DNA from: Eudoraea adriatica DSM 19308
Lineage (GTDB): Bacteria > Bacteroidota > Bacteroidia > Flavobacteriales > Flavobacteriaceae
Assembly: GCF_000382125.1 (NCBI RefSeq)
Contig: NZ_KB907549.1
Coordinates: 336,965-400,964 of the forward strand
DNA length: 64,000 nt
Direction of reading: 5' to 3'
Made by a program: the position numbers and the translations under genes. The first letter of the stretch is position 1. Each line of letters starts with the position of its first letter. This document shows, piece by piece, positions 1-64,000 of the stretch. The notes under the pieces are model-generated. The model saw only the letters and a list, made by a program, of their open reading frames with translations. It ran no database searches and was not told the DNA's origin.

Positions 1-10
1 CTTCGTTCGA

Positions 11-152
11 TTCGAAATGACAGGTGCTGACCTTTTGGAAATATTAGAAATACACCCAGGTCCGTTCGAAATGACAGATGTAAGATGCAATAGGACATTA
101 AAACCCCTCCGGGTCATTTCCACATGAGTTGCAATGCAACGATTGAGAAATC
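11..152. repeat. Possible dispersed intergenic repeat remnants
   Basis: The first 177 bases hold no gene. The 13-mer TTCGAAATGACAG occurs at 11-23 and again at 65-77. Its reverse complement begins TGTCATTTCGAA, and a related half GTCATTTC appears at 113-120 followed by GAGAAATC near 145-152. This resembles the GTCATTTCGA...GAGAAATC type of short palindromic repeat scattered between genes in flavobacterial genomes. That resemblance is from memory, so the call is tentative. Confidence 0.3.
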
Positions 153-177
153 CTATCCTCACCGTAAAAGTCTGTCG

Positions 178-2733
178 TTACATTCCTTCCTTGCGCAAAA
201 CCACCAAGGGAGGACTGTTTAACACACTCCTGCTGTTGCTAAGGCCAATCACCAGCACTAAAATGGTTATTCCCGGCAATAAAACTAAAAACGGCACAAG
301 TGAAGGCACAAAAGGTGCTTTAAATACAAAACTAGCAAGTAGCTGACTGCTAATCAGCGAAAGCAATATTCCGATACCACTGCCCAATATGCCTAAATAA
401 AAATATTCAAGGGCGGTTATTTGTAGTATTTGTTTACTTTTTGCACCCAGAGTTCGCAAAAGAACGCTCTCTTTAATGCGCTGATATTTACTGGTCCGAA
501 CGGCTCCAATTAATACAATAATGCCGGTTAAGATGCTAAAAAAGGCCATAAAATTGATAACCCATGCAATTTTATCGAGGATATTCTCAATTAGGGTTAC
601 TATTTGACGTAAATCGAGCACGGAGATATTGGGGAATTTTTTGACCAATTCACGTTGAAGTCCTGCCGAGGCCTCTGCATCCGGCGCATTGGTTGTGATA
701 ACGTGAAACTGCGGTGCATTTTCCAATACACCTTTGGGAAAGACCAGGTTAAAATTGGGTTGCATTCTTGCCCATTCCACTGCACGAATATTACCTACAA
801 CAGTTTCCATCAGCACACCCTGCACATTAAAAACAATTGTATCACCCAGCACTACTTCAGCATCCCTGGCAATATTATCGGCTATTGAAACAGGAATAAG
901 TCCTTCTTTGGGGATTTCAGACACCCATTCACCTTCGATAAGGGATTCTGAAGAAATCATGCTATCCCTGTAAGTTACTCTGAATTCATGATTTAAAACC
1001 CATTTGTTCATGGTCAGGGTTGTATCTTTCCTGAGATCATTCGCAGATCGTCCTTTTATCGAATGCATCCGCATAGTAACAATTGGAATATTGTCTAATA
1101 CCGTTAAGCCTTTGGGAGTGATGCTTCCCTCTACTTCTTCTTTTTGCTCGCTTTGCACATCCAACAAAATTATATTGGGACTATTTTTACTGCTATCGAG
1201 CTGTGCCATTGCCAACAGCATATCTTTTGTAAAATATAGGGTACTGATTAAAAAAGCTCCGACCCCAATTGCCACAAGTAATACCATGGTCTGATTATTT
1301 GGTCGAAAAAGGTTTAATAGGCTTTGCCTCGAAGTAAAACTCCATTTGGCAGGAAAGTACTTTTTTATCCCTTTCATAAAAAGGGTCGCAACACCTGCCA
1401 ATATGGAAAATGTTACTGAAATACTGATCACAAAACCTAAGGCATAACGCAGGTCTTCCAAAAGCCACAGGGAAAAAAGAAAAACAAAGATTATTATTCC
1501 TGTAAACACAAGTGCTCTGGCTCTTCTTGGACGCTCCTCTTGTGTTTCCTGAATTCGCAGCACCTGCAAAGGTGAGACATACCAGGTACTCATAAGAGGT
1601 AAAAGTGCAAATAACACAGACATCAGCACTCCAAGCAACAAGCCCATTATAATGGGTTGCGTTGATAATGACAATTGAATTTCAAAAGGTAAAAACTCCT
1701 GTAACAGGCTTGGAAATGTAAGCTGCAACAATATACCCCCTATGGTTCCTATAATACCTCCAAGAAAGCCCATACCGGCTATTTGGATCAAATAAATAAG
1801 GAATGATTGTCTCCGGCTTGCCCCCATACATTTGAGAACGGCCACTGATCTCAATTTTTTCTTTATATAGATTTGTACGGAACTTGCGATACCTACGCAG
1901 CCTAACAAAAGAGCAATAAATGCCACTAGATTAAGGAATTTTCCAACATTTCCATAGTTACGTCCCAATTGCCTGCTCCCGGAGGTATGCGTATCAAGAT
2001 CTGCATTTTCGGCATCTAAAACAGGGTCGAGTTCCTTGTCAAGAACATCGAGATCCATTTCCGGTGGGGCTAGGAAATAGTAATTATAATCCAGACGGCT
2101 CCCTACCTGAAGTAATCCGGTTTGGTCAATAATACCAAATGGAACAATAACCGGTGGCGCAACAGAACTTGCAATTGCACCATTACCAGGAGAAGATATA
2201 AGGGATCCAATGATTGGCAAACTAGTATTGCCTATTTTTATTAAATCTCCGACTTCCAAATCAAATTGCAGCATTACTGTGGCGTCTACAAGCGCACCTT
2301 CTTTGGAGATATAGGTAGTTGAAGCCTCTGCGGGTTCAGTTTCCAACTCTCCATAAAGGGGAAAACTACCTTTAATTCCACGAACACGTACCAGTTTACT
2401 ACCTTCATTTTTTGGAAATGCCGCCATGGATGCAAAATTCACTTCCATACCCTTTGACCCTCCTAATGAATCCATGATCTTCTGAACTTTTTCATTAGGC
2501 GGTTGTCTTGAATCTATAATAAAATCGGCACCCATAAGTGCTTTGGACTGGAGGCGAATATTTTCTTTTAGGTTATCACTAAAAGATTGAATGGAAACCA
2601 GTGCAGTAATGCCCAGGATTATTGAGGCCATAAACAAAATAAGTCTTCCCCCACTGGCCTTTCCATCACGCCATGCCATTTTAAATAGCCAGGCTGTGCC
2701 TGCCACAGATGTGGGTTCCTGCTCTTGCCTCAC
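178..2733 (-). CDS. ybbP: ABC transporter permease, FtsX/MacB fold (YbbP-like)
   Basis: An inner-membrane permease of 851 residues. One membrane segment lies near residues 30-50, followed by a large periplasmic domain. Two FtsX-type blocks follow: a multi-helix unit around residues 265-390 containing a VLKCMGAS coupling motif, and a second at the C-terminus around 730-845 with LLRTLGAKS. The duplicated layout and length fit the YbbP family rather than short LolC/FtsX permeases. The start is GTG at 2733, overlapping the stop of the upstream ATPase gene by 4 bases (GTGA), so the two are translationally coupled. With the ATPase and the divergent GDSL lipase it reproduces the tesA/ybbA/ybbP gene order known from E. 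coli. The transported substrate is not established; export or extraction of a lipid-like compound is inference. Confidence 0.85.
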   Translation of the reverse strand: MRQEQEPTSVAGTAWLFKMAWRDGKASGGRLILFMASIILGITALVSIQSFSDNLKENIRLQSKALMGADFIIDSRQPPNEKVQKIMDSLGGSKGMEVNFASMAAFPKNEGSKLVRVRGIKGSFPLYGELETEPAEASTTYISKEGALVDATVMLQFDLEVGDLIKIGNTSLPIIGSLISSPGNGAIASSVAPPVIVPFGIIDQTGLLQVGSRLDYNYYFLAPPEMDLDVLDKELDPVLDAENADLDTHTSGSRQLGRNYGNVGKFLNLVAFIALLLGCVGIASSVQIYIKKKLRSVAVLKCMGASRRQSFLIYLIQIAGMGFLGGIIGTIGGILLQLTFPSLLQEFLPFEIQLSLSTQPIIMGLLLGVLMSVLFALLPLMSTWYVSPLQVLRIQETQEERPRRARALVFTGIIIFVFLFSLWLLEDLRYALGFVISISVTFSILAGVATLFMKGIKKYFPAKWSFTSRQSLLNLFRPNNQTMVLLVAIGVGAFLISTLYFTKDMLLAMAQLDSSKNSPNIILLDVQSEQKEEVEGSITPKGLTVLDNIPIVTMRMHSIKGRSANDLRKDTTLTMNKWVLNHEFRVTYRDSMISSESLIEGEWVSEIPKEGLIPVSIADNIARDAEVVLGDTIVFNVQGVLMETVVGNIRAVEWARMQPNFNLVFPKGVLENAPQFHVITTNAPDAEASAGLQRELVKKFPNISVLDLRQIVTLIENILDKIAWVINFMAFFSILTGIIVLIGAVRTSKYQRIKESVLLRTLGAKSKQILQITALEYFYLGILGSGIGILLSLISSQLLASFVFKAPFVPSLVPFLVLLPGITILVLVIGLSNSRSVLNSPPLVVLRKEGM

Positions 2734-3419
2734 GATAATACCGTCCTTTCGTTAGTAACTATCTTACCTCCTTTAAGCCTGAGTATATGCTGAGTGCGTT
2801 TGGCAAGGTCAAGGTCATGTGTTACTATAACCAAAGTAGTACCAGCTTCTTCATTGAGTTCAAAAAGTAGTTTTACAACTTTTTCTCCGGTTTCCTCATC
2901 AAGGTTTCCGGTAGGTTCATCGGCAAATAGAATAGAAGGTCTATTGCTAAATGCTCTTGCCAACGCAACCCTCTGTTGCTCTCCACCTGACAATTGGGAA
3001 GGATAATGGTGCGACCTATCTGCCAGCCCAACTTTCTCCAAAAGTGCCATGGCCTGACTGCCGGCTTCTTTTACCCCTTGCAACTCTAATGGCACACTCA
3101 CATTCTCCAGTGCAGTTAAGGTAGGTAGTAACTGAAAATCCTGAAAAATAAACCCAACTTCTCTATTCCGCAAAAGAGAACGTTGATCCTCGCTTAAATC
3201 ATTAATTCTTGTGCCGCAAAGCTCTATGAAACCGGAATCTGGTTCATCTAATCCGGCACATAGTCCTAACAATGTAGTTTTGCCACTACCCGAGGGACCC
3301 ACAATAGCAAAAGTATCGCCTTCCTCTATTTCAAAGGAAATAGCATCCAGAACAGTTAGTTTTTTAGACCCGCTGGAATAGCTCTTCCCAAGTTGGTTAA
3401 CGTTTAATATCTTTGACAT
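2730..3419 (-). CDS. ybbA: ABC transporter ATP-binding protein (YbbA/LolD-like)
   Basis: The ATPase partner of the permease just downstream, 229 residues, with all ABC motifs intact: Walker A GPSGSGKT (41-48), Q-loop Gln93 in IFQDF, signature LSGGEQQ (143-149), Walker B LFADE (164-168) and switch His201. Length and sequence place it in the MacB/LolD/YbbA group that powers FtsX-type permeases on the cytoplasmic face. Its stop codon is shared with the GTG start of the permease gene. The promoter should lie in the 75-bp gap shared with the divergent lipase gene. LolD is an alternative name, but the divergent GDSL gene favours the YbbA assignment. Confidence 0.9.
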   Translation of the reverse strand: MSKILNVNQLGKSYSSGSKKLTVLDAISFEIEEGDTFAIVGPSGSGKTTLLGLCAGLDEPDSGFIELCGTRINDLSEDQRSLLRNREVGFIFQDFQLLPTLTALENVSVPLELQGVKEAGSQAMALLEKVGLADRSHHYPSQLSGGEQQRVALARAFSNRPSILFADEPTGNLDEETGEKVVKLLFELNEEAGTTLVIVTHDLDLAKRTQHILRLKGGKIVTNERTVLS

Positions 3420-3494
3420 TGATAGAATTTAGATTTTTGCTTGCAACGACGCAGCAAAATAATGAAATGATTTCGACATATAGACCCTTATACC

Positions 3495-4187
3495 ATGCAG
3501 ACCTTCTTAAAATTTCGTTATTTTTTAGTTTTTTTACTATTGGTGGCTTGTGGAGAAAAGTCTGGCCAGACCAATACCAATTCTTCAACTACAAACGAAC
3601 AAGCGGAAGAAAATGTCAATGAATCGGAAAACGACAAAGTTATTATTTTCTTTGGTGATAGCCTTACAGCCGGATATGGTCTCGAAACCGAGGAGGCATT
3701 CCCCGCTGTAATTCAGCAGTATATTGATTCCCTTAGTTTAAATTACATGGTAGTTAACGCCGGCCTGAGTGGTGAAACAACAGCTAGCGGCAGGAACAGA
3801 CTGGATTGGACACTGATTCAGAAAGCCGATGTGTTTATTTTGGAATTAGGTGCCAATGACGGGTTGCGTGGCATACCACTAAATGAGACAAGACTTAACC
3901 TGCAGGCCATTATAGATGCTGTCAAAGAGAAAAATCAGGAAACCGTTATCATCCTTGCCGGGATGCAGATACCACCAAACATGGGACAGGAGTATACAGC
4001 AGAATTCAGAAAAATCTTCCCTGAACTGGCCGATAAAAATAAAACATTGATTATCCCTTTTTTATTGGATCATGTAGCGGGTATTCCGGATTTAAATCAG
4101 GATGACGGAATTCATCCAACTGTGGAGGGACAAAAAATAGTGGCCAAAAATGTATGGGAAGTATTGGAACCTGTATTGACCAAATAA
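3495..4187 (+). CDS. tesA: SGNH/GDSL hydrolase lipoprotein (TesA-like arylesterase/thioesterase)
   Basis: A predicted outer-envelope lipoprotein of 230 residues. A hydrophobic signal ends in a lipobox with Cys19 (LLVAC), followed by a low-complexity Asn/Ser/Glu linker to about residue 47. The SGNH catalytic blocks are all present: GDSL with nucleophile Ser56, the NAGLSGET block (88-95), GAND (119-122), and DGIHP with Asp204 and His207 completing the triad. TesA-family enzymes hydrolyse acyl thioesters, lysophospholipids and aryl esters. E. coli TesA is periplasmic, while this one is probably lipid-anchored. It is divergent from the YbbA/YbbP transporter, a conserved pairing. Confidence 0.88.
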   Translation: MQTFLKFRYFLVFLLLVACGEKSGQTNTNSSTTNEQAEENVNESENDKVIIFFGDSLTAGYGLETEEAFPAVIQQYIDSLSLNYMVVNAGLSGETTASGRNRLDWTLIQKADVFILELGANDGLRGIPLNETRLNLQAIIDAVKEKNQETVIILAGMQIPPNMGQEYTAEFRKIFPELADKNKTLIIPFLLDHVAGIPDLNQDDGIHPTVEGQKIVAKNVWEVLEPVLTK

Positions 4188-4215
4188 ACATTGAACAACC
4201 TGAAATAAAAATAAT

Positions 4216-4590
4216 ATGGAAAATATTATCAATGCGCTTTCCTGGATAGATTCTGCCGCTGCTACAGTCTGGATTCTGCTTACCATCATCATGTTTTGGT
4301 TTCTTTATAAAGTATATGAAACAGAGGGAAGGAAACATCCGGTCTTCCACTTTGGCATCTTTCTGATGGTCCTGGTATGGTTATATCCACTTTACACTTT
4401 TCTATTTAATCAGTTAGAAGTTGCATTAATGGGCAATCTGATCACCTTATGGGCTACCGTTACTTATATGAAAAAGTTAAAGAAACTCCCGATTAAGGAA
4501 TATAAATGGATGATTCCACAAATTGTTTGGATCATTATCGCGTCCTTTTACGTGGGTAGTATGCTTTTTGAAAAACATTTGATGGCCTAA
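4216..4590 (+). CDS. Small multi-spanning membrane protein of unknown function
   Basis: I do not recognise the family. The 124-residue product has about four hydrophobic segments (roughly residues 14-36, 44-62, 72-88 and 98-118) separated by short charged loops, typical of a small polytopic inner-membrane protein. It begins 28 bp after the lipase gene on the same strand, so co-transcription with it is likely. No catalytic motif is visible. Confidence 0.6.
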   Translation: MENIINALSWIDSAAATVWILLTIIMFWFLYKVYETEGRKHPVFHFGIFLMVLVWLYPLYTFLFNQLEVALMGNLITLWATVTYMKKLKKLPIKEYKWMIPQIVWIIIASFYVGSMLFEKHLMA

Positions 4591-4604
4591 ACGTAAATGA
4601 GGAA

Positions 4605-4823
4605 TTAAGCCAATTTAGCCTTGCTTCTCTTTGTAGTAAAAGATAAAGCTTTCTTAACACGGCTATTTTTGTTTTTGTACAACCGGGCAACTGTGTTTTC
4701 TTTTGTAATTGAAGTAACAATACTCATTTCCATGGTTTCTACTTTGGTAGCAACTTTAGAATCCTGAGCTTGAGCAGCTACTCCTATAAAAAGAACAAAA
4801 ATTAAAGTTACAATCGTTTTCAT
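4605..4823 (-). CDS. Small exported basic protein, unknown
   Basis: A 72-residue product starting at ATG 4823 (a GTG sits directly in front). The first 20 residues form a signal peptide ending AAQAQ, a common flavobacterial cleavage pattern. The mature part is about 50 residues, with a Thr/Val-rich half and a Lys/Arg-rich tail. No enzyme motif is visible. It runs towards the preceding gene and is preceded by a 20-bp palindrome at 4833-4852. The signal peptide and own promoter region support it as real, but the function is unknown. Confidence 0.5.
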   Translation of the reverse strand: MKTIVTLIFVLFIGVAAQAQDSKVATKVETMEMSIVTSITKENTVARLYKNKNSRVKKALSFTTKRSKAKLA

Positions 4824-4832
4824 CACTTGGGG

Positions 4833-4852
4833 CGTTTTATATATATAAAACG
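4833..4852. promoter_or_regulatory. Perfect 20-bp palindrome upstream of the small exported protein
   Basis: The sequence CGTTTTATATATATAAAACG is a perfect palindrome lying 10 bp upstream of the ATG at 4823. It could be an operator or form a 5'-UTR hairpin over the start region. It contains an AT-rich core that could overlap a -7 element. No bound regulator can be named. Confidence 0.4.
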
Positions 4853-4991
4853 TCTCCTTCTCATCTCATCCCTGTTGTAATTCGTCGAAAAACCGTTATT
4901 TTTCGGTATCTGACAAAAACATGGATGAAGTGCAGAAAAGTGCCGATGAAAAGATCAAACCCCTAAAACACCTAAGCGATATTTTGTGTAT

Positions 4992-5690
4992 TTAACCGAC
5001 AAAAGGTGGTGTGATTTTCAGCAATAAATTAGGGTCCGGGCAATTTTTTTGATATCCATCCAGGTCCTTTTGACTGCAAACCCCGGGATAATCTCCCGTA
5101 TGATCTCCTAAATCCTTTATAATCTGGAAATGCAAATGTGGAGCGTAGTTCACATTAATCTCTGTTTCGCCTAAAGCTGCTATTACATCCCCGGCATTGA
5201 CTTCCTTGTTTTTATGTAATCCGTGAAGTGACTCAATAGACAAATGCCCATACAGCGTATAGAATGGTTCCTCTCCAAATTCATGTCTCAAAATAATAGT
5301 CGGGCCATAATCGCCGGATGCTGCATTGTTTTTGAAACTGTGTACAACACCTTCCAATGGTGCAATTACCTTAGTACCGGTAGCAGCCCAAAAATCTATG
5401 CCCAGGTGAATATTGCGTTCCTCATCACCTTTGCCAACAAAACCAGGACTTTTTTTATACAAATTGCGCCTTTCCAAATAGCCGCCATATGCTATTTTAT
5501 GGGAGTTATAGTTCACTACTTCGTCAATATATTCCTGACATACATTTGGATTACTCACATCAAGGAGTTCCAGTTCTTTATTGAAAATTGATAGATCAAT
5601 TGGAATATAATTACTGATCGGAATTTCGCTGTCCAAAACAGTTCGTGGTCCTTTGGCATGGTTTAGAAGTAATTTCTCAAAAAAAGTCAT
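4992..5690 (-). CDS. M23-family metallopeptidase (LytM-like)
   Basis: A 232-residue protein with a peptidase M23 domain in the C-terminal half. The zinc ligands are visible as His95 and Asp99 (HLGID), His149 in LYGHL, and the HxH pair His185/His187 in PHLHF. M23 enzymes cut glycyl or cross-link bonds in peptidoglycan. The protein has no clear N-terminal signal peptide, which is unusual for a wall-acting enzyme; its first 90 residues are an uncharacterised helical extension. It is divergent from msrA with a 117-bp gap. The peptidoglycan role is inferred from the family only. Confidence 0.8.
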   Translation of the reverse strand: MTFFEKLLLNHAKGPRTVLDSEIPISNYIPIDLSIFNKELELLDVSNPNVCQEYIDEVVNYNSHKIAYGGYLERRNLYKKSPGFVGKGDEERNIHLGIDFWAATGTKVIAPLEGVVHSFKNNAASGDYGPTIILRHEFGEEPFYTLYGHLSIESLHGLHKNKEVNAGDVIAALGETEINVNYAPHLHFQIIKDLGDHTGDYPGVCSQKDLDGYQKNCPDPNLLLKITPPFVG

Positions 5691-5807
5691 GGAAATTCAA
5701 ATTAAAGGTTTTGCATCTTTGGCCATATAGAGCGTAAAGTCATTAATTAACAGGTCTTTAACCTCATTTGATAAAAGATTTATTGATTTTTGAAATAAAT
5801 TCGAAAA

Positions 5808-6485
5808 ATGAAATTGCTTAAATCAGGGATATTACTAGCCATAACTTTGTTCACGATAAGTTGTGAATCCAAAATTAAAAATAAAACAGAGCCGGCCAAA
5901 GAAGTAGTATTAGTTGAAAAATATTCCAAACAGGATCTTCAAAAGTATGAAACTGCCTATTTTGCCAGCGGATGCTTCTGGTGTGTTGAAGCCATATTCG
6001 AAAGTGTGAAAGGCGTAAAGGAAGTGATTTCGGGTTATGCCGGTGGAACTGAAGAAAATCCTACTTATGAACAGGTAGGTTATGGAAAGACTTCACATGC
6101 TGAAGCGGTAGAAGTATACTACGACCCAAAAGAGATCTCCTATATGGAATTGGTACAAGTATTCTTTGGATCTCATGATCCAACCAGCCTAAATCGTCAG
6201 GGCCCGGATCGTGGAGCTCAATATCGTTCTATTGCATTTTACAAAAATCCTGAAGAAAAGAAGATAATAGAGACCTACATGGCAGCATTGGAAGAAAGTG
6301 GAGTGTATGGTTCCCCTCTTGTAACGGAAGTTACCGCTTTCACCAAATTTTATGATGCTGAAGATTACCATCAGGATTACGAAAAAAAACATCCTGATAA
6401 TTCCTATATCCGTAATGTATCCATTCCCAGGTTAAACAGATTCAAAAAGAATTTTCCTGATTATCTTAAAGAAGAGGTGCATTAG
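5808..6485 (+). CDS. msrA: Peptide-methionine (S)-S-oxide reductase, lipoprotein form
   Basis: Reduces S-methionine sulfoxide in proteins. The 225-residue product has a lipoprotein signal (SC with Cys19), so it is probably anchored in the cell envelope rather than cytosolic. The family hallmark GCFWC (55-59) gives catalytic Cys56, followed by GYAGG and the HDPTSLNRQG segment. No MsrB domain is fused. A rho-independent terminator follows directly, so it is probably monocistronic. Confidence 0.93.
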   Translation: MKLLKSGILLAITLFTISCESKIKNKTEPAKEVVLVEKYSKQDLQKYETAYFASGCFWCVEAIFESVKGVKEVISGYAGGTEENPTYEQVGYGKTSHAEAVEVYYDPKEISYMELVQVFFGSHDPTSLNRQGPDRGAQYRSIAFYKNPEEKKIIETYMAALEESGVYGSPLVTEVTAFTKFYDAEDYHQDYEKKHPDNSYIRNVSIPRLNRFKKNFPDYLKEEVH

Positions 6486-6514
6486 GTTTATATAAAAAGA
6501 CAAAATAATTCTGG

Positions 6515-6547
6515 TAAAAAGCGACTTTTTTAAGTTGCTTTTTTTTA
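6515..6547 (+). terminator. Rho-independent terminator after msrA
   Basis: A stem AAAAGCGACTT / AAGTTGCTTTT (one G-T pair) with a T-rich loop, followed by a run of eight or more T. It lies 30 bp after the msrA stop and separates it from the next gene. Confidence 0.75.
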
Positions 6548-6596
6548 TTTGTGGACTGTACGGCCTATATTTAAACAAATCAAATAAACCTGCCCA

Positions 6597-7985
6597 ATGG
6601 AAAAAAATAAAAACTTCTATTTTTACAATACTGCCATCCTTTTACTATTGCTTACCACACTGGGGTGTTCAGATTCCAAAAAAGACGATGTTCCCTGGAT
6701 TTCTTTGTTCGATGGGGAAAGCCTGAGTGGCTGGACAATCAAAGGAGGGGAAGCCTCCTATGAAGTAAGGGACAGAATAATTGTAGGTAGCACTGTACAT
6801 GATACGCCAAACACCTTTTTAACCACAGATAAAATGTATGATGATTTTATACTGGAATTAGACTACAAAGTGGATTCCACTATGAATTCAGGTATTCAAA
6901 TTCGAAGCAATAGCTTTCCTTATTACAGGAATGGTCGTGTTCATGGTTACCAGATTGAAATAGATCCTTCAGATAGAGCATGGAGCGCCGGAATCTATGA
7001 CGAAGCCAGAAGGGGCTGGTTAAACACTATGGATAATAATCCAAAAGCACAACAGGCATTCAAGCAAAACGACTGGAATCATTATAGAATTGAAGCTATT
7101 GGAGATACGCTAAAAACCTGGATTAATGACATACCCGCCGCCTATTTGATAGATGAAAAAACCAGTAGTGGTTTTATAGGATTGCAGGTACACAGCATTG
7201 GAAAAGATCAAGAGGCAGGAACAGAAATTCAATGGAAAAACATAAGAATCCTTACAGACAGCCTTGCCAAATACGCAAGGAAAAGCCCACTGACGCCAAT
7301 TATTACGAAAAACCAACTCACTTTAGACGAAGAAAAAAATGGATGGAAACTCCTTTGGGATGGTTCTACATATAAAGGCTGGCGGGGAGCACGCCTGGAT
7401 GACTTCCCGGCTGAAGGCTGGATTATTGAAAATGGAGAGCTTATTGTGTTATCATCCGGTGGTGAAGAATCTGCGGCGGGAGGAGACATTGTTACCGAGG
7501 ATCTTTATGGCAATTTTGAACTGAAGCTGGATTTTAAACTTACCAAAGGTGCAAATAGCGGAATTAAATATTTTGTGGATACAGATATTAATAAAGGTCC
7601 GGGATCATCTATTGGCCTGGAATACCAAATTCTGGATGATGAAAATCATCCAGATGCCAAATTGGGCAATCATGAAGGTAGCAGAACCCTGGCATCGCTC
7701 TATGATCTCATAAAAGTTGATCCGGATAAACACGTGAATCCTGTTGGTGAATGGAATCATGCCCGTATCGTTTCCAAAGACAATCATGTGGAACATTGGT
7801 TAAATGGCATGAAAGTTTTGGAATATGAACGAAAAAGTGATTCGTACAAAAAATTGGTGGCAGAAAGCAAATATAAGGTCTGGCCTAATTTTGGAGAAGC
7901 TGATCAGGGCCATATACTGCTGCAGGATCATGGTGATCATGTAGCATTCAAGAATATTAAAATAAGACCAATCCTAAGCCAATAA
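6597..7985 (+). CDS. Two-domain DUF1080 (3-keto-disaccharide hydrolase) lipoprotein
   Basis: A 462-residue predicted lipoprotein (lipobox ending GC near residue 24). It contains two tandem copies of the Pfam PF06439 fold: about residues 31-217 (opens WISLFDGESLSGW) and about 245-458 (opens WKLLWDGSTYKGW). PF06439 is known as the 3-keto-disaccharide hydrolase domain, a concanavalin-like jelly roll acting on 3-oxo-glycosides. Most family members carry one domain; the duplication is the notable point. Two secreted Gfo/Idh/MocA oxidoreductases follow after 3 and 12 bp, so the three form an operon. The likely route is oxidation of a glycoside at C3 followed by cleavage. The substrate is not known. 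Confidence 0.85.
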   Translation: MEKNKNFYFYNTAILLLLLTTLGCSDSKKDDVPWISLFDGESLSGWTIKGGEASYEVRDRIIVGSTVHDTPNTFLTTDKMYDDFILELDYKVDSTMNSGIQIRSNSFPYYRNGRVHGYQIEIDPSDRAWSAGIYDEARRGWLNTMDNNPKAQQAFKQNDWNHYRIEAIGDTLKTWINDIPAAYLIDEKTSSGFIGLQVHSIGKDQEAGTEIQWKNIRILTDSLAKYARKSPLTPIITKNQLTLDEEKNGWKLLWDGSTYKGWRGARLDDFPAEGWIIENGELIVLSSGGEESAAGGDIVTEDLYGNFELKLDFKLTKGANSGIKYFVDTDINKGPGSSIGLEYQILDDENHPDAKLGNHEGSRTLASLYDLIKVDPDKHVNPVGEWNHARIVSKDNHVEHWLNGMKVLEYERKSDSYKKLVAESKYKVWPNFGEADQGHILLQDHGDHVAFKNIKIRPILSQ

Positions 7986-7988
7986 ACA

Positions 7989-9317
7989 ATGACTACAAGA
8001 AGAGATTTTATTAAAAAAACCACTGTCGGCAGTGCCGCTGTTACATTAGGCACTTTTGCCCTGCCAGGAAACCTGAATGCAGGTATTTTAGGAGCCAATG
8101 ATCAATTGCAGGTAGCCGTTATTGGAGTAAGAAGCAGGGCTAAAGCCCTGACCATGGGTATTTCCAAAAGTCCAAATGTTAAGATCATTTACAATTGCGA
8201 TGTCGATGACACCATAATAGAAGAACACAATATCTGGTGTCAGGAGAAAATTGGTTACGTACCTAAAGTGGAAAAGGATTTCAGAAAAATGCTGGAAGAT
8301 AAAGATGTAGATGCTGTATTCATAGCAACACCGGAACACTGGCATGCCCCGATGGCCATAATGGCCCTGCAGGCAGGTAAACACGTTTATGTTGAGAAGC
8401 CATGCAGTCATAATCCTTACGAAAATGATTTATTGGTTGCAGCTCAAAAAAAATATGGGAAGAAAGTACAGATGGGCAACCAACAGCGTTCCGCTCGAAC
8501 TTCTATTGCAGCCATAAGGGATATTAGAAGTGGTATTATCGGAAATGTATACAAGGGAGAGGCCTACTACTCCAATAGCCGTTCCTCTATAGGAAACGGG
8601 GTTAATGTAGCTGTACCATCTTCATTAAACTGGGAACTGTGGCAAGGACCTGCTCCCCGAAGAGCATATAAAGATAATATTCACCCATACAATTGGCACT
8701 GGTTCCGTAACTGGGGTACAGGTGAAATTCATAACAACGGTACTCATGAAATAGATATCTGTCGATGGGCATTGGGTGTAGATCTTCCTGAAACCGTTAC
8801 TTCTTTTGGTGGAAAATATGCTTATGATGACGATTGGCAATTCCCGGATAACCAACAGGTGACCTATACCTTCAGCGACAACAAGTTCATAACATGGAAT
8901 GGACATAGCAGGGGGGTAATTAAGCCGGAACAGCCAGGAAGAGGTGCCACCATTTATGGTAGCAAGGGTACCATTGAACTCAGCAGACAAAGCTATAAAT
9001 TGTATGATTTGGATGGCAGACCCATCAAATTTGAATTTGAAACAGGTGGCAGTGCAACAATAGATACTATGGGCGCCGGTGATCTGGATGGTATGCATAT
9101 TGCAAATTTCTTTAATGCCATTCGGTTAGATGAAGCACAAAACTCACCAATAACAGACGCAAGCATAACTACAATGATTTGTCATCTGGGAAATATGGCC
9201 CAGGATGCCGGAGAAACATTAAAGGTGGATACAAAGACAGGTAAAATCCTGAATAACAAGAAAGCAATGGAGTCCTGGAAAAGAGATTATGAAAAAGGGT
9301 GGGAGCCTGAATTATAG
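7989..9317 (+). CDS. Gfo/Idh/MocA-family oxidoreductase with Tat-type signal
   Basis: An NAD(P)-dependent sugar dehydrogenase-type protein, 442 residues. The N-terminus (TTRRDFIKKT plus a hydrophobic stretch) looks like a twin-arginine export signal, so the folded enzyme with cofactor may act in the periplasm. The Rossmann part starts around QVAVIGV (residue 41), carries a TPEHWH motif and the EKP motif (VEKPCS), and the C-terminal domain has the HEIDICRW histidine/aspartate motif used for catalysis. It lies 3 bp after the DUF1080 gene. Proteins of this type have been shown to oxidise glycosides at C3; that role here is inferred from context. Confidence 0.85.
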   Translation: MTTRRDFIKKTTVGSAAVTLGTFALPGNLNAGILGANDQLQVAVIGVRSRAKALTMGISKSPNVKIIYNCDVDDTIIEEHNIWCQEKIGYVPKVEKDFRKMLEDKDVDAVFIATPEHWHAPMAIMALQAGKHVYVEKPCSHNPYENDLLVAAQKKYGKKVQMGNQQRSARTSIAAIRDIRSGIIGNVYKGEAYYSNSRSSIGNGVNVAVPSSLNWELWQGPAPRRAYKDNIHPYNWHWFRNWGTGEIHNNGTHEIDICRWALGVDLPETVTSFGGKYAYDDDWQFPDNQQVTYTFSDNKFITWNGHSRGVIKPEQPGRGATIYGSKGTIELSRQSYKLYDLDGRPIKFEFETGGSATIDTMGAGDLDGMHIANFFNAIRLDEAQNSPITDASITTMICHLGNMAQDAGETLKVDTKTGKILNNKKAMESWKRDYEKGWEPEL

Positions 9318-9329
9318 GTAAATAAAAAT

Positions 9330-10520
9330 ATGAAGAGGAGAGAGTTTTTGATTAAAAGCAGTCTGGCTACTACGGCAATTGGTACTACAGGTTTTATGAC
9401 ATCCGGGATGGCATATCCCTATAAGGGGTCAGATATAATAAACATTGGTGTTATTGGTACAGGAGATCGTGGAGGGGGGCTTATAAATGTAATGAATACT
9501 ATTCCTGAGCTAAATGTAATTTCCTGCTGTGATGTTTTGCCATTCCGACTGCAGAAAGGAATTTCAAATACCTCTGGAAAAGCAAAAGGATATACCGATT
9601 ACCGCAGACTTCTGGATCAGAAAGATATAGATGCTGTTTTGATTGCTACACCATTTAATACGCATTCACAAATAGCAATGGAAGCCATTGATGCGGATAA
9701 GCATGTTTTTTGTGAAAAAACCCTGGCTAAAGGATTTGACGGTATTATCCAACTGAAAAACAAAGTAGAAAATTCCGATATAATTTTCCAAACAGGACAT
9801 CAGTACCATAGTTCTCGTTTATACAGCCATGTGGTAGACCTTATCCGGAATGGCAAAGTAGGAAAAGTAACTGCTATTGAATGTCAATGGAACCGAAATG
9901 GAAACTGGAGGAGACCGGTGCCTGATTCTAAATTAGAACGAGCAATTAACTGGCGAATGTACCGGGAATATTCCGGTGGTTTGACAGCTGAATTATGTTC
10001 CCATCAGATTGATTTTACGAACTGGGTATTAAACGCAACACCAGACCAGGTAATTGGCGTTGGTGGAGTTGATTACTGGAAAGACGGCCGGGAAACATTT
10101 GATAATGTGCATCTTATCTATAGTTATCCCAATGGTGTAAAAGCTTCTTTTACATGCTTAACCAGTAATTCAAAAGATGATTACCAAATAAAAGTGATGG
10201 GAGACAAAGGTACGCTGATCGTTGATTACGTCAACGCATGGTTCTTCCCGGAAGGGAATTACAAAAAAGAAATTCAGGATGTTGACGGCGTTTCCGGAGC
10301 TACCGTTAAATGGGATGAAGGAAAAGGAATCCCAATTGATATAGAACATGCAGATCCAAGTGCCCAGGCTTTAATTGACTTTAAAACCAGCATATTAAAT
10401 AATACAGTCCCTGAATCTAACGTTATTACCGGAGCTAAGGCCGCTGCCTGTGTTCAGATGGGTTTAGACGCTATGTACGAGAATAAAATAGTGGAATGGA
10501 ACAAGGAATTGAATTTATAA
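9330..10520 (+). CDS. Gfo/Idh/MocA-family oxidoreductase, second copy
   Basis: A 396-residue relative of the preceding gene, 12 bp downstream, with its own export-type signal (KRREFLIKSS plus a hydrophobic stretch). The nucleotide-binding loop reads GTGDRGGG and the catalytic domain has SHQIDFTNW. The usual EKP motif reads EKT here, a change at the proline, so cofactor geometry or redox direction may differ from its neighbour. Two non-identical Gfo/Idh enzymes beside a DUF1080 hydrolase suggest oxidation before and reduction after 3-keto-glycoside cleavage. This is inference from gene context. Confidence 0.83.
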   Translation: MKRREFLIKSSLATTAIGTTGFMTSGMAYPYKGSDIINIGVIGTGDRGGGLINVMNTIPELNVISCCDVLPFRLQKGISNTSGKAKGYTDYRRLLDQKDIDAVLIATPFNTHSQIAMEAIDADKHVFCEKTLAKGFDGIIQLKNKVENSDIIFQTGHQYHSSRLYSHVVDLIRNGKVGKVTAIECQWNRNGNWRRPVPDSKLERAINWRMYREYSGGLTAELCSHQIDFTNWVLNATPDQVIGVGGVDYWKDGRETFDNVHLIYSYPNGVKASFTCLTSNSKDDYQIKVMGDKGTLIVDYVNAWFFPEGNYKKEIQDVDGVSGATVKWDEGKGIPIDIEHADPSAQALIDFKTSILNNTVPESNVITGAKAAACVQMGLDAMYENKIVEWNKELNL

Positions 10521-10564
10521 GCAGGAGCTGCTCAAATTCATGACTTTGAAGTTGAAGGCGCAGG

Positions 10565-12013
10565 TTATTTTTTGAGTTGGATTTCGCTATATCTGGAATC
10601 TATTACTATTGACTTTCCTGAATCCTTTTGCATAAAATAACCGCTATGTACAAAACTGTTTCCATTTTTTTCAGATACCAATTTTAAATCTGATGGTCCT
10701 GAGTATGAGGAGGAAGTTCCGTCTATTGAAATATTAAATGGTGTACGCGGTAACAGGCAAACAAATTCTCCATTCTGCACAACCACTTCTAAATCCTCAA
10801 ATTCATCAGCAATTGTATTGATCACTAATGCGCCCAGATCATTTTTAATATGAGCGCTTTTAAGTAACCTGTCTATAGTAACATCAGAAGAAGTAGCGTT
10901 TAGTTTTAAGATATTTACATCCTTCAGAGCCACTTCCTCTGAGAAATTCAGGTTTAAATTCCCATAATTCCATCGTTGAACAGATACCGGAGAATAGGAA
11001 GCTACAATTTTAGTCTTTTCTCCATCTATTGTGGAGGCAAGCAACCTTGAATAAGACAAGGTTGCATCCATGTTTCTTGTATTTTCAGCTAATTTAACCT
11101 CTCCGTGGCGCACATTCATTTTAAGCTTCGTGGACTTAGGCATTTTAATTTTTATGGTCTTTTTAACTTTATAATTTCTTCTTTCACCATCTGCGGACCG
11201 ATAGAAAACATTAGGGCCATCCTTCCCGTGCTTCGATATTATAACATTCTTTTGAACCTTGCGATGCTCTTCCATTGCTTCTCGCCTCGCTTCATGCGCC
11301 TCCTGCCTCAATTCCTGCGCTTCTTTTCTCATTTCTTCTCCTTCTTTGCTCATTTCCTCTCTTTCTTTCATCATTTCTTCTCTGGCAGCTTCACGCTCTT
11401 TTACCCTGGCCTCCATCTCCTTGCCCCATGCTTCCATTTCCTTTTGATATTCCTCATCAAAACCCTTTTCAAACTCAATGGCCCATTTTTCTATATACTT
11501 TTCACCTTCTTTCTCGTAGGCATCGTAATCAAATTTCTCAATATGTATTGGAGGAAGAGGTGGCATTGGAGGCATTTCCTTAATAATTTCAGGTATATCG
11601 GGAATTTGTAAATCCAAAAACAAGGGCTCCATATTTGGCATTTCCGGAATGTCCACTACAATATGCTTATTTGCCCGGCCGTCCCAATAGCTCCATGAAT
11701 GCTCACCACTGGTTTTAATAGTTATTTCCTGACTGTTGCCGAGTATTTTAATTCCCTCTTTATTAAAATAAGCTTCGGCCTCTTCCGGGGTGGCACCCTC
11801 AAGTTCAATTGTAGCTTCAATAATTACCTGGTTTTTATTCCAGGTTTCAAATTCAATATCGGCATGACTCGTGTTGATATCTACAACAGCCTCGTCCCCT
11901 ACCGAAAAAGTTTCTTTGTAGGTTTTGGATTGAGTTTGTCCATAGCCGGCCATTGTAAAAAGGCAACAGCATAGAACTGCATTTTTAAACACTTTTTGAT
12001 GTAACTTGTTCAT
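10565..12013 (-). CDS. Exported protein with long charged helix and DUF4097-like beta region
   Basis: A 482-residue product with a signal peptide (residues 1-25, ending AGYGQ). Residues about 165-255 are an extremely charged Glu/Lys/Arg/Met-rich stretch with heptad-like EEMRKEA repeats, predicted to be a long helix or coiled coil. The C-terminal 200 residues are rich in short beta segments resembling the adhesin-like DUF4097 beta-helix. It is the last gene of a sigma-factor operon and overlaps the upstream gene by 29 bp. The function is unknown; an envelope-stress output or sensor role is inferred from context. Confidence 0.6.
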   Translation of the reverse strand: MNKLHQKVFKNAVLCCCLFTMAGYGQTQSKTYKETFSVGDEAVVDINTSHADIEFETWNKNQVIIEATIELEGATPEEAEAYFNKEGIKILGNSQEITIKTSGEHSWSYWDGRANKHIVVDIPEMPNMEPLFLDLQIPDIPEIIKEMPPMPPLPPIHIEKFDYDAYEKEGEKYIEKWAIEFEKGFDEEYQKEMEAWGKEMEARVKEREAAREEMMKEREEMSKEGEEMRKEAQELRQEAHEARREAMEEHRKVQKNVIISKHGKDGPNVFYRSADGERRNYKVKKTIKIKMPKSTKLKMNVRHGEVKLAENTRNMDATLSYSRLLASTIDGEKTKIVASYSPVSVQRWNYGNLNLNFSEEVALKDVNILKLNATSSDVTIDRLLKSAHIKNDLGALVINTIADEFEDLEVVVQNGEFVCLLPRTPFNISIDGTSSSYSGPSDLKLVSEKNGNSFVHSGYFMQKDSGKSIVIDSRYSEIQLKK

Positions 12014-12569
12014 TTTCTGATGATTTTAATTGATCTAATTTTAATTTTAACTTCTGTAATAATTGTAATCTTAATTGTAGATTTTTAATAAGAGCATTTA
12101 TGGTCTGATCATTGGGCCCAATTTCATTTAATTCGGTATTCAGTCTTTGGTATTCCTTATCCAGCTCAGATAACCGTGACATAAAATCATCTACCAGCCC
12201 CCTATTTTCATCGGAAACCTCCAAACGGGATAATTCCAGATTAATATTGGCCACATAGTAGTTTTCTATTTTCTTCAAATCCGGTGAGAGGTCCCCCAAG
12301 GAATACTCATAAGGTTGCTTATTCTCTGTTCCTTTATCAACTATTACTGATGGTTGGGGTGCCTCATAGCTAAAATTTAAATACGTATAAATTCCCAGGC
12401 TAAAAAGAACTAAAATTGAAGCCGCAATTTTTATAAAATAGAAGGTTGACTTTCTTTTAACAGGTAACTCCTTATCTAACCGACTTAAAAACCGTTCTTC
12501 ATGTCCTTTTTTCATTGGGTGCTTTTCCCGTTTCTCCTTTTTAAATAATTCTCTAAGATCCTGTGCCAT
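11985..12569 (-). CDS. Single-pass membrane protein, probable anti-sigma factor
   Basis: A 194-residue protein with a basic cytoplasmic N-terminus of about 40 residues, one membrane segment (about 45-65) and an extracytoplasmic helical domain rich in Leu, Gln and Glu. The topology and position directly after an ECF sigma factor gene (overlap 17 bp), with a 29-bp overlap into the next gene, fit a membrane anti-sigma factor. No zinc-binding HxxxCxxC motif is visible, so it is not of the ZAS type. The family name is not recognised; the assignment rests on context. Confidence 0.6.
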   Translation of the reverse strand: MAQDLRELFKKEKREKHPMKKGHEERFLSRLDKELPVKRKSTFYFIKIAASILVLFSLGIYTYLNFSYEAPQPSVIVDKGTENKQPYEYSLGDLSPDLKKIENYYVANINLELSRLEVSDENRGLVDDFMSRLSELDKEYQRLNTELNEIGPNDQTINALIKNLQLRLQLLQKLKLKLDQLKSSENEQVTSKSV

Positions 12570-13095
12570 AACGCCTTTCTTTTAATAATTCCTTTAAATG
12601 CCCTTTGCCTCTGAGCAAGCGGGTTCTGCAAGTGGTCTCTGTTAATTTCATTATTTGCGAAATCTCTTTGTGATCATATCCCTCCATGAGGTAAAGCTGT
12701 ACAACAAGCCGGTATTTCTCTGTCAGTTGATTTATAGCCTCTTTAACCTCATCAATAGATATCCCATCTTCTACTGTCCAGTCATCATCCTCCACGATAT
12801 GAATGCTATTCTCATTCAGCTCCTGAAAACGTTCCTTTTTCGTTTTAAGAAAATCAATACTCTTGTTGATGACAATTCGCTTCAACCATGCACCAAATGT
12901 TACTTCACCTTTGAATTGATCTATCTTTTGAAAAGCCTTAATAAATGCCTCCTGTACGACATCTTCCGCGTCATCGGGGTCATTTACAAATCGTTTTGCC
13001 ACAAAAAACATTCCCTCACAATATTGCCTGTAAAGCCTTAATTGCGCTTTACGATCGTTGGCTTTGCAACGTTCTACCAGATCTATTTGAAACAT
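12553..13095 (-). CDS. ECF-type RNA polymerase sigma factor
   Basis: A sigma-70 family protein of 180 residues from ATG 13095; a TTG five codons upstream is possible but less likely. Region 2 includes DDAEDVVQEAF and the -10-reading helix around TFGAWLKRIVINKSID. Region 4 carries the helix-turn-helix (EGYDHKEISQIMKL). It heads a three-gene overlapping operon with a putative anti-sigma and an exported effector. Its upstream region runs directly into a decayed copy of the galM 5' end, so the genomic context of its promoter has been altered. Confidence 0.88.
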   Translation of the reverse strand: MFQIDLVERCKANDRKAQLRLYRQYCEGMFFVAKRFVNDPDDAEDVVQEAFIKAFQKIDQFKGEVTFGAWLKRIVINKSIDFLKTKKERFQELNENSIHIVEDDDWTVEDGISIDEVKEAINQLTEKYRLVVQLYLMEGYDHKEISQIMKLTETTCRTRLLRGKGHLKELLKERRYGTGS

Positions 13096-13130
13096 TTGGC
13101 CGGTTTCCAATTTTTGGTGCTAGTTGTTAT

Positions 13131-13320
13131 TATCTAAAGGACGAGTGAAAATATTACATGTTGCAAAAAACAAGTGTTTTTAAGAAATATTTAAATGGTC
13201 CACCTTATAACAAGTTACAATTAAAAACAATTTTACAGCCGTAAGCATTATTGACTAAAGGCTATTATTCAAAAGCTACTGGTTATAGACCGGGAAGGAA
13301 AAGAGCTGAACTTAGGTCTC
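13131..13320 (+). pseudogene. Decayed copy of the aldose 1-epimerase 5' region
   Basis: This stretch aligns with 26500-26690, the leader and first 35 or so codons of the intact aldose epimerase gene. Over 13134-13201 against 26503-26570, 61 of 68 bases match by my count. Similarity continues without a large gap through AACAAGTTACAATTAAAAAC and GGAAGGAAAAGAGCTGAA, then stops near 13320. In the epimerase frame the copy carries TAA stops directly at the start and again within 20 codons, plus a 1-base deletion, so it is dead. The rest of the gene is absent here. It marks the left boundary of the inserted block. Confidence 0.85.
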
Positions 13321-13405
13321 CCTGGGTGTCCACTCCGATGACATTTGGTGATTTGTCAGAAATAATTTCGGCACCCAATTATTTTATTCAAAAAGCGTAA
13401 AAATA

Positions 13406-13421
13406 ATATTGCACGCAATAT
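13406..13421. promoter_or_regulatory. Palindrome ATATTGC-AC-GCAATAT
   Basis: A perfect inverted repeat with 7-base arms and a 2-base spacer in the 164-bp gap between the galM remnant and the glucose dehydrogenase stop codon. It is downstream of the minus-strand operon, so it may be part of a 3' structure or a leftover operator. The rest of 13321-13484 shows no convincing gene. Confidence 0.3.
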
Positions 13422-13484
13422 GGTCTTCTCTATAAGTTTACCAGCTCCGCTTTTTTACATGAACACTGATCAAAAGATCGCCTC

Positions 13485-14534
13485 CTAAATATCTGAAAAC
13501 TGAATAACCACTTTGATATCATCCGGAGAGCGTTGCAGAGCCTTCATAAAATTTTCCGGTTTCTCAATCCGGGTAATGAGTTTGGTCAACCATCCGCGGT
13601 CTGCACGAGCCAGGTATTGACTGGCCCTGTACCAATGGCGTTTATTGGCATTTACACTTCCCACAATTACATTATTCCTAAGCACTGCTGCGGAGGCTAC
13701 ATCCGCTATGCTTGACGTGGGGGAAGCCCCGCCATGACCTATACCTGCCAGACATACTATACCATTTGCCCCAATCCTTTGAATAGATTCTGCTATTACC
13801 TGACCCACACCGGTACATTCGATAATCGTATCGGGTTCGAAATCAAGATCCTTTACACTACCGGAATGATAGGTAGCGCCCAATTCACGCACCAGGTCGA
13901 CCTTAAGGCCACCTGCGGCCCGATCGAGAACGTGCACATCTAGACCATACAATTTCGCAAAGAGGGCTGCCAGTAAGCCAATCGGACCAGCACCTGTAAT
14001 CAAGGCCGTCCTGGGTTCCCAGAACGAACGCCTTCCGATCAGACCTACCTGTTCCAATGCTTTGGCCACTACTGAAGAAGGTTCAAGCAATACACCCAAT
14101 AAGCCGAGGGTTGGATCAACTTTAATGGCATACTCTGGTTCAATACGCCAATATTCTGACATATAACCGTTGATCTCTTTGATTCCTCGTTCTGTATATA
14201 ATCCGTTGCTGCACATGTCCCATTCTCCTACCGCACAATTCGGACAAGGCACCGGGTCTGGCCGCCTTACGATGCCAACAACCAGGTCCCCTTTCTTAAG
14301 CCCGCTGGTTGGCCCCGGGTCAATTACACGACCCAGTGATTCATGGCCGAGTACCAGATGTTTCTGACCAGGTGGTGCCCAACCATATTTCCCCTCCACG
14401 ATTTCAACATCGGTACCGCATACACCGACGGCGACTGCCTGCACCAATACGGAGCCTTCGTGCACTCCCGGCTCGGGAATATCCATCAGTTTTGCTGTTC
14501 CGGGTTTTTTAGGTTCTACAGTAATTGCTTTCAT
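13485..14534 (-). CDS. Zinc-dependent glucose 1-dehydrogenase, medium-chain (archaeal-type Gdh)
   Basis: A 349-residue medium-chain alcohol dehydrogenase closest in pattern to the glucose dehydrogenases of Thermoplasma and Sulfolobus, which oxidise D-glucose to gluconolactone with NAD(P)+. Catalytic zinc ligands are Cys39, His64 and Glu65 (GHES). Structural-site cysteines are 97, 100 and 108, so one of the usual four is missing. The dinucleotide loop is GAGPIG (181-186). It is the last gene of the ZIP - GH63 - dehydrogenase operon, 43 bp after the glucosidase. That suggests glucose released by the glucosidase is oxidised here, producing reducing equivalents. Confidence 0.82.
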   Translation of the reverse strand: MKAITVEPKKPGTAKLMDIPEPGVHEGSVLVQAVAVGVCGTDVEIVEGKYGWAPPGQKHLVLGHESLGRVIDPGPTSGLKKGDLVVGIVRRPDPVPCPNCAVGEWDMCSNGLYTERGIKEINGYMSEYWRIEPEYAIKVDPTLGLLGVLLEPSSVVAKALEQVGLIGRRSFWEPRTALITGAGPIGLLAALFAKLYGLDVHVLDRAAGGLKVDLVRELGATYHSGSVKDLDFEPDTIIECTGVGQVIAESIQRIGANGIVCLAGIGHGGASPTSSIADVASAAVLRNNVIVGSVNANKRHWYRASQYLARADRGWLTKLITRIEKPENFMKALQRSPDDIKVVIQFSDI

Positions 14535-14577
14535 GTGTTACTATTTATTTTTTTAATTAGGATTTAGCTACAACCCC

Positions 14578-17346
14578 TTATATAATTTCTTCAGTAATTT
14601 TTTTCACTGTACGCTTCTTCTTGCCGGTTACCTTCTTGTCCTTCACAAATGTGGTTTTTATTCCGTCTTTTAGGAGTTGCTCTGCATCCACCTGACCAAA
14701 GATTTGAATAAGTTTTGCCACCACTCCGCTCCAGCCAGTTTGATGACTCGCACCCAATCCGGCCCCGTTGTCGCCATGGTAATACTCATAAAATAAAATC
14801 AGATCGCGCCAGTTGGGATCATTTTGGAATTTTTCTGTACCTCCATACACCGGACGTTTTCCATTGGCACCTCGTGTATACGTACTGATAAGCCGATGGC
14901 TAATTTCCTTGCTCACCTCAAAGAGGTTCATCATGTTGCCAGAGCCAGTTGGACATTCCACTTGAAATTTATCCCCGTAATACAAATAGTATTGTTGCAG
15001 TGCCCGCACCAACATGATGTTAATAGGCATCCATACAGGGCCACGCCAGTTTGAGTTACCTCCAAACATTCCTGTATCGGACTCGGCGGGTAGATAATCC
15101 ACCCGGAATTCCTGACCTTCAACGTGCATGACATATGGATGTTCCTGATGAAACTTGGAAATCGAACGAATTCCATGTGGACCCAGAAACTCATTTTCAT
15201 CGAGCATTTTTGAAAGAATCTTACGTAATCTATCTTCATTTACCAGGGCCAGAATACCGCGCTCATTTACACCAAATTTTCCTTCGCCGGTGGCATGTAT
15301 GGTTTCTAAAAGTTCGGGCATTCTGCGTTCAAATTCCCTTATGGTTGCCATTGCCTCGGGAATCCGATCTCGCTGTACTTTTTCCACTATACTCGTAGCA
15401 CATAAGGGTAGTAACCCTACCAGCGAGCGCACTTTTAGCCTGACAGCACTTCCATCAGGTAATCGAAGCAGATCATAATAAAATCCATCCTCCTCATCCC
15501 ACATCCCATCGTTGCCTGGCTTATTCATAGCTCTGGCAATAAATAGGAAATGCTGTGCAAACTTCACAATCATTTCGTCGTAGGAACTATCATGCACAGT
15601 GAGTTCACTGGCAAGGTTCAGCATATTCTGGCTGAAGAGCGCCATCCAGGCCGTGCCATCCGCTTGCTCAAGATTACCTCCGGTTGGCAGAGGTGCACTA
15701 CGGTCAAAAATACCGATGTTATCCAGACCAAGAAATCCGCCTTCAAACACATTTTTACCAAAACGGTCTTTACGATTTACCCACCAGGTAAAATTGATTA
15801 ATAACTTATTGAAAGTGGAACGTAAAAAATTTACATCCGCCTCCCCGCGCAATGTCATCTCTGATCGATGCAGGAATAAGGTCGCCCATGCATGTACAGG
15901 AGGATTTACGTCGCTAAAGTTCCATTCATAGGCCGGCATCTGTCCATTGGGATGGAGGTATAATCCGCGTAGCATTAACTCCATCTGGTTCTTCGCGAAA
16001 TCAGGATCAACGATAGAAAGAGGCAGTGTATGAAAGGCAAGATCCCAGGCCGCATACCACGGATACTCCCATTTGTCTGGCATAGAAATGATATCCATGT
16101 TCAACATGTGATACCATTCCGAATTTCGGGCATTATGATAGCCTGAATGCAGGGGATTAGAATTGTGTTCATCCAACCAGTTGTCACCATCAAAAAAGAA
16201 GAACTGCTTACTCCACAGCATACCCGACAGGGCCTGTCGCATCACATTGGCTTCGTCAGCACTGGCTGAATGTGGAGTAATGGAGGCATAAAATGCATCT
16301 GCTTCACCAACCCGCTTTTCAAACACGGTTTCAAAATCTTTTCCGAAAAGCGCGGTCATTGCTTCTTCTGATTTTTTAGTCAGGCGCAACCGAACTTCGG
16401 AAGTCTCACCGGCACCGACCACAAGCTGATAAAGAGCTGCTGCTTTTGTTCCCTGGTTTTTTGGATTCACCGCCTGTTGTGCACCATGTATAACATAGTC
16501 GTTGATGCCATCTTTAACATAAGGGCTTTCATTTTTGGTTCCGGGAAAAAGTTTTTCATGATTCGTTTCGTTTTCGGTGAACAACAGTTGCACATCACCC
16601 TCACAGGAGAATATAAATTCACCCAGTTTTGAATGATTAGCCATGAGTGCGCTCACCCCTTTCTTTGATTTAATTTGCGATAGTATTGGCTTTGTCGCTA
16701 CCCGGTTGGAGTCGGCAATCCATGCCGACCAGTCGTTGCGAAACCACAAGGTAGGTAGTAGATATAACTCCGCTGCTTCCGGTCCGCGGTTAGCTACACT
16801 GATCTTTATGAGAATATCTTCCGGACCCTGTTTGGCATATTCTATGAACACATCGAAGTACCGATCCTCATTAAATATACCCGTGTCGAGCAGTTCATAT
16901 TCCATTTCATTTCGCGAACGTTGAGCATTTACTCTTTCAAGATCACTGTATGGATATGCCGCCTGCGGGTACTTGTAGAGATATTTCATATATGAATGTG
17001 AAGGAGTATTGTCAAGGTAGAAGTAGTACTCCTTTACATCCTCCCCGTGGTTGCCCTGGTTGTTGGTCAATCCGAATAGCCGCTCTTTGAGTATAGCATC
17101 TTTTCCATTCCATAAGGCCAGTGAAAAGCAAAGGTGCTGCTTGTCATCCGAAATCCCGGCAATGCCATCTTCACCCCAACGGTAAGCGCGGGAGCGGGCA
17201 TGATCGTGGGTGAAAAAATTCCAGGCGTCACCATTCTCGCTATAATCTTCGCGAACGGTACCCCACTGCCTTTCACTCAAATATGGCCCCCACTTTTTCC
17301 AAGGGAGTTTATTCTCACGTGCTTCCTGCAATCTGATATTTTCCAT
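14578..17346 (-). CDS. GH63-type glucosidase (MGH1-like glycoside hydrolase)
   Basis: A 922-residue cytosolic protein without a signal peptide. The central and C-terminal parts have the (alpha/alpha)6 toroid of the MGH1-like/GH63 clan, with recognisable segments EWYHMLNMD, WEYPWYAAWDLAFH, MWDEEDGFYYD and GMFGGNSNWRGPVWMP. GH63 enzymes hydrolyse alpha-glucosides or mannosyl/glucosylglycerate by inversion. It lies between the ZIP transporter (86-bp gap) and the glucose dehydrogenase (43-bp gap), so glucose is the likely product. The exact substrate cannot be read from the sequence. It ends in a Lys/Arg-rich tail of about 30 residues. Confidence 0.78.
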   Translation of the reverse strand: MENIRLQEARENKLPWKKWGPYLSERQWGTVREDYSENGDAWNFFTHDHARSRAYRWGEDGIAGISDDKQHLCFSLALWNGKDAILKERLFGLTNNQGNHGEDVKEYYFYLDNTPSHSYMKYLYKYPQAAYPYSDLERVNAQRSRNEMEYELLDTGIFNEDRYFDVFIEYAKQGPEDILIKISVANRGPEAAELYLLPTLWFRNDWSAWIADSNRVATKPILSQIKSKKGVSALMANHSKLGEFIFSCEGDVQLLFTENETNHEKLFPGTKNESPYVKDGINDYVIHGAQQAVNPKNQGTKAAALYQLVVGAGETSEVRLRLTKKSEEAMTALFGKDFETVFEKRVGEADAFYASITPHSASADEANVMRQALSGMLWSKQFFFFDGDNWLDEHNSNPLHSGYHNARNSEWYHMLNMDIISMPDKWEYPWYAAWDLAFHTLPLSIVDPDFAKNQMELMLRGLYLHPNGQMPAYEWNFSDVNPPVHAWATLFLHRSEMTLRGEADVNFLRSTFNKLLINFTWWVNRKDRFGKNVFEGGFLGLDNIGIFDRSAPLPTGGNLEQADGTAWMALFSQNMLNLASELTVHDSSYDEMIVKFAQHFLFIARAMNKPGNDGMWDEEDGFYYDLLRLPDGSAVRLKVRSLVGLLPLCATSIVEKVQRDRIPEAMATIREFERRMPELLETIHATGEGKFGVNERGILALVNEDRLRKILSKMLDENEFLGPHGIRSISKFHQEHPYVMHVEGQEFRVDYLPAESDTGMFGGNSNWRGPVWMPINIMLVRALQQYYLYYGDKFQVECPTGSGNMMNLFEVSKEISHRLISTYTRGANGKRPVYGGTEKFQNDPNWRDLILFYEYYHGDNGAGLGASHQTGWSGVVAKLIQIFGQVDAEQLLKDGIKTTFVKDKKVTGKKKRTVKKITEEII

Positions 17347-17432
17347 AACCTTGTTATTTAGTTGAAGTCGAAATATTTAATTTCCCTAACTGTTATAATT
17401 CTTTTTTTCTCCTTATTTTTTCGTCTGTTCCA

Positions 17433-18170
17433 TCAGGAATTTTCTAAAATGACTATTGAGACGGAAACAAAAAACCCAAGAATTGTAAAGACTCCCGCAA
17501 GTTTTCCTCCATTCTCGTAGGCTTCGGGAATCATTGAATTGGCAAGCATCATCAGAATGGCCCCTCCTGCATAGGCATTAATAAAGGCCATCCAGGAAGG
17601 AGATATGTTACTGAATAAAGTGAATCCCAGGAGAGTAGCGACAGCACAAAAAAGCGCGATGCCAAACCATAGAATAATTATCTTTTTGCGGCTCCAGCCA
17701 CCTTCCTTCATTCCCACCGACCCGGCAATGGCCTCAGGCAAATTAGAAATGAATATAGCTACCAACATGGACAAACTAACGGATCCATACTCAAAAATTC
17801 CCAATCCCAATACGATGGATTCAGGTATACCATCCAGTATGATCGCGAGAATCATGGGGACAATCAAGGCAGTATGACTGTTTGGGTCTGGTTTTTGCGT
17901 CTTGGAAAAACTAAATCGACCGATCAACCAGTCCGCCAGTAAAAATGTCAAAGCTCCACTAAAAAAGCCATATGCAGGAAAACCACTTCTTTTTGCAATT
18001 TGTACAGCTTCAAAAATTAACTCATAAGAAACGGCTGAAATTAGCGTTCCTGCGCCAAACCCCATGATGATGCCGATCATACGCTTTTCCAAGGTGAAAC
18101 GCGAGGCGAGTACTCCTCCTATAATAAGTGAAGAGGAACTCAGCAGGCCTATTAAGAAAACATTGAACAT
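17433..18170 (-). CDS. ZIP-family transporter with altered metal-site motifs
   Basis: An integral membrane protein of 245 residues with about eight hydrophobic segments and overall ZIP-family pattern. ZIP metal transporters carry HNxPEG-type motifs in helices IV and V. Here the corresponding segments read LDGIPES and SNLPEAIAG, so the canonical histidines are absent while the Pro-Glu pairs remain. It may therefore carry a different metal or have changed selectivity. It is the first gene of the ZIP - GH63 - Gdh operon and is preceded by the regulatory region at 18239-18540. Confidence 0.75.
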   Translation of the reverse strand: MFNVFLIGLLSSSSLIIGGVLASRFTLEKRMIGIIMGFGAGTLISAVSYELIFEAVQIAKRSGFPAYGFFSGALTFLLADWLIGRFSFSKTQKPDPNSHTALIVPMILAIILDGIPESIVLGLGIFEYGSVSLSMLVAIFISNLPEAIAGSVGMKEGGWSRKKIIILWFGIALFCAVATLLGFTLFSNISPSWMAFINAYAGGAILMMLANSMIPEAYENGGKLAGVFTILGFFVSVSIVILENS

Positions 18171-18357
18171 GTCTAATTCTTTAATATCTGATTATTTCTA
18201 TTTCACTTTTGCTTTATCTTTTTTTACATTCTGAGCTCATTATTTTACGAGATTTTTATCCCCTCTATCAACAAACTGGCATAAATGATTGTGTTCTTTA
18301 AGTTCATAAATATGTAAGGTTTTTCACTATTAAAATTACAATTGAATGCGGATAAAT

Positions 18358-18381
18358 AAAATACTTAGAAATAGGTATTTT
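18358..18381. promoter_or_regulatory. Palindromic operator candidate upstream of the ZIP operon
   Basis: AAAATACTTA-GAAA-TAGGTATTTT, 10-base arms with one mismatch, 188 bp before the ZIP start codon. The whole intergenic stretch (18239-18540) is similar to the one upstream of the glycyl radical enzyme gene, which has the perfect version of this palindrome at nearly the same distance. Shared flanking strings include TAGGTATTTTA, TCCAT and GATAAGTT. A 33-codon open stretch (18447-18545, starting MDKPDKLIP) overlaps the boxA-like 3' end and is probably not a gene. Confidence 0.6.
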
Positions 18382-18540
18382 ATGACTTTCCATGGTTATC
18401 AAATCAGCTTCATGTATTCAAAAAATAAACCGGATGCTCATCTATATGGATAAACCAGATAAGTTGATACCTAATATTGTGTATTTGGAAGAAGTTTATC
18501 CGGGAAACATAAACTTGACCTATAAACTGGTTGAAAATGA

Positions 18541-19803
18541 TCAATAAGTCTCTATGTGCAGACGACCATTGTTTTTCAGTTCCTTACTCAACGTTTTCCA
18601 ATTCAACCCTGCCTGCTCTGCTATGTCACGCAGCGTCAGTATGACACCTTCTTCCATACTCCTTAGGCCACAAATGTAGAAATAGCTATCAGGGTCTGCC
18701 AGTAAGACGGCCAGATCTGCACTCCGCTCGCGCATGAGGTCCTGTACATATTTCTTAGGTTGACCGGGAGTTCTTGAAAAAGCAATATTTACATCCACAA
18801 GATCCTTTGGAATTTTATACAATCTTCCAAAAAAAGGAAGTTCCTCCTTTGTACGGGCACCAAAGAACAGCATCATCTTGCCACTTGTAAATTTATCTGA
18901 GCGCCGCAGACGGTCCCGCCGATGGAGCATGCTACGCATTGGGGCCGAGCCCGTACCGGTGCAGATCATCACAATATGGCTACCCGAATGATTCGGCATC
19001 AAAAAACTGTTGCCATAAGGGCCGGTTACTTTCAAAGAATCTCCAACCTTCAGATCGCAGAGGTAGTTACTGGCAATACCATGTACAGAATTGCCTTCAC
19101 GATCTTTATTCACCCGTTTTACCGTCAGCGAAAGATTGTTGTACCCTTCCCGCTCACCATCCCGTGCACTGGATACAGAATACTGACGTACATGGTGTGG
19201 TTTACCGGAGGCGTCTATGCCGGGAGGAATAACACCTATGGACTGGCCTTCCAGGACAGGGAAGGGGGTTTTACCAAAATCCAGTACGATAAGGTGGGTG
19301 TCGTATTCCTTCTCCCTTTCTGTGACACGCATATTACCTGTGATGGTTGCCGTCACAGGATTTTTTGGATCATATAGCCTGGTGTAGGCATGAGCAGCAG
19401 ACCAGGGTGGAAGTGTTGAACCAATATTCAGATCACTCAATGGATGTCCCTGAATGCTCTTGGAGGGTTTTAATACTTCAGCTTCGGGCTTCGCTATACC
19501 ACTCACACCTGCAGCTGCAAGCTGGCCAGCCGTCAATTCGACCGGGAGCGCATCCCAGCCTATTTGTGTCTGAACGCTATAGGCATTTGAGCGTGGTACC
19601 ATCCTCCAATTGTCTATGGCGCCCGTAGGACAAGGATCTATACACGCCATACAGGAAGTACACTTGATCGAATCTACCACATATTTTCCCGAATCGTTCG
19701 AAATAGCACCCTCCGGGCATGTAGTTTTACAGGTATTACACTGAATACAGGTCTCCGGATCGATCAGATGTTGCCTGATAATATCATTCTTAGTAAGTTC
19801 CAT
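18541..19803 (-). CDS. BoxA-type ferredoxin/FAD/NADPH reductase
   Basis: A 420-residue electron-transfer protein. The N-terminus has two complete [4Fe-4S] motifs: Cys19/22/25/29 and Cys48/51/54/58, with the CPTGAIDNW sequence typical of BoxA, the reductase of benzoyl-CoA 2,3-epoxidase. A linker of about 70 residues leads to a ferredoxin-NADP reductase module with the flavin motif RQYSVSS, the nucleotide-binding GTGSAPMRS, and a C-terminal Tyr (HIETY) that normally stacks on the flavin. BoxA passes electrons from NADPH to the oxygenase BoxB, but no BoxB or BoxC gene is present here. As last gene of the glycyl-radical operon it could instead reduce the radical-SAM activase or its ferredoxin. 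That partner is inference. Confidence 0.82.
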   Translation of the reverse strand: MELTKNDIIRQHLIDPETCIQCNTCKTTCPEGAISNDSGKYVVDSIKCTSCMACIDPCPTGAIDNWRMVPRSNAYSVQTQIGWDALPVELTAGQLAAAGVSGIAKPEAEVLKPSKSIQGHPLSDLNIGSTLPPWSAAHAYTRLYDPKNPVTATITGNMRVTEREKEYDTHLIVLDFGKTPFPVLEGQSIGVIPPGIDASGKPHHVRQYSVSSARDGEREGYNNLSLTVKRVNKDREGNSVHGIASNYLCDLKVGDSLKVTGPYGNSFLMPNHSGSHIVMICTGTGSAPMRSMLHRRDRLRRSDKFTSGKMMLFFGARTKEELPFFGRLYKIPKDLVDVNIAFSRTPGQPKKYVQDLMRERSADLAVLLADPDSYFYICGLRSMEEGVILTLRDIAEQAGLNWKTLSKELKNNGRLHIETY

Positions 19804-19878
19804 AAGTCAATTGAGATTATCTAATTTATTCAGGCTGGATTAAAACCAGCGTTAATCAGGAATACTGTAAGATGAATT

Positions 19879-21060
19879 TCAAACCCTGGAAAACTGAGCT
19901 AGTAATTCATCTCTTGCATCCAATTTTTCCCATTCAAACTCCTCACGGCCAAAGTGCCCGTATGCTGCAGTATTTCGGTAAATAGGACGTCTTAGCTTAA
20001 AGAGGTCAATTATGCCTTGTGGTGAAAGTGGGAAGACCTTACGAACCAGCTTTGACAGGGCTTCGTCTGATATCTTGCCGGTGCCGTAGCTGTTGACCAT
20101 AACTGATACCGGATCCACAAGGCCGATACAGTAACCTAACTGAACCAGACACTCATCTGCCAGTTTAGCCGATACTATGTTCTTTGCAATATACCTTGTC
20201 ATGTACCCGGCTGACCGGTCAACCTTTGTTGGGTCTTTTCCACTAAAGGCGCCGCCTCCATGCACTGACCAGCCACCATAAGTGTCCACAATAATTTTAC
20301 GACCTGTAAGCCCCGTGTCGGCCTGAGGTCCGCTAACGAGGAATTTTCCCGTACCGTTTACGGTAATTTTGGTCTGCTTGTCCATCAAATCGCCCATAAC
20401 CGGACGCACCACTTTTTCAATAATTTCATGCTTAGCTTCTTCGGTAGTGAATTTACCGTCGGGGGTAACTACTGCGGATGTATGCGATGCAGCTATAACA
20501 ACGTAATCAGCACGTACAGGTTTGCCATTTTGATATTCCAGGGTTACCTGTGTCTTACCATCAGGCCCAAGATAAGGCAATACTTTTGTTTTGCGGACTT
20601 CCGTAAGCTTTCGTGCCAGCTTATGTGCCAGCATGATGGGCATGGGCATTAGTTCTTTCGTTTGGTTACATGCGTATCCGAACATCAGACCCTGATCGCC
20701 GGCACCAATTTTCCCTCCTTTTTTTGCAATCCCCAGACTGATATCCGGCGACTGCCTGTGTATGGTTCGGGCAATAGCTCCTGTATTGACATCAAAACCA
20801 TACTCCGGCGAAATATAACCGACATCATTTCCTAATTCGCGCACCACCTCGGATATATCAAAGATTGCCTTGGTGGTCACCTCACCGCCGACGATCACCA
20901 GGCCCATTGTGACGTAGGTCTCGCAGGCTACACGTGACATCGGATCGAGTCTCAGACATTCGTCAAGAACGGTATCCGATATGAGATCGCAAAACTTATC
21001 CGGATGACCTTCCGTTACGGATTCTGAAGTAAAAAACATGTTTTTAGGATACAGTGACAT
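19879..21060 (-). CDS. metK: S-adenosylmethionine synthetase (island copy)
   Basis: Makes SAM from methionine and ATP in the cytosol. The 393-residue protein has the substrate motif EGHPDK (17-22), [11 protein letters not shown], and the phosphate loop [16 protein letters not shown]. Length is normal for MetK. Its position inside a radical-SAM operon, 29 bp after a ferredoxin gene and 75 bp before the BoxA-type gene, suggests dedicated SAM supply. Since metK is essential, another chromosomal copy is expected outside this window; the island G+C bias fits a foreign second copy. That is an expectation, not something visible here. Confidence 0.93.
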
Positions 21061-21089
21061 TTTGGGTTGGATTTATGTTTTTCAAATAC

Positions 21090-21329
21090 TTAAGAAAAGA
21101 CCGAGCCTCCTCGACTGGTTACTGGAACCATCTCCAGGGCATTGTTCGGGCAAGCTGAAATACAATCTCCGCATCCTGTACATTTGGCCAGATCAATTTC
21201 AGGCTTGCCAGGCAACAGGTCATTACTCTGGCAGGCCATTGGGGGGAAGCGGTCGGCACCTTTGGTTATGGCCTGCTCAGGACAAGCAGCAATGCAATCG
21301 TAGCTGCTTCTGCAATGATAAAATTTCAA
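21090..21329 (-). CDS. Two-cluster ferredoxin, possibly damaged
   Basis: A ferredoxin-like product of 79 residues from TTG 21329. The C-terminal cluster motif is complete (Cys50/53/56/60, CTGCGDC). The N-terminal motif reads CRSSYDCIAAC: Cys6, Ser9, Cys12, Cys16, so the second ligand is Ser, one base change (AGC for TGC) from Cys. That could give a [3Fe-4S] cluster or reflect decay. An in-frame ATG at 21386 is followed six codons later by TAA (21366-21368), and the segment between that stop and the TTG has no ATG or Shine-Dalgarno. Either the gene starts at TTG, or a nonsense mutation has broken it. It probably served as electron donor to the activase. Confidence 0.6.
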   Translation of the reverse strand: MKFYHCRSSYDCIAACPEQAITKGADRFPPMACQSNDLLPGKPEIDLAKCTGCGDCISACPNNALEMVPVTSRGGSVFS

Positions 21330-21480
21330 TTTTGCTTTAAAACCAGGCCCGGTGAATTGACTCTTTTATGTGTTTTCTGTTTCCATGAATCAAATACTTT
21401 ACAATTCTTAATTTACCTACCTGTTCATAAGCCATGCCCTGTCAATAAACATGAACAAGGCATGGACTACTACATTTAGG

Positions 21481-22446
21481 TTATGCTTTGGCTTCCGCCT
21501 TCCGGCCAAAAGCCTCATCAATAATACTCCTCAGATGTTCAAGTAATTCAGGCGAAGGCGATTGATAATCCTGTAATTCGTAAACCTTGCCTAAATAGGC
21601 ATATTTACCTAACCCATAGCGGTGATACGGTAGCAATTCATAATCAATCACATTTTTGTAGGGCTTTATAAAATCAAGTACCGCACGAATATGCCCTTCA
21701 TCGGCATTAATGCCGGGAATAAGTGGTGTTCGTGCTATAAATTCTACGTCTGGAAAAGTTTCGTAGGCTTTCTTAAAGTTTTCAAGCGAGCGCTTATTAG
21801 TTACACCAATCCATTTTTTATGGCGTTCCGGATCTGGATTCATCAGTTTATTATCGTGCTGCATCAGGTCAACATACTTTAAAACTTTCTCCATAAACTC
21901 CCATGGAACATTGCCAGCCGTTTCGATAGCAGTATGAATACCACTTTCTTGGGCCCCGCGCAAAATAGCCGCAGTAAAATCAGGTTGCAGTAAACACTCG
22001 CCACCGCTAATGGTTACACCACCACCGGTATTGCGATACATACTTTCATCTTTCAGCACTTCGGTAAGCACTTCGCCGGCCGTCATTTCTTTGCCAAACA
22101 TACCAATAGCTCCGGTAGGACATAATTCTGCAAGTTCTTCAGTACAGGCATTGGCCAAATCCCAGTTCGCATGAACTTTGTCATCGTCACCATCCAGCAC
22201 GTAAAACGCTCCCGGAGGGAAGGGACCCTTCAAACAAATGCCGCATGCTGCCGCGCCTTTGCACGCCTTTCGATTAAAATCCAGCTCCGGTTGCGGTTTT
22301 ATACTCTCCGGGTTGCTGCACCACTTACAGCGATAGGAGCAACCTTTCAGGAATACGGTTGTCCGGGTACCCGGTCCGTCTTCTCCACAGAACCGCTGTA
22401 TATTCAATACGCGGCCTTTTATATCTAAATAATTTTGAGCTTCCAT
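21481..22446 (-). CDS. Radical-SAM glycyl radical enzyme activating enzyme
   Basis: Uses SAM and a reduced [4Fe-4S] cluster to place the glycyl radical on the partner enzyme. The 321-residue protein has the radical-SAM cysteines Cys36, Cys40, Cys43 (CSYRCKWC) and the GGE motif (148-150). The ferredoxin-like insert between them has only five cysteines (62, 68, 71, 101, 109) instead of the eight needed for two auxiliary clusters, though CPTGAIG is kept. Insert-bearing activases serve non-PFL glycyl radical enzymes. It sits 10 bp after the PFK-like gene, in the same operon as its presumed target. Confidence 0.9.
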   Translation of the reverse strand: MEAQNYLDIKGRVLNIQRFCGEDGPGTRTTVFLKGCSYRCKWCSNPESIKPQPELDFNRKACKGAAACGICLKGPFPPGAFYVLDGDDDKVHANWDLANACTEELAELCPTGAIGMFGKEMTAGEVLTEVLKDESMYRNTGGGVTISGGECLLQPDFTAAILRGAQESGIHTAIETAGNVPWEFMEKVLKYVDLMQHDNKLMNPDPERHKKWIGVTNKRSLENFKKAYETFPDVEFIARTPLIPGINADEGHIRAVLDFIKPYKNVIDYELLPYHRYGLGKYAYLGKVYELQDYQSPSPELLEHLRSIIDEAFGRKAEAKA

Positions 22447-22456
22447 AATAGTTGAA

Positions 22457-23608
22457 TTAAACTCCTGTATAAATTCCCAATGCCTGGGCTACTTTAATAA
22501 ATCCATGGTCCTTGTCCACCCTGCGAACTTTGTTCAACGCATCAATGAGCGGCACAAAGTCTATATGCGGGGGTACGAATGTCGCCATAGTGCCAAACTT
22601 GCTTTGTTCGAGGGCTTTAGCGGACGCTGCGCCATAGGCCAGTCCTAATTGACGATCCACGGCAGTGGTATTCCCTCCGCGCACCCAGGGACCCAAGACC
22701 AATGGATATACCTCATCTGCAAGCAACTGTTGCAAGGCGTACGACAACGTTTTTGCTGCCTGCCCGCTTTTATTGATGGTAAATTCGCTGTCTTCTTCTG
22801 TTGCCGAAGGCGACAATGCCTTCCTCAAATCACTAAGGGTATCTTCTGTGCGCCCTGGAAGATTTACAAACGAACTTCCTTCTGCCACTACCACCAAAGC
22901 GTGCGGCTTGTCAGGGGTTATTCTGGATTTCAGGTTTTGCGCCAGGTCATTCACATCGCAAGGGAACTCCGGCGATATAACAGCATCTGCCAAAGCGGCA
23001 ATGCCGCTTTGCAAAGCCAGCCATCCGGCCTGCGACCCGGGGACTTCCACAACTCCGATTTTTTTAGCGGAGACAGCTGCCTGTTTGGCCCTGTCGAGCA
23101 TTTCGATACAGAAGCTCAGTGCAGTATTGAATCCGAAAGCAACGGGAGTCGCAGCCATATCATTTTCTACAGTTCGTGGTATACATACTGACTTTAAGCC
23201 TTTTGCATTAAGCTTATGAAGTATGCTTAGACCTCTGCCCATCATAATGGCGATAACGCCATCAATATTTTCTTTCTTAATATTCTCGAGAAGGGTATCT
23301 GACATATCCACTTCTTCAATCATTTCCAATTCGTTGATGGTCCGCACATTAAAGGGGTCCATGCTCGCTGCTGTACCCATGGCATCGCTGCTCATCGGAT
23401 TCAATTTGCTGATTACCTCCGGCCCTAAGTCAATCAATCCTTTGTTCGGATATTTTTCAGGGAAGAGCAATCCTTCGAAACCATCGCGAATACCTACTAC
23501 TTCCCAACCTGCTTTGTGGGCTGAAATAGCAGCTCCCATAATTATGGAATTGATGCCGGGAGTATACCCTGCCCCAATGGCGATAGCTATTTTCTTTATG
23601 GTTTTCAT
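22457..23608 (-). CDS. Phosphofructokinase-fold protein with altered active site
   Basis: A 383-residue member of the PFK fold, recognisable from GINSII, the ND of the substrate loop, AEGSSF (Glu243) and RGGNTTAVDR. Nearly every catalytic motif differs. The ATP/PPi loop GGDAPG reads GAGYTPG (12-18). The Mg-binding GGDG reads MGRG (123-126), with Arg for Asp. The catalytic TIDND reads TVEND (146-150), with Glu for the base. The sugar-binding EVMGR reads EVPGS (188-192), and the usual His in LGH is Pro307. Ordinary 6-phosphofructokinase activity is therefore doubtful. It lies between the glycyl radical enzyme gene (65-bp gap) and the activase gene (10 bp). It may bind a sugar phosphate as regulator or act on a different substrate. 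Confidence 0.8.
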   Translation of the reverse strand: MKTIKKIAIAIGAGYTPGINSIIMGAAISAHKAGWEVVGIRDGFEGLLFPEKYPNKGLIDLGPEVISKLNPMSSDAMGTAASMDPFNVRTINELEMIEEVDMSDTLLENIKKENIDGVIAIMMGRGLSILHKLNAKGLKSVCIPRTVENDMAATPVAFGFNTALSFCIEMLDRAKQAAVSAKKIGVVEVPGSQAGWLALQSGIAALADAVISPEFPCDVNDLAQNLKSRITPDKPHALVVVAEGSSFVNLPGRTEDTLSDLRKALSPSATEEDSEFTINKSGQAAKTLSYALQQLLADEVYPLVLGPWVRGGNTTAVDRQLGLAYGAASAKALEQSKFGTMATFVPPHIDFVPLIDALNKVRRVDKDHGFIKVAQALGIYTGV

Positions 23609-23673
23609 AATTACTTTCTTTATGTATTATTTAGATACAGTCGAGGTAAAACCCTCGACTGTATCTTTTGATT

Positions 23674-26124
23674 CTAATTGAATGTTTGCAGCGTACGCTC
23701 AATGACCTCGTTCTGAACACCCACATCAAGTTTGGTGAAAAAGGCGCTAAAACCTGCTACCCTAACCACCAGGTCACGGTAGTTTTCCGGATGTTTTTGT
23801 GCATCTCGAAGCATTTCAGTATCCAGACAGTTGAACTGAATGTGGTAGCCGCCATTGTCGAATAAGGTTTTTACCAGAGCTAAAATTTGATCTCTACCTT
23901 TTCGTGTCTTCAGCTGATCCGGCTGCACTTTCATGTTCATGTGTGTGGCAGTCCACTTAACCGCATCATTACCCACAGTAGCCGACATTACCAGAGCAGT
24001 AGGTCCGTTAACATCGGTACCCGGCATGGCCGATAAACTGCCATCGGTAAGTGCCAATCCAGCTTTCTTGCCAGTTGGCAAAGCGCCGGTGACCTTACCC
24101 ATCAGGTTATGCACGCTCTTAGTGTATTGATCGAGTGAGGTTTTGATATCCCTGGTAATGTAGTTACCCCCGCCATCTACATTTTTGAAAGCGGCTAAAA
24201 TGCTATCATTTACCCGTCTCACCATGTGATCAGGTTCGGCCAGGTTGTTACCATATTTAGGAGCATCCACGTAAACCATCTTGTGCACGCGTTCATATTC
24301 GCCTTCAAAATTGGCAGCGAGTGCAGCCTTTAATTCTTTCCAGGTAAGTTTCTTTTTGTCGTATATCAAATGCTTGACTGCCATTAGCCCGTTACCGGCA
24401 TCCACCGATCCAACAGAAATTTGAGCAACTGTATAGTAATTGGCACCACCGTTCCATACATCAATACCCGACTCAATACATCCTCCGGTAAGAAGCGAAC
24501 GCCAGGTTACCGGCAGATACTCTGCTGCCAGCATACTGGCAATCCAGGCACCCCTGCGGAGCACATCCTCGCAGAATTGAAGCTGTTTTTCAAAAGCGGC
24601 ATACAATTCTTCAAAATCCTTGAATGTTTCAGGATCTCCTGTTTTAGGGCCTATCTGTTTTTTTGTGCGCGGATCAAATCCATCATTCAATGTTAATTCC
24701 AGCACCTTACCCAGGTTCGGCTGGCCTTCTACCGGGTGGCCGGTTTCATAAGGGATATAACTACCCACACAAGCTCCTACGCAGGTGCGTCTGGCTTTGG
24801 ACAAAGGTAGATCCCCGTTTTTGGAATGTCCCCACATGTGCAGGGCCCGTTTGAACATGGCATCCCCGCTAATAAATTGAGGCATGCCAATACCGGTACC
24901 AATAACATCCAGTACTTTTTCGAGTAGTTTTCCGGGGGTTTTATTGGTGTAACACAAAGATAGTGGCGGCTGTGGTAAATGAAGGTGGTTGCACGCATCA
25001 AGAATCACAAAATCCATTTCCGCATGTGCATGGTCCCCCTCTTCATCATACCCGCCAAGCGTGATGCTTTGGCCAAGGTCGGCAGAATTTTGAAGCGCAA
25101 CTTTCTCTCCAAAGTAATAGCCGATTTCGTTGAGCTTAATCACGAGGTTTTCAAACATAAAAACAGCATCCTCATAGTTAATCAGCCCGGCTGCTTTATC
25201 GGCTTGATAATATGGTTCCAGATTCTGCCCAAGGTAAGCCTCAGAATACCCGCAACCTACCTGTTCAATTTCTGCAACAATGTGGCAGAAGAAGTGGGAC
25301 TGCATCGCTTCGCGAAGGTTTCGGGCCGGATGTTCAGGTACCCATTCGCAGGTTTCGGCAAGGGAAATAAGTTCTGCTTTGCGTATTTCATTTTTTTCTT
25401 TCGCTGCCATTTCACGCGCCAATGCAGCATAACGTTTGGCATAGCGTAAAATAGCCTTCATTGTAATCAATCCAGCTTCGTAGAAGTAGAATTTTTCTTT
25501 GTTGGGCAATCGCATTTCAAGCGACATCATTCGCTCTTCCACTTCCTTGATCATACTCGCAAGGCCTTCTCTGTAAACCCGGGGGTAGTCCAGGTTACCT
25601 CCCCCAGCCGGCCAGCTAAAAAAATCTGCTACCAGGCCTGCCTGGTAAATGGGCCTGGCATCATAGCCATATCTTTTTTCATAAATTTCATGAACGCGCG
25701 GTACTTGCGCACGCTTGCCCCAATAATCAAGAACCCATTGGTTAGCTGCCTTTAATTCAGGAGTTTTTGAATTTTCTACTACTTTTTCTTCAATCATCCA
25801 GCCCACCTGCCATTCAGGGTAAGTGTAAATACCGTTGACAGTGCTCGCCATGGCACCAACAAAGAGATTGTCATCAATGTAGAGTTTCTTTCGGTCTAGC
25901 AATGCCTCATTAAACCTGGCTCTTCGAATTACATTAGGATATCCTTCGGTGTTCTCGTATACTTCCTTCATGATTATTATCCGCTCGAAATCCACTTCGG
26001 CAGGAGTGCTCCGCATAACTTCTTTTAACTGGTCGATCCTTGCCGTATCGGCATTGACACGTCCTGTGTTTACGGCCGATGCTCTATCGGACTTTGTTTC
26101 TGAATTTTTAACTGCTATTGCCAT
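23674..26124 (-). CDS. Glycyl radical enzyme of unassigned subclass
   Basis: An 816-residue member of the pyruvate formate-lyase superfamily, starting at ATG 26124 (a GTG precedes). The C-terminal radical motif is RVAGFS with Gly791. The candidate thiyl residue is Cys452 in GACVGSY, 339 residues before the glycine, matching the usual spacing of about 330-340. Dehydratases and 4-hydroxyphenylacetate decarboxylase have Cys-Val-Glu; here Cys-Val-Gly lacks the acidic residue. A second cysteine, Cys448, lies four residues earlier. Segments KKQIGPKTGDP and HLPQPPLSL recall the arylacetate decarboxylase / X-succinate synthase side of the family rather than PFL, which has adjacent cysteines. Its activase is in the same operon. 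The reaction is not known. Confidence 0.88.
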   Translation of the reverse strand: MAIAVKNSETKSDRASAVNTGRVNADTARIDQLKEVMRSTPAEVDFERIIIMKEVYENTEGYPNVIRRARFNEALLDRKKLYIDDNLFVGAMASTVNGIYTYPEWQVGWMIEEKVVENSKTPELKAANQWVLDYWGKRAQVPRVHEIYEKRYGYDARPIYQAGLVADFFSWPAGGGNLDYPRVYREGLASMIKEVEERMMSLEMRLPNKEKFYFYEAGLITMKAILRYAKRYAALAREMAAKEKNEIRKAELISLAETCEWVPEHPARNLREAMQSHFFCHIVAEIEQVGCGYSEAYLGQNLEPYYQADKAAGLINYEDAVFMFENLVIKLNEIGYYFGEKVALQNSADLGQSITLGGYDEEGDHAHAEMDFVILDACNHLHLPQPPLSLCYTNKTPGKLLEKVLDVIGTGIGMPQFISGDAMFKRALHMWGHSKNGDLPLSKARRTCVGACVGSYIPYETGHPVEGQPNLGKVLELTLNDGFDPRTKKQIGPKTGDPETFKDFEELYAAFEKQLQFCEDVLRRGAWIASMLAAEYLPVTWRSLLTGGCIESGIDVWNGGANYYTVAQISVGSVDAGNGLMAVKHLIYDKKKLTWKELKAALAANFEGEYERVHKMVYVDAPKYGNNLAEPDHMVRRVNDSILAAFKNVDGGGNYITRDIKTSLDQYTKSVHNLMGKVTGALPTGKKAGLALTDGSLSAMPGTDVNGPTALVMSATVGNDAVKWTATHMNMKVQPDQLKTRKGRDQILALVKTLFDNGGYHIQFNCLDTEMLRDAQKHPENYRDLVVRVAGFSAFFTKLDVGVQNEVIERTLQTFN

Positions 26125-26308
26125 CACTTAGATATTTTCGATTAATATTATTCAACTATTGCTTTACCATTTATTGCTTCCTCGCAGGTAATTATTTTCC
26201 AAGAATTTCATCCTCATTATCAAGATCTGGAAAAATGAATTGCATTTTTTATTTTCATAGCTATTTAGAATACTCCAACTTTAAAGTTACGCAGAGATAA
26301 GCATAATT

Positions 26309-26332
26309 AAAATACCTATTTCTAGGTATTTT
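26309..26332. promoter_or_regulatory. Perfect palindromic operator upstream of the glycyl radical operon
   Basis: AAAATACCTA-TTTC-TAGGTATTTT has perfect 10-base arms and lies 185 bp before the ATG at 26124. The gene-free stretch 26128-26470 around it resembles 18171-18540, upstream of the second island operon, including the strings after the palindrome (CTCTCCATAGCGATCAAA, GATAAGTTTATACC). It is probably the binding site of one regulator that controls both operons. No regulator gene is in the island. Confidence 0.65.
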
Positions 26333-26470
26333 ACTACTCTCCATAGCGATCAAACCCGATAAGTTTATACCCATAATGGAGTTTGTGAAAGTTTCCGGCA
26401 TCATTAAAAAATAAGGGGGAATCCAATGTAAAATAGTTTTACCTGCTTTACCGTTGATGATAGATTTACG

Positions 26471-26478
26471 TATGTTTG
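26471..26478 (+). promoter_or_regulatory. Flavobacterial -7 element upstream of the aldose epimerase
   Basis: TATGTTTG fits the TAnnTTTG -7 consensus of Bacteroidota promoters and is followed by the galM leader. It lies outside the segment duplicated at 13131, so the remnant copy has no promoter. Confidence 0.4.
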
Positions 26479-26513
26479 AAAAGGGTATTTGAATGTAATT
26501 ATCTAAAGGAGAC

Positions 26514-26552
26514 ATGAAAATATTACATGTTGCAAAAAACAAGTATTTTTAA
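26514..26552 (+). CDS. Possible 12-codon leader peptide upstream of galM
   Basis: ATG at 26514 has a good Shine-Dalgarno (AAAGGAG, 26506-26512) and reads MKILHVAKNKYF then TAA, in the same frame as galM, 21 bases before the galM start. In the remnant copy the same stretch reads GTG...TAA with one Tyr-to-Cys change, and AAAGGA is kept. It may be a leader peptide, or an old N-terminus of galM separated by a nonsense codon. Confidence 0.3.
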   Translation: MKILHVAKNKYF

Positions 26553-26573
26553 GAACTATTTAAATGGTCGCCC

Positions 26574-27482
26574 TTGGAACAAGTTACAATTAAAAACGAT
26601 TTTATATCCTTAAGCGTTCTAGACTACGGTGCTATTATTCAAAAGCTTCTGGTGAAGGACAAGGAAGGAAAAGAGCTGAATTTAGTTGTAGGGCTGGAGA
26701 ACCCGAAAAGTTATCTGGACGATCATAAATGTTTAGGCGCCTGCGTTGGCCGATATGCGGGAAGGATATCAAACGGGGGATTTCAGATAGAAGGGAATAC
26801 CTATAATTTATATACCCAGAATGGCGTGCATCTTCACGGTGGAAAACAGGGTTTCGCACAAAAATACTGGAAGTTTGATGCTATTGAGCACAGGGAACAA
26901 CCCTTCGTAAAATTGACGCGCCAAAGCCCTCATATGGAAGAAGGTTATCCTGGAAACCTAAAGGCCAGTGTGACTTATAAGCTAATAGATAATTCATTAC
27001 AAATTATTCATGAGGCGATAACAGACAGGACTACGATACTAAACCTGACCAACCATTCCTACTTTTGCCTGGATAGCACCAATTCCATTGATCATTATCA
27101 GTTGCAATTGCAATGCCCTGAAATATTAGAAACCGATAATAGTTTACTGCCTACAGGAAAGCTGGTTTCTGTTAAGGATACTCAATATGACTTCCTTACC
27201 AGAAAAGAGATTGGAAAAATACGATTAGATACTGCTTACGTGGTTTCAGATAGTGCCAAAAAAGTGGCGGAATTATATTCCCCGGTTTCAGGAATGCGAA
27301 TGACGGTGGAAAGTAATCAACCTGCAGTTATTGTTTATACTCCCCCTGAGTTTGGAGCTATTTGTTTTGAAACCCAAAACTATCCGGATGCGCCCAACAT
27401 TCTATCATTTCCCTCCGCCATACTTCATCCCGGAGAAACCTACATCAACAAGGCAGTTTTTACATTTGATTTAGTAACTTAG
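26574..27482 (+). CDS. galM: Aldose 1-epimerase
   Basis: Interconverts alpha and beta anomers of aldohexoses. The 302-residue protein shows the galactose mutarotase pattern: ISLSVLDYGAIIQ at the N-terminus, GRYAGRI, HLHGG, the catalytic-type NHSYF histidine, and a C-terminal Glu in the LHPGE segment. The start is TTG at 26574, since an in-frame TAA lies eight codons upstream and the family begins at this point. The first 35 codons and the leader are duplicated, decayed, at 13131-13320. Before the island arrived this gene was probably the divergent neighbour of the sigma factor operon. Confidence 0.88.
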   Translation: MEQVTIKNDFISLSVLDYGAIIQKLLVKDKEGKELNLVVGLENPKSYLDDHKCLGACVGRYAGRISNGGFQIEGNTYNLYTQNGVHLHGGKQGFAQKYWKFDAIEHREQPFVKLTRQSPHMEEGYPGNLKASVTYKLIDNSLQIIHEAITDRTTILNLTNHSYFCLDSTNSIDHYQLQLQCPEILETDNSLLPTGKLVSVKDTQYDFLTRKEIGKIRLDTAYVVSDSAKKVAELYSPVSGMRMTVESNQPAVIVYTPPEFGAICFETQNYPDAPNILSFPSAILHPGETYINKAVFTFDLVT

Positions 27483-27507
27483 ACAAACTAAACAAGACAT
27501 CTTTAAT

Positions 27508-28068
27508 ATGAAAGTAATCAAATGGATTTTGATCATCCTGATGGCATTAGCCTTGCTTTTTTTCTTTGTGGGAATGCCCTATCTAAAAGAACAAACAAAA
27601 AAGAACAGCCCTCAGAAGACTGTTGTTTATACTGAAAACGGCATGGATCTTACCATAAAATACAGTAGTCCCTTTAAAAAGGAACGGGTTATATTTGGCG
27701 GGCTGGTGCCTTATGATACCGTATGGCGAACCGGTGCAAATGAGCCCACTACCTTTACCACAAATTCCAAAATTTATATTATAGACAAAGAACTTCCGAC
27801 AGGCACTTATTCCATTTGGACCATTCCCGGCAGAGAAAACTGGCAGGTAATTTTCAATAAGAATGTCCCGGAATGGGGCGTGACCCTTACAAGTGGTGGA
27901 AAAGAAACAACACGTATGCCCGAAGAAGATTTGGTTACTGTGGAAGTGCCGGTTATTAATTTGTTGGAAACAGTTGAAAGTTTTACCATCTCTTTCGAAG
28001 AGACCGGGCAGTTGTACCTGAGCATTGAATGGGATAAAACCAAGGTACGGGTACCTATTAATAACTAA
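27508..28068 (+). CDS. DUF2911 protein with N-terminal membrane anchor
   Basis: A 186-residue protein with one N-terminal membrane segment (about residues 5-24), then a beta-rich DUF2911 domain marked by VWRTGANEPTTF and YSIWTIPG. DUF2911 proteins are common exported proteins in Bacteroidota without a defined role. It follows galM by 25 bp and is followed by meaB after 2 bp, so it probably belongs to a galM-DUF2911-meaB unit. Confidence 0.75.
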   Translation: MKVIKWILIILMALALLFFFVGMPYLKEQTKKNSPQKTVVYTENGMDLTIKYSSPFKKERVIFGGLVPYDTVWRTGANEPTTFTTNSKIYIIDKELPTGTYSIWTIPGRENWQVIFNKNVPEWGVTLTSGGKETTRMPEEDLVTVEVPVINLLETVESFTISFEETGQLYLSIEWDKTKVRVPINN

Positions 28069-28070
28069 CA

Positions 28071-29117
28071 TTGGGTACAGAAAAAAATACGGGTAAAAAA
28101 GGAGTTCTTCAGGTAAAAAAACACCGTAAAAAGAAGCTCTCGGTTGAGGAGCTTACTCAAGGGGTCTTTAATGGAGATAAATCGGTTTTGGCAAGGGCCA
28201 TAACCATTGTAGAAAGCACCCGAAATGAAGATCTCAAGAAGGCTTATACCTTGGTTGAGAATTGCCTTTCAAGGAAATCCAATAGTATACGGATTGGTAT
28301 AACAGGAGTGCCGGGTGTTGGCAAGAGCACCTTCATTGAAGTCTTTGGTACAACCCTTACCAGCCTTGGCAGGAAAGTTGCCGTATTGGCTGTAGATCCT
28401 ACAAGCACCTTTAGTAAGGGCAGTATCCTTGGTGATAAAACGCGTATGCAGGAGCTGGTAAAGGATCCTAATGCTTTTATACGGCCCTCGCCATCTGGTG
28501 ATTCCCTTGGAGGAGTGGCACGCAAGACCAGGGAGTCAGTGATCTTATGCGAAGCAGCCGGATTTGATATAGTTTTAATAGAGACGGTAGGGGTTGGGCA
28601 AAGCGAAACTGCTGTGCATAGTATGGTTGATTTTTTTCTGCTTTTAAAATTAGCAGGTGCCGGAGACGAGCTTCAGGGGATAAAAAGAGGCATTATGGAA
28701 ATGGCAGATGCCATAGTAATCAATAAAGCTGAAGGCGATAATCTGAAAAAAGCGCAACGGGCAAAATCGGAATTTGAAAGAGCATTGCAGCTCTATCCCC
28801 CAAAAGAAAATGGCTGGATTCCAAAGGTAAGTACTTGTTCGTCAATTGAGAATTCGGGAATAGTTGAAATATGGGAGACAATCGAGAAATTTTTGGACAC
28901 TACCAAGGACAGTGGATATTTTGAAAGCAACCGACAAAATCAGAATAAATACTGGCTGTTGCAGACCATAAATGAACTATTGAAACAACACTTTTTCCAG
29001 GTACCCAGTGTCAAAGAAAATCTGGAAACAATGATGGTGAAGGTAGCACAAGATAAGATCTCACCATTTAGGGCTGCCGAAGTACTTATGGCGGGATATA
29101 AGAAAGAACTTAAATAA
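28071..29117 (+). CDS. meaB: Methylmalonyl-CoA mutase-associated GTPase MeaB
   Basis: A G3E-type GTPase that protects and reloads adenosylcobalamin-dependent methylmalonyl-CoA mutase. The 348-residue protein has the P-loop GVPGVGKST (79-87), the DPTSTFSKGSILGDKTRM segment, the Walker B-like IETVGVGQSE and the base-recognition motif NKAEGDN. The start is TTG at 28071, two bases after the upstream stop; no in-frame ATG precedes the conserved region. The first 25 residues are Lys-rich. The mutase genes are not in this window. Confidence 0.9.
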   Translation: MGTEKNTGKKGVLQVKKHRKKKLSVEELTQGVFNGDKSVLARAITIVESTRNEDLKKAYTLVENCLSRKSNSIRIGITGVPGVGKSTFIEVFGTTLTSLGRKVAVLAVDPTSTFSKGSILGDKTRMQELVKDPNAFIRPSPSGDSLGGVARKTRESVILCEAAGFDIVLIETVGVGQSETAVHSMVDFFLLLKLAGAGDELQGIKRGIMEMADAIVINKAEGDNLKKAQRAKSEFERALQLYPPKENGWIPKVSTCSSIENSGIVEIWETIEKFLDTTKDSGYFESNRQNQNKYWLLQTINELLKQHFFQVPSVKENLETMMVKVAQDKISPFRAAEVLMAGYKKELK

Positions 29118-29154
29118 AAAGTATAAATTTGCCGCAACACTTTTATAAAGCAGA

Positions 29155-30114
29155 ATGAAGCCGGTAACGCTCTCACTTATTTCAATTGTCATACCTCTTT
29201 ATAACGAAGAGGAAAATGTAGTCCTTCTCACCAAAAAGATTAACGAAAGCCTGAAAGGGTATCTTCATCAGATTATTTATGTGGATGATTTTTCTACGGA
29301 CAATACCCGAAAAGTCATAAAGGATATGAAGGATCCCAATGTTCACCTTATTGCCTTAAAAAAGAACTATGGGCAAAGCCTGGCATTGGCGGCAGGCATT
29401 GATTATGCTCAGGGAGAATATATCATAACCATGGATGGAGACCTGCAAAATGATCCGCAGGATATTCCTAAAATGATGGAGTATGTGGTAAGTGGTGAAT
29501 ATGACGTTGTTACCGGAATACGTCAAAAAAGAAAGGATTCCCTGGTTAAGAAAATTCCTTCCAGGATTGCAAATTTCATGGTCAGGCGCGTAACTAAGTT
29601 AGACATCAAAGACAATGGATGTGCTCTTAAAGTATTTACCAGGGATATTGCAAAGGATTTGAATTTATATGGTGAAATGCATCGATTTATTACTTTACTG
29701 GCGCATTTGGAAGGTGCTCAGATAAAACAGGTGCCGGTACAACACCATGCAAGAAATGCAGGGGTTTCGAAATATGGATTGGAACGCGTTTTTAAAGTAG
29801 TAGCAGATATGATGCTCCTGCTTTTTATCAGGAAGTATTTTCAACGACCAATTCATCTTTTTGGCATTATTGGAGTACTTCTGATTATTTTGGGAATTTT
29901 TATAAATATTTACTTACTCATTGTAAAACTGGGTTACGGACAGGACATAGGCAACAGACCCTTACTTATTTTTGGAATGATGTTCATATTGGCAGGGATT
30001 CAGCTGTTTACGATTGGAATAGTCATGGAACTGTTAATTCGAACCTACTACGAATCTCAAAATAAGCGTCCGTACCGAATAAAAAACATATCTGTTGGTG
30101 GACAATCTTCGTAA
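29155..30114 (+). CDS. GT2 family glycosyltransferase, DPM1/GtrB-like
   Basis: A 319-residue membrane glycosyltransferase. The GT-A domain has IPLYNEEENV at the start, DDFSTDNT, and the metal motif MDGDLQNDP. Two C-terminal membrane helices (about 237-262 and 275-298) match polyprenol-phosphate sugar transferases of the GtrB/ArnC type. It should load a sugar onto undecaprenyl phosphate on the cytoplasmic face. A TAAATTTG -7 element at 29124-29131 lies 24 bp upstream. The next gene overlaps it by 20 bp. Confidence 0.87.
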   Translation: MKPVTLSLISIVIPLYNEEENVVLLTKKINESLKGYLHQIIYVDDFSTDNTRKVIKDMKDPNVHLIALKKNYGQSLALAAGIDYAQGEYIITMDGDLQNDPQDIPKMMEYVVSGEYDVVTGIRQKRKDSLVKKIPSRIANFMVRRVTKLDIKDNGCALKVFTRDIAKDLNLYGEMHRFITLLAHLEGAQIKQVPVQHHARNAGVSKYGLERVFKVVADMMLLLFIRKYFQRPIHLFGIIGVLLIILGIFINIYLLIVKLGYGQDIGNRPLLIFGMMFILAGIQLFTIGIVMELLIRTYYESQNKRPYRIKNISVGGQSS

Positions 30115-30970
30115 AAAAGGGATCACCTTCCTTAAAATCCTTTTTAGCTTTGTATTGCTATATTTTGTTTTTACAAAGATCCAATTCAACGAAGTTTGGA
30201 AAATCCTCAAAGGAAGTGATTTTACTTATTTGTTTGCAGCTCTCTTGTTTTTTGTAATATCCAAAGTCTTTTCAGCCCTTCGTCTGAACTTATATATTCA
30301 TCAAATAAAAATATTTCTTACACAATTAAGCAATATAAAACTTTACCTGCTGGGCATGTTCTATAATCTCTTTTTACCGGGAGGCATAGGAGGTGATGCA
30401 TATAAGGGGTATGTACTAAAAAATAAGTACGATATAAAGACCAGGAGCGTAGTTTCTATTCTGATTTTAGACCGGCTTAATGGCCTTTTATTAATCTTTG
30501 TAATTAGCTGTATCCTTGCCCTGTTTTTAAACGAAAGCAGCATAAATTCCTATAAAAGTTTGTTTGGCTTAGCCATTGCTCTGAGCATTCTGGTTTTTTG
30601 GGTTTTCAATAAAAGATTTTTTTCATTCGTATACCCGGTTTTTTGGAAATCACTGGGATTTTCTGCTTTGGTGCAGCTTGCCCAATTAGTAAGCGTTCTA
30701 TTTATTTTGAAAGCATTAGGCGTGGAGGACAATACTGTCGCTTATTTATTTATATTCCTGATATCCTCTATAGTATCGGTATTGCCCCTTACAATCGGTG
30801 GAATAGGCAGTAGAGAAGTGGTTTTCTATTATGGGGCATTATGGCTTACTCTAGACGAGAATACATCTGTAAGTATTAGCATGCTATTTTTCCTTATCAC
30901 CGCCACAGTTTCACTAGCAGGAATAGTTTACCATTTTAAAAAACCAGAACTAAAAGAGATTATAACTTAA
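30095..30970 (+). CDS. Lysylphosphatidylglycerol synthase TM-region-like (UPF0104) protein
   Basis: An integral membrane protein of 291 residues with seven or eight hydrophobic segments and the UPF0104 signatures LYLLGMFYNLFLPGGIGGD and LPLTIGGIGSRE. The family shares the flippase-like part of MprF and often sits beside lipid-linked glycosyltransferases, as here. The start is TTG 30095 or GTG 30098, overlapping the upstream gene. A role in translocating a glycolipid or its carrier is inferred from the pairing. Confidence 0.8.
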   Translation: MVDNLRKKGITFLKILFSFVLLYFVFTKIQFNEVWKILKGSDFTYLFAALLFFVISKVFSALRLNLYIHQIKIFLTQLSNIKLYLLGMFYNLFLPGGIGGDAYKGYVLKNKYDIKTRSVVSILILDRLNGLLLIFVISCILALFLNESSINSYKSLFGLAIALSILVFWVFNKRFFSFVYPVFWKSLGFSALVQLAQLVSVLFILKALGVEDNTVAYLFIFLISSIVSVLPLTIGGIGSREVVFYYGALWLTLDENTSVSISMLFFLITATVSLAGIVYHFKKPELKEIIT

Positions 30971-30975
30971 CTGTT

Positions 30976-32637
30976 TTATTCTTTAAGGTGAATTAAATGC
31001 ATATGGTTCAGCACTTGCTCCCTTGTTGAAGGATTTAAGAATTTCGGCTGCAAACGTGTTATCCTGAATTGCTCCGCCGAATAATGCTCATCCCAGGCGT
31101 AACCAGATTCTTTAAGCTTTTGAAGGTCATCATCTGTACCATAAACCCATATAGCACCTATATCGGATAAATTTGAGGTCTCCGTAATCTTAATGGGATG
31201 TTGGTTGTAAAAATCCATTGCCCAGGAAGATCTTGGGGAAATCTTGTATATCTGATCCACCGGGATGTTCTTCTCTGCAACTATACCGGCAATCGTGGAA
31301 CCAGCCTGATACTTTAATAAAGATGGGTAAAAATGTAAATTCATTACCGCATTAAGAAATAGAGAACTGAACAGGGTGATGGTTAGTAGTCGAATATCGT
31401 ATTCCTGTTTCCTCAAACAGATCAAGCCTGTTAGCAAAAATGCGGACACAAATAAAATATAGGCATACCAGTTAGAAAATTTGAAAACAAAAAAACAAAT
31501 CAGAATTGAGCTTATGCCAACCAAACCCAGAATGAAATATTGTAGTCCCAGAAATACTTTCCGTTTTTTAACCTTAGGGTCATTGAATAATTCTTGTATA
31601 AAGGAAGCTGTGAGCACCGCAAACAAAGGTATCGTGATATTCAGGTAATGCGGTAATTTAAATTGCGCAAAACTTATTATTATAAAAATTATAGTAATAC
31701 CTCCAATAGTAAGAAACTCCAGACCCGAACTCCTCCTGAACTTTGTATTGAAAAACGCCTTTATTCGAGTCCAATATGCAGCAAGGCCAAGTATAGTCCA
31801 GGGTAGAAATACCCATAAAAAAGTATGGAAAAAGAAAAAATAATCACTACTATTCTTCCCTACCCCTTCTCCGCTTAATCGTTCAAAACTCTGCTCCCAT
31901 AAAATAAAGAGTATTCCACTCCTATGGTCTTTTCCACGAATAACTTTCTCCGGATGCAGGTCAAATTGAAGGTAGTACGCGTAAAGTATTGGTGAAATTG
32001 TTAATCCAAAAACAACCAATGCAACTAAAACCTTCCAACTAAATAGTAATTTCCATTTCTTGCTATAACCCAAATGGCATAATATTGGAAGACCAATTAC
32101 TAATATCGCAATCTGTCCTTTGGTGGAAAAAGCAATTCCCGCTCCAAATGCACCCAGTAGTAAATTCTTCAGGGAATTTCTTTCGATATAGGTTGCTATT
32201 TGCCAAATAGCAAAAGCTGTAAATCCGGTAAGCACAGCATCTGTGCGCACATCAATATTGGAAAGCATAATGGTTTGCGCCGTCATAAATATAAGTGAGG
32301 CAACTTTTCCTACCTCTTTATTATAAAGGAGTTTGCCTAAACCATAACAACTAAAGGCTCCCAACAAAGTGGCAAGGATACCGGGAATGCGATAGGCCCA
32401 ATCATGCAGTCCGAATATTTTATAAGAAATGGCTGCCAGCCAGTAATGCATATGTGGCTTATCCAGATACTCCTCCGTCCCTTTAAACAAATTAATGAAG
32501 TCGTTTTCCTGTACCATTCGCATTGCCATTACAGCAAATTGAGCGGAATCATATTCAAAAAGAGTCACAAACATTCCGGCCAGGTATACCAGAATAATAA
32601 GTATAAGGAAAAACCAATACCTCGTATTTGAGATCAT
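30976..32637 (-). CDS. GT39-family (ArnT/PMT-like) membrane glycosyltransferase
   Basis: A 553-residue protein with about a dozen membrane segments and the PMT_2 pattern: a periplasmic Asp-rich loop after helix 1 (EYDSAQFAVMA) and DKPHMHYWLAA. GT39/ArnT enzymes move a sugar from a polyprenyl-phosphate donor to lipid A or other acceptors at the periplasmic face. The start chosen is ATG 32637, giving a 4-base ATGA overlap with the PAP2 stop; a longer in-frame extension to 32685 would overlap far more. The lipid-linked sugar transferase just across the convergent junction fits the same pathway. Confidence 0.82.
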   Translation of the reverse strand: MISNTRYWFFLILIILVYLAGMFVTLFEYDSAQFAVMAMRMVQENDFINLFKGTEEYLDKPHMHYWLAAISYKIFGLHDWAYRIPGILATLLGAFSCYGLGKLLYNKEVGKVASLIFMTAQTIMLSNIDVRTDAVLTGFTAFAIWQIATYIERNSLKNLLLGAFGAGIAFSTKGQIAILVIGLPILCHLGYSKKWKLLFSWKVLVALVVFGLTISPILYAYYLQFDLHPEKVIRGKDHRSGILFILWEQSFERLSGEGVGKNSSDYFFFFHTFLWVFLPWTILGLAAYWTRIKAFFNTKFRRSSGLEFLTIGGITIIFIIISFAQFKLPHYLNITIPLFAVLTASFIQELFNDPKVKKRKVFLGLQYFILGLVGISSILICFFVFKFSNWYAYILFVSAFLLTGLICLRKQEYDIRLLTITLFSSLFLNAVMNLHFYPSLLKYQAGSTIAGIVAEKNIPVDQIYKISPRSSWAMDFYNQHPIKITETSNLSDIGAIWVYGTDDDLQKLKESGYAWDEHYSAEQFRITRLQPKFLNPSTREQVLNHMHLIHLKE

Positions 32638-33203
32638 ATACGATACTTGTAAATAGCAAAGATATACAACTTTGCAAACAGCCAACCAAATAATAATCCA
32701 ATAGCTATGCCACTTAAAACGTCTAAAGGAAAATGTACCCCTATATAAATTCTGCTATAGGAGACAAAGATGGCCCAAACAATTAAAAAGATCCCAAAAA
32801 ACTTATAGTAAGGCTTAAAGAGTATGGTAAAGAATAAAGCCAGTGCCGTGGTATTTGCAGCATGTGCTGAAAAATAGCCGAATCTGCCACCGCAATGGTC
32901 TTTTACCAGACGCACCATATGGCTTACCTCAGGATCATAGCAGGGACGCAATCGTTGAATGCCATACTTAAAAAAATTAGATAGTTGATCTGTAGCCGTT
33001 ATCAATAAGATTACAGTAATTACTACGAAAAGCAATTTCTTTGTTCCAAAATGTTTATATAAGAGTATTAGTAAAAATACGTATAATGGAATTGCACTCC
33101 ACTTGTTGGTAAGGAACATCCAAAAAGCATCCCATTCGGGACTTCCCAGATTGTTTAGAAAAAGGAACACCTCCTTGTCGAGTTGCATTAATTCTTCAAA
33201 CAT
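32634..33203 (-). CDS. PAP2-family phosphatase
   Basis: A 189-residue membrane phosphatase with five or six helices and the three PAP2 catalytic motifs: KYGIQRLRP, the FSAHA variant of PSGH, and SRIYIGVHFPLD. Such enzymes dephosphorylate undecaprenyl diphosphate, phosphatidate or lipid A. It ends in the ATGA shared with the GT39 gene and begins 1 bp after the acidic small protein, so the three are co-transcribed. A role with lipid carriers or lipid A is inferred from the partner. Confidence 0.87.
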   Translation of the reverse strand: MFEELMQLDKEVFLFLNNLGSPEWDAFWMFLTNKWSAIPLYVFLLILLYKHFGTKKLLFVVITVILLITATDQLSNFFKYGIQRLRPCYDPEVSHMVRLVKDHCGGRFGYFSAHAANTTALALFFTILFKPYYKFFGIFLIVWAIFVSYSRIYIGVHFPLDVLSGIAIGLLFGWLFAKLYIFAIYKYRI

Positions 33204-33204
33204 C

Positions 33205-33432
33205 TTAATCTTCGTATCTGGCTATTTCCCGATCATAAAATTCAGTAGCCGCTTCTATTAAATTCTCTGCTTCTTCAGTCAGTGATTTTTCATCTTCTGC
33301 AGTGAAATCTTCCAGCCATTCCACCTCATCATTTTCCAGGTTCAATATAAACCTTGGATACTCGGTATGCACTATAAAAATGGCAGTTGGGTAATCCGTA
33401 TTATCACCAAGTAAAAATTTTGGAAATTGCAT
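33205..33432 (-). CDS. Small acidic protein, unknown
   Basis: A 75-residue cytosolic protein with a beta-rich N-terminal half (FPKFLLGD, FIVHTEYPRFILNL) and a highly acidic helical tail. No motif is recognised, though small conserved proteins of this look are frequent in Flavobacteriaceae. It leads the operon with PAP2 and GT39 genes. The ATG start at 33432 is preceded by an AT-rich gap. Confidence 0.6.
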   Translation of the reverse strand: MQFPKFLLGDNTDYPTAIFIVHTEYPRFILNLENDEVEWLEDFTAEDEKSLTEEAENLIEAATEFYDREIARYED

Positions 33433-33509
33433 AGATCAATTCATTTTTAAATTTAAAGCGCAACAAAATGTACTAATGATATGCATAAGTGTAGTAAGAA
33501 GTAAAACTC

Positions 33510-34901
33510 TTAATTACGAATTAGCCGTTTGGTCATTTTGTTGAATCGAATATACAACATAATTGCCGATGCCGTTAAACCTGAAAGCAATCCTATCCAT
33601 ATACCCGTACTCTTTAATTCTGTATGCAAACCAAGATAGTAGCATATTGGAAAGCCTATCAACCAATAGGCAATTAGCGTAATTAGCGTTGGTACTTTGA
33701 CATCCTGCAAGCCCCTTAAAGCACCAAGTATAACCACCTGAAGACCGTCTGATATCTGGAAAAAAGCTGCAACCAAAAGTAATTGCGAAGCCAAAAGAAT
33801 AACTTCCAAATTGTCTGCCTGGTTTATAGGGTCATTAACATCCAGGTAAATAGTAGGGAACCAATGACGGCCTAAAAGGAAAAATATAGCAAAAACCACC
33901 TCCAATAGTAATGTAAGGAAAAAAATAGACAGCGCAATTCGCCGTAAGTCCGCAAAATTTTTAAGACCTTTCTGATTCCCAACACGAATCATGGCGGCTA
34001 CTCCTAGCCCCATACCAAACATGAAAGTCATGCTGCTTAAGTTTAATGCTATCTGATTAGCTGCCTGCGGATTTTTGCCTAAAACACCACTGATCCAGAT
34101 GGCCGCTGTAAATATGGCTACCTCAAAAAACATTTGCAATGCAGATGGAAATCCAAGATGAATGATCTTTCGCATAACCGCTTTCTCGATCTTTTTGAAG
34201 TTAAACCCTGTTACATAATCGTGAAATTTTTTCTTTTTCTCCAACATATACCAAAGCATTATCAGCATAATGACCCGTGACGCGAGGGTTCCAATGGCAG
34301 CCCCTATAATTCCCAGTTTTGGAAAACCCATGGCTCCAAAAATCAGAAGGTAATTCAGAACTATATTAACCACATTAGCTGCAATAGTGGCATACATTGG
34401 ATATTTGGTTTGAGACAAACCTTCTGAAAACTGTTTATAAGCCTGAAACATTACCAGGGGAACCAATGAAAAAGCCACCAAATCCAGATATGGAATAGAT
34501 AAGGCTACTACTTCAGGTGGTTGGTCCATTAGATATAGTAAAGGCTTTCCCAACTGAATAACCCCAAAAAGAGCTATCCCAAGCAAGGTACATAGCAACA
34601 ATCCATGCTTAAGAGCGCTTTTACCACCAGCCTTATCGCCGGCACCATCAGCCTCAGCGACCAATGGCGTAATTGCGGTTGAAAACCCTATTCCAAGGGA
34701 CATAGCTATAAAGACAAAACTATTTCCCAAAGAAACCGCTGCCAATTCCGCCGTACCCAATTGCCCTACCATTATATTATCGGCAAAAGAAACAAAGGTA
34801 TGCCCCAGCATCCCTAAAATAACGGGCACAGCTAACCTTGTATTATATCTGAATTCTTTGGTATACCGTTGCAGCAAATCTGGATAATTTTGAGGCTGCA
34901 A
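33510..34901 (-). CDS. MATE-family multidrug/cation efflux transporter
   Basis: A 463-residue polytopic membrane protein with twelve hydrophobic segments and MATE signatures: an N-terminal PVILGMLGH and DNIMVGQLGTAELAAVSLG, repeated in the second half as NPQAANQIALNLSSM. MATE transporters export cationic compounds using Na+ or H+ gradients. The start is TTG 34901, because a TAA lies three codons upstream and no ATG precedes the first conserved block. Confidence 0.88.
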   Translation of the reverse strand: MQPQNYPDLLQRYTKEFRYNTRLAVPVILGMLGHTFVSFADNIMVGQLGTAELAAVSLGNSFVFIAMSLGIGFSTAITPLVAEADGAGDKAGGKSALKHGLLLCTLLGIALFGVIQLGKPLLYLMDQPPEVVALSIPYLDLVAFSLVPLVMFQAYKQFSEGLSQTKYPMYATIAANVVNIVLNYLLIFGAMGFPKLGIIGAAIGTLASRVIMLIMLWYMLEKKKKFHDYVTGFNFKKIEKAVMRKIIHLGFPSALQMFFEVAIFTAAIWISGVLGKNPQAANQIALNLSSMTFMFGMGLGVAAMIRVGNQKGLKNFADLRRIALSIFFLTLLLEVVFAIFFLLGRHWFPTIYLDVNDPINQADNLEVILLASQLLLVAAFFQISDGLQVVILGALRGLQDVKVPTLITLIAYWLIGFPICYYLGLHTELKSTGIWIGLLSGLTASAIMLYIRFNKMTKRLIRN

Positions 34902-35020
34902 ATATAGGATTTACTATCGGTTTAATCTGAGAATTGATCAACTTCTGACAATAGGATTGCAGGTATACCAACCCATGTAATGATGTGTGCAATATTCTAA
35001 AGTAACCTTCTCCGAAAAGG

Positions 35021-35794
35021 CTATATTTCCTTGGCTTCTTCCCAAAATACATCCATTTCGGCAAGCGACATTTCCCTGAGGTTTTTGCGCTTTTCTTTGG
35101 CCTTGCCTTCCAGATACTGAAACCGCTTAATAAATTTCTTGTTAGTTCTTTCCAGTGCACTTTCCGGGTTAATATCTAAAAATCTGGCATAATTAACTAT
35201 AGAGAATAGCACATCTCCAAACTCGGCTTCTAACTTGTCCTTGTTCCCTGAATTAAGTTCTTCCTGCAATTCTGACAATTCTTCTTTAACTTTTTCAAAC
35301 ACTTGTTCCGGGCGTTCCCAGTCAAATCCAACTCCTGCTACTTTTTCCTGAATTCTATTGGCCTTAACTAATGCGGGAAGACTGTTTGGAACTCCTTCAA
35401 GCACACTTTTTTTTCCTTCTTTAAGTTTAATATTTTCCCAATTCCTTTTTACATCCTCTTCATTTGCAACGGATACATCCCCATAAATATGAGGGTGCCG
35501 GTTTATGAGTTTATCACAAATTGAATCAGCTACATCAGCTATATCAAAACTATTCGTTTCGGATCCTATTTTTGCATAAAAAACAATATGTAATAATAGA
35601 TCTCCAAGCTCATTTTTCACTTCATTGAGGTCGTTATCGAGAATTGCGTCACCCAATTCATAGGTTTCTTCAATTGTAAGGTGTCTTAGTGTTTGAAGTG
35701 TCTGTTTTTTATCCCATGGACATTGCTCCCGGAGCTCTTCCATAATAGTTAGCAGCCTATCGAAGGCTTTTAGTTGTAATTCCCTTTTATTCAT
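35021..35794 (-). CDS. mazG: Nucleoside triphosphate pyrophosphohydrolase MazG
   Basis: Hydrolyses (d)NTPs to NMP and pyrophosphate. The 257-residue protein has two MazG helical modules. The first has CPWDKKQT and the metal ligands EETYELGDAI with EVKNELGDLLLH. The second has ELSELQEEL and EAEFGDVLFS. The start ATG 35794 fits the family N-terminus better than an upstream in-frame start at 35821. The gap between MATE and mazG is 119 bp with nothing obvious in it. Confidence 0.92.
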   Translation of the reverse strand: MNKRELQLKAFDRLLTIMEELREQCPWDKKQTLQTLRHLTIEETYELGDAILDNDLNEVKNELGDLLLHIVFYAKIGSETNSFDIADVADSICDKLINRHPHIYGDVSVANEEDVKRNWENIKLKEGKKSVLEGVPNSLPALVKANRIQEKVAGVGFDWERPEQVFEKVKEELSELQEELNSGNKDKLEAEFGDVLFSIVNYARFLDINPESALERTNKKFIKRFQYLEGKAKEKRKNLREMSLAEMDVFWEEAKEI

Positions 35795-35897
35795 AAAACC
35801 AGCATTTGTGTAAAAGTACAAATACGAATGAAATAGGTGTATGGAAAATTTAGACTAATTTAGGAGAATTCAACCACCATATATAAACAAAAACAAC

Positions 35898-36734
35898 ATG
35901 CTATCCAGAAAAGATTTCTTATTGCAATCCACTATTTTTACTACAGGGTCTTTCCTGCTGCCTTCCTTTACCTATGCTTCAGTTATAAAACAGCATTTTG
36001 GGGTTCAATTGTATTCATTTCGCAACGAAATGGCTAAAGATGCCATTGGGACATTAAAACAAATTGCCTCTCTTGGCTTTAAAGAAATTGAAACGGCCCG
36101 AAGTCAGAAAGGGCACTACTACGGTCTTGCCCCTGCAGAGATGAAAGCGGTTTGTAAAGATCTCAATATGAACCTGAAGAGTGGACATGTTCATTTAGAT
36201 AATAAATGGCAACAAACCATGGAAGAAGCTGTGGAATCTGGTCAGGAGTATCTTATCTGTTCTTCAATGCCCAGCCAGGGACAAACCATAGATAACTATA
36301 AAAAGGTGGCTGAAGAATTTAATAAAGCCGGCGAGGCATGTAAAAAGTTGAATCTTAAATTTGGTTATCACAATCATGAATATGAATTTGAAACCGAAAA
36401 TAATCAGGTTCTTTACGATGTTCTCCTAAAAAATACCGAGGCAGATCTCGTTTATATGGAGTTAGATCTGGGATGGGTTATTGTGGCAGGTAAGGACCCT
36501 TTAGACTACTTTAAAAAGTATCCGGGAAGATTTCCTTTATGGCACCTCAAGGATATGGATATGGATAAGAAAGAAAGTACTGAATTTGGAAAAGGTGGCC
36601 TCGATATTCCTCGAATGATGGCCCATAAAAAGGAATCGGGTGTAAAGCACATCTTCATAGAACAGGAAGAATATGCCAGCAATCCTTTGGAAAGCATGAA
36701 ACATAATATGGCTTTTTTAAAAAACCTTTCATAG
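35898..36734 (+). CDS. Exported TIM-barrel sugar isomerase/epimerase (AP endonuclease 2 fold)
   Basis: A 278-residue protein with an N-terminal export signal (SRKDFLLQS plus a hydrophobic stretch, ending TYAS). The TIM-barrel follows from about residue 33 (GVQLYSFRNE), with metal-site segments FGYHNHEYEF, MELDLGWV and WHLKDMD. The xylose-isomerase-like superfamily often accompanies Gfo/Idh enzymes in 3-keto-sugar and inositol pathways, both represented in this window. The next gene is an NRAMP transporter 30 bp downstream. The substrate is not known. Confidence 0.8.
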   Translation: MLSRKDFLLQSTIFTTGSFLLPSFTYASVIKQHFGVQLYSFRNEMAKDAIGTLKQIASLGFKEIETARSQKGHYYGLAPAEMKAVCKDLNMNLKSGHVHLDNKWQQTMEEAVESGQEYLICSSMPSQGQTIDNYKKVAEEFNKAGEACKKLNLKFGYHNHEYEFETENNQVLYDVLLKNTEADLVYMELDLGWVIVAGKDPLDYFKKYPGRFPLWHLKDMDMDKKESTEFGKGGLDIPRMMAHKKESGVKHIFIEQEEYASNPLESMKHNMAFLKNLS

Positions 36735-36764
36735 AAATTAGTTTATTGGGCCCATAAAAAAACA

Positions 36765-38123
36765 ATGTCTGAAATAATAGATCCATACTCACTTTCCCCT
36801 GATAAAATTAAACAACCTCCTTCAACCTTTAAAGGACGTTTGAAATTTTTGGGGCCCAGCTTCATACTTTCTGCTTCAATTGTCGGATCGGGAGAATTAA
36901 TAGCAACAACCACTTTAGGAGCCGAAGCAGGGTTTATAACTTTTTGGGTGATCATTGTGAGCTGCATAGTAAAAGTTGCGGTTCAGTTAGAATTTGGAAA
37001 ACATACGATCCTTACCGGCGAAACAGCTATGCAGGCCTTCAATAAGCTTCCCGGGCCTGTTTTTGGGAAAGCCAGGTGGACTGTTTGGACTGTATTGGCT
37101 GTAATGATCATAAAACTTCTGCAAGTTGGAGGTATCGTAGGAGGCGTAGCTATAATCTTAAATATGGCTATCCCCGGAATTGGCGTACCGGCATTTTGTT
37201 TTGGGATTGCAATAATCGTGGCGTTGATGATTTTCAGAGGGTATTACTCTTTTATTGAAAAATTTTCCCTCAGTATGATCGGATTCTTTACAATATTCAC
37301 ATTTGCCTCCCTGTATTTTCTAAAATTTACCCCCTATAACATAGCCTTTGAAAGTATCTGGAGTGGCCTTCAGTTTAATTTGCCTAAAGAAGCAGTAGCC
37401 GTTGCTATAGGTGCTTTTGGGATAACAGGTGTTGGTGGAGATGAAATAATACATTATAACTATTGGTGCCTTGAAAAAGGCTATGCCGCATTTACAGGCA
37501 AGAATGACAATTCGAAAGAATGGAAAATAAGGGCTCAGGGCTGGTTAAAAGTAATGAAACTCGATGCAATTATTGCCATGTTAATCTATACCTCTGTAAC
37601 CGCAGCTTTTTATTTACTGGGGGCAGCCGTACTCCATGCTCAGGGTTTTGTGCCCGAAGGATACGCCATGGTAGAGACGCTCTCTGCTATGTACACAGAA
37701 TCATTAGGCCCTCATGCAAAATCTGTATTCCTAATTGGGGCTTTTATTACCTTGTTCTCCACACTGTTCGCCGCTTTGGCGGCATGGACCAGGCAGATTA
37801 CCGACATATTTGGTCAAATAGGATGGATTAGCTTTTCAGATTTTAAACAAAGAAAAAAAACAATAGCGGTCCTAGCATGGGTAGTGCCTTTATTATGGGC
37901 TTTGCTGTTTGTCTTTATTAAGTTGCCGGTATTAATGGTTCTTACCGGCGGTATTATCGGATCTTTCCTGCTTTTTCTCGTGGTCTATTCAGTAATTCAT
38001 TTCAGATATTTAAGAGGGCAGCCCCTGTTTAAACCAGGATTTTTTTATGATCTTATCTTATGGTTGAGTATATTAAGTATTCTTGGTGTTGGTATTTTAG
38101 GTATTGTCAAATTATTCGGCTGA
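36765..38123 (+). CDS. NRAMP-family divalent metal transporter
   Basis: A 452-residue membrane protein with about eleven segments and the overall NRAMP pattern (LGPSFILSASIVGSGELIATT in helix 1). Classical manganese/iron members have a DPGN motif in helix 1; here the corresponding position reads IVGSGE, so the metal-binding Asp-Asn pair is absent. It therefore belongs to the divergent NRAMP-related group and its substrate may not be Mn or Fe. It follows the TIM-barrel gene and precedes the amidohydrolase by 36 bp. Confidence 0.75.
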   Translation: MSEIIDPYSLSPDKIKQPPSTFKGRLKFLGPSFILSASIVGSGELIATTTLGAEAGFITFWVIIVSCIVKVAVQLEFGKHTILTGETAMQAFNKLPGPVFGKARWTVWTVLAVMIIKLLQVGGIVGGVAIILNMAIPGIGVPAFCFGIAIIVALMIFRGYYSFIEKFSLSMIGFFTIFTFASLYFLKFTPYNIAFESIWSGLQFNLPKEAVAVAIGAFGITGVGGDEIIHYNYWCLEKGYAAFTGKNDNSKEWKIRAQGWLKVMKLDAIIAMLIYTSVTAAFYLLGAAVLHAQGFVPEGYAMVETLSAMYTESLGPHAKSVFLIGAFITLFSTLFAALAAWTRQITDIFGQIGWISFSDFKQRKKTIAVLAWVVPLLWALLFVFIKLPVLMVLTGGIIGSFLLFLVVYSVIHFRYLRGQPLFKPGFFYDLILWLSILSILGVGILGIVKLFG

Positions 38124-38159
38124 TTCTTGCTGGGAAAATGAATTGAAAAAAAATATATT

Positions 38160-39809
38160 ATGAACTTAAAACACTTTGTAATTACATTAACTGTAATTGG
38201 AGTTCTAATCGGGTGTGAGAACCAGAAATCTTATGATCTTGTCATTAGAAATGGTACTATAATAGATGGCTCAGGTGAAAAATCATTTAAAGGAAGTATT
38301 GCGATCAATGCCGATACCATAGCTGCGATTGGCGATTTAAAAAATGTTGTTGGATCGGTAGAAATAGATGCCAGTGGACTTACAGTTGCTCCCGGGTTTA
38401 TAAATATGTTGAGTTGGGCCAATGTTTCTCTTATTGAAGATGGAAGATCGCAAGGTGATATAAGACAAGGTGTAACCCTTGAGGTTATGGGTGAAGGACA
38501 TTCTATGGGCCCGTTAAATGAGGCTATGAAATTGGAAATGAAAGAATCGCAACAAAATATCACTTATGATATTAACTGGACTACCCTTGGAGAATATCTG
38601 GAGTATCTTGAAGAAAAAGGCATTTCTACAAATATCGCTTCTTTTGTTGGCAATGGAACTTTAAGGGAATATGTTATGAATTATGAGACCAGGCTTCCAA
38701 ATGCAACTGAATTGGAAAAAATGAAAGAGCTTGCTAAAGAGGCTATGGAGGAAGGTGCAGTTGGCCTTTCCACATCTTTAATCTACGTGCCCAGCGGGCA
38801 TGCTAAAACTGAGGAAATTATTGAATTAGCCAAAGTTGCCGCAACTTATGATGGAATGTATGTATCGCATATCAGGGATGAAGAAGAACATCTTCTTGAT
38901 GCGGTTCAGGAACTTATTACAATATCCAGAGAAGCGGAGATACGCTCAGAAATATACCACTTTAAAGCTTCAGGCAATGCCAACTGGCATTTACTGGACA
39001 GTGCAATAACACTTGTAGATAACGCACGAAAAGAAGGCCTCCCTATAACCACTGATATGTATATGTATAATGCCAGTTCTACAGGGCTCAACGTAGTATT
39101 ACCGGCATGGGCAAAAGAAGGCGGACACAAGAAAACCATGGAACTTATTGCGCAACCGGAAAAAAGGAATCAGATGATTAAGGAAATAGATTTTCATGTA
39201 CCTCCGGAAAAGATTCTTTTAGTTGGTTTCCGAAATGAACAAATGAGACAACTTATTGGCAAAACACTCGGCGAAATAGCTGAAGATAGGAATATATCTG
39301 CGGCGGAAGCCGTGGTTGATTTAATACAGGAAGACAATAGCAGAATTCAGGTTGTCTATTTCTCAATGTCTGAAGAAAACATTAAAAAGAAATTAGCACT
39401 TCCTTATATGGCCATTTGCTCTGATGCCGGATCTTATACAAACGAAGGTGTATTTTTGGAACAAAGTACGCATCCAAGGGCCTATGGATCATTTGCACGC
39501 TTATTAGGTCATTTTGTACGTGATGAAAAAGTTATTTCTCTGGAGGAGGCTATTTATAAACTTACCTCTCTTCCTGCAACAAATTTAAAACTAAAGAATA
39601 GGGGCTTGCTTAAAGCCGGTTATTATGCAGATGTGGTCCTTTTTGATGCAGATAAAATAAAAGACAATGCTACCTTTGCCAATCCTCATCAATATACCAC
39701 AGGTATGAAGTATGTATTTGTAAATGGTATCCCGGTGCTCCGGGATGGGGAACATACCGGTGCTTTCCCGGGCAGGGTTGTTCGTGGTCCAGGGTGGAAG
39801 GGGAATTAA
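38160..39809 (+). CDS. D-aminoacylase-like amidohydrolase lipoprotein, altered metal motif
   Basis: A predicted lipoprotein (Cys19) of 549 residues in the N-acyl-D-amino-acid deacylase group. The usual HTHSD metal motif after the first beta strand reads MLSWAN (83-88), and the bridging Cys region reads EVMGEGH (108-114) instead of an NCG-type loop. Histidines in SHIRDE and YHFKASG and the Asp of CSDAGSY are kept. The enzyme is thus either a one-metal variant with a different ligand set or acts on another substrate. It is co-directional with the NRAMP-like gene and the SMP-30 lactonase. Confidence 0.75.
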   Translation: MNLKHFVITLTVIGVLIGCENQKSYDLVIRNGTIIDGSGEKSFKGSIAINADTIAAIGDLKNVVGSVEIDASGLTVAPGFINMLSWANVSLIEDGRSQGDIRQGVTLEVMGEGHSMGPLNEAMKLEMKESQQNITYDINWTTLGEYLEYLEEKGISTNIASFVGNGTLREYVMNYETRLPNATELEKMKELAKEAMEEGAVGLSTSLIYVPSGHAKTEEIIELAKVAATYDGMYVSHIRDEEEHLLDAVQELITISREAEIRSEIYHFKASGNANWHLLDSAITLVDNARKEGLPITTDMYMYNASSTGLNVVLPAWAKEGGHKKTMELIAQPEKRNQMIKEIDFHVPPEKILLVGFRNEQMRQLIGKTLGEIAEDRNISAAEAVVDLIQEDNSRIQVVYFSMSEENIKKKLALPYMAICSDAGSYTNEGVFLEQSTHPRAYGSFARLLGHFVRDEKVISLEEAIYKLTSLPATNLKLKNRGLLKAGYYADVVLFDADKIKDNATFANPHQYTTGMKYVFVNGIPVLRDGEHTGAFPGRVVRGPGWKGN

Positions 39810-39837
39810 ATCATTGTATCCTTTTAAATATAACTAC

Positions 39838-40728
39838 ATGAAAAAATTAAGTGCAACAGTAATCTTATTAATTTCAATAGGGTGTTATGCCCAAAAATCG
39901 GAATTGGTGGCCGATAACGCCACTCTAACCCTTGTAGCCGCGGATTACAAATTTACTGAAGGACCGGCTATGGCTAAAAATGGCGATGTATACTTCACCG
40001 ATCAACCAAATAACAGAATTATTAAATGGAATGCATCAGATAACTCAGTTGCCGTTTATATAGAAGAAGCAGGGAGAGCTAACGGACTCTACTTTGATCA
40101 TGATGGGAGTCTTTTGGCATGTGCCGATGAAAACTTTGAACTTTGGAAAATAGATAAGAACAAAAATCATGTAGTACTGGTCGACGAATTTCAAGGAAAA
40201 AAACTCAATGGGCCCAATGACTTGTGGGTAGACTTAAAAGGTGGGATTTATTTTACAGATCCCTATTATCAAAGACCTTATTGGGAACGCAAAGAGAAAG
40301 AAATTGAAGAAGAAAGGGTTTACTATTTAAACCCTGAACGGACTGAGTTGCGCATTGTGGCGAACGATTTTGTACAGCCCAATGGTATAATAGGAACACC
40401 GGATGGTAAAATGATTTATATCGCGGATATAGGCGATAAAAAAACCTATAGCTTTTCTATTTCTGAAAATGGTGACCTTTACAATAAGACCTTATTTACG
40501 GAGCTGGGGTCAGACGGGATGACAATAGATAATAAAGGCAATGTTTATTTGACCGGAAATGGAGTTACCGTTTTTAATAAAAAAGGTGAAGAAATACTAC
40601 AAATTCCGGTACCACAAAAATGGACAGCCAATGTTACGTTCGGCGGGCCTGATCAGAGCGTCTTATTCATTACTGCAATGAACTCGGTCTATACCCTGGA
40701 TATGAAAGTAAATGGTGTTCGATACTAA
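39838..40728 (+). CDS. SMP-30/gluconolactonase-family protein, exported
   Basis: A 296-residue six-bladed beta-propeller with a signal sequence ending GCYAQ, which could also act as a lipobox. The calcium-site residues of the SMP-30/lactonase fold are visible: the Glu in FTEGPA, the Asn in NGPNDLW and the Asp in YIADIGD. Members hydrolyse sugar lactones. The start is ATG 39838, because an in-frame extension upstream would overlap the amidohydrolase and lack a signal peptide. It follows that gene by 28 bp. Confidence 0.85.
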   Translation: MKKLSATVILLISIGCYAQKSELVADNATLTLVAADYKFTEGPAMAKNGDVYFTDQPNNRIIKWNASDNSVAVYIEEAGRANGLYFDHDGSLLACADENFELWKIDKNKNHVVLVDEFQGKKLNGPNDLWVDLKGGIYFTDPYYQRPYWERKEKEIEEERVYYLNPERTELRIVANDFVQPNGIIGTPDGKMIYIADIGDKKTYSFSISENGDLYNKTLFTELGSDGMTIDNKGNVYLTGNGVTVFNKKGEEILQIPVPQKWTANVTFGGPDQSVLFITAMNSVYTLDMKVNGVRY

Positions 40729-40808
40729 TTTAAGAATATGATCCATATCATTGTGAAAAAAGAAAAAACTTTCTAAATAGACCTATATAGAAACGTAAAA
40801 CCGGATTC

Positions 40809-41546
40809 TTGAAAAAATTTCTAATTCTTCAAATGCGCCCGGAAACTGAAGCTTGTGAAAGTGAGCTTAATGCAATTTTGCGTTTTGGTGGTTTAACTCG
40901 TGAAGAGGTCTGCCGTATCAGGGTTGAACAAAAGGACATCAGAGATATAGACATAAATAATTATTCCGCCATAATTGCAGGTGGAAGCCCTTTTGATATA
41001 AGCATCCCGGAAGTAAAAAAAAGTAGCATGCAAAAAAGGGTTGAAGTTTTCTTTAATTCTCTTTTTGACAAAGTAATCCCTGAAGATTTTCCGTTTCTTG
41101 GAGCTTGTTCAGGCAATGGACTATTAGGAAGATACTGCGGGACTTCCATTTCTGGTAAATACGCAGAAACTTTAAGAAGTGTTGAGGTATGGGTTACGAA
41201 AGAAGGGGCTGAAGATCCATTATTGAAAGGCCTTCCAAAGAAATTCTCCGCATTGGCGGGGCATAAAGAAGCTTGCGATACTGTTCCCCGGGGGGCTGTT
41301 CTCCTGGTTACTTCAGATCCTTGCCCGGTGCAGATGTTTAGGATCAAAAAAAATATTTATGCTACTCAATTTCATCCTGAAGCAGATGCCGAAGAATTCA
41401 TACTGCGAATTAGAATTTATAAATATGCGGGATATTTCCAACCCGAGGAAGCAGAAGAACTAAGCGCTGCCATTAGAGAATCTCATACCCCGGTCCCCAG
41501 GGAAATACTGCGTCGATTTGTAGACAGATACAGATCTGAAAAATAA
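40809..41546 (+). CDS. Class I glutamine amidotransferase-like protein (GuaA N-domain type)
   Basis: A 245-residue stand-alone GATase-1 domain. The nucleophile elbow is GACSG (Cys101), with the His-Glu pair in TQFHPEAD near residue 188. The elbow carries SGNG instead of the common YGHQ, as in other stand-alone GMP-synthase-like amidotransferases. The start is TTG 40809; no in-frame ATG is nearby. No synthetase partner lies next to it, so the acceptor of the ammonia, or a different hydrolytic role, is unknown. Confidence 0.78.
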   Translation: MKKFLILQMRPETEACESELNAILRFGGLTREEVCRIRVEQKDIRDIDINNYSAIIAGGSPFDISIPEVKKSSMQKRVEVFFNSLFDKVIPEDFPFLGACSGNGLLGRYCGTSISGKYAETLRSVEVWVTKEGAEDPLLKGLPKKFSALAGHKEACDTVPRGAVLLVTSDPCPVQMFRIKKNIYATQFHPEADAEEFILRIRIYKYAGYFQPEEAEELSAAIRESHTPVPREILRRFVDRYRSEK

Positions 41547-41611
41547 TTTTTACCCAATTCTTTTATTTAGCTTCTTTTTAGTAATTTATACCTGAATTTT
41601 ATTGAGGAGTT

Positions 41612-42085
41612 ATGGCTGGCCATTCACTTACTATTAATAACCAAACTTACAATGTAGAAATAAAGGGGGAGACTACTTTACTCTGGGTATTGCGCGAGCA
41701 TCTTGGACTCACCGGCACAAAATATGGCTGTGGCATAGCTTTATGTGGCTCTTGTACGGTGCATCTGGACGGTAAGCCGGTCAGATCATGCACATTGCCC
41801 TTGAGTGCACTGAAAAAAGATCAAAAAATAACAACAATAGAAGGTTTATCCCAAAATGGTGATCATGAGATTCAGAAAGCGTGGATAGAAGCTCAAGCCC
41901 CTCAATGTGGCTATTGCCAAACAGGACAGATTATGCAGGCCGCGGCCTTACTTACCGAAAACCCTAATCCAACTAGGGAAGAGATAAAAACATATATGAA
42001 TGGAAATCTATGCCGGTGTGGTACGTATTTACGCATTTTGCGAGCCATAGAAATAGCGGCAGAAAAAATAGCAGCAAACACTTAA
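41612..42085 (+). CDS. (2Fe-2S) subunit of a molybdenum hydroxylase (IorA-like)
   Basis: A 157-residue iron-sulfur subunit of the xanthine oxidase family. The plant-type [2Fe-2S] site is CGIALCGSC with a fourth Cys in VRSC, and the second helical-domain cluster has CGYCQTGQ and CRCGTY. It passes electrons from the molybdenum subunit encoded 34 bp downstream. The pair matches the two-subunit isoquinoline/aldehyde oxidoreductases that lack a FAD subunit. No cytochrome partner gene is adjacent, so the final acceptor is unclear. Confidence 0.9.
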
Positions 42086-42119
42086 AAAGATTTAAGGGCA
42101 TATAACTTTAGATACAATA

Positions 42120-44288
42120 ATGAATAAGTCTGTAAGTAGAAGAGAATTTCTTAAAACCTCCGGTGGGGTTGCCTTATTTATTGGTGTTTCCGGCATTCTG
42201 CCTCAGATGATTTCTTGTAAAAGCAAAAAAGAAGTTCAGGGAATTATACAAAAGCATCCGCTAACTGCCTGGGTACAATTAACCGATGACGGCAGGGTTA
42301 TTATTTACAACCCGGCAGCAGAATTGGGCCAGGGATCCATGACTTCATTACCTGCAATTTTTGCAGAAGAAATGGATGCAGATTGGTCTACGGTCTCAGT
42401 AGAATTCTCGCCCCAGGTATCTGCTATTTACGGATCGGATAAATGGAGTCCAAATAATAAGGTAATGCTTACTGCAGGAAGCAGGATAACCTATGGTTAT
42501 TATTCTATTATGAGGCAAGCCGGGGCTCAGGCCCGTTATATTTTAATGCATAGTGCAGCCGAACTTTGGAAAACCCCCTTAGAAGGCCTTAGCACGGCCA
42601 ATGGCCGGATAATGGACAATCAGGGCGGCAGGAGTATTAGTTATGGTGAACTTGTACCTCATCTGACCATGCCTGATAAGCTGCCGGAATTCTCTGAACC
42701 GGACTTCAAGGATCCTAAAAATTATCGGTTTATAGGAATAGATCAACCCAGAGTAGATATTCCCGAAAAAGTGAAGGGAACCACCAGATTTGCAATCGAT
42801 ATTAAATTACCGGAAATGCTCTTTGGCGTACTGGAGCGTGGAAAAGTGCATGGGGCAAGCCCAAAGCTCAATAATGAGTCGGAAATACTCGCACTCGAAG
42901 GAGTGCTAAAGCTGGTTCGTTTTGATTATGCAATAGGGATTATTACGGAAACCATTGAGCAGGCTCTGGCCGCGAAAAAACTGCTGGATATTACCTGGAG
43001 TGAAGCACCTTCAAACGGTTTCAATTCCCAGGAATGTTTCAAGAAATATGGCGAAATAGCAGCAGATAAGTCAACCGGTAAAGTGATAGTAAATGAAGGA
43101 GATATTAGTATCGCTATTAAATCAGCCGATAAAAAGTTTACAGTTGATTTTAAAAATGATTATGTCTATCACGCCCAAATGGAACCCCTTAATGCTGTTG
43201 TACAGGTTGGTAAAGACGGAAATTCAGCTGAGGTCTGGGTTGGAAGTCAGCAGGGCTTCGATTCTAAGCTTGGTATACCAAAGTACCTTGGGATTCCGGA
43301 AGAAAATGTAAAAATAAATTTGCAGTATTTGGGAGGGGGATTCGGAAGAAGGAGTATGACCGATTTTGTTTTGGAAGGAACAGGTTTGGCCAGGGAGGTT
43401 GCTCCCAGACCTGTTAAATTAATTTGGACCCGTGAAGATGATGTCAGATATGGCGCATACAGACCGCTGACTTTACAACGATTAATAGCTGCCACGGATT
43501 CCCAGGGAAATATTACAGGTTTTTCACATTGTGTTGTTGGGGATGGCGGTAATTTGGTTGCCAGTGGTATTCAAATAGATTATTATGATATACCCAATAA
43601 ATTTGCAGAATGGCGGGAAGTTTCTGAAGGTATCAGATTAAAACACTGGCGTTCCGTGGGACATGGACCAAACAAATTTGCTATAGAATGTATGATTGAT
43701 GAAATAGCTACCTATTTCAGGAAAGATCCGGCCGATTTTAGAAAAAAATTGCTGGCCAAGTCACCAAGGGCACTGGCCACCCTGGAAAAAGCAATAGAAA
43801 TGTCTGATTGGGGTTCTGAAACTGATTCTAACCGTGCAAAAGGAATTGCTTTCCTGGAGCGCAGTGGAACTCTTAGCACCGGTGTTTGTGAAATTTCAGT
43901 AAATAGAACAACGGGCAAAATAAACGTTCATAAATTTTGGAGTGCCAGTGATGCAGGAATCATAATACAACCAGACAATGTTAAAGCTCAAATGGAAGGT
44001 GGAATATTAATGGGGATTAGCAGTGTCCTCAAAGAACAGCTGACTATCGTTAACGGCCAGATACAACAGTCTAACTTCGATGATTACGAAATATTGCGAA
44101 TGGCAGATATCCCTGATAGCATAGAAACGGAAATAATCGAATCTCGAGAAACACCCCGTGGTGTGGGAGAATCCGGAACGCCTTTAGTGGCATGTGCCAT
44201 TGCCAACGCATTCCTCAAATTAACCGGTAAACCGCTCAGGCATTTGCCTTTCACTCAGGAAAGGGTATTAAAAGTCTTAAATACCTGA
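42120..44288 (+). CDS. Molybdopterin-binding subunit of a molybdenum hydroxylase (IorB-like)
   Basis: The catalytic subunit, 722 residues, with a twin-arginine signal (SRREFLKTSGG) indicating export in folded form with the cofactor. Molybdopterin-binding segments are visible: GQGSMTSLP, GGGFGRRS, and ETPRGVGESGTP with the conserved catalytic Glu near the C-terminus. Such enzymes hydroxylate aldehydes or N-heterocycles using water. It forms a two-gene operon with the iron-sulfur subunit. The substrate cannot be read from the sequence. Maturation genes are not next to it. Confidence 0.88.
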   Translation: MNKSVSRREFLKTSGGVALFIGVSGILPQMISCKSKKEVQGIIQKHPLTAWVQLTDDGRVIIYNPAAELGQGSMTSLPAIFAEEMDADWSTVSVEFSPQVSAIYGSDKWSPNNKVMLTAGSRITYGYYSIMRQAGAQARYILMHSAAELWKTPLEGLSTANGRIMDNQGGRSISYGELVPHLTMPDKLPEFSEPDFKDPKNYRFIGIDQPRVDIPEKVKGTTRFAIDIKLPEMLFGVLERGKVHGASPKLNNESEILALEGVLKLVRFDYAIGIITETIEQALAAKKLLDITWSEAPSNGFNSQECFKKYGEIAADKSTGKVIVNEGDISIAIKSADKKFTVDFKNDYVYHAQMEPLNAVVQVGKDGNSAEVWVGSQQGFDSKLGIPKYLGIPEENVKINLQYLGGGFGRRSMTDFVLEGTGLAREVAPRPVKLIWTREDDVRYGAYRPLTLQRLIAATDSQGNITGFSHCVVGDGGNLVASGIQIDYYDIPNKFAEWREVSEGIRLKHWRSVGHGPNKFAIECMIDEIATYFRKDPADFRKKLLAKSPRALATLEKAIEMSDWGSETDSNRAKGIAFLERSGTLSTGVCEISVNRTTGKINVHKFWSASDAGIIIQPDNVKAQMEGGILMGISSVLKEQLTIVNGQIQQSNFDDYEILRMADIPDSIETEIIESRETPRGVGESGTPLVACAIANAFLKLTGKPLRHLPFTQERVLKVLNT

Positions 44289-44448
44289 TTTACATTAGGT
44301 TGAAAGTCTATTTGCAATAAGGGTTAACCCATCATTTTTATTACCTTTAGCGTGTGCTTAAAAAAATCTATAAGAAGGATTTTAAAGCCGGTGTATTTTA
44401 GCGTTTCAGATCAATTATTAAAGTCAATTACTTCAGATGTAAGCCAAA

Positions 44449-44826
44449 ATGAAAAGAAGAAATTTTCTGTTAGTATCTTTTTTTGCCTTAGTTCTGGGCT
44501 TAATTTCACTTTGGTATTTGAAGTTTAAATCTGCAACGACCAAAGCACTTGGCTATCCTGAAGAACTTTCAGAAATCTGTGATCGGAAAACTTTAATTCA
44601 TATTGGAAATACGTATCGGAAACTAACCAATGAGAATACTAAAAACCATTTGGAAGAACTTTTGCTTCAGGATGCAGGAATGATGGAAACCAAGCTAAAA
44701 ATGAACTTAAGAACTAAAACAACGGATGACTTTAGAACCGGAAATACTATCCTAGTTGATGGCTGGTTACTCTCTAAAACAGAAGCCAGGCAATGTGCTT
44801 ATTTATCAATGTCTGAAGCAAATTAA
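44449..44826 (+). CDS. Small subunit partner of GMC oxidoreductase (gluconate dehydrogenase subunit 3-like)
   Basis: A 125-residue protein with an N-terminal membrane segment preceded by KRRN, a possible export signal. It has a helical domain after that, typical in size and position of the subunit-3 chaperone/export partner of membrane gluconate 2-dehydrogenase-type flavoenzymes. It ends 5 bp before the GMC oxidoreductase start. The pairing is the main evidence, because sequence similarity is weak. The 160-bp gap upstream of it holds no gene. Confidence 0.6.
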   Translation: MKRRNFLLVSFFALVLGLISLWYLKFKSATTKALGYPEELSEICDRKTLIHIGNTYRKLTNENTKNHLEELLLQDAGMMETKLKMNLRTKTTDDFRTGNTILVDGWLLSKTEARQCAYLSMSEAN

Positions 44827-44831
44827 AATTT

Positions 44832-46367
44832 ATGCATACAGACGCCAGAAAACTTGAAAACAATACCAAAATTGAAGGGGATATTTGTATTGTTGGTGCA
44901 GGTGCAGCGGGCATTAGCATGGCACTGGACTGGAATAAAAATGGCAAAAATGTAATCCTCCTGGAAGGTGGAGGTTTTGAGTATGACAACAAAATTCAAG
45001 ACTTATATTCCGGTAACTCCACGGGGCAAAGATATTATCCTTTGCGTTCATGCAGGTTGCATTTATTTGGGGGGACAACCGGCCATTGGGGAGGTATGTG
45101 CGCCCCATTTGATCCAATAGATTTTAAAAAGAGAAGTTGGGTATCGGATAGTGGCTGGCCAATAACACTGCAGGATCTTGTACCCTTTTATAAAAAAGCC
45201 CAAAGTTTATTTGAACTGGATACTTATAATTACAACCTGCACTACTGGCAAAAAGAGTACCCCGCCATTACTCCTTTCCCACTCGACAAAGATATTATCT
45301 GGTCAAAAATGTGGCAATTCAGCCCCCCCACAAGATTTGGTAAAACATATAAGGAAACCATTGTGAAGTCGCCAAATATTCATCTTTATACTTATGCCAA
45401 TCTTACGAAAATTATAACTAACAATACAGCTAGCAGTATAAAGGAACTGATAGTAAAAAATCACGAAGGAAAAACCCACAAAGTAAGGGCCAAAAAATTT
45501 GTCCTGGCCTGCGGTGCAATACAAAATGCAAGGATGTTACTGGCCTCAAGGGGTGTTGCAAAAAAAGGAATAGGTAATGATAATGACGTCGTGGGCCGAT
45601 ATTTTATGGAACATCTGGAAATTAAGTCTGCCGAATTATGGCTCAGGAAACCAATTTCAACCGAGTTATACATTTTTGATTACAGCACGCGAAAACCAAG
45701 GGCGGAATTAGCTCTTACCGAAAGGATTCAAGAAGAGAGCGGCATTCTCAACGGTACTGCTTCCCTGACACCACTTGTAATGGCCAAACAACAGACGCCT
45801 TTAATAGATGTATGGAACAATGAAGATCCACGGAAATCCTTCGATAAATTAGTAGCAAATTTCAGAAAATCCAGAGAGCAAAACACTTCCTGGCAGGAAA
45901 AGAAGGGAAACAGGGCTTTTGAATTATTTACACGCATGGAACAAGCCCCAAACCGCAATTCCAGAATAACGCTTTCGAATGAAAAAGATGCCTTGGGTGT
46001 ACCAAGACCTCAATTGCATTGGGAGTTAACGCATCTGGACAAATACAGTCTTAGAAAATTCTATCATATTCTTGGCCTGCAAATGGGGAAAGCCGGCATA
46101 GGCAGGGTAAAACTGGAAGAATTCCTATGGGATGAAAACGATAATGCAATGCCAGATCAGTTAGGTGGAGGCTGGCATCACATGGGAACTACCAGAATGA
46201 GTGAAGACCCCAATAAAGGAGTAGTAGATGCAAATTGCAAAGTTCATGGTATTTCCAATCTCTTTATAGCCGGCTCCGGGTGCTTTAGTACGGCCGGTGC
46301 CCCAAATCCAACACTTACGCTTGTTGCACTGTCTTTAAGATTGTCTGATTATTTGAAAACAAGCTGA
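44832..46367 (+). CDS. GMC-family FAD oxidoreductase
   Basis: A 511-residue flavoprotein with the FAD dinucleotide motif IVGAGAAG near the N-terminus and GGTTGHWGGM. The C-terminal GMC block has catalytic-type His in WHHMGTTRM and the final FAD segment GAPNPTLTLVALSLRL. Related enzymes oxidise sugars or alcohols at the periplasmic side. It has no signal of its own and is probably co-exported with the small subunit encoded 5 bp upstream. A cytochrome subunit is not adjacent. Confidence 0.88.
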   Translation: MHTDARKLENNTKIEGDICIVGAGAAGISMALDWNKNGKNVILLEGGGFEYDNKIQDLYSGNSTGQRYYPLRSCRLHLFGGTTGHWGGMCAPFDPIDFKKRSWVSDSGWPITLQDLVPFYKKAQSLFELDTYNYNLHYWQKEYPAITPFPLDKDIIWSKMWQFSPPTRFGKTYKETIVKSPNIHLYTYANLTKIITNNTASSIKELIVKNHEGKTHKVRAKKFVLACGAIQNARMLLASRGVAKKGIGNDNDVVGRYFMEHLEIKSAELWLRKPISTELYIFDYSTRKPRAELALTERIQEESGILNGTASLTPLVMAKQQTPLIDVWNNEDPRKSFDKLVANFRKSREQNTSWQEKKGNRAFELFTRMEQAPNRNSRITLSNEKDALGVPRPQLHWELTHLDKYSLRKFYHILGLQMGKAGIGRVKLEEFLWDENDNAMPDQLGGGWHHMGTTRMSEDPNKGVVDANCKVHGISNLFIAGSGCFSTAGAPNPTLTLVALSLRLSDYLKTS

Positions 46368-46430
46368 GGATTAGCTTAAGAATTACCAATTCGTTAATCA
46401 ATGTATAAATTAGTATAAAAAAGTAAACCC

Positions 46431-46820
46431 ATGCCAACAGGCAGAAAATTTATCGCTGAATACCCTCTCCTTCTAATTCTATGCATCTGTTTCCCTATCA
46501 CTTTTTTGACTAAAATCACCTCCAATATGGCAACTGTAGAAACCCTATAGCCCATTCTGGCGGTACTTGTAGTCAGCATAGAACCCAACCCCCTGCTCTT
46601 TATGCTTCCGGCCATTGAAGGTCTCGTGGCATTTATGCTGCCAGTTGCCACGCCGCCCAATGCCATAGTTTATGGAAGTAAACGCATTTCCGTAATTGAA
46701 ATGGCGAAAACCGGATTTTTCCTTAATATCATTGGGATTATTTTGGTATCAGTATTAACATATTATTTTGGTATCTTTATTTGTGACACAAGAGAAGGTG
46801 TTTTCCCGGAATGGGCATAG
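46431..46820 (+). pseudogene. C-terminal remnant of a DASS/SLC13-type anion:sodium symporter
   Basis: Reading from 46431, the frame encodes 130 codons of the last helices of a divalent anion:Na+ symporter, including FLTKITSN and the DASS hallmark MLPVATPPNAIVYGS. It is interrupted by TAG at 46548-46550 (codon 40) and lacks the N-terminal three-quarters of the protein. The intact tail continues in the same frame to the stop at 46820. This is a truncated dead gene, so the locus once carried a dicarboxylate or sulfate transporter next to the GMC cluster. Confidence 0.85.
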
Positions 46821-46858
46821 TTTGGCAAATAAATAATCATGACTAAAAAATAAATCAA

Positions 46859-47716
46859 GTGAAAAATAAAATTCTTCTTTTATCCCTTTATCTCTTAATT
46901 AGCACATTCGCATTTAGTCAACAGGGGACTGTACTGGACGAGCTTACAATGACCAGTAAAATTTTAAAAAGCGAAAGAAAATTTGCGATTTACTTACCAC
47001 CGGATTATGATTCCTCTAAAAGAAGTTATCCGGTACTCTATTTACTGCACGGCGGAGGTGATGATCAAACTGGTTGGGTTCAATTCGGTGAAGTTTTACA
47101 TATTACAGATAAAGCCATTAGCGAAGGCAAAGCAACTCCTATGATCATAGTAATGCCAGATGCAAATACCGGTAAGCGTGGATATTTTAACATGGGAGAA
47201 TGGCGCTATGAAGATTTCTTTTTTGAAGAGCTTATACCCTATGTGGAATCTACGTATCGTATAAAAGGAGAGAAAAGATTTCGTGCAATAGCCGGTCTCT
47301 CCATGGGTGGTGGCGGTTCTTTTATGTACGCCTTGCATCATCCGGAGTTATTTTCTTCTTCTTGCCCTTTAAGTGCGTCTGTTGGTTCTCTTACAATAGA
47401 TAAATTCAAAGAAAGGTTAAAAGATAGAGGAGAATCCTTGCCAGAAGAACAAGTTAAGGCCTATTTTGAAAATCACAATGCCATTTCACTGGTAGAATCT
47501 ATGCCCGCAGAAGAAATTAAATCAGTCAGATGGTTTATTGATTGTGGGGATGATGATTTTCTGTATGAAGGAAACAGTCTTGTGCATATCGCAATGAGGA
47601 AAAAAGATATCCCCCATGAATACCGGGTTCGTAATGGCAGCCATAGCTGGACCTATTGGAGAGAGTCGCTTCCTGTTGTTCTGGAATTTGTATCAGACGC
47701 ATTCCATCAGTATTAA
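46859..47716 (+). CDS. Exported alpha/beta-hydrolase esterase (esterase D / CE1 type)
   Basis: A 285-residue protein with a signal peptide ending AFSQQ. It has the nucleophile elbow GLSMGG (serine near residue 147), oxyanion region YLLHGGGDD, an Asp in DCGDDDF and the catalytic His in NGSHSW. This pattern is typical of feruloyl/acetyl-xylan esterases and esterase D-like proteins. The start is GTG 46859. It is followed by a DinB-like gene after 12 bp. Confidence 0.86.
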   Translation: MKNKILLLSLYLLISTFAFSQQGTVLDELTMTSKILKSERKFAIYLPPDYDSSKRSYPVLYLLHGGGDDQTGWVQFGEVLHITDKAISEGKATPMIIVMPDANTGKRGYFNMGEWRYEDFFFEELIPYVESTYRIKGEKRFRAIAGLSMGGGGSFMYALHHPELFSSSCPLSASVGSLTIDKFKERLKDRGESLPEEQVKAYFENHNAISLVESMPAEEIKSVRWFIDCGDDDFLYEGNSLVHIAMRKKDIPHEYRVRNGSHSWTYWRESLPVVLEFVSDAFHQY

Positions 47717-47728
47717 AAAAGTAAGAAT

Positions 47729-48325
47729 ATGAAGATAAAAAATACCCTTATGGCCTTATTTTTAATTACGGTTATGAATGCACAGGAAAAGAACCCTCAG
47801 GACATCCCATACTACCAGATTCCGGACTATCCGGATAGTTATACCCCGGGAACCGTGGTTGCCCGTATGATAGATGGTTTGGGATTCAGGTATTTTTGGG
47901 CAACTGAAGGATTGAACGCTGAGGACCTGGCATATAAGCCTTCAGAAAGCAATAGAACTATTGACGAAACCCTCGATCACATATATAACCTATCCCGAGT
48001 TGTTTACAACTCCGCCATAAAAGAAATAAATGACAGAACACAGCCCGGTGAAAAACCACTTTCTTTCCAGGAAAAAAGAAAGCGCACTTTGTTAAATTTT
48101 AAGAAAGCCAGCGAAATTTTAGGTAATGCTGAAGATCTGAATGAACATCCAATAATCTTTAAAACCAAATCAGGCACATTTAATAATCCTTTCTGGAATC
48201 AAATAAACGGTCCTATTGAGGATGCCGTATGGCATTGCGGTCAGATTGTAGCTTTAAGAAGAGCTGCGGGCAACCCAATTGATCCCAAAGTAAATGTGTT
48301 TGCAGGTGAAAGGCGATCCGAGTAA
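47729..48325 (+). CDS. DinB-like four-helix protein, exported
   Basis: A 198-residue protein with a short signal peptide (ending MNAQ) and a DinB/YfiT-like four-helix bundle. It has a His in TLDHIYN and a C-terminal WHCGQIVALRR segment, which would provide metal ligands. DinB-like proteins are putative metal-dependent thiol transferases, mostly cytosolic; the signal here is unusual. It is 12 bp after the esterase gene. Confidence 0.72.
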   Translation: MKIKNTLMALFLITVMNAQEKNPQDIPYYQIPDYPDSYTPGTVVARMIDGLGFRYFWATEGLNAEDLAYKPSESNRTIDETLDHIYNLSRVVYNSAIKEINDRTQPGEKPLSFQEKRKRTLLNFKKASEILGNAEDLNEHPIIFKTKSGTFNNPFWNQINGPIEDAVWHCGQIVALRRAAGNPIDPKVNVFAGERRSE

Positions 48326-48473
48326 TTATTTGAGATTAAACAGAAATAGCATTTTATATTTCCTCCAATTCTCTGACAGGATTTATCCAATAAAAAGAGA
48401 ATGTTTACGCCCTTTTACCATTTTGTTAGCAGCGGCCATTTGCATTTGAATGCTATTGCTTATTTTTAAAGCA

Positions 48474-50072
48474 ATGACATTACTCACTTTTATACTCTTC
48501 ACAGGCTTTGTTGCCCTTTATGCCACCTGGAAACTTCGACAGGATAAATTAAATACCAAAGACGGTTATTTTCTGGGAGGCAGATCACTTACAGGAGTAG
48601 TCATTGCAGGGTCCTTACTACTGACAAATATTTCTACCGAGCACCTTGTTGGGATGAATGGCTCTGCCTATAAAAACGGTGCCATTATAATTGCATGGGA
48701 GGTGACATCGGCATTGGCTCTGGTAATTGCAGCTTTATATTTTGCACCCCGGTACCTAAAAATGGGCCTGACAACCATTCCGGAATTTTTGGAAAAACGG
48801 TTTGATGGCCTAACAAGAACTCTTATTGCATTGTTGCTTATTATATCATTTGTGGCTACGCTGCTGCCTATAGTCCTATATACCGGGGCCTTAAATATCG
48901 AGGCCATTTTTGAAATATCCGAACTATTAAATGTCAGCCAAAAAGAAGGTATATGGATTACCATACTGGTTGTTGGAGGAATTGGCGCCATCTATGCCAT
49001 ATTTGGTGGCCTTAAGATGGTCGCCTACACAGATACTATAAATGGTTTTGGTTTACTAGTGGCCGGGTTGCTTGTTCCTATTTTGGCCCTCTGGAGTATT
49101 GGCGATGGAAATCTTGCCGAGGGTATTAGTATGGTATTTAAAAAAAACCCTGGTAAATTTAATATTATTAGCAGAGAAACGGGCATTGGGCCCGGATCGA
49201 GAACTGCAATATTACCTTTCGAAGTAATTTTTACAGGATTGATGTTGAACCAGATTTATTTCTGGACCATGCACCAGTCAATTATCCAAAAGGTACTTGG
49301 GGCGGTTAGCCTTAAAGAAGCACAAAAAGGGTTGCTGTTTACAGGGTTACTGAAAATCCTGGTTCCTCTGATAATAGTACTTCCGGGGCTTATAGGGTTT
49401 TATTATTTTGGGGATGAATTTTATAACAATCCGGACAGTGTTTATCCCAACCTGGTAAAAATGGTTTTACCTGCCTGGCTAACCGGATTCTTTGTAGCCG
49501 TTATGATGGGGGCAATACTCACTACGTTCAACAGTGCTTTAAATAGTGCTGCGACAGTTTTTAGCCTTGGTATTTTTAAGCGGTATATTCAAAAAAATGC
49601 AACCGAAAAAAGACTCGTAAATATAGGCAAATGGACTTCAGCCATACTTGCCGTCTTCGCTATTGGAATAGCTCCCTTTGTGGCCAATGCTCCAGAAGGA
49701 CTTTACCAACTCCTGCAACAACTTAACGGCATATTTTTCATCCCAATTGCCAGCGTAATTATTGCAGGCTTTTTATTGCCCAAGGTCTCAGCCACAGGAG
49801 CTAAGGCCGGCTTGCTCTTTGGTTTGCTATTTTATATTTTAAGTTACTTTATCCTGGAAGTTGATCTGCATTTTGTTCATATTTGGGGGATAGAATTTGT
49901 ACTTAATATTGGTATAATGCTTTTGGTATCACGGTTTATTCCGAATAAAGAAATATTTGTGATTAAGGATGCGGGATTAATAAACCTTAAGCCATGGAAA
50001 TTTGCAGGACCGTTTAGCTTGTTTTTGGTAGTATTCACCATTATTTTGTACCTTTTACTGGGAAATGTCTAA
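48474..50072 (+). CDS. SSS-family sodium:solute symporter, probable inositol uptake
   Basis: A 532-residue membrane transporter from ATG 48474 (a start at 48450 adds eight residues) with about fourteen helices. SSS markers include GYFLGGRSLTGVVIAGSLL, NISTEHLVGMNG and the sodium-site region TTFNSALNSAATVFS. Its stop overlaps the start of the myo-inositol oxygenase gene by 8 bp, so both are translated together. Import of myo-inositol is a reasonable inference from that coupling. Confidence 0.87.
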   Translation: MTLLTFILFTGFVALYATWKLRQDKLNTKDGYFLGGRSLTGVVIAGSLLLTNISTEHLVGMNGSAYKNGAIIIAWEVTSALALVIAALYFAPRYLKMGLTTIPEFLEKRFDGLTRTLIALLLIISFVATLLPIVLYTGALNIEAIFEISELLNVSQKEGIWITILVVGGIGAIYAIFGGLKMVAYTDTINGFGLLVAGLLVPILALWSIGDGNLAEGISMVFKKNPGKFNIISRETGIGPGSRTAILPFEVIFTGLMLNQIYFWTMHQSIIQKVLGAVSLKEAQKGLLFTGLLKILVPLIIVLPGLIGFYYFGDEFYNNPDSVYPNLVKMVLPAWLTGFFVAVMMGAILTTFNSALNSAATVFSLGIFKRYIQKNATEKRLVNIGKWTSAILAVFAIGIAPFVANAPEGLYQLLQQLNGIFFIPIASVIIAGFLLPKVSATGAKAGLLFGLLFYILSYFILEVDLHFVHIWGIEFVLNIGIMLLVSRFIPNKEIFVIKDAGLINLKPWKFAGPFSLFLVVFTIILYLLLGNV

Positions 50073-50883
50073 TATGGAAAAAGTATTCAGAAATTATAAG
50101 GATATAGCTGTAAACGCAGCCGTTCGGGACCATTATCGTAAAATGCGCGAAAGGCAGACCTTTGAATATGTACAGCGGATGCAAAGAAAATATTTGAAGT
50201 TTGACAAACCCATGGATCTCTGGGATGCAATGGGCCATTTAAATGACCTTATTGATGTTAGTGATCCGGATTTGGATCTGCCCAATGTGCAACATCTTAT
50301 TCAAAGTGCCGAAGCAATAAGAGAGGACAACCGGCCAGACTGGATGCAATTGGTTGGACTCATTCATGATTTGGGGAAAGTAATGTTTTTATGGGGAAGT
50401 GATGAAGACGGAACCAGCCAGAATGAACAATGGGGAATGGTTGGTGATGTTTTTGTGGTTGGCTGTGCACTTCCGGAATCCTGTGTTTATCCTGAATTCA
50501 ATGAGCTAAATCCGGATATGAAGGATACCAGGTATAATTCTGAATTAGGAATATATGAAAAGCATTGCGGTCTGGATAATCTTACTTTAGCCTGGGGGCA
50601 TGATGAATATCTGTTTCAGGTCTTAAAAAACCACAAAAGCAATTCAATACCAGAAGCAGGGATGGCCATGATCAGGTTCCATTCCTTTTACCCATGGCAT
50701 ACCGGAGAAAGCTATGGCTCTTTACTCTCTGGCAAAGACAAGGAATATTTAAATTGGATACGAGATTTCAATAAATACGATCTTTACACTAAATGCAATA
50801 AGACCTATGATCTCGAAGAGATTAAGGCCTATTATTTACCTATAGCTCAAAAGTATCTTGGAACCGACCCAATTTACTGGTAA
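50065..50883 (+). CDS. myo-Inositol oxygenase
   Basis: Cleaves myo-inositol with O2 to D-glucuronate using a mixed-valent di-iron site. The 272-residue protein follows the animal enzyme closely (DWMQLVGLIHDLGKV, HCGLDNLTLAWGHDEY, MIRFHSFYPWH, NKYDLYTKC). All six iron ligands are present: His77, His101, Asp102, His179, His206 and Asp239. This enzyme is best known from eukaryotes and occurs in some Bacteroidota. The gene overlaps the upstream symporter by 8 bp, forming an uptake-and-oxidation pair. Downstream glucuronate genes are not adjacent. Confidence 0.95.
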   Translation: MSNMEKVFRNYKDIAVNAAVRDHYRKMRERQTFEYVQRMQRKYLKFDKPMDLWDAMGHLNDLIDVSDPDLDLPNVQHLIQSAEAIREDNRPDWMQLVGLIHDLGKVMFLWGSDEDGTSQNEQWGMVGDVFVVGCALPESCVYPEFNELNPDMKDTRYNSELGIYEKHCGLDNLTLAWGHDEYLFQVLKNHKSNSIPEAGMAMIRFHSFYPWHTGESYGSLLSGKDKEYLNWIRDFNKYDLYTKCNKTYDLEEIKAYYLPIAQKYLGTDPIYW

Positions 50884-50886
50884 AAA

Positions 50887-51070
50887 AAGGAAAAAGGATT
50901 CCCGAATAAAGCCAAATCCATAACAACAAATTTCAAGGTTTTATATAAATAATCGGTATAACTGATTTCTTCGTCCAAATTCGAAGTAAATGCATTGGAA
51001 AGTCCGCCCAAAGCAGTTGAAATAAAACTTACTCTGTTCGGGTATGGACTGTCTGCGGGGAATTAAACCT
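50887..51070 (-). other. Gene-free gap with a possible coding remnant on the minus strand
   Basis: The 304-bp gap between inositol oxygenase and the next gene has a 60-codon open stretch on the minus strand without a start codon. Part reads NRVSFISTALGGLSNAF and DLALFGNPF. The amino-acid composition looks protein-like, but no family is recognised. It may be the tail of a lost gene or chance. Confidence 0.2.
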
Positions 51071-51142
51071 TTTACATTCTTTAGATAATTTTTATGATAT
51101 ATTAACAATATAAGATGATCAAAATCATTAAATTAGAATGAA

Positions 51143-51170
51143 TTGGGTTGTATTTTTGCAATCAACCCAA
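51143..51170 (+). promoter_or_regulatory. Promoter -7 element inside an inverted repeat
   Basis: TATTTTTG at 51151-51158 matches the TAnnTTTG consensus, 29 bp before the ATG at 51188. It lies between the 8-base arms TTGGGTTG (51143-51150) and CAACCCAA (51163-51170), a perfect inverted repeat. A protein bound there would cover the start site, so this is a candidate operator; a hairpin in the 5' leader is the alternative. Confidence 0.5.
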
Positions 51171-51187
51171 ATAAAAAAAGCTATAAC

Positions 51188-52516
51188 ATGAAACAGAACG
51201 TAAAATTTAGCAATATTCTTTTAGCGATTACCGCAGGGATTATGTTGCTAATAGGAATTCCAACAAATATTCACGCAGCCACTTTCTTCCAGGAAGACGT
51301 CCAGGAAGAAACATCTTTCAATCAATTCAGAGGAGAGGTAGTTGATGCGAACAACAACAACCCCCTTGTCTTTGCTACTTTAACTTTGGAAGGAACCAAC
51401 ATCAGCACTATAACAAATACGGAAGGGAAATTTTTATTAAAAATACCTACCAGCATCAAACAAGGAAATGTCCTGGTCGGCTATTTGGGTTATAAATCTT
51501 CTTCAATTCCTTTGGAGCAATTGAAGGAAAACAATAACAGGATTGCTTTGATGGTCTCCGTAACCGAATTGGATGAGGTAAATGTCGTTATTCCAAAAAG
51601 TGCAAGAGCCCTTGTACGGGAAACGCTTAGAAAAAAAGGTGAGAATTACTTTGACGATCCCACACTTATGACAGCATTTTACAGGGAAACCATTAAAAAA
51701 CGAAGGAAAAATGTATCGCTTTCAGAGGCCGTGGTGAACATATATAAATCCCCATATACGACCGGACAAAAGGATGCGGTGCAGCTTTACAAGGCCAGAA
51801 AAAGTACGGATTACAGCAAATTAGATACAGTAGCTTTGAAACTTCAGGGTGGCCCGTTTAATGCTCTTTATGTTGATATCATGAAATACCCGGAATATAT
51901 CTTTAATGAGGTTACCATGGAAGATTATAATTTTACTTTTGAAAGATCTACAAGGATCAATGATAAATTGATTTATGTAATAGGATTTAAACAGCGTCCG
52001 GATATTTATGACCCTCTTTATAAAGGCCAATTATTTATTGATGCTGAAAAAAAGATACTTACCAGCGCCATATATTCTTTAAATATTACAGATAAAGAAC
52101 TGGCCAGTAAAATGTTTGTCAGAAAAAAACCCCACAATGCCCGGGTATATCCAACAGATATTGCCTATAGAGTGGATTATAGAGAAAAAGATGGAAAATG
52201 GTATTATGGCTATAGCAATGCATTATTGGAATTTAAAATCAATTGGGATAAAAAACTTTTTAACTCAGTTTATAGCATGAGCTGTGAAATGGCCGTAACG
52301 GACTGGGAAAAGAATCTTGCCGGTGAACTTCCGAAAGCTAAAGACAGACTAAAATCGTCTATTATACTTAGTGATGCAGCCGTTGGATTTTCAGATCCGG
52401 ATTTCTGGGGAGAATACAATATTATAGAACCTGAAAAGTCTATTGAATCTGCTATTAAAAAAATTCAACGACAATTAAAAAAGTCTAAGACTGAAGGCGG
52501 AGAATCTGCTCCTTAA
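51188..52516 (+). CDS. Exported protein with CarboxypepD_reg-like N-terminal domain
   Basis: A 442-residue protein with a signal peptide ending IHAAT (start ATG 51188, downstream of the promoter). A beta-sandwich CarboxypepD_reg-like domain follows (about residues 45-130, FRGEVVDANNNNPLVFAT through ELDEV), as in TonB receptors and surface proteins of this phylum. The remaining 300 residues are an uncharacterised beta-rich region. A hairpin terminator follows the stop. The function is unknown; surface binding or envelope assembly is possible. Confidence 0.75.
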   Translation: MKQNVKFSNILLAITAGIMLLIGIPTNIHAATFFQEDVQEETSFNQFRGEVVDANNNNPLVFATLTLEGTNISTITNTEGKFLLKIPTSIKQGNVLVGYLGYKSSSIPLEQLKENNNRIALMVSVTELDEVNVVIPKSARALVRETLRKKGENYFDDPTLMTAFYRETIKKRRKNVSLSEAVVNIYKSPYTTGQKDAVQLYKARKSTDYSKLDTVALKLQGGPFNALYVDIMKYPEYIFNEVTMEDYNFTFERSTRINDKLIYVIGFKQRPDIYDPLYKGQLFIDAEKKILTSAIYSLNITDKELASKMFVRKKPHNARVYPTDIAYRVDYREKDGKWYYGYSNALLEFKINWDKKLFNSVYSMSCEMAVTDWEKNLAGELPKAKDRLKSSIILSDAAVGFSDPDFWGEYNIIEPEKSIESAIKKIQRQLKKSKTEGGESAP

Positions 52517-52541
52517 AATTGCCAAAAACATTTCTTAAATA

Positions 52542-52566
52542 AATCGGCCTCCACCAGGGGCCGATT
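52542..52566 (+). terminator. Hairpin terminator after the CarboxypepD_reg-like gene
   Basis: AATCGGCC / GGCCGATT, eight perfect pairs with a 9-base loop, starting 25 bp after the stop codon, followed by a weakly T-rich stretch. Confidence 0.6.
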
Positions 52567-52699
52567 GCTGTTTAATTGACAGGCTGAATATCTTTCAACA
52601 CAAAGACTTTGATCTTGATACTTATCAACAATTGTTTATAAAATAGGTTCATAACATGTTGATTTTTAAATTCTTATAAATTTTGAATTCTTTTGAAAA

Positions 52700-53089
52700 A
52701 TGCATTATATTTATATCATGGTTTAAGGGTCATACCTGTCTAGGGTAAGTCATTAGAACCATTATAAAGTTGACGTTCTTTATATTATTGTTTAGTTTTA
52801 AAATTGAAATAGGGTAATTTATTATCAGATTTTAATTGCAAGACGAGCATGATGAAGGAAGGCTGTAGTTTTCCGGACTTATGTGGATTCGTTTGCGTTA
52901 AATATAGAGCTTCGGCTTTGTGTTTAAGATAAGTGAATTAAAACGATAAGAAGATACCTTCATTATGTTGCTTGGTTGAAAAATTAAGAACATAGAAAGT
53001 TTCAAACGTTGATGTAGTTAGTCAAATGCAATCAATGGTTGCAGTCCTGTACTACGGTGCAGAACAAAAAGTTTGCTAGCTATTTCTAG
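52700..53089 (+). ncRNA. Candidate non-coding transcript upstream of icd
   Basis: This part of the 700-bp gap (52567-53276) has no plausible reading frame on either strand, yet ends in a strong plus-strand terminator at 53090-53135. A terminator here cannot serve the upstream gene, which has its own. An RNA starting somewhere after about 52600 is the simplest explanation. I found no tmRNA, RNase P or 6S hallmark. The boundaries are guesses. Confidence 0.3.
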
Positions 53090-53135
53090 AAAGCCATGTC
53101 ATTGTACTTGTACAACGATATGGCTTTTGTTTTTA
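53090..53135 (+). terminator. Strong rho-independent terminator in the gap before icd
   Basis: AAAGCCATGTCATTGTAC pairs with GTACAACGATATGGCTTT, 18 pairs with only two non-Watson-Crick positions and a 2-base loop, followed by TGTTTTTAT. The T-rich side is on the plus strand. Confidence 0.7.
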
Positions 53136-53174
53136 TATCCTCCCTATATAAAATTTCCTGCCTTTTTTATTTAA

Positions 53175-55496
<2,322 letters not shown>

Positions 55497-55518
55497 CATA
55501 ATTCAGCAATAAATTAAT

Positions 55519-55553
55519 AGACCTCAACAATTTTAGTTGGGGTCTCTTTTTTT
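55519..55553 (+). terminator. Rho-independent terminator after icd
   Basis: AGACCTCAAC / GTTGGGGTCT (one wobble pair) with a 7-base loop, followed by CTTTTTTTT. Confidence 0.8.
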
Positions 55554-55616
55554 AAATTACTGTTAACAATGATTTGATTTTATTCTTAATCCATATTTTT
55601 GGTTAAAATTGCTTTT

Positions 55617-58019
55617 ATGACCCAACCATTACGAAAATTCGTAATAACCTTTTTCTTTCTATGCTCTATAGCGCTCTTTTCTCAACAAAGATTTACAATA
55701 AATGGAACAGTAACAGAAGCTTCAAGTAATGAAACCTTAATAGGAGTTACTTTACTAGTACCCGATCTGAATACCGGTGTTACCACAAATGATTATGGTT
55801 TCTACTCCTTAACCCTGCCGGAAGGAACGTATCAAATCAGGCTGAGTTATTTAGGATACCAGGACATAGTACAAACCATATCACTTACAAAAAACCTCAG
55901 ATTGAATTTTGAAATGTTTGAAGAGGTTGAACAACTCGAAGAAGTTGTGGTAACTGAAGATGTGGAGAAAATAAATATTCGAAAGCCCCAAATGAGTGTG
56001 AATGCATTATCTATTCAAACCATAAAAAAAATCCCTGTTATTTTAGGTGAAGCAGATGTAATAAAATCACTGCTCCTTTTGCCTGGCGTTACCAGTGCCG
56101 GAGAGGCCTCTTCAGGTTTTAACGTGCGAGGCGGAGCCGCAGATCAGAACCTCATATTACTGGATGAAGCCACGATTTTTAACTCTTCCCACTTATTTGG
56201 GTTTTTCTCCGTTTTTAATCCGGATGCCATAAAGGATGTAAAATTATTTAAAGGGGGTATTCCTGCCAGGTATGGTGGACGTGTTTCTTCAGTACTTGAA
56301 ATATTTCAAAAAGAAGGTAATAGCAATAAATTTCATATGACCGGCGGCATAGGGGCGGTAGCAAGCAGGTTATTGGCAGAAGGTCCAATAGTAAAAGATA
56401 AAGCTGCCTTTTTAATAGGCGGCAGAGCCTCCTACGCTCATTTATTTCTTCCTTTGGTTGATGTTGATAACAAAGCCTATTTCTATGATCTCAATACCAA
56501 GTTAAATTACAAGATAAATGAAAGGAACAGTATTTACCTTTCGGGTTATTTTGGTCGTGATGTTTTTAGCATCTCCAATAATTTTGTAAATACCTATGGT
56601 AACAGTGTAGTTAACTTTCGCTGGAACCATCTTTTTTCCAATAAATTATTCTCTAACCTCTCGTTGATCTATTCTGATTATTACTATGGTCTGGAGCTTG
56701 ATTTTGTAGGGTTTGAATGGAATTCCGGAATTAAGAATTTTAATGTCAAATATGACTTTAAACATTATCTGAGCGAAAAATTTCAACTTAATTATGGCTT
56801 AAATAATATCTATTATAAATTCAATCCGGGGAAAATAGTTCCAAACAGTCCGGAATCCGGAATTGTAGAAGAACAACTCATTGAAAAATATGCCAATGAA
56901 TTTGCCGCCTATTTGGGCGTAGAACAGGACATAACAGAAAAACTAAGTCTACAATATGGCTTAAGGTTTAGTTATTTCATGAGACTGGGTCAGGAGGAAT
57001 TGAATGTTTACGAAAATAACAACCCGGTTATTTTTGATCCCTTTCTGCTTATCTACAGAGAAGCAGAACCCATTGGAACCATAAATCCGGATCGGGGAGA
57101 AACTCTGGCCACATTTGCAAATCTGGAACCGCGCGTTTCACTGGCTTACACTCTAAATCCGGATAATTCGTTTAAAGCCAGTTATACAAGACTTGCCCAA
57201 TACCTTCACCTGCTATCAAATACCAGTTCACCTACTCCCCTGGATGTCTGGACTCCCAGCGGTCCTTTTGTTAAACCACAGCTGTTGGATCAATACGCAC
57301 TTGGATATTTTAGAAACATAAAAAGCGGTGATTATTCCTTTGAGACTGAAGTCTTTTATAAAGACATTCAAAATAGAATAGATTATATCGATGGCGCAAA
57401 CTTAATTGCCAATAATGCAATTGAGCAGGTAATTTTAAATGGTTCTGCCCGGGCATATGGTTTGGAGTTGCTTTTTAGAAAAAATCAGGGGAAGTTTCAG
57501 GGATGGCTTGCCTATACCCTATCACGCTCAGAACAAAGAACTCCCGGCAGACCTGCTGTTGAAGATACCGGCAGGTCTAATCAGGAAACTGGTATTAATC
57601 TGGGGGAATGGTATAGCACTCCTTATGATAAAACACATGATATTTCTGTTTACGGAAGTTATAATCTAAATAAGAAGTGGACTTTCAATAGTAATTTTGT
57701 CTATCAAACCGGACAGCCCACAAATTACCCGGTAGGGCAATTTGAGTTTCAGGGAATTGTAGTTCCGTATTATGGCTTGCGAAATACGGAGCGTTTACCT
57801 GACTATCATAGACTGGATATATCAGCAACCTTAACCCCAAAGAAAAATGAAGGGAGAAACTGGAAATCCGAGTGGGTGTTCAGCCTTTATAACGTCTATA
57901 ATCGTATGAATGCAGCTTCTATAAATTTCAGAGAAAACCAGGATACAGGAGTCAATGAAGCGGTACGTACTTCTATTTTTGGTATTGTTCCTTCAGTAAC
58001 CTATAATTTTAAATTTTAA
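55617..58019 (+). CDS. TonB-dependent outer membrane receptor with CarboxypepD_reg domain
   Basis: An 800-residue outer membrane receptor from ATG 55617, after a signal peptide ending LFSQQ. Domains in order: CarboxypepD_reg-like (about 25-110, INGTVTEASSNETLIGVTL), plug (about 115-235, with GFNVRGGAADQNL), and a 22-stranded barrel to the C-terminal Phe (VTYNFKF). It lacks the SusC hallmark and a SusD partner. A DUF4249 lipoprotein gene follows after 7 bp, a pairing common in flavobacteria. The ligand is unknown. Confidence 0.9.
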   Translation: MTQPLRKFVITFFFLCSIALFSQQRFTINGTVTEASSNETLIGVTLLVPDLNTGVTTNDYGFYSLTLPEGTYQIRLSYLGYQDIVQTISLTKNLRLNFEMFEEVEQLEEVVVTEDVEKINIRKPQMSVNALSIQTIKKIPVILGEADVIKSLLLLPGVTSAGEASSGFNVRGGAADQNLILLDEATIFNSSHLFGFFSVFNPDAIKDVKLFKGGIPARYGGRVSSVLEIFQKEGNSNKFHMTGGIGAVASRLLAEGPIVKDKAAFLIGGRASYAHLFLPLVDVDNKAYFYDLNTKLNYKINERNSIYLSGYFGRDVFSISNNFVNTYGNSVVNFRWNHLFSNKLFSNLSLIYSDYYYGLELDFVGFEWNSGIKNFNVKYDFKHYLSEKFQLNYGLNNIYYKFNPGKIVPNSPESGIVEEQLIEKYANEFAAYLGVEQDITEKLSLQYGLRFSYFMRLGQEELNVYENNNPVIFDPFLLIYREAEPIGTINPDRGETLATFANLEPRVSLAYTLNPDNSFKASYTRLAQYLHLLSNTSSPTPLDVWTPSGPFVKPQLLDQYALGYFRNIKSGDYSFETEVFYKDIQNRIDYIDGANLIANNAIEQVILNGSARAYGLELLFRKNQGKFQGWLAYTLSRSEQRTPGRPAVEDTGRSNQETGINLGEWYSTPYDKTHDISVYGSYNLNKKWTFNSNFVYQTGQPTNYPVGQFEFQGIVVPYYGLRNTERLPDYHRLDISATLTPKKNEGRNWKSEWVFSLYNVYNRMNAASINFRENQDTGVNEAVRTSIFGIVPSVTYNFKF

Positions 58020-58026
58020 GCTGACC

Positions 58027-58917
58027 ATGAAAAAATTCATCTATCTCTTAGCGGTTTTTGTACTAAATGTTGCCTGTGAAGAAGTCATAGACGTGGAGGT
58101 TCCCACTGAGGCACCAAGGTTAATTGTGGATGCTCTGATACGGGTTGATATAGATGAACCATATATTCCTGTGGAGGTAAAATTATCTTTAAGCAGCGAT
58201 TTTTTTAATAATAATACACCAACTTCGGCAGAAAGTGTATTAATTCAGTATGATGAGTATGAAGATGGAATAATAATAAATTCAGGTTTTTCCAATTTAG
58301 CGGAAGAAATTCCGGGATCCGGTATTTACACTCCGGATCCCAATTTTTCATCAGATCAAAGAATACCTACCAGCATATTAGACAGGAACTTGGTTTTTAA
58401 CCTGTTAATCAGGCATGATGGCAGGCTATATCTGGCCACGACAGAATATGTACCATCAGTACCAATAGATTCTTTAATTCAGGGAGATGAAACACTGTTC
58501 AGTGATGATGAAACAGAAGTAATAGTAACCTTTACGGATGATCCTGAGAGGGAAAGCTTTTATCTTTTGGACTTTGGTTTTAGTGAATTTCTGGTAACAG
58601 AAGATAAATTTTACAAAGGACAACAATTTAGTTTTTCATACTTCTATGATCAAACTTTTGAACCTGATACGGAACTTGAAATTGGACTTATGGGTGCAGA
58701 TAAGACCTTTTTTAACTATATGAATCTCCTTATTGAGCAAACCAATAATGATGCCGGAATTTTTGCCACCCCGGTAGCGACTGTTCGGGGAAATGTGTTT
58801 GACATTACCGATATAGACAATATAGATATATCGGATAATGTTGGGCAACCCAATGTATTTCCTCTGGGATATTTTGCGATCGTTCAGGAATACAAGGACA
58901 CCCTGGTTATTCAGTAA
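58027..58917 (+). CDS. DUF4249 lipoprotein, partner of the TonB receptor
   Basis: A 296-residue predicted lipoprotein (NVACEE, Cys17). It is beta-rich and acidic, with IDVEVPTEAPRLIVDALI as the DUF4249 opening. DUF4249 proteins usually sit directly after a TonB-dependent receptor and are presumed surface lids or ligand-binding partners, like SusD in the polysaccharide systems. It is 7 bp after the receptor gene. The gene is convergent with glycerate kinase. Confidence 0.82.
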   Translation: MKKFIYLLAVFVLNVACEEVIDVEVPTEAPRLIVDALIRVDIDEPYIPVEVKLSLSSDFFNNNTPTSAESVLIQYDEYEDGIIINSGFSNLAEEIPGSGIYTPDPNFSSDQRIPTSILDRNLVFNLLIRHDGRLYLATTEYVPSVPIDSLIQGDETLFSDDETEVIVTFTDDPERESFYLLDFGFSEFLVTEDKFYKGQQFSFSYFYDQTFEPDTELEIGLMGADKTFFNYMNLLIEQTNNDAGIFATPVATVRGNVFDITDIDNIDISDNVGQPNVFPLGYFAIVQEYKDTLVIQ

Positions 58918-58970
58918 GAATAATTACGCTTTTACTTCACCCCTGATAAGCTTACCCTTTTAATTCAATT

Positions 58971-60107
58971 CTAATCTTTTATCCGATTCTTTAAAAATTT
59001 AGCCATTCCTAATTCAATTAAAGCAGAAGCATTTTCAATGCTATAGGAAAGTGGCTTTGAGGTATCACGAATTTCTATTACCTCTACATTGCCCATCACT
59101 TTAAGTTGTTTTTTATTTACCTCTGATACGCCACAAACTACAATTACCGGTATGTTGTAATTTTTCCCTAATTGGCATACCCCATGTATTAATTTTCCCC
59201 TTAAGGTCTGTTCATCAATTTTCCCTTCCCCGGTAATAATGTAATCTATGGAATTGGTTTCTATAAGTTTATCAATCCCAGCCAGTTTGAAAATGAAATC
59301 CGTACCGCTAATATAATCCGCATTTAAAAACGTCTTTAAACCATAAGCTGTGCCACCTGCAGCTCCCGATCCGGGTATATCGGCGTAATCCTTTTCCATT
59401 TCCGCTTTTACAATAGTATGCAGCTGTTTCAATCCATTGTCCAGAAACTCTGCCTCTTCATTATTCGCACCCTTCTGGGCTGCATAAACCCAGGCTGCCC
59501 CCTTAGGTCCGAATAATGGGTTGTCCACATCGTTAATGGCATAAATCTTTAAATTTTTATACTCTTTCAGGAATTTTGATGGTTTTATACTACTAATCTT
59601 TGATAAATTTTTACCTATTGGTTTTAGCGAATTCCCATATTCATCCAGAAACGAAAAACCACATGCCGTCGCTATTCCCAAACCCGCCTCGTTAGTTGCA
59701 CTACCCCCCAGACCAATATATATTTTATCAGCGCCGTTTAAAATGGCATCTCTTATTTGAATCCCCGTACCTGTAGTTGAGGTTAGCATTGGATTGCGTT
59801 GCTCATCACTTAATAATTCCATTCCTGATGCTTTGGCAAGTTCTATATACGCCTCACCTGTTTGGGGGTTTATTAAATATTCCGTGCTGATTTTTCTTCC
59901 TAAAGGGTCTGTTGTAGCAGTTTTTATGGTTTCCAGTTCTACATAGGATCTCACCGAATCAAGAAATCCATCACCTCCATCGGAGGCGGAAACACTGTAT
60001 ACATGAGCCTGCGGGTATATATCTGAAATTGCGCTGCTTATTGCCGCTACAACCTGTTTTGCGCTAAGAGAGCCCTTAAATTTATCCGGTACCAATAGAA
60101 AATTCAT
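58971..60107 (-). CDS. Glycerate kinase (GlxK/GarK family)
   Basis: Phosphorylates glycerate to 2-phosphoglycerate with ATP, linking glyoxylate or sugar-acid breakdown to glycolysis. The 378-residue protein has the class-specific segments PDKFKGSLSA at the start, SDGGDGFLD, GLGGSATNEAG and ITGEGKIDEQT near the C-terminus. Length is typical. It stands alone on the minus strand, so the glycerate source is not evident from neighbours. Confidence 0.93.
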   Translation of the reverse strand: MNFLLVPDKFKGSLSAKQVVAAISSAISDIYPQAHVYSVSASDGGDGFLDSVRSYVELETIKTATTDPLGRKISTEYLINPQTGEAYIELAKASGMELLSDEQRNPMLTSTTGTGIQIRDAILNGADKIYIGLGGSATNEAGLGIATACGFSFLDEYGNSLKPIGKNLSKISSIKPSKFLKEYKNLKIYAINDVDNPLFGPKGAAWVYAAQKGANNEEAEFLDNGLKQLHTIVKAEMEKDYADIPGSGAAGGTAYGLKTFLNADYISGTDFIFKLAGIDKLIETNSIDYIITGEGKIDEQTLRGKLIHGVCQLGKNYNIPVIVVCGVSEVNKKQLKVMGNVEVIEIRDTSKPLSYSIENASALIELGMAKFLKNRIKD

Positions 60108-60262
60108 ACACTTTAATTATGATTTTAATAATCCAATTAGGCCCACCAATTATTGATTTGATATCCTATGGAAATATATTTAGCTAACTACTAAATCCCC
60201 CTCTGTATAAATATACCGTAATATTCTTATTTTTAACCAGGACAATCAGGCAGAGGCCAATT

Positions 60263-60490
60263 ATGAAAACGAACAAAGAATTATTGATTAAAGGGGTAAA
60301 ATACCTTGCCTATACACTGGTGCTCATGTTTACAGCCCCGATTGTATTATTTCAGGCATTCAAAAACACCGAACATTCATTTTATATACCTGTACTAGTC
60401 TTAGGTTTTATATTAGCGATTGCAGCTATAGCTCTGGGCTTTTATAGTATTAAGGTTTTAATGGACGGTATCTTTACGAGAAACAAATAA
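60263..60490 (+). CDS. DUF6095 small membrane protein
   Basis: A 75-residue protein with two hydrophobic helices (about 12-30 and 40-65) and a basic N-terminus (MKTNKELLIKG), matching the small DUF6095 family of Flavobacteriaceae. The function is unknown. It lies just upstream of the thrS promoter. The 155-bp gap before it carries no gene. Confidence 0.65.
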   Translation: MKTNKELLIKGVKYLAYTLVLMFTAPIVLFQAFKNTEHSFYIPVLVLGFILAIAAIALGFYSIKVLMDGIFTRNK

Positions 60491-60543
60491 CTAATCCATA
60501 GGAATCAGGGTTTTTAATCTTATAAAAATCATTTAGCTATATT

Positions 60544-60574
60544 TTGCCTTCATATTCCTAAGATGCTATCTTTG
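60544..60574 (+). promoter_or_regulatory. Promoter of the thrS-infC-rpmI-rplT operon
   Basis: TTG at 60544-60546 and TATCTTTG at 60567-60574 match the Bacteroidota -33 TTG and -7 TAnnTTTG elements with a 20-base spacer, 26 bp before the thrS ATG. The short leader leaves no room for a T-box. Confidence 0.65.
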
Positions 60575-60599
60575 CAAACTTAAATCCTCATACCGGTAT

Positions 60600-62540
60600 A
60601 TGATTAAAATAACACTCCCAGACGGGTCAGTTAAAGAGTATGAAAAAGGCATAACTCCCTTAGATGTGGCTAAAAGCATCAGCGAAGGTTTAGCAAGGAA
60701 TGTTATTTCTGCAAAATTTAATGATAAGGTGGTGGAAACCGCTTCTTCATTGAAAGAGGATGGTAAACTTGTCCTTTACACCTGGAGCAATCCAGAAGGA
60801 AAAAAAGCATTTTGGCACTCTTCCTCACATATTATAGCACAGGCACTGGAAGAGTTATACCCTGGTATAAAACTCACAATTGGACCTGCAATTGAAAACG
60901 GGTTTTATTACGATGTCGATTTTGGAGAGCATTCAATTTCTGAAAAAGATTTTCCGGCCATTGAACAAAAAGCTCTTGAAATTGCCCGTGGAAAACACGA
61001 CTTTAAAATGCGTTCTGTTTCCAAGAAAGATGCTTTAAAATTTTATAAAGACCAGCACAATGAATACAAGGTAGAGTTAATAGAAAATCTCGAGGATGGC
61101 ACTATTACCTTTTGTGATCATGATACTTTTACCGATTTATGCAGGGGTGGGCATATCCCAAATACAGGCATTGTTAAGGCCATTAAAATAATGAATGTTG
61201 CCGGCGCCTACTGGCGTGGCGATGAGAATAAAACGCAGCTTACCCGGGTTTATGGAATTTCATTTCCAAAACAAAAAGAACTAACGGAATATCTGGAATT
61301 ACTTGAAGAAGCCAGGAAAAGAGATCACAGGAAATTAGGTAAAGAATTGGAATTATTTACGTTTTCTCAAAAAGTAGGACAAGGTTTGCCATTATGGCTT
61401 CCAAAAGGAGCTGCTTTAAGAGAACGTCTTGAAAATTTTCTGAAGAGCGCTCAAAAAAAGGCGGGTTACGAAATGGTGATTACACCACATATTGGGCAAA
61501 AAGAATTGTATGTTACTTCCGGACATTATGATAAATATGGGGAAGATAGTTTTCAACCTATTCATACCCCTAAGGAAGATGAGGAGTTTTTATTAAAACC
61601 AATGAATTGCCCTCACCATTGTGAAATATTCAATTCCAAACCGTTGAGCTATAGGGAACTTCCCAAACGGTTTGCCGAATTTGGAACGGTTTATCGATAC
61701 GAACAAAGTGGCGAACTGCATGGACTTACTCGGGTAAGAGGTTTTACACAGGATGATGCTCATATATTCTGCACACCAGATCAGTTGCATCAGGAATTTA
61801 TTAATGTAATAGACCTTTCTCTGTATGTTTTAGGTTCTCTGGGCTTTGATAATTTTATCGCTCAGGTTTCCCTGCGAGATCCGGAAAAGCCAGAAAAATA
61901 TATTGGTTCTATTGAAAACTGGGAAAAGGCAGAAAAAGCAATCCTTAATGCCGCTGAAGAAAAAAATTTAAATTTCGTCGTTGAAAAAGGTGAAGCCGCC
62001 TTTTATGGACCAAAATTAGATTTCATGGTCAAAGATGCCTTAGGCAGAAATTGGCAATTGGGGACAATTCAGGTCGACTATAACCTGCCGGAACGCTTTG
62101 AACTCACCTATAAAGGCAGTGATAATGCGGAACACAGACCCGTAATGATTCACAGGGCACCGTTTGGCAGCATGGAGCGATTTGTGGCCTTGTTACTTGA
62201 ACATACCGGAGGAAATTTTCCATTATGGCTTACCCCGGATCAGGCTATTCTGCTGCCGGTAAGTGAGAAACATGAAAAATATGCCGAAAAAGTTTTAAAT
62301 TCCTTGGAAAATCACGAAATTCGCGCGCTCGTTGATGTTAGGAACGAGACTGTAGGTAAGAAAATACGGGAGGCAGAAATGAATAAAATACCGTATATGC
62401 TGATTGTAGGTGAAAATGAAGAGGAACAAAATACAATTTCGGTGCGCAAGCACGGAGGTGAAGACCTGGGCATGCTAAGTATAAAAGAATTTGCAAACTT
62501 GGTCGAAAAGGAAATAAGTAGTACATTAAAGTCGTTTTAA
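60600..62540 (+). CDS. thrS: Threonyl-tRNA synthetase
   Basis: Charges tRNA-Thr. The 646-residue class II synthetase has a TGS domain (1-60), the editing domain with HSSSH (His73/His77), the catalytic core with motif 2 [17 protein letters not shown] and the zinc ligands in MNCPHH and later histidines, motif 3 [11 protein letters not shown], and a C-terminal anticodon-binding domain. It heads a conserved operon with infC, rpmI and rplT. Confidence 0.97.
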
Positions 62541-62568
62541 TAGTAAAGTTTAATTAAAAATATAAGCC

Positions 62569-63123
62569 ATAGCAATACGAAGAAGATTTAGGCCCCAACC
62601 CAGGAGGGAAAACAAGAACCCTCATAATATCAATGAAAAAATTACTGCACCAAGTATTCGTTTGGTTGGTGATAACGTTGAAGTGGGTATATATCCCATT
62701 GCTAAAGCAATTGTTCTGGCCGAAGAGCAAGGTCTGGATTTGGTGGAAATTTCACCAAAAGCGGATCCGCCGGTTTGTAAAGTAATTGATTATAAAAAAT
62801 TCCTTTACGAGCAAAAAAAGCGAGAAAAGGTAATGAAGGCGAAAGCCACCAAAGTAATCATTAAAGAGATTAGATTTGGCCCTAATACCGATGATCACGA
62901 TTATGAATTTAAAAAGAAACATGCTGAAAAGTTTCTGAAAGACGGGGCTAAATTAAAGGCATACGTTTTTTTTAAAGGAAGATCTATAGTTTATAAGGAC
63001 AAAGGAGAAATTCTCTTGTTAAAGCTGGCACAGGAGCTGGAAGAATTTGGCAAGGTAGAGCAGATGCCAAGGCTTGAAGGAAAGCGAATGACAATGTTCA
63101 TAGCGCCTAAGACGAAAAAATAA
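62569..63123 (+). CDS. infC: Translation initiation factor IF-3 with ATA start
   Basis: Binds the 30S subunit and checks the start codon and initiator tRNA. The 184-residue protein has the IF3 N-domain ([20 protein letters not shown]) and C-domain ([28 protein letters not shown]). No ATG, GTG or TTG precedes the conserved N-terminus: a TAA sits at 62563, and the first usable codon is ATA at 62569, giving the family start A-I-R-R-R-F. A TTG at 62662 would remove 31 conserved residues. Non-AUG starts on infC allow IF-3 to repress its own translation, well known for AUU in E. coli. Confidence 0.93.
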
Positions 63124-63161
63124 GAAAGAAAAGAAGCGAGATTAATAAACAAATAGGAAAA

Positions 63162-63359
63162 ATGCCTAAGATCAAAACAAAATCCAGTGCCAAAAAGCGT
63201 TTTAAGCTTACAGGCTCTGGCAAAATCAAAAGAAAGCACGCTTTTAAGAGTCACATTTTGACAAAGAAGTCTAAAAAGCGAAAGCTTAAGCTAACACATG
63301 CCACATTGGTACACGATTCCGATGTAGCAAATATTAAAGGACAATTAGGTTTAAAATAA
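63162..63359 (+). CDS. rpmI: Large ribosomal subunit protein bL35
   Basis: A 65-residue basic ribosomal protein with the bL35 pattern [20 protein letters not shown] and [12 protein letters not shown]. It lies 38 bp after infC and 100 bp before rplT. The gap to rplT holds no gene. Confidence 0.97.
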
Positions 63360-63459
63360 ACTGTCCTTTGGGTAATCAGTATTAACCATGGAGTTGGGCC
63401 AATAAAAGTGTTTCTGGAATTATTCTACGAACCGCCTACTACAAAAACAAATGTAAAAA

Positions 63460-63804
63460 ATGCCAAGATCAGTAAATTCAGTAGCTTCCAGAGCCAGAAG
63501 AAAAAAGGTAATGAAGCAAGCCAAAGGTTACTTCGGGAGACGTAAAAACGTCTGGACAGTAGCTAAAAATGCGGTTGAAAAAGCAATGGTATATGCTTAT
63601 AGGGACCGTAGAAATAAGAAAAGAAATTTCCGTGCACTATGGATCACGCGTATTAATGCGGGCGCAAGGCTGCATGGAATGTCTTACTCACAATTCATGG
63701 GTAAGGTTAAAGCCAATAATATAGAACTTAACAGAAAAGTTCTGGCAGATTTGGCAATGAACCACCCGGATGCCTTTAAAGCCGTTGTGGATAAGGTAAA
63801 ATAG
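63460..63804 (+). CDS. rplT: Large ribosomal subunit protein bL20
   Basis: A 114-residue 23S rRNA-binding assembly protein with the bL20 signatures [19 protein letters not shown] and [18 protein letters not shown]. It is the last gene of the operon and is followed by a terminator 16 bp after the stop. Confidence 0.97.
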
Positions 63805-63820
63805 AAAAAACTCTCGCTTC

Positions 63821-63855
63821 AAAGCCCTGATGATAACCATCAGGGCTTTTTTTTA
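63821..63855 (+). terminator. Rho-independent terminator after rplT
   Basis: AAAGCCCTGATG / CATCAGGGCTTT, twelve perfect pairs with a 5-base loop ATAAC, followed by eight T on the plus strand. It may act on both strands, since the next gene ends 17 bp away from the other side. Confidence 0.88.
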
Positions 63856-63871
63856 TATTCCTTTAAAAGGG

Positions 63872-64000
63872 TTAACTTCCAAAACAGCTAAGGACTAAAC
63901 TACGGCCCGAAGCGCTATTTCTATGTTCGCATAAATAAATTCCCTGCCAAATACCCAGATTTAATCGTCCGCCGCTAATCGGAATTTGAATTGAAGATCC
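63872..64000 (-). CDS. YjbQ/UPF0047-family protein, C-terminal part cut by window edge
   Basis: The minus strand from the right edge reads 42 codons ending at TAA 63872, including IPISGGRLNLGIWQGIYLC, EHRNS and GRSLV. This is the characteristic C-terminus of the YjbQ family (secondary thiamine-phosphate synthase fold), with the conserved His-Arg after the WQGIYL motif. The beginning lies outside the window. Confidence 0.85.
   Translation of the reverse strand, partial: GSSIQIPISGGRLNLGIWQGIYLCEHRNSASGRSLVLSCFGS

Follow-up and report, generated by a model that had tools for sequence, protein, structure and literature searches.

What does a phosphofructokinase (PFK)-like protein do when its gene lies between those of a glycyl radical enzyme (GRE) and a radical S-adenosylmethionine activase? 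The question is raised by a 64,000-nucleotide stretch of the Eudoraea adriatica DSM 19308 genome, referred to here as the window. Its relevant features are collected in Table 1.

Table 1 Features of the window, with residue counts over the aligned rows of the PFK-like family.
Feature	Coordinates	Strand	Details
PFK-like protein	22457..23608	(-)	383 aa; phosphofructokinase fold without canonical catalytic residues; ATG start
GAGYTPG, for the canonical loop GGGD[AS]PG	23555..23575	(-)	D12 is Y or F in 19/19 family rows covering the position
MMGRG, for GGDGS	23231..23245	(-)	D103 is G in 18, N in 1 and P in 1 of 20 rows
TVEND, for TIDND	23159..23173	(-)	E at D127 in 18/20 rows, D in 2; D129 retained in 19/20
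EVPGS, for EVMGR	23033..23047	(-)	R171 absent in 20/20 rows; position variable
GPWVRGG, for GHxxRGG	22673..22693	(-)	H249 is P in 18 and L in 2 of 20 rows; R252 retained in 19/20
GRE, new subfamily	23674..26127	(-)	Cys453 in GACVGSY (no CxE), Cys292, Gly792 in RVAGF
GRE Cys-loop Cys453 codon	24769..24771	(-)	A-C-V-G-S-Y
GRE second invariant Cys292 codon	25252..25254	(-)	QVGCGYSE
GRE glycyl radical Gly792 codon	23752..23754	(-)
GRE activase	21481..22446	(-)	radical SAM, PFLE/PFLC type
MetK (SAM synthetase)	19879..21060	(-)	Flavihumibacter (L119) also has a relative adjoining the operon
4Fe-4S ferredoxin domains fused to FNR-like reductase	18541..19803	(-)

Fold and residues of the PFK-like protein

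The Pfam PFK model (PF00365) matches residues 6–332 of the PFK-like protein (E = 1.9e-53), and all 11 of the matching NCBIfam PFK models score it under their curated cut-offs. The best of these is PFK_mixed (213.5 against a cut-off of 430.55 bits), and another gives 195.1 against 253. Structure prediction, which the initial annotation had proposed as a check, agrees with a PFK fold: confidence in the AlphaFold model is moderate (pLDDT 68.8, pTM 0.53, with segments 146–162, 253–279 and 298–315 below 50), and solved PFKs rank first when it is searched with Foldseek (2pfk_A, E = 9.4e-23, TM 0.81 by target length). The family also carries an extra segment near residues 250–283 with a largely conserved LSPLA.

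A residue map to Bacillus PFK, taken from ungapped phmmer stretches, pairs D12, D103, G104, S105 and D127 with Y15, G124, R125, G126 and E148 of the window protein, and R162, M169, R171, R243 and H249 with K183, P190, S192, Y301 and P307. G11, T125, D129, G170, E222 and R252 are retained. We take Asp103 to serve Mg/ATP, Asp127 to be the catalytic base, and Arg171, Arg243 and His249 to belong to the fructose-6-phosphate/transition-state site. The map bears out TVEND, EVPGS, GAGYTPG and Pro307 as initially described. The further claim that the Mg-binding Asp had become Arg needs correction: the ungapped alignment places Gly124 at D103 and Arg125 at G104, and Arg at the former would require a one-residue shift.

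In 59 relatives and a further 394 genomes from the phylum of the window, the best matches of the protein reach at most 41% identity; the closest among the 59 relatives (L005) is an ordinary PFK. For comparison with intact homologues we used 30 of the 32 best matches in the phylum (32–41% identity; G267 and G208 left out). All 30 keep D12, D103, G104, T125, D127, D129, R162, M169, R171, E222, R243, H249 and R252, with Y41 replaced by Phe in five and S105 by Thr in one. Two other PFKs of the window's own genome, on a different contig, both keep D103, D127, R171 and R252. Set against these homologues, the picture of a PFK fold without its canonical catalytic residues stands.

The replacements recur throughout the family (Table 1). 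Arg171, Arg243 and His249 are kept by none of the 20 rows, and the positions of M169 (L/Q/P/I) and R171 (E/A/S/T/D/G) vary from row to row. At G104 there is Q in 12 rows and R in five, at R162 Lys in 18, and at pocket position 222 E or Q; the two rows with Asp at D127 are L089 and L093. The predominant retention of D129, Glu at D127, Lys at R162 and R252 indicates that part of the sugar-phosphate site persists. Taken as a set, however, the 18 catalytic positions show no conservation beyond that of the remaining positions (mean entropy 0.68 against 0.80, with 25% of random sets as low), which gives no evidence for a preserved new active site.

In a tree of 51 PFKs, the 19 PFK-like rows form a single clade (support 100/100), whose stem measures 1.47 changes per site; the row of L086, cut off by a contig end, was not long enough to be included, and the frame-disrupted first copy in L095 was excluded from the family alignment. 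Four of five PFK-like pairs, which share sequences, have dN/dS of 0.08–0.13, and the fifth, window against Flavihumibacter, is saturated. Monophyly, common replacements, low dN/dS and the same operon place in all 18 genomes described below favour the initial view that the changes reflect a new function rather than decay. Among the 20 listed of 64 matched plasmid records, identity to the PFK-like protein is at most 31.4%.

The glycyl radical enzyme and its operon

The gene ahead of the PFK-like gene encodes a GRE, as seen from its PFL-like domain, the motif RVAG[FY], the Cys-loop Cys and the adjacent radical-SAM activase. It reaches none of the NCBIfam GRE equivalogs (HypD, CutC, HpsG, HpfG, HPAD, IAD, PFL), the best being HypD at 456.5 against a cut-off of 1100. 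HypD is also its closest solved relative (E = 1e-142), and the fumarate-adding X-succinate synthases TutD and MasD match more weakly. The C-x-E motif is absent from the Cys loop, which has C-V-G and reads GACVGSY where the HypD-type GREs compared read SGCVE. Cys292, at a position that our search pattern did not demand, is invariant in all 11 near-full-length GRE rows; its counterpart in the alignment with glycerol dehydratase is the His of NGHS, a residue with a substrate role in that enzyme. In place of HypD β1 His160, the alignment has a Gly of WP[AG]GGGN. According to the available part of PMC8473560, CXE is a conserved feature of GRE eliminases and an E470Q variant is inactive. The missing C-x-E, the Gly at HypD His160 and Cys292 make an IslA- or HypD-like elimination by this GRE unlikely, judged from sequence.

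We searched genome_contigs (84,980 species) for carriers with a GRE pattern that combined [GA]-C-[VIM]-G in the Cys loop with spaced conserved positions. Seventeen of the 21 loci found encode the same GRE (68–87% identity over the matched pieces), and the C-V-G of these carriers is partly given by construction, since the pattern demanded C-[VIM]-G; the other four loci (L085, L090, L092, L099) encoded no relative by tblastn and were dropped. The PFK-like protein, which formed no part of the search pattern, is encoded in each of these 17 genomes as well, at 48–70% identity to that of the window (51–70% for the best copy per genome, best E per genome at most 4.7e-112). The carriers span at least six phyla: they fall in Bacteroidetes, Balneolaceae, Ignavibacteriae, Verrucomicrobia, Burkholderiales, Gammaproteobacteria, Desulfuromonadales, Hydrogenedentes and Acidobacteria, with one 'bacterium' or otherwise unplaced metagenome-assembled genome (MAG). 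Most are MAGs, and the named strains are Lutimonas halocynthiae CECT 8444 and Flavihumibacter profundi KCTC 62290.

The number of carriers is a lower bound, as GREs with another Cys loop and PFK-like genes without a GRE escape the pattern. One of 240 genomes sampled from the phylum of carrier G455 encodes the PFK-like protein at 1e-85, namely G455 itself, and no PFK-like gene without the GRE was found in the limited samples of 59 relatives, 394 window-phylum genomes and these 240. Scans of viral_contigs and genome_contigs that started from the PFK-like protein returned no relative; they also missed the 17 carriers, probably because the automatic peptide patterns fell in unconserved places, and are no test of rarity. 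A PFK motif pattern with T[IVM]END had no match in viral_contigs.

In all 18 genomes, the window's included, the PFK-like gene lies behind the GRE gene and has the same orientation, and the activase gene comes next in each of the 16 loci long enough to include it; contigs L086 and L091 end inside the PFK-like gene. At L113, which is the locus of L096, the GRE and PFK-like genes are separated by a ferredoxin-like gene. Co-occurrence with the GRE, suggested initially as a check, is thus complete in these genomes, 17 of which were found through the GRE pattern. The initial annotation had called the linkage of the GRE to its activase unexpected. A GRE gene usually adjoins its activase gene, and what is unexpected here is the PFK gene between them.

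Second PFK-like copies occur in three genomes (after the activase in both L083 and L095, and 46 kb away in G455), and the first copy in L095, a MAG, is frame-disrupted, which may be an assembly error. In G455, the genes at L108:16141-18687 (-) and 9797-10936 (-) comprise this second paralogue, 48% identical to the window's protein, and, about 5 kb from it, a different GRE with the Cys loop SGCSE; genes whose products presumably resemble AcnX and PPK2 are nearby. A ferredoxin-like protein of about 380 residues with a 4Fe-4S C-terminal region is encoded in two operons with a second PFK-like copy (L104:10848-12014, L112:1034-2158) and at L113:15512-16804.

For 16 of the 18 operons, the window's and 15 others, neighbouring genes were taken as the longest non-overlapping open reading frames. 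The resulting counts are minimum values, since antisense frames mask some real genes and the stretches of L109, L110 and L115 are shorter than 10 kb. In the window, the ferredoxin/FNR-like reductase fusion is a possible electron donor of the activase, and positions 13000–28000 have no Rfam match at gathering scores. A GH63/MGH1-like hydrolase (window:14578-17346) and a glucose-dehydrogenase-like gene (window:13485-14534) also lie near the operon; relatives of the former are near the operon in L107 and L117, and relatives of the latter in L117 and about 9 kb from a DszB-like gene in L134. Lutimonas halocynthiae has a DUF5692 protein and a putative Na+/H+ antiporter near its operon (L118:5700-6935, L118:3704-5575), and in Flavihumibacter a serine-dehydratase-family protein, which we take to be possibly a cysteine desulfidase, is encoded beside MetK (L119:4449-6083).

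Sulfur-related genes of the carriers

A gene for a relative of DszB (dibenzothiophene desulfurization enzyme B, a sulfinate desulfinase) is present in the whole genomes of 12 of the 18 carriers and lies within 10 kb of the operon in seven. At 1e-8 it is absent from G453, G455, G456, G457, G461 and G463, whose assemblies are of unstated completeness. None of 295 other genomes of the window's phylum, the phylum to which this control applies, has it at 1e-60; the copies in the carriers reach 1e-158 or lower. Among proteins of known structure, DszB alone is related to the encoded protein under E = 0.001 (2de2, E = 1e-12). His60 and Arg70-x-Gly-Gly are aligned, and His60 and R70-F-G-G are invariant in eight rows of the DszB-like protein; Cys27 of DszB falls outside the alignments, and presumably the invariant Cys43 may be its equivalent.

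In the window's genome, the DszB-like gene is on another contig (G000:C2:149650-150816). Genes for a PAS-LuxR regulator and for a small unknown protein lie upstream of it. Flavihumibacter (L119) has relatives of this pair next to its GRE operon, and Lutimonas (L135) has them upstream of its DszB-like gene. The surrounding region (L133:6337-13678, from G000:C2) encodes the PAS-LuxR regulator, the small protein, outer-membrane-like proteins, the DszB-like protein and a rhodanese.

Of the 16 operon neighbourhoods, at least seven contain SulP permeases, at least six contain fusions of a CoA-disulfide-reductase-like protein with rhodanese, at least four contain separate rhodanese genes and at least seven contain a DszB-like gene. 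SBF transporters recur, and sulfatases lie near some operons. The frequency control covers the DszB-like gene; the SulP, rhodanese, SBF and sulfatase neighbours are given as raw occurrences. In our reading, the operon probably has a role in organosulfur metabolism.

Possible roles and related systems

We put the probability at roughly 0.6 that the PFK-fold protein is no longer a 6-phosphofructokinase but is dedicated to the new GRE, with which it is inherited in an operon ordered GRE, PFK-like gene, activase gene. Its place directly behind the GRE in all 18 carriers suggests that it probably serves this enzyme and not sugar breakdown. It would no longer transfer phosphate from ATP or PPi to fructose-6-phosphate, and the remodelled pocket (E at D127, D129, K at R162, R252, E/Q at 222) may bind a ligand of the GRE pathway. 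A gene beside the GRE and before the activase, the loss of the Mg-site Asp and the drift of the transition-state positions favour an accessory or sensor, which would not be a glycolytic enzyme. We know of no precedent for a PFK-derived partner of a GRE.

The persistence of E148, D150, K183 and R310 would also permit an enzyme of a new reaction, such as a kinase of another substrate, a phosphatase, an isomerase or a lyase, acting on the substrate or product of the GRE with Glu148/Asp150 as an acid–base pair. This alternative is possible, although we rate it well below even odds. It gains from the near-constancy of D129 (19/20), Glu at D127 (18/20), Lys at R162 (18/20) and R252 (19/20), and from the pathway enzymes that GRE operons often hold, but D12, D103 and R171 are absent in all covering rows, the positions of M169 and R171 vary, conservation of the catalytic site does not exceed background, and the gene is placed inside the pair of GRE and activase genes, not beside it. 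On balance we favour, tentatively, the partner or sensor.

For the GRE, the lack of CxE would mean no glutamate-assisted elimination of the kind seen in HypD, CutC and IslA. With a second thiol that presumably lies in the pocket, the enzyme would probably act on an organosulfur substrate, and this step may stand upstream of a desulfinase that releases sulfite. Put together, we tentatively propose that a PFK was turned into a non-kinase protein that serves a GRE as its dedicated partner or sensor, and that the new two-cysteine, glutamate-free radical reaction of this GRE on an organosulfur compound feeds the DszB-like desulfinase. Environmental bacteria from many phyla would then share a radical sulfur pathway; as a whole, this scheme is speculative. 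The operon might instead be unrelated to sulfur, with another activity of the DszB-like protein and a system that acts on sugars. Such a reading agrees with the weak NMT1 match that is all Pfam returns for the DszB-like protein, with the GH63-like genes that neighbour the operon in the window, in L107 and in L117 (L111 being a candidate clustered frame), with the glucose-dehydrogenase-like genes in the window and L117, and with the GREs YbiW/PflD, which act on anhydro-sugar phosphates according to the accessible part of PMC12441222. We consider it rather unlikely, given that DszB is the sole solved relative, with His60 and Arg70-x-Gly-Gly aligned, and that these loci repeatedly have rhodanese and SulP genes close by.

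A phosphofructokinase of ordinary glycolysis with relaxed residues is highly improbable: the Pfam match and the fold are retained, but the residue tests contradict it, as the residues kept by all 30 intact homologues are lost, and the scores under the 11 NCBIfam cut-offs, the two other PFKs in the genome and the location in a GRE operon also speak against it. Least credible is a decaying passenger, to which the lost catalytic residues and the one frame-disrupted MAG copy would point, since it is contradicted by purifying dN/dS values, family-wide new motifs, the operon's conservation in all 18 genomes, which span at least six phyla, and second copies retained in three genomes.

If the proposal is right, a glycolytic enzyme fold has been captured by radical chemistry, a class of GREs without the usual glutamate is opened, and an undescribed radical step in organosulfur breakdown is suggested. 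Annotation by domain would name the protein phosphofructokinase and so mislead metabolic models. The two named strains make the system testable. No description of the GRE/PFK-like pair was found among the open-access papers listed in our literature searches, a coverage that leaves out most subscription papers, and the word 'phosphofructokinase' does not occur in the accessible portion of PMC11528403.

Among known systems, the 6-phosphofructokinases of the TIGR02483/PFK_mixed type are the probable source group of the family. They share its fold, give its best NCBIfam match and include its nearest intact homologues (32–41% identical). The PFK-like protein differs from them in the replacement of D12, D103, R171, R243 and H249, in the mostly Glu residue at D127, in the extra segment at about 250–283 and in its GRE operon. 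The C-terminal half of eukaryotic PFK is likewise a PFK domain with catalytic residues lost (TVSNN aligned to TIDND) and serves as an effector site; it is fused to an active half, whereas the PFK-like protein is free and tied to a GRE. HypD and the other CxE eliminases (glycerol dehydratase, CutC, IslA) are the closest solved relatives of the GRE and have its Cys and Gly loops in common, but the window's enzyme lacks CxE, has Gly at HypD His160 and Cys292 at the glycerol dehydratase His, and stays far under the HypD cut-off (456.5 against 1100). YbiW/PflD of radical-mediated glycolysis (Ma et al. 2024, as cited in PMC12441222) offer the concept of a tie between GREs and sugar phosphates; they are different GREs from the window's, and the available part of that source does not mention a PFK-like protein. 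DszB, finally, aligns with the linked DszB-like protein (2de2, E = 1e-12) and has His60 and Arg70-x-Gly-Gly in common with it, as a distant relative from a different gene neighbourhood.
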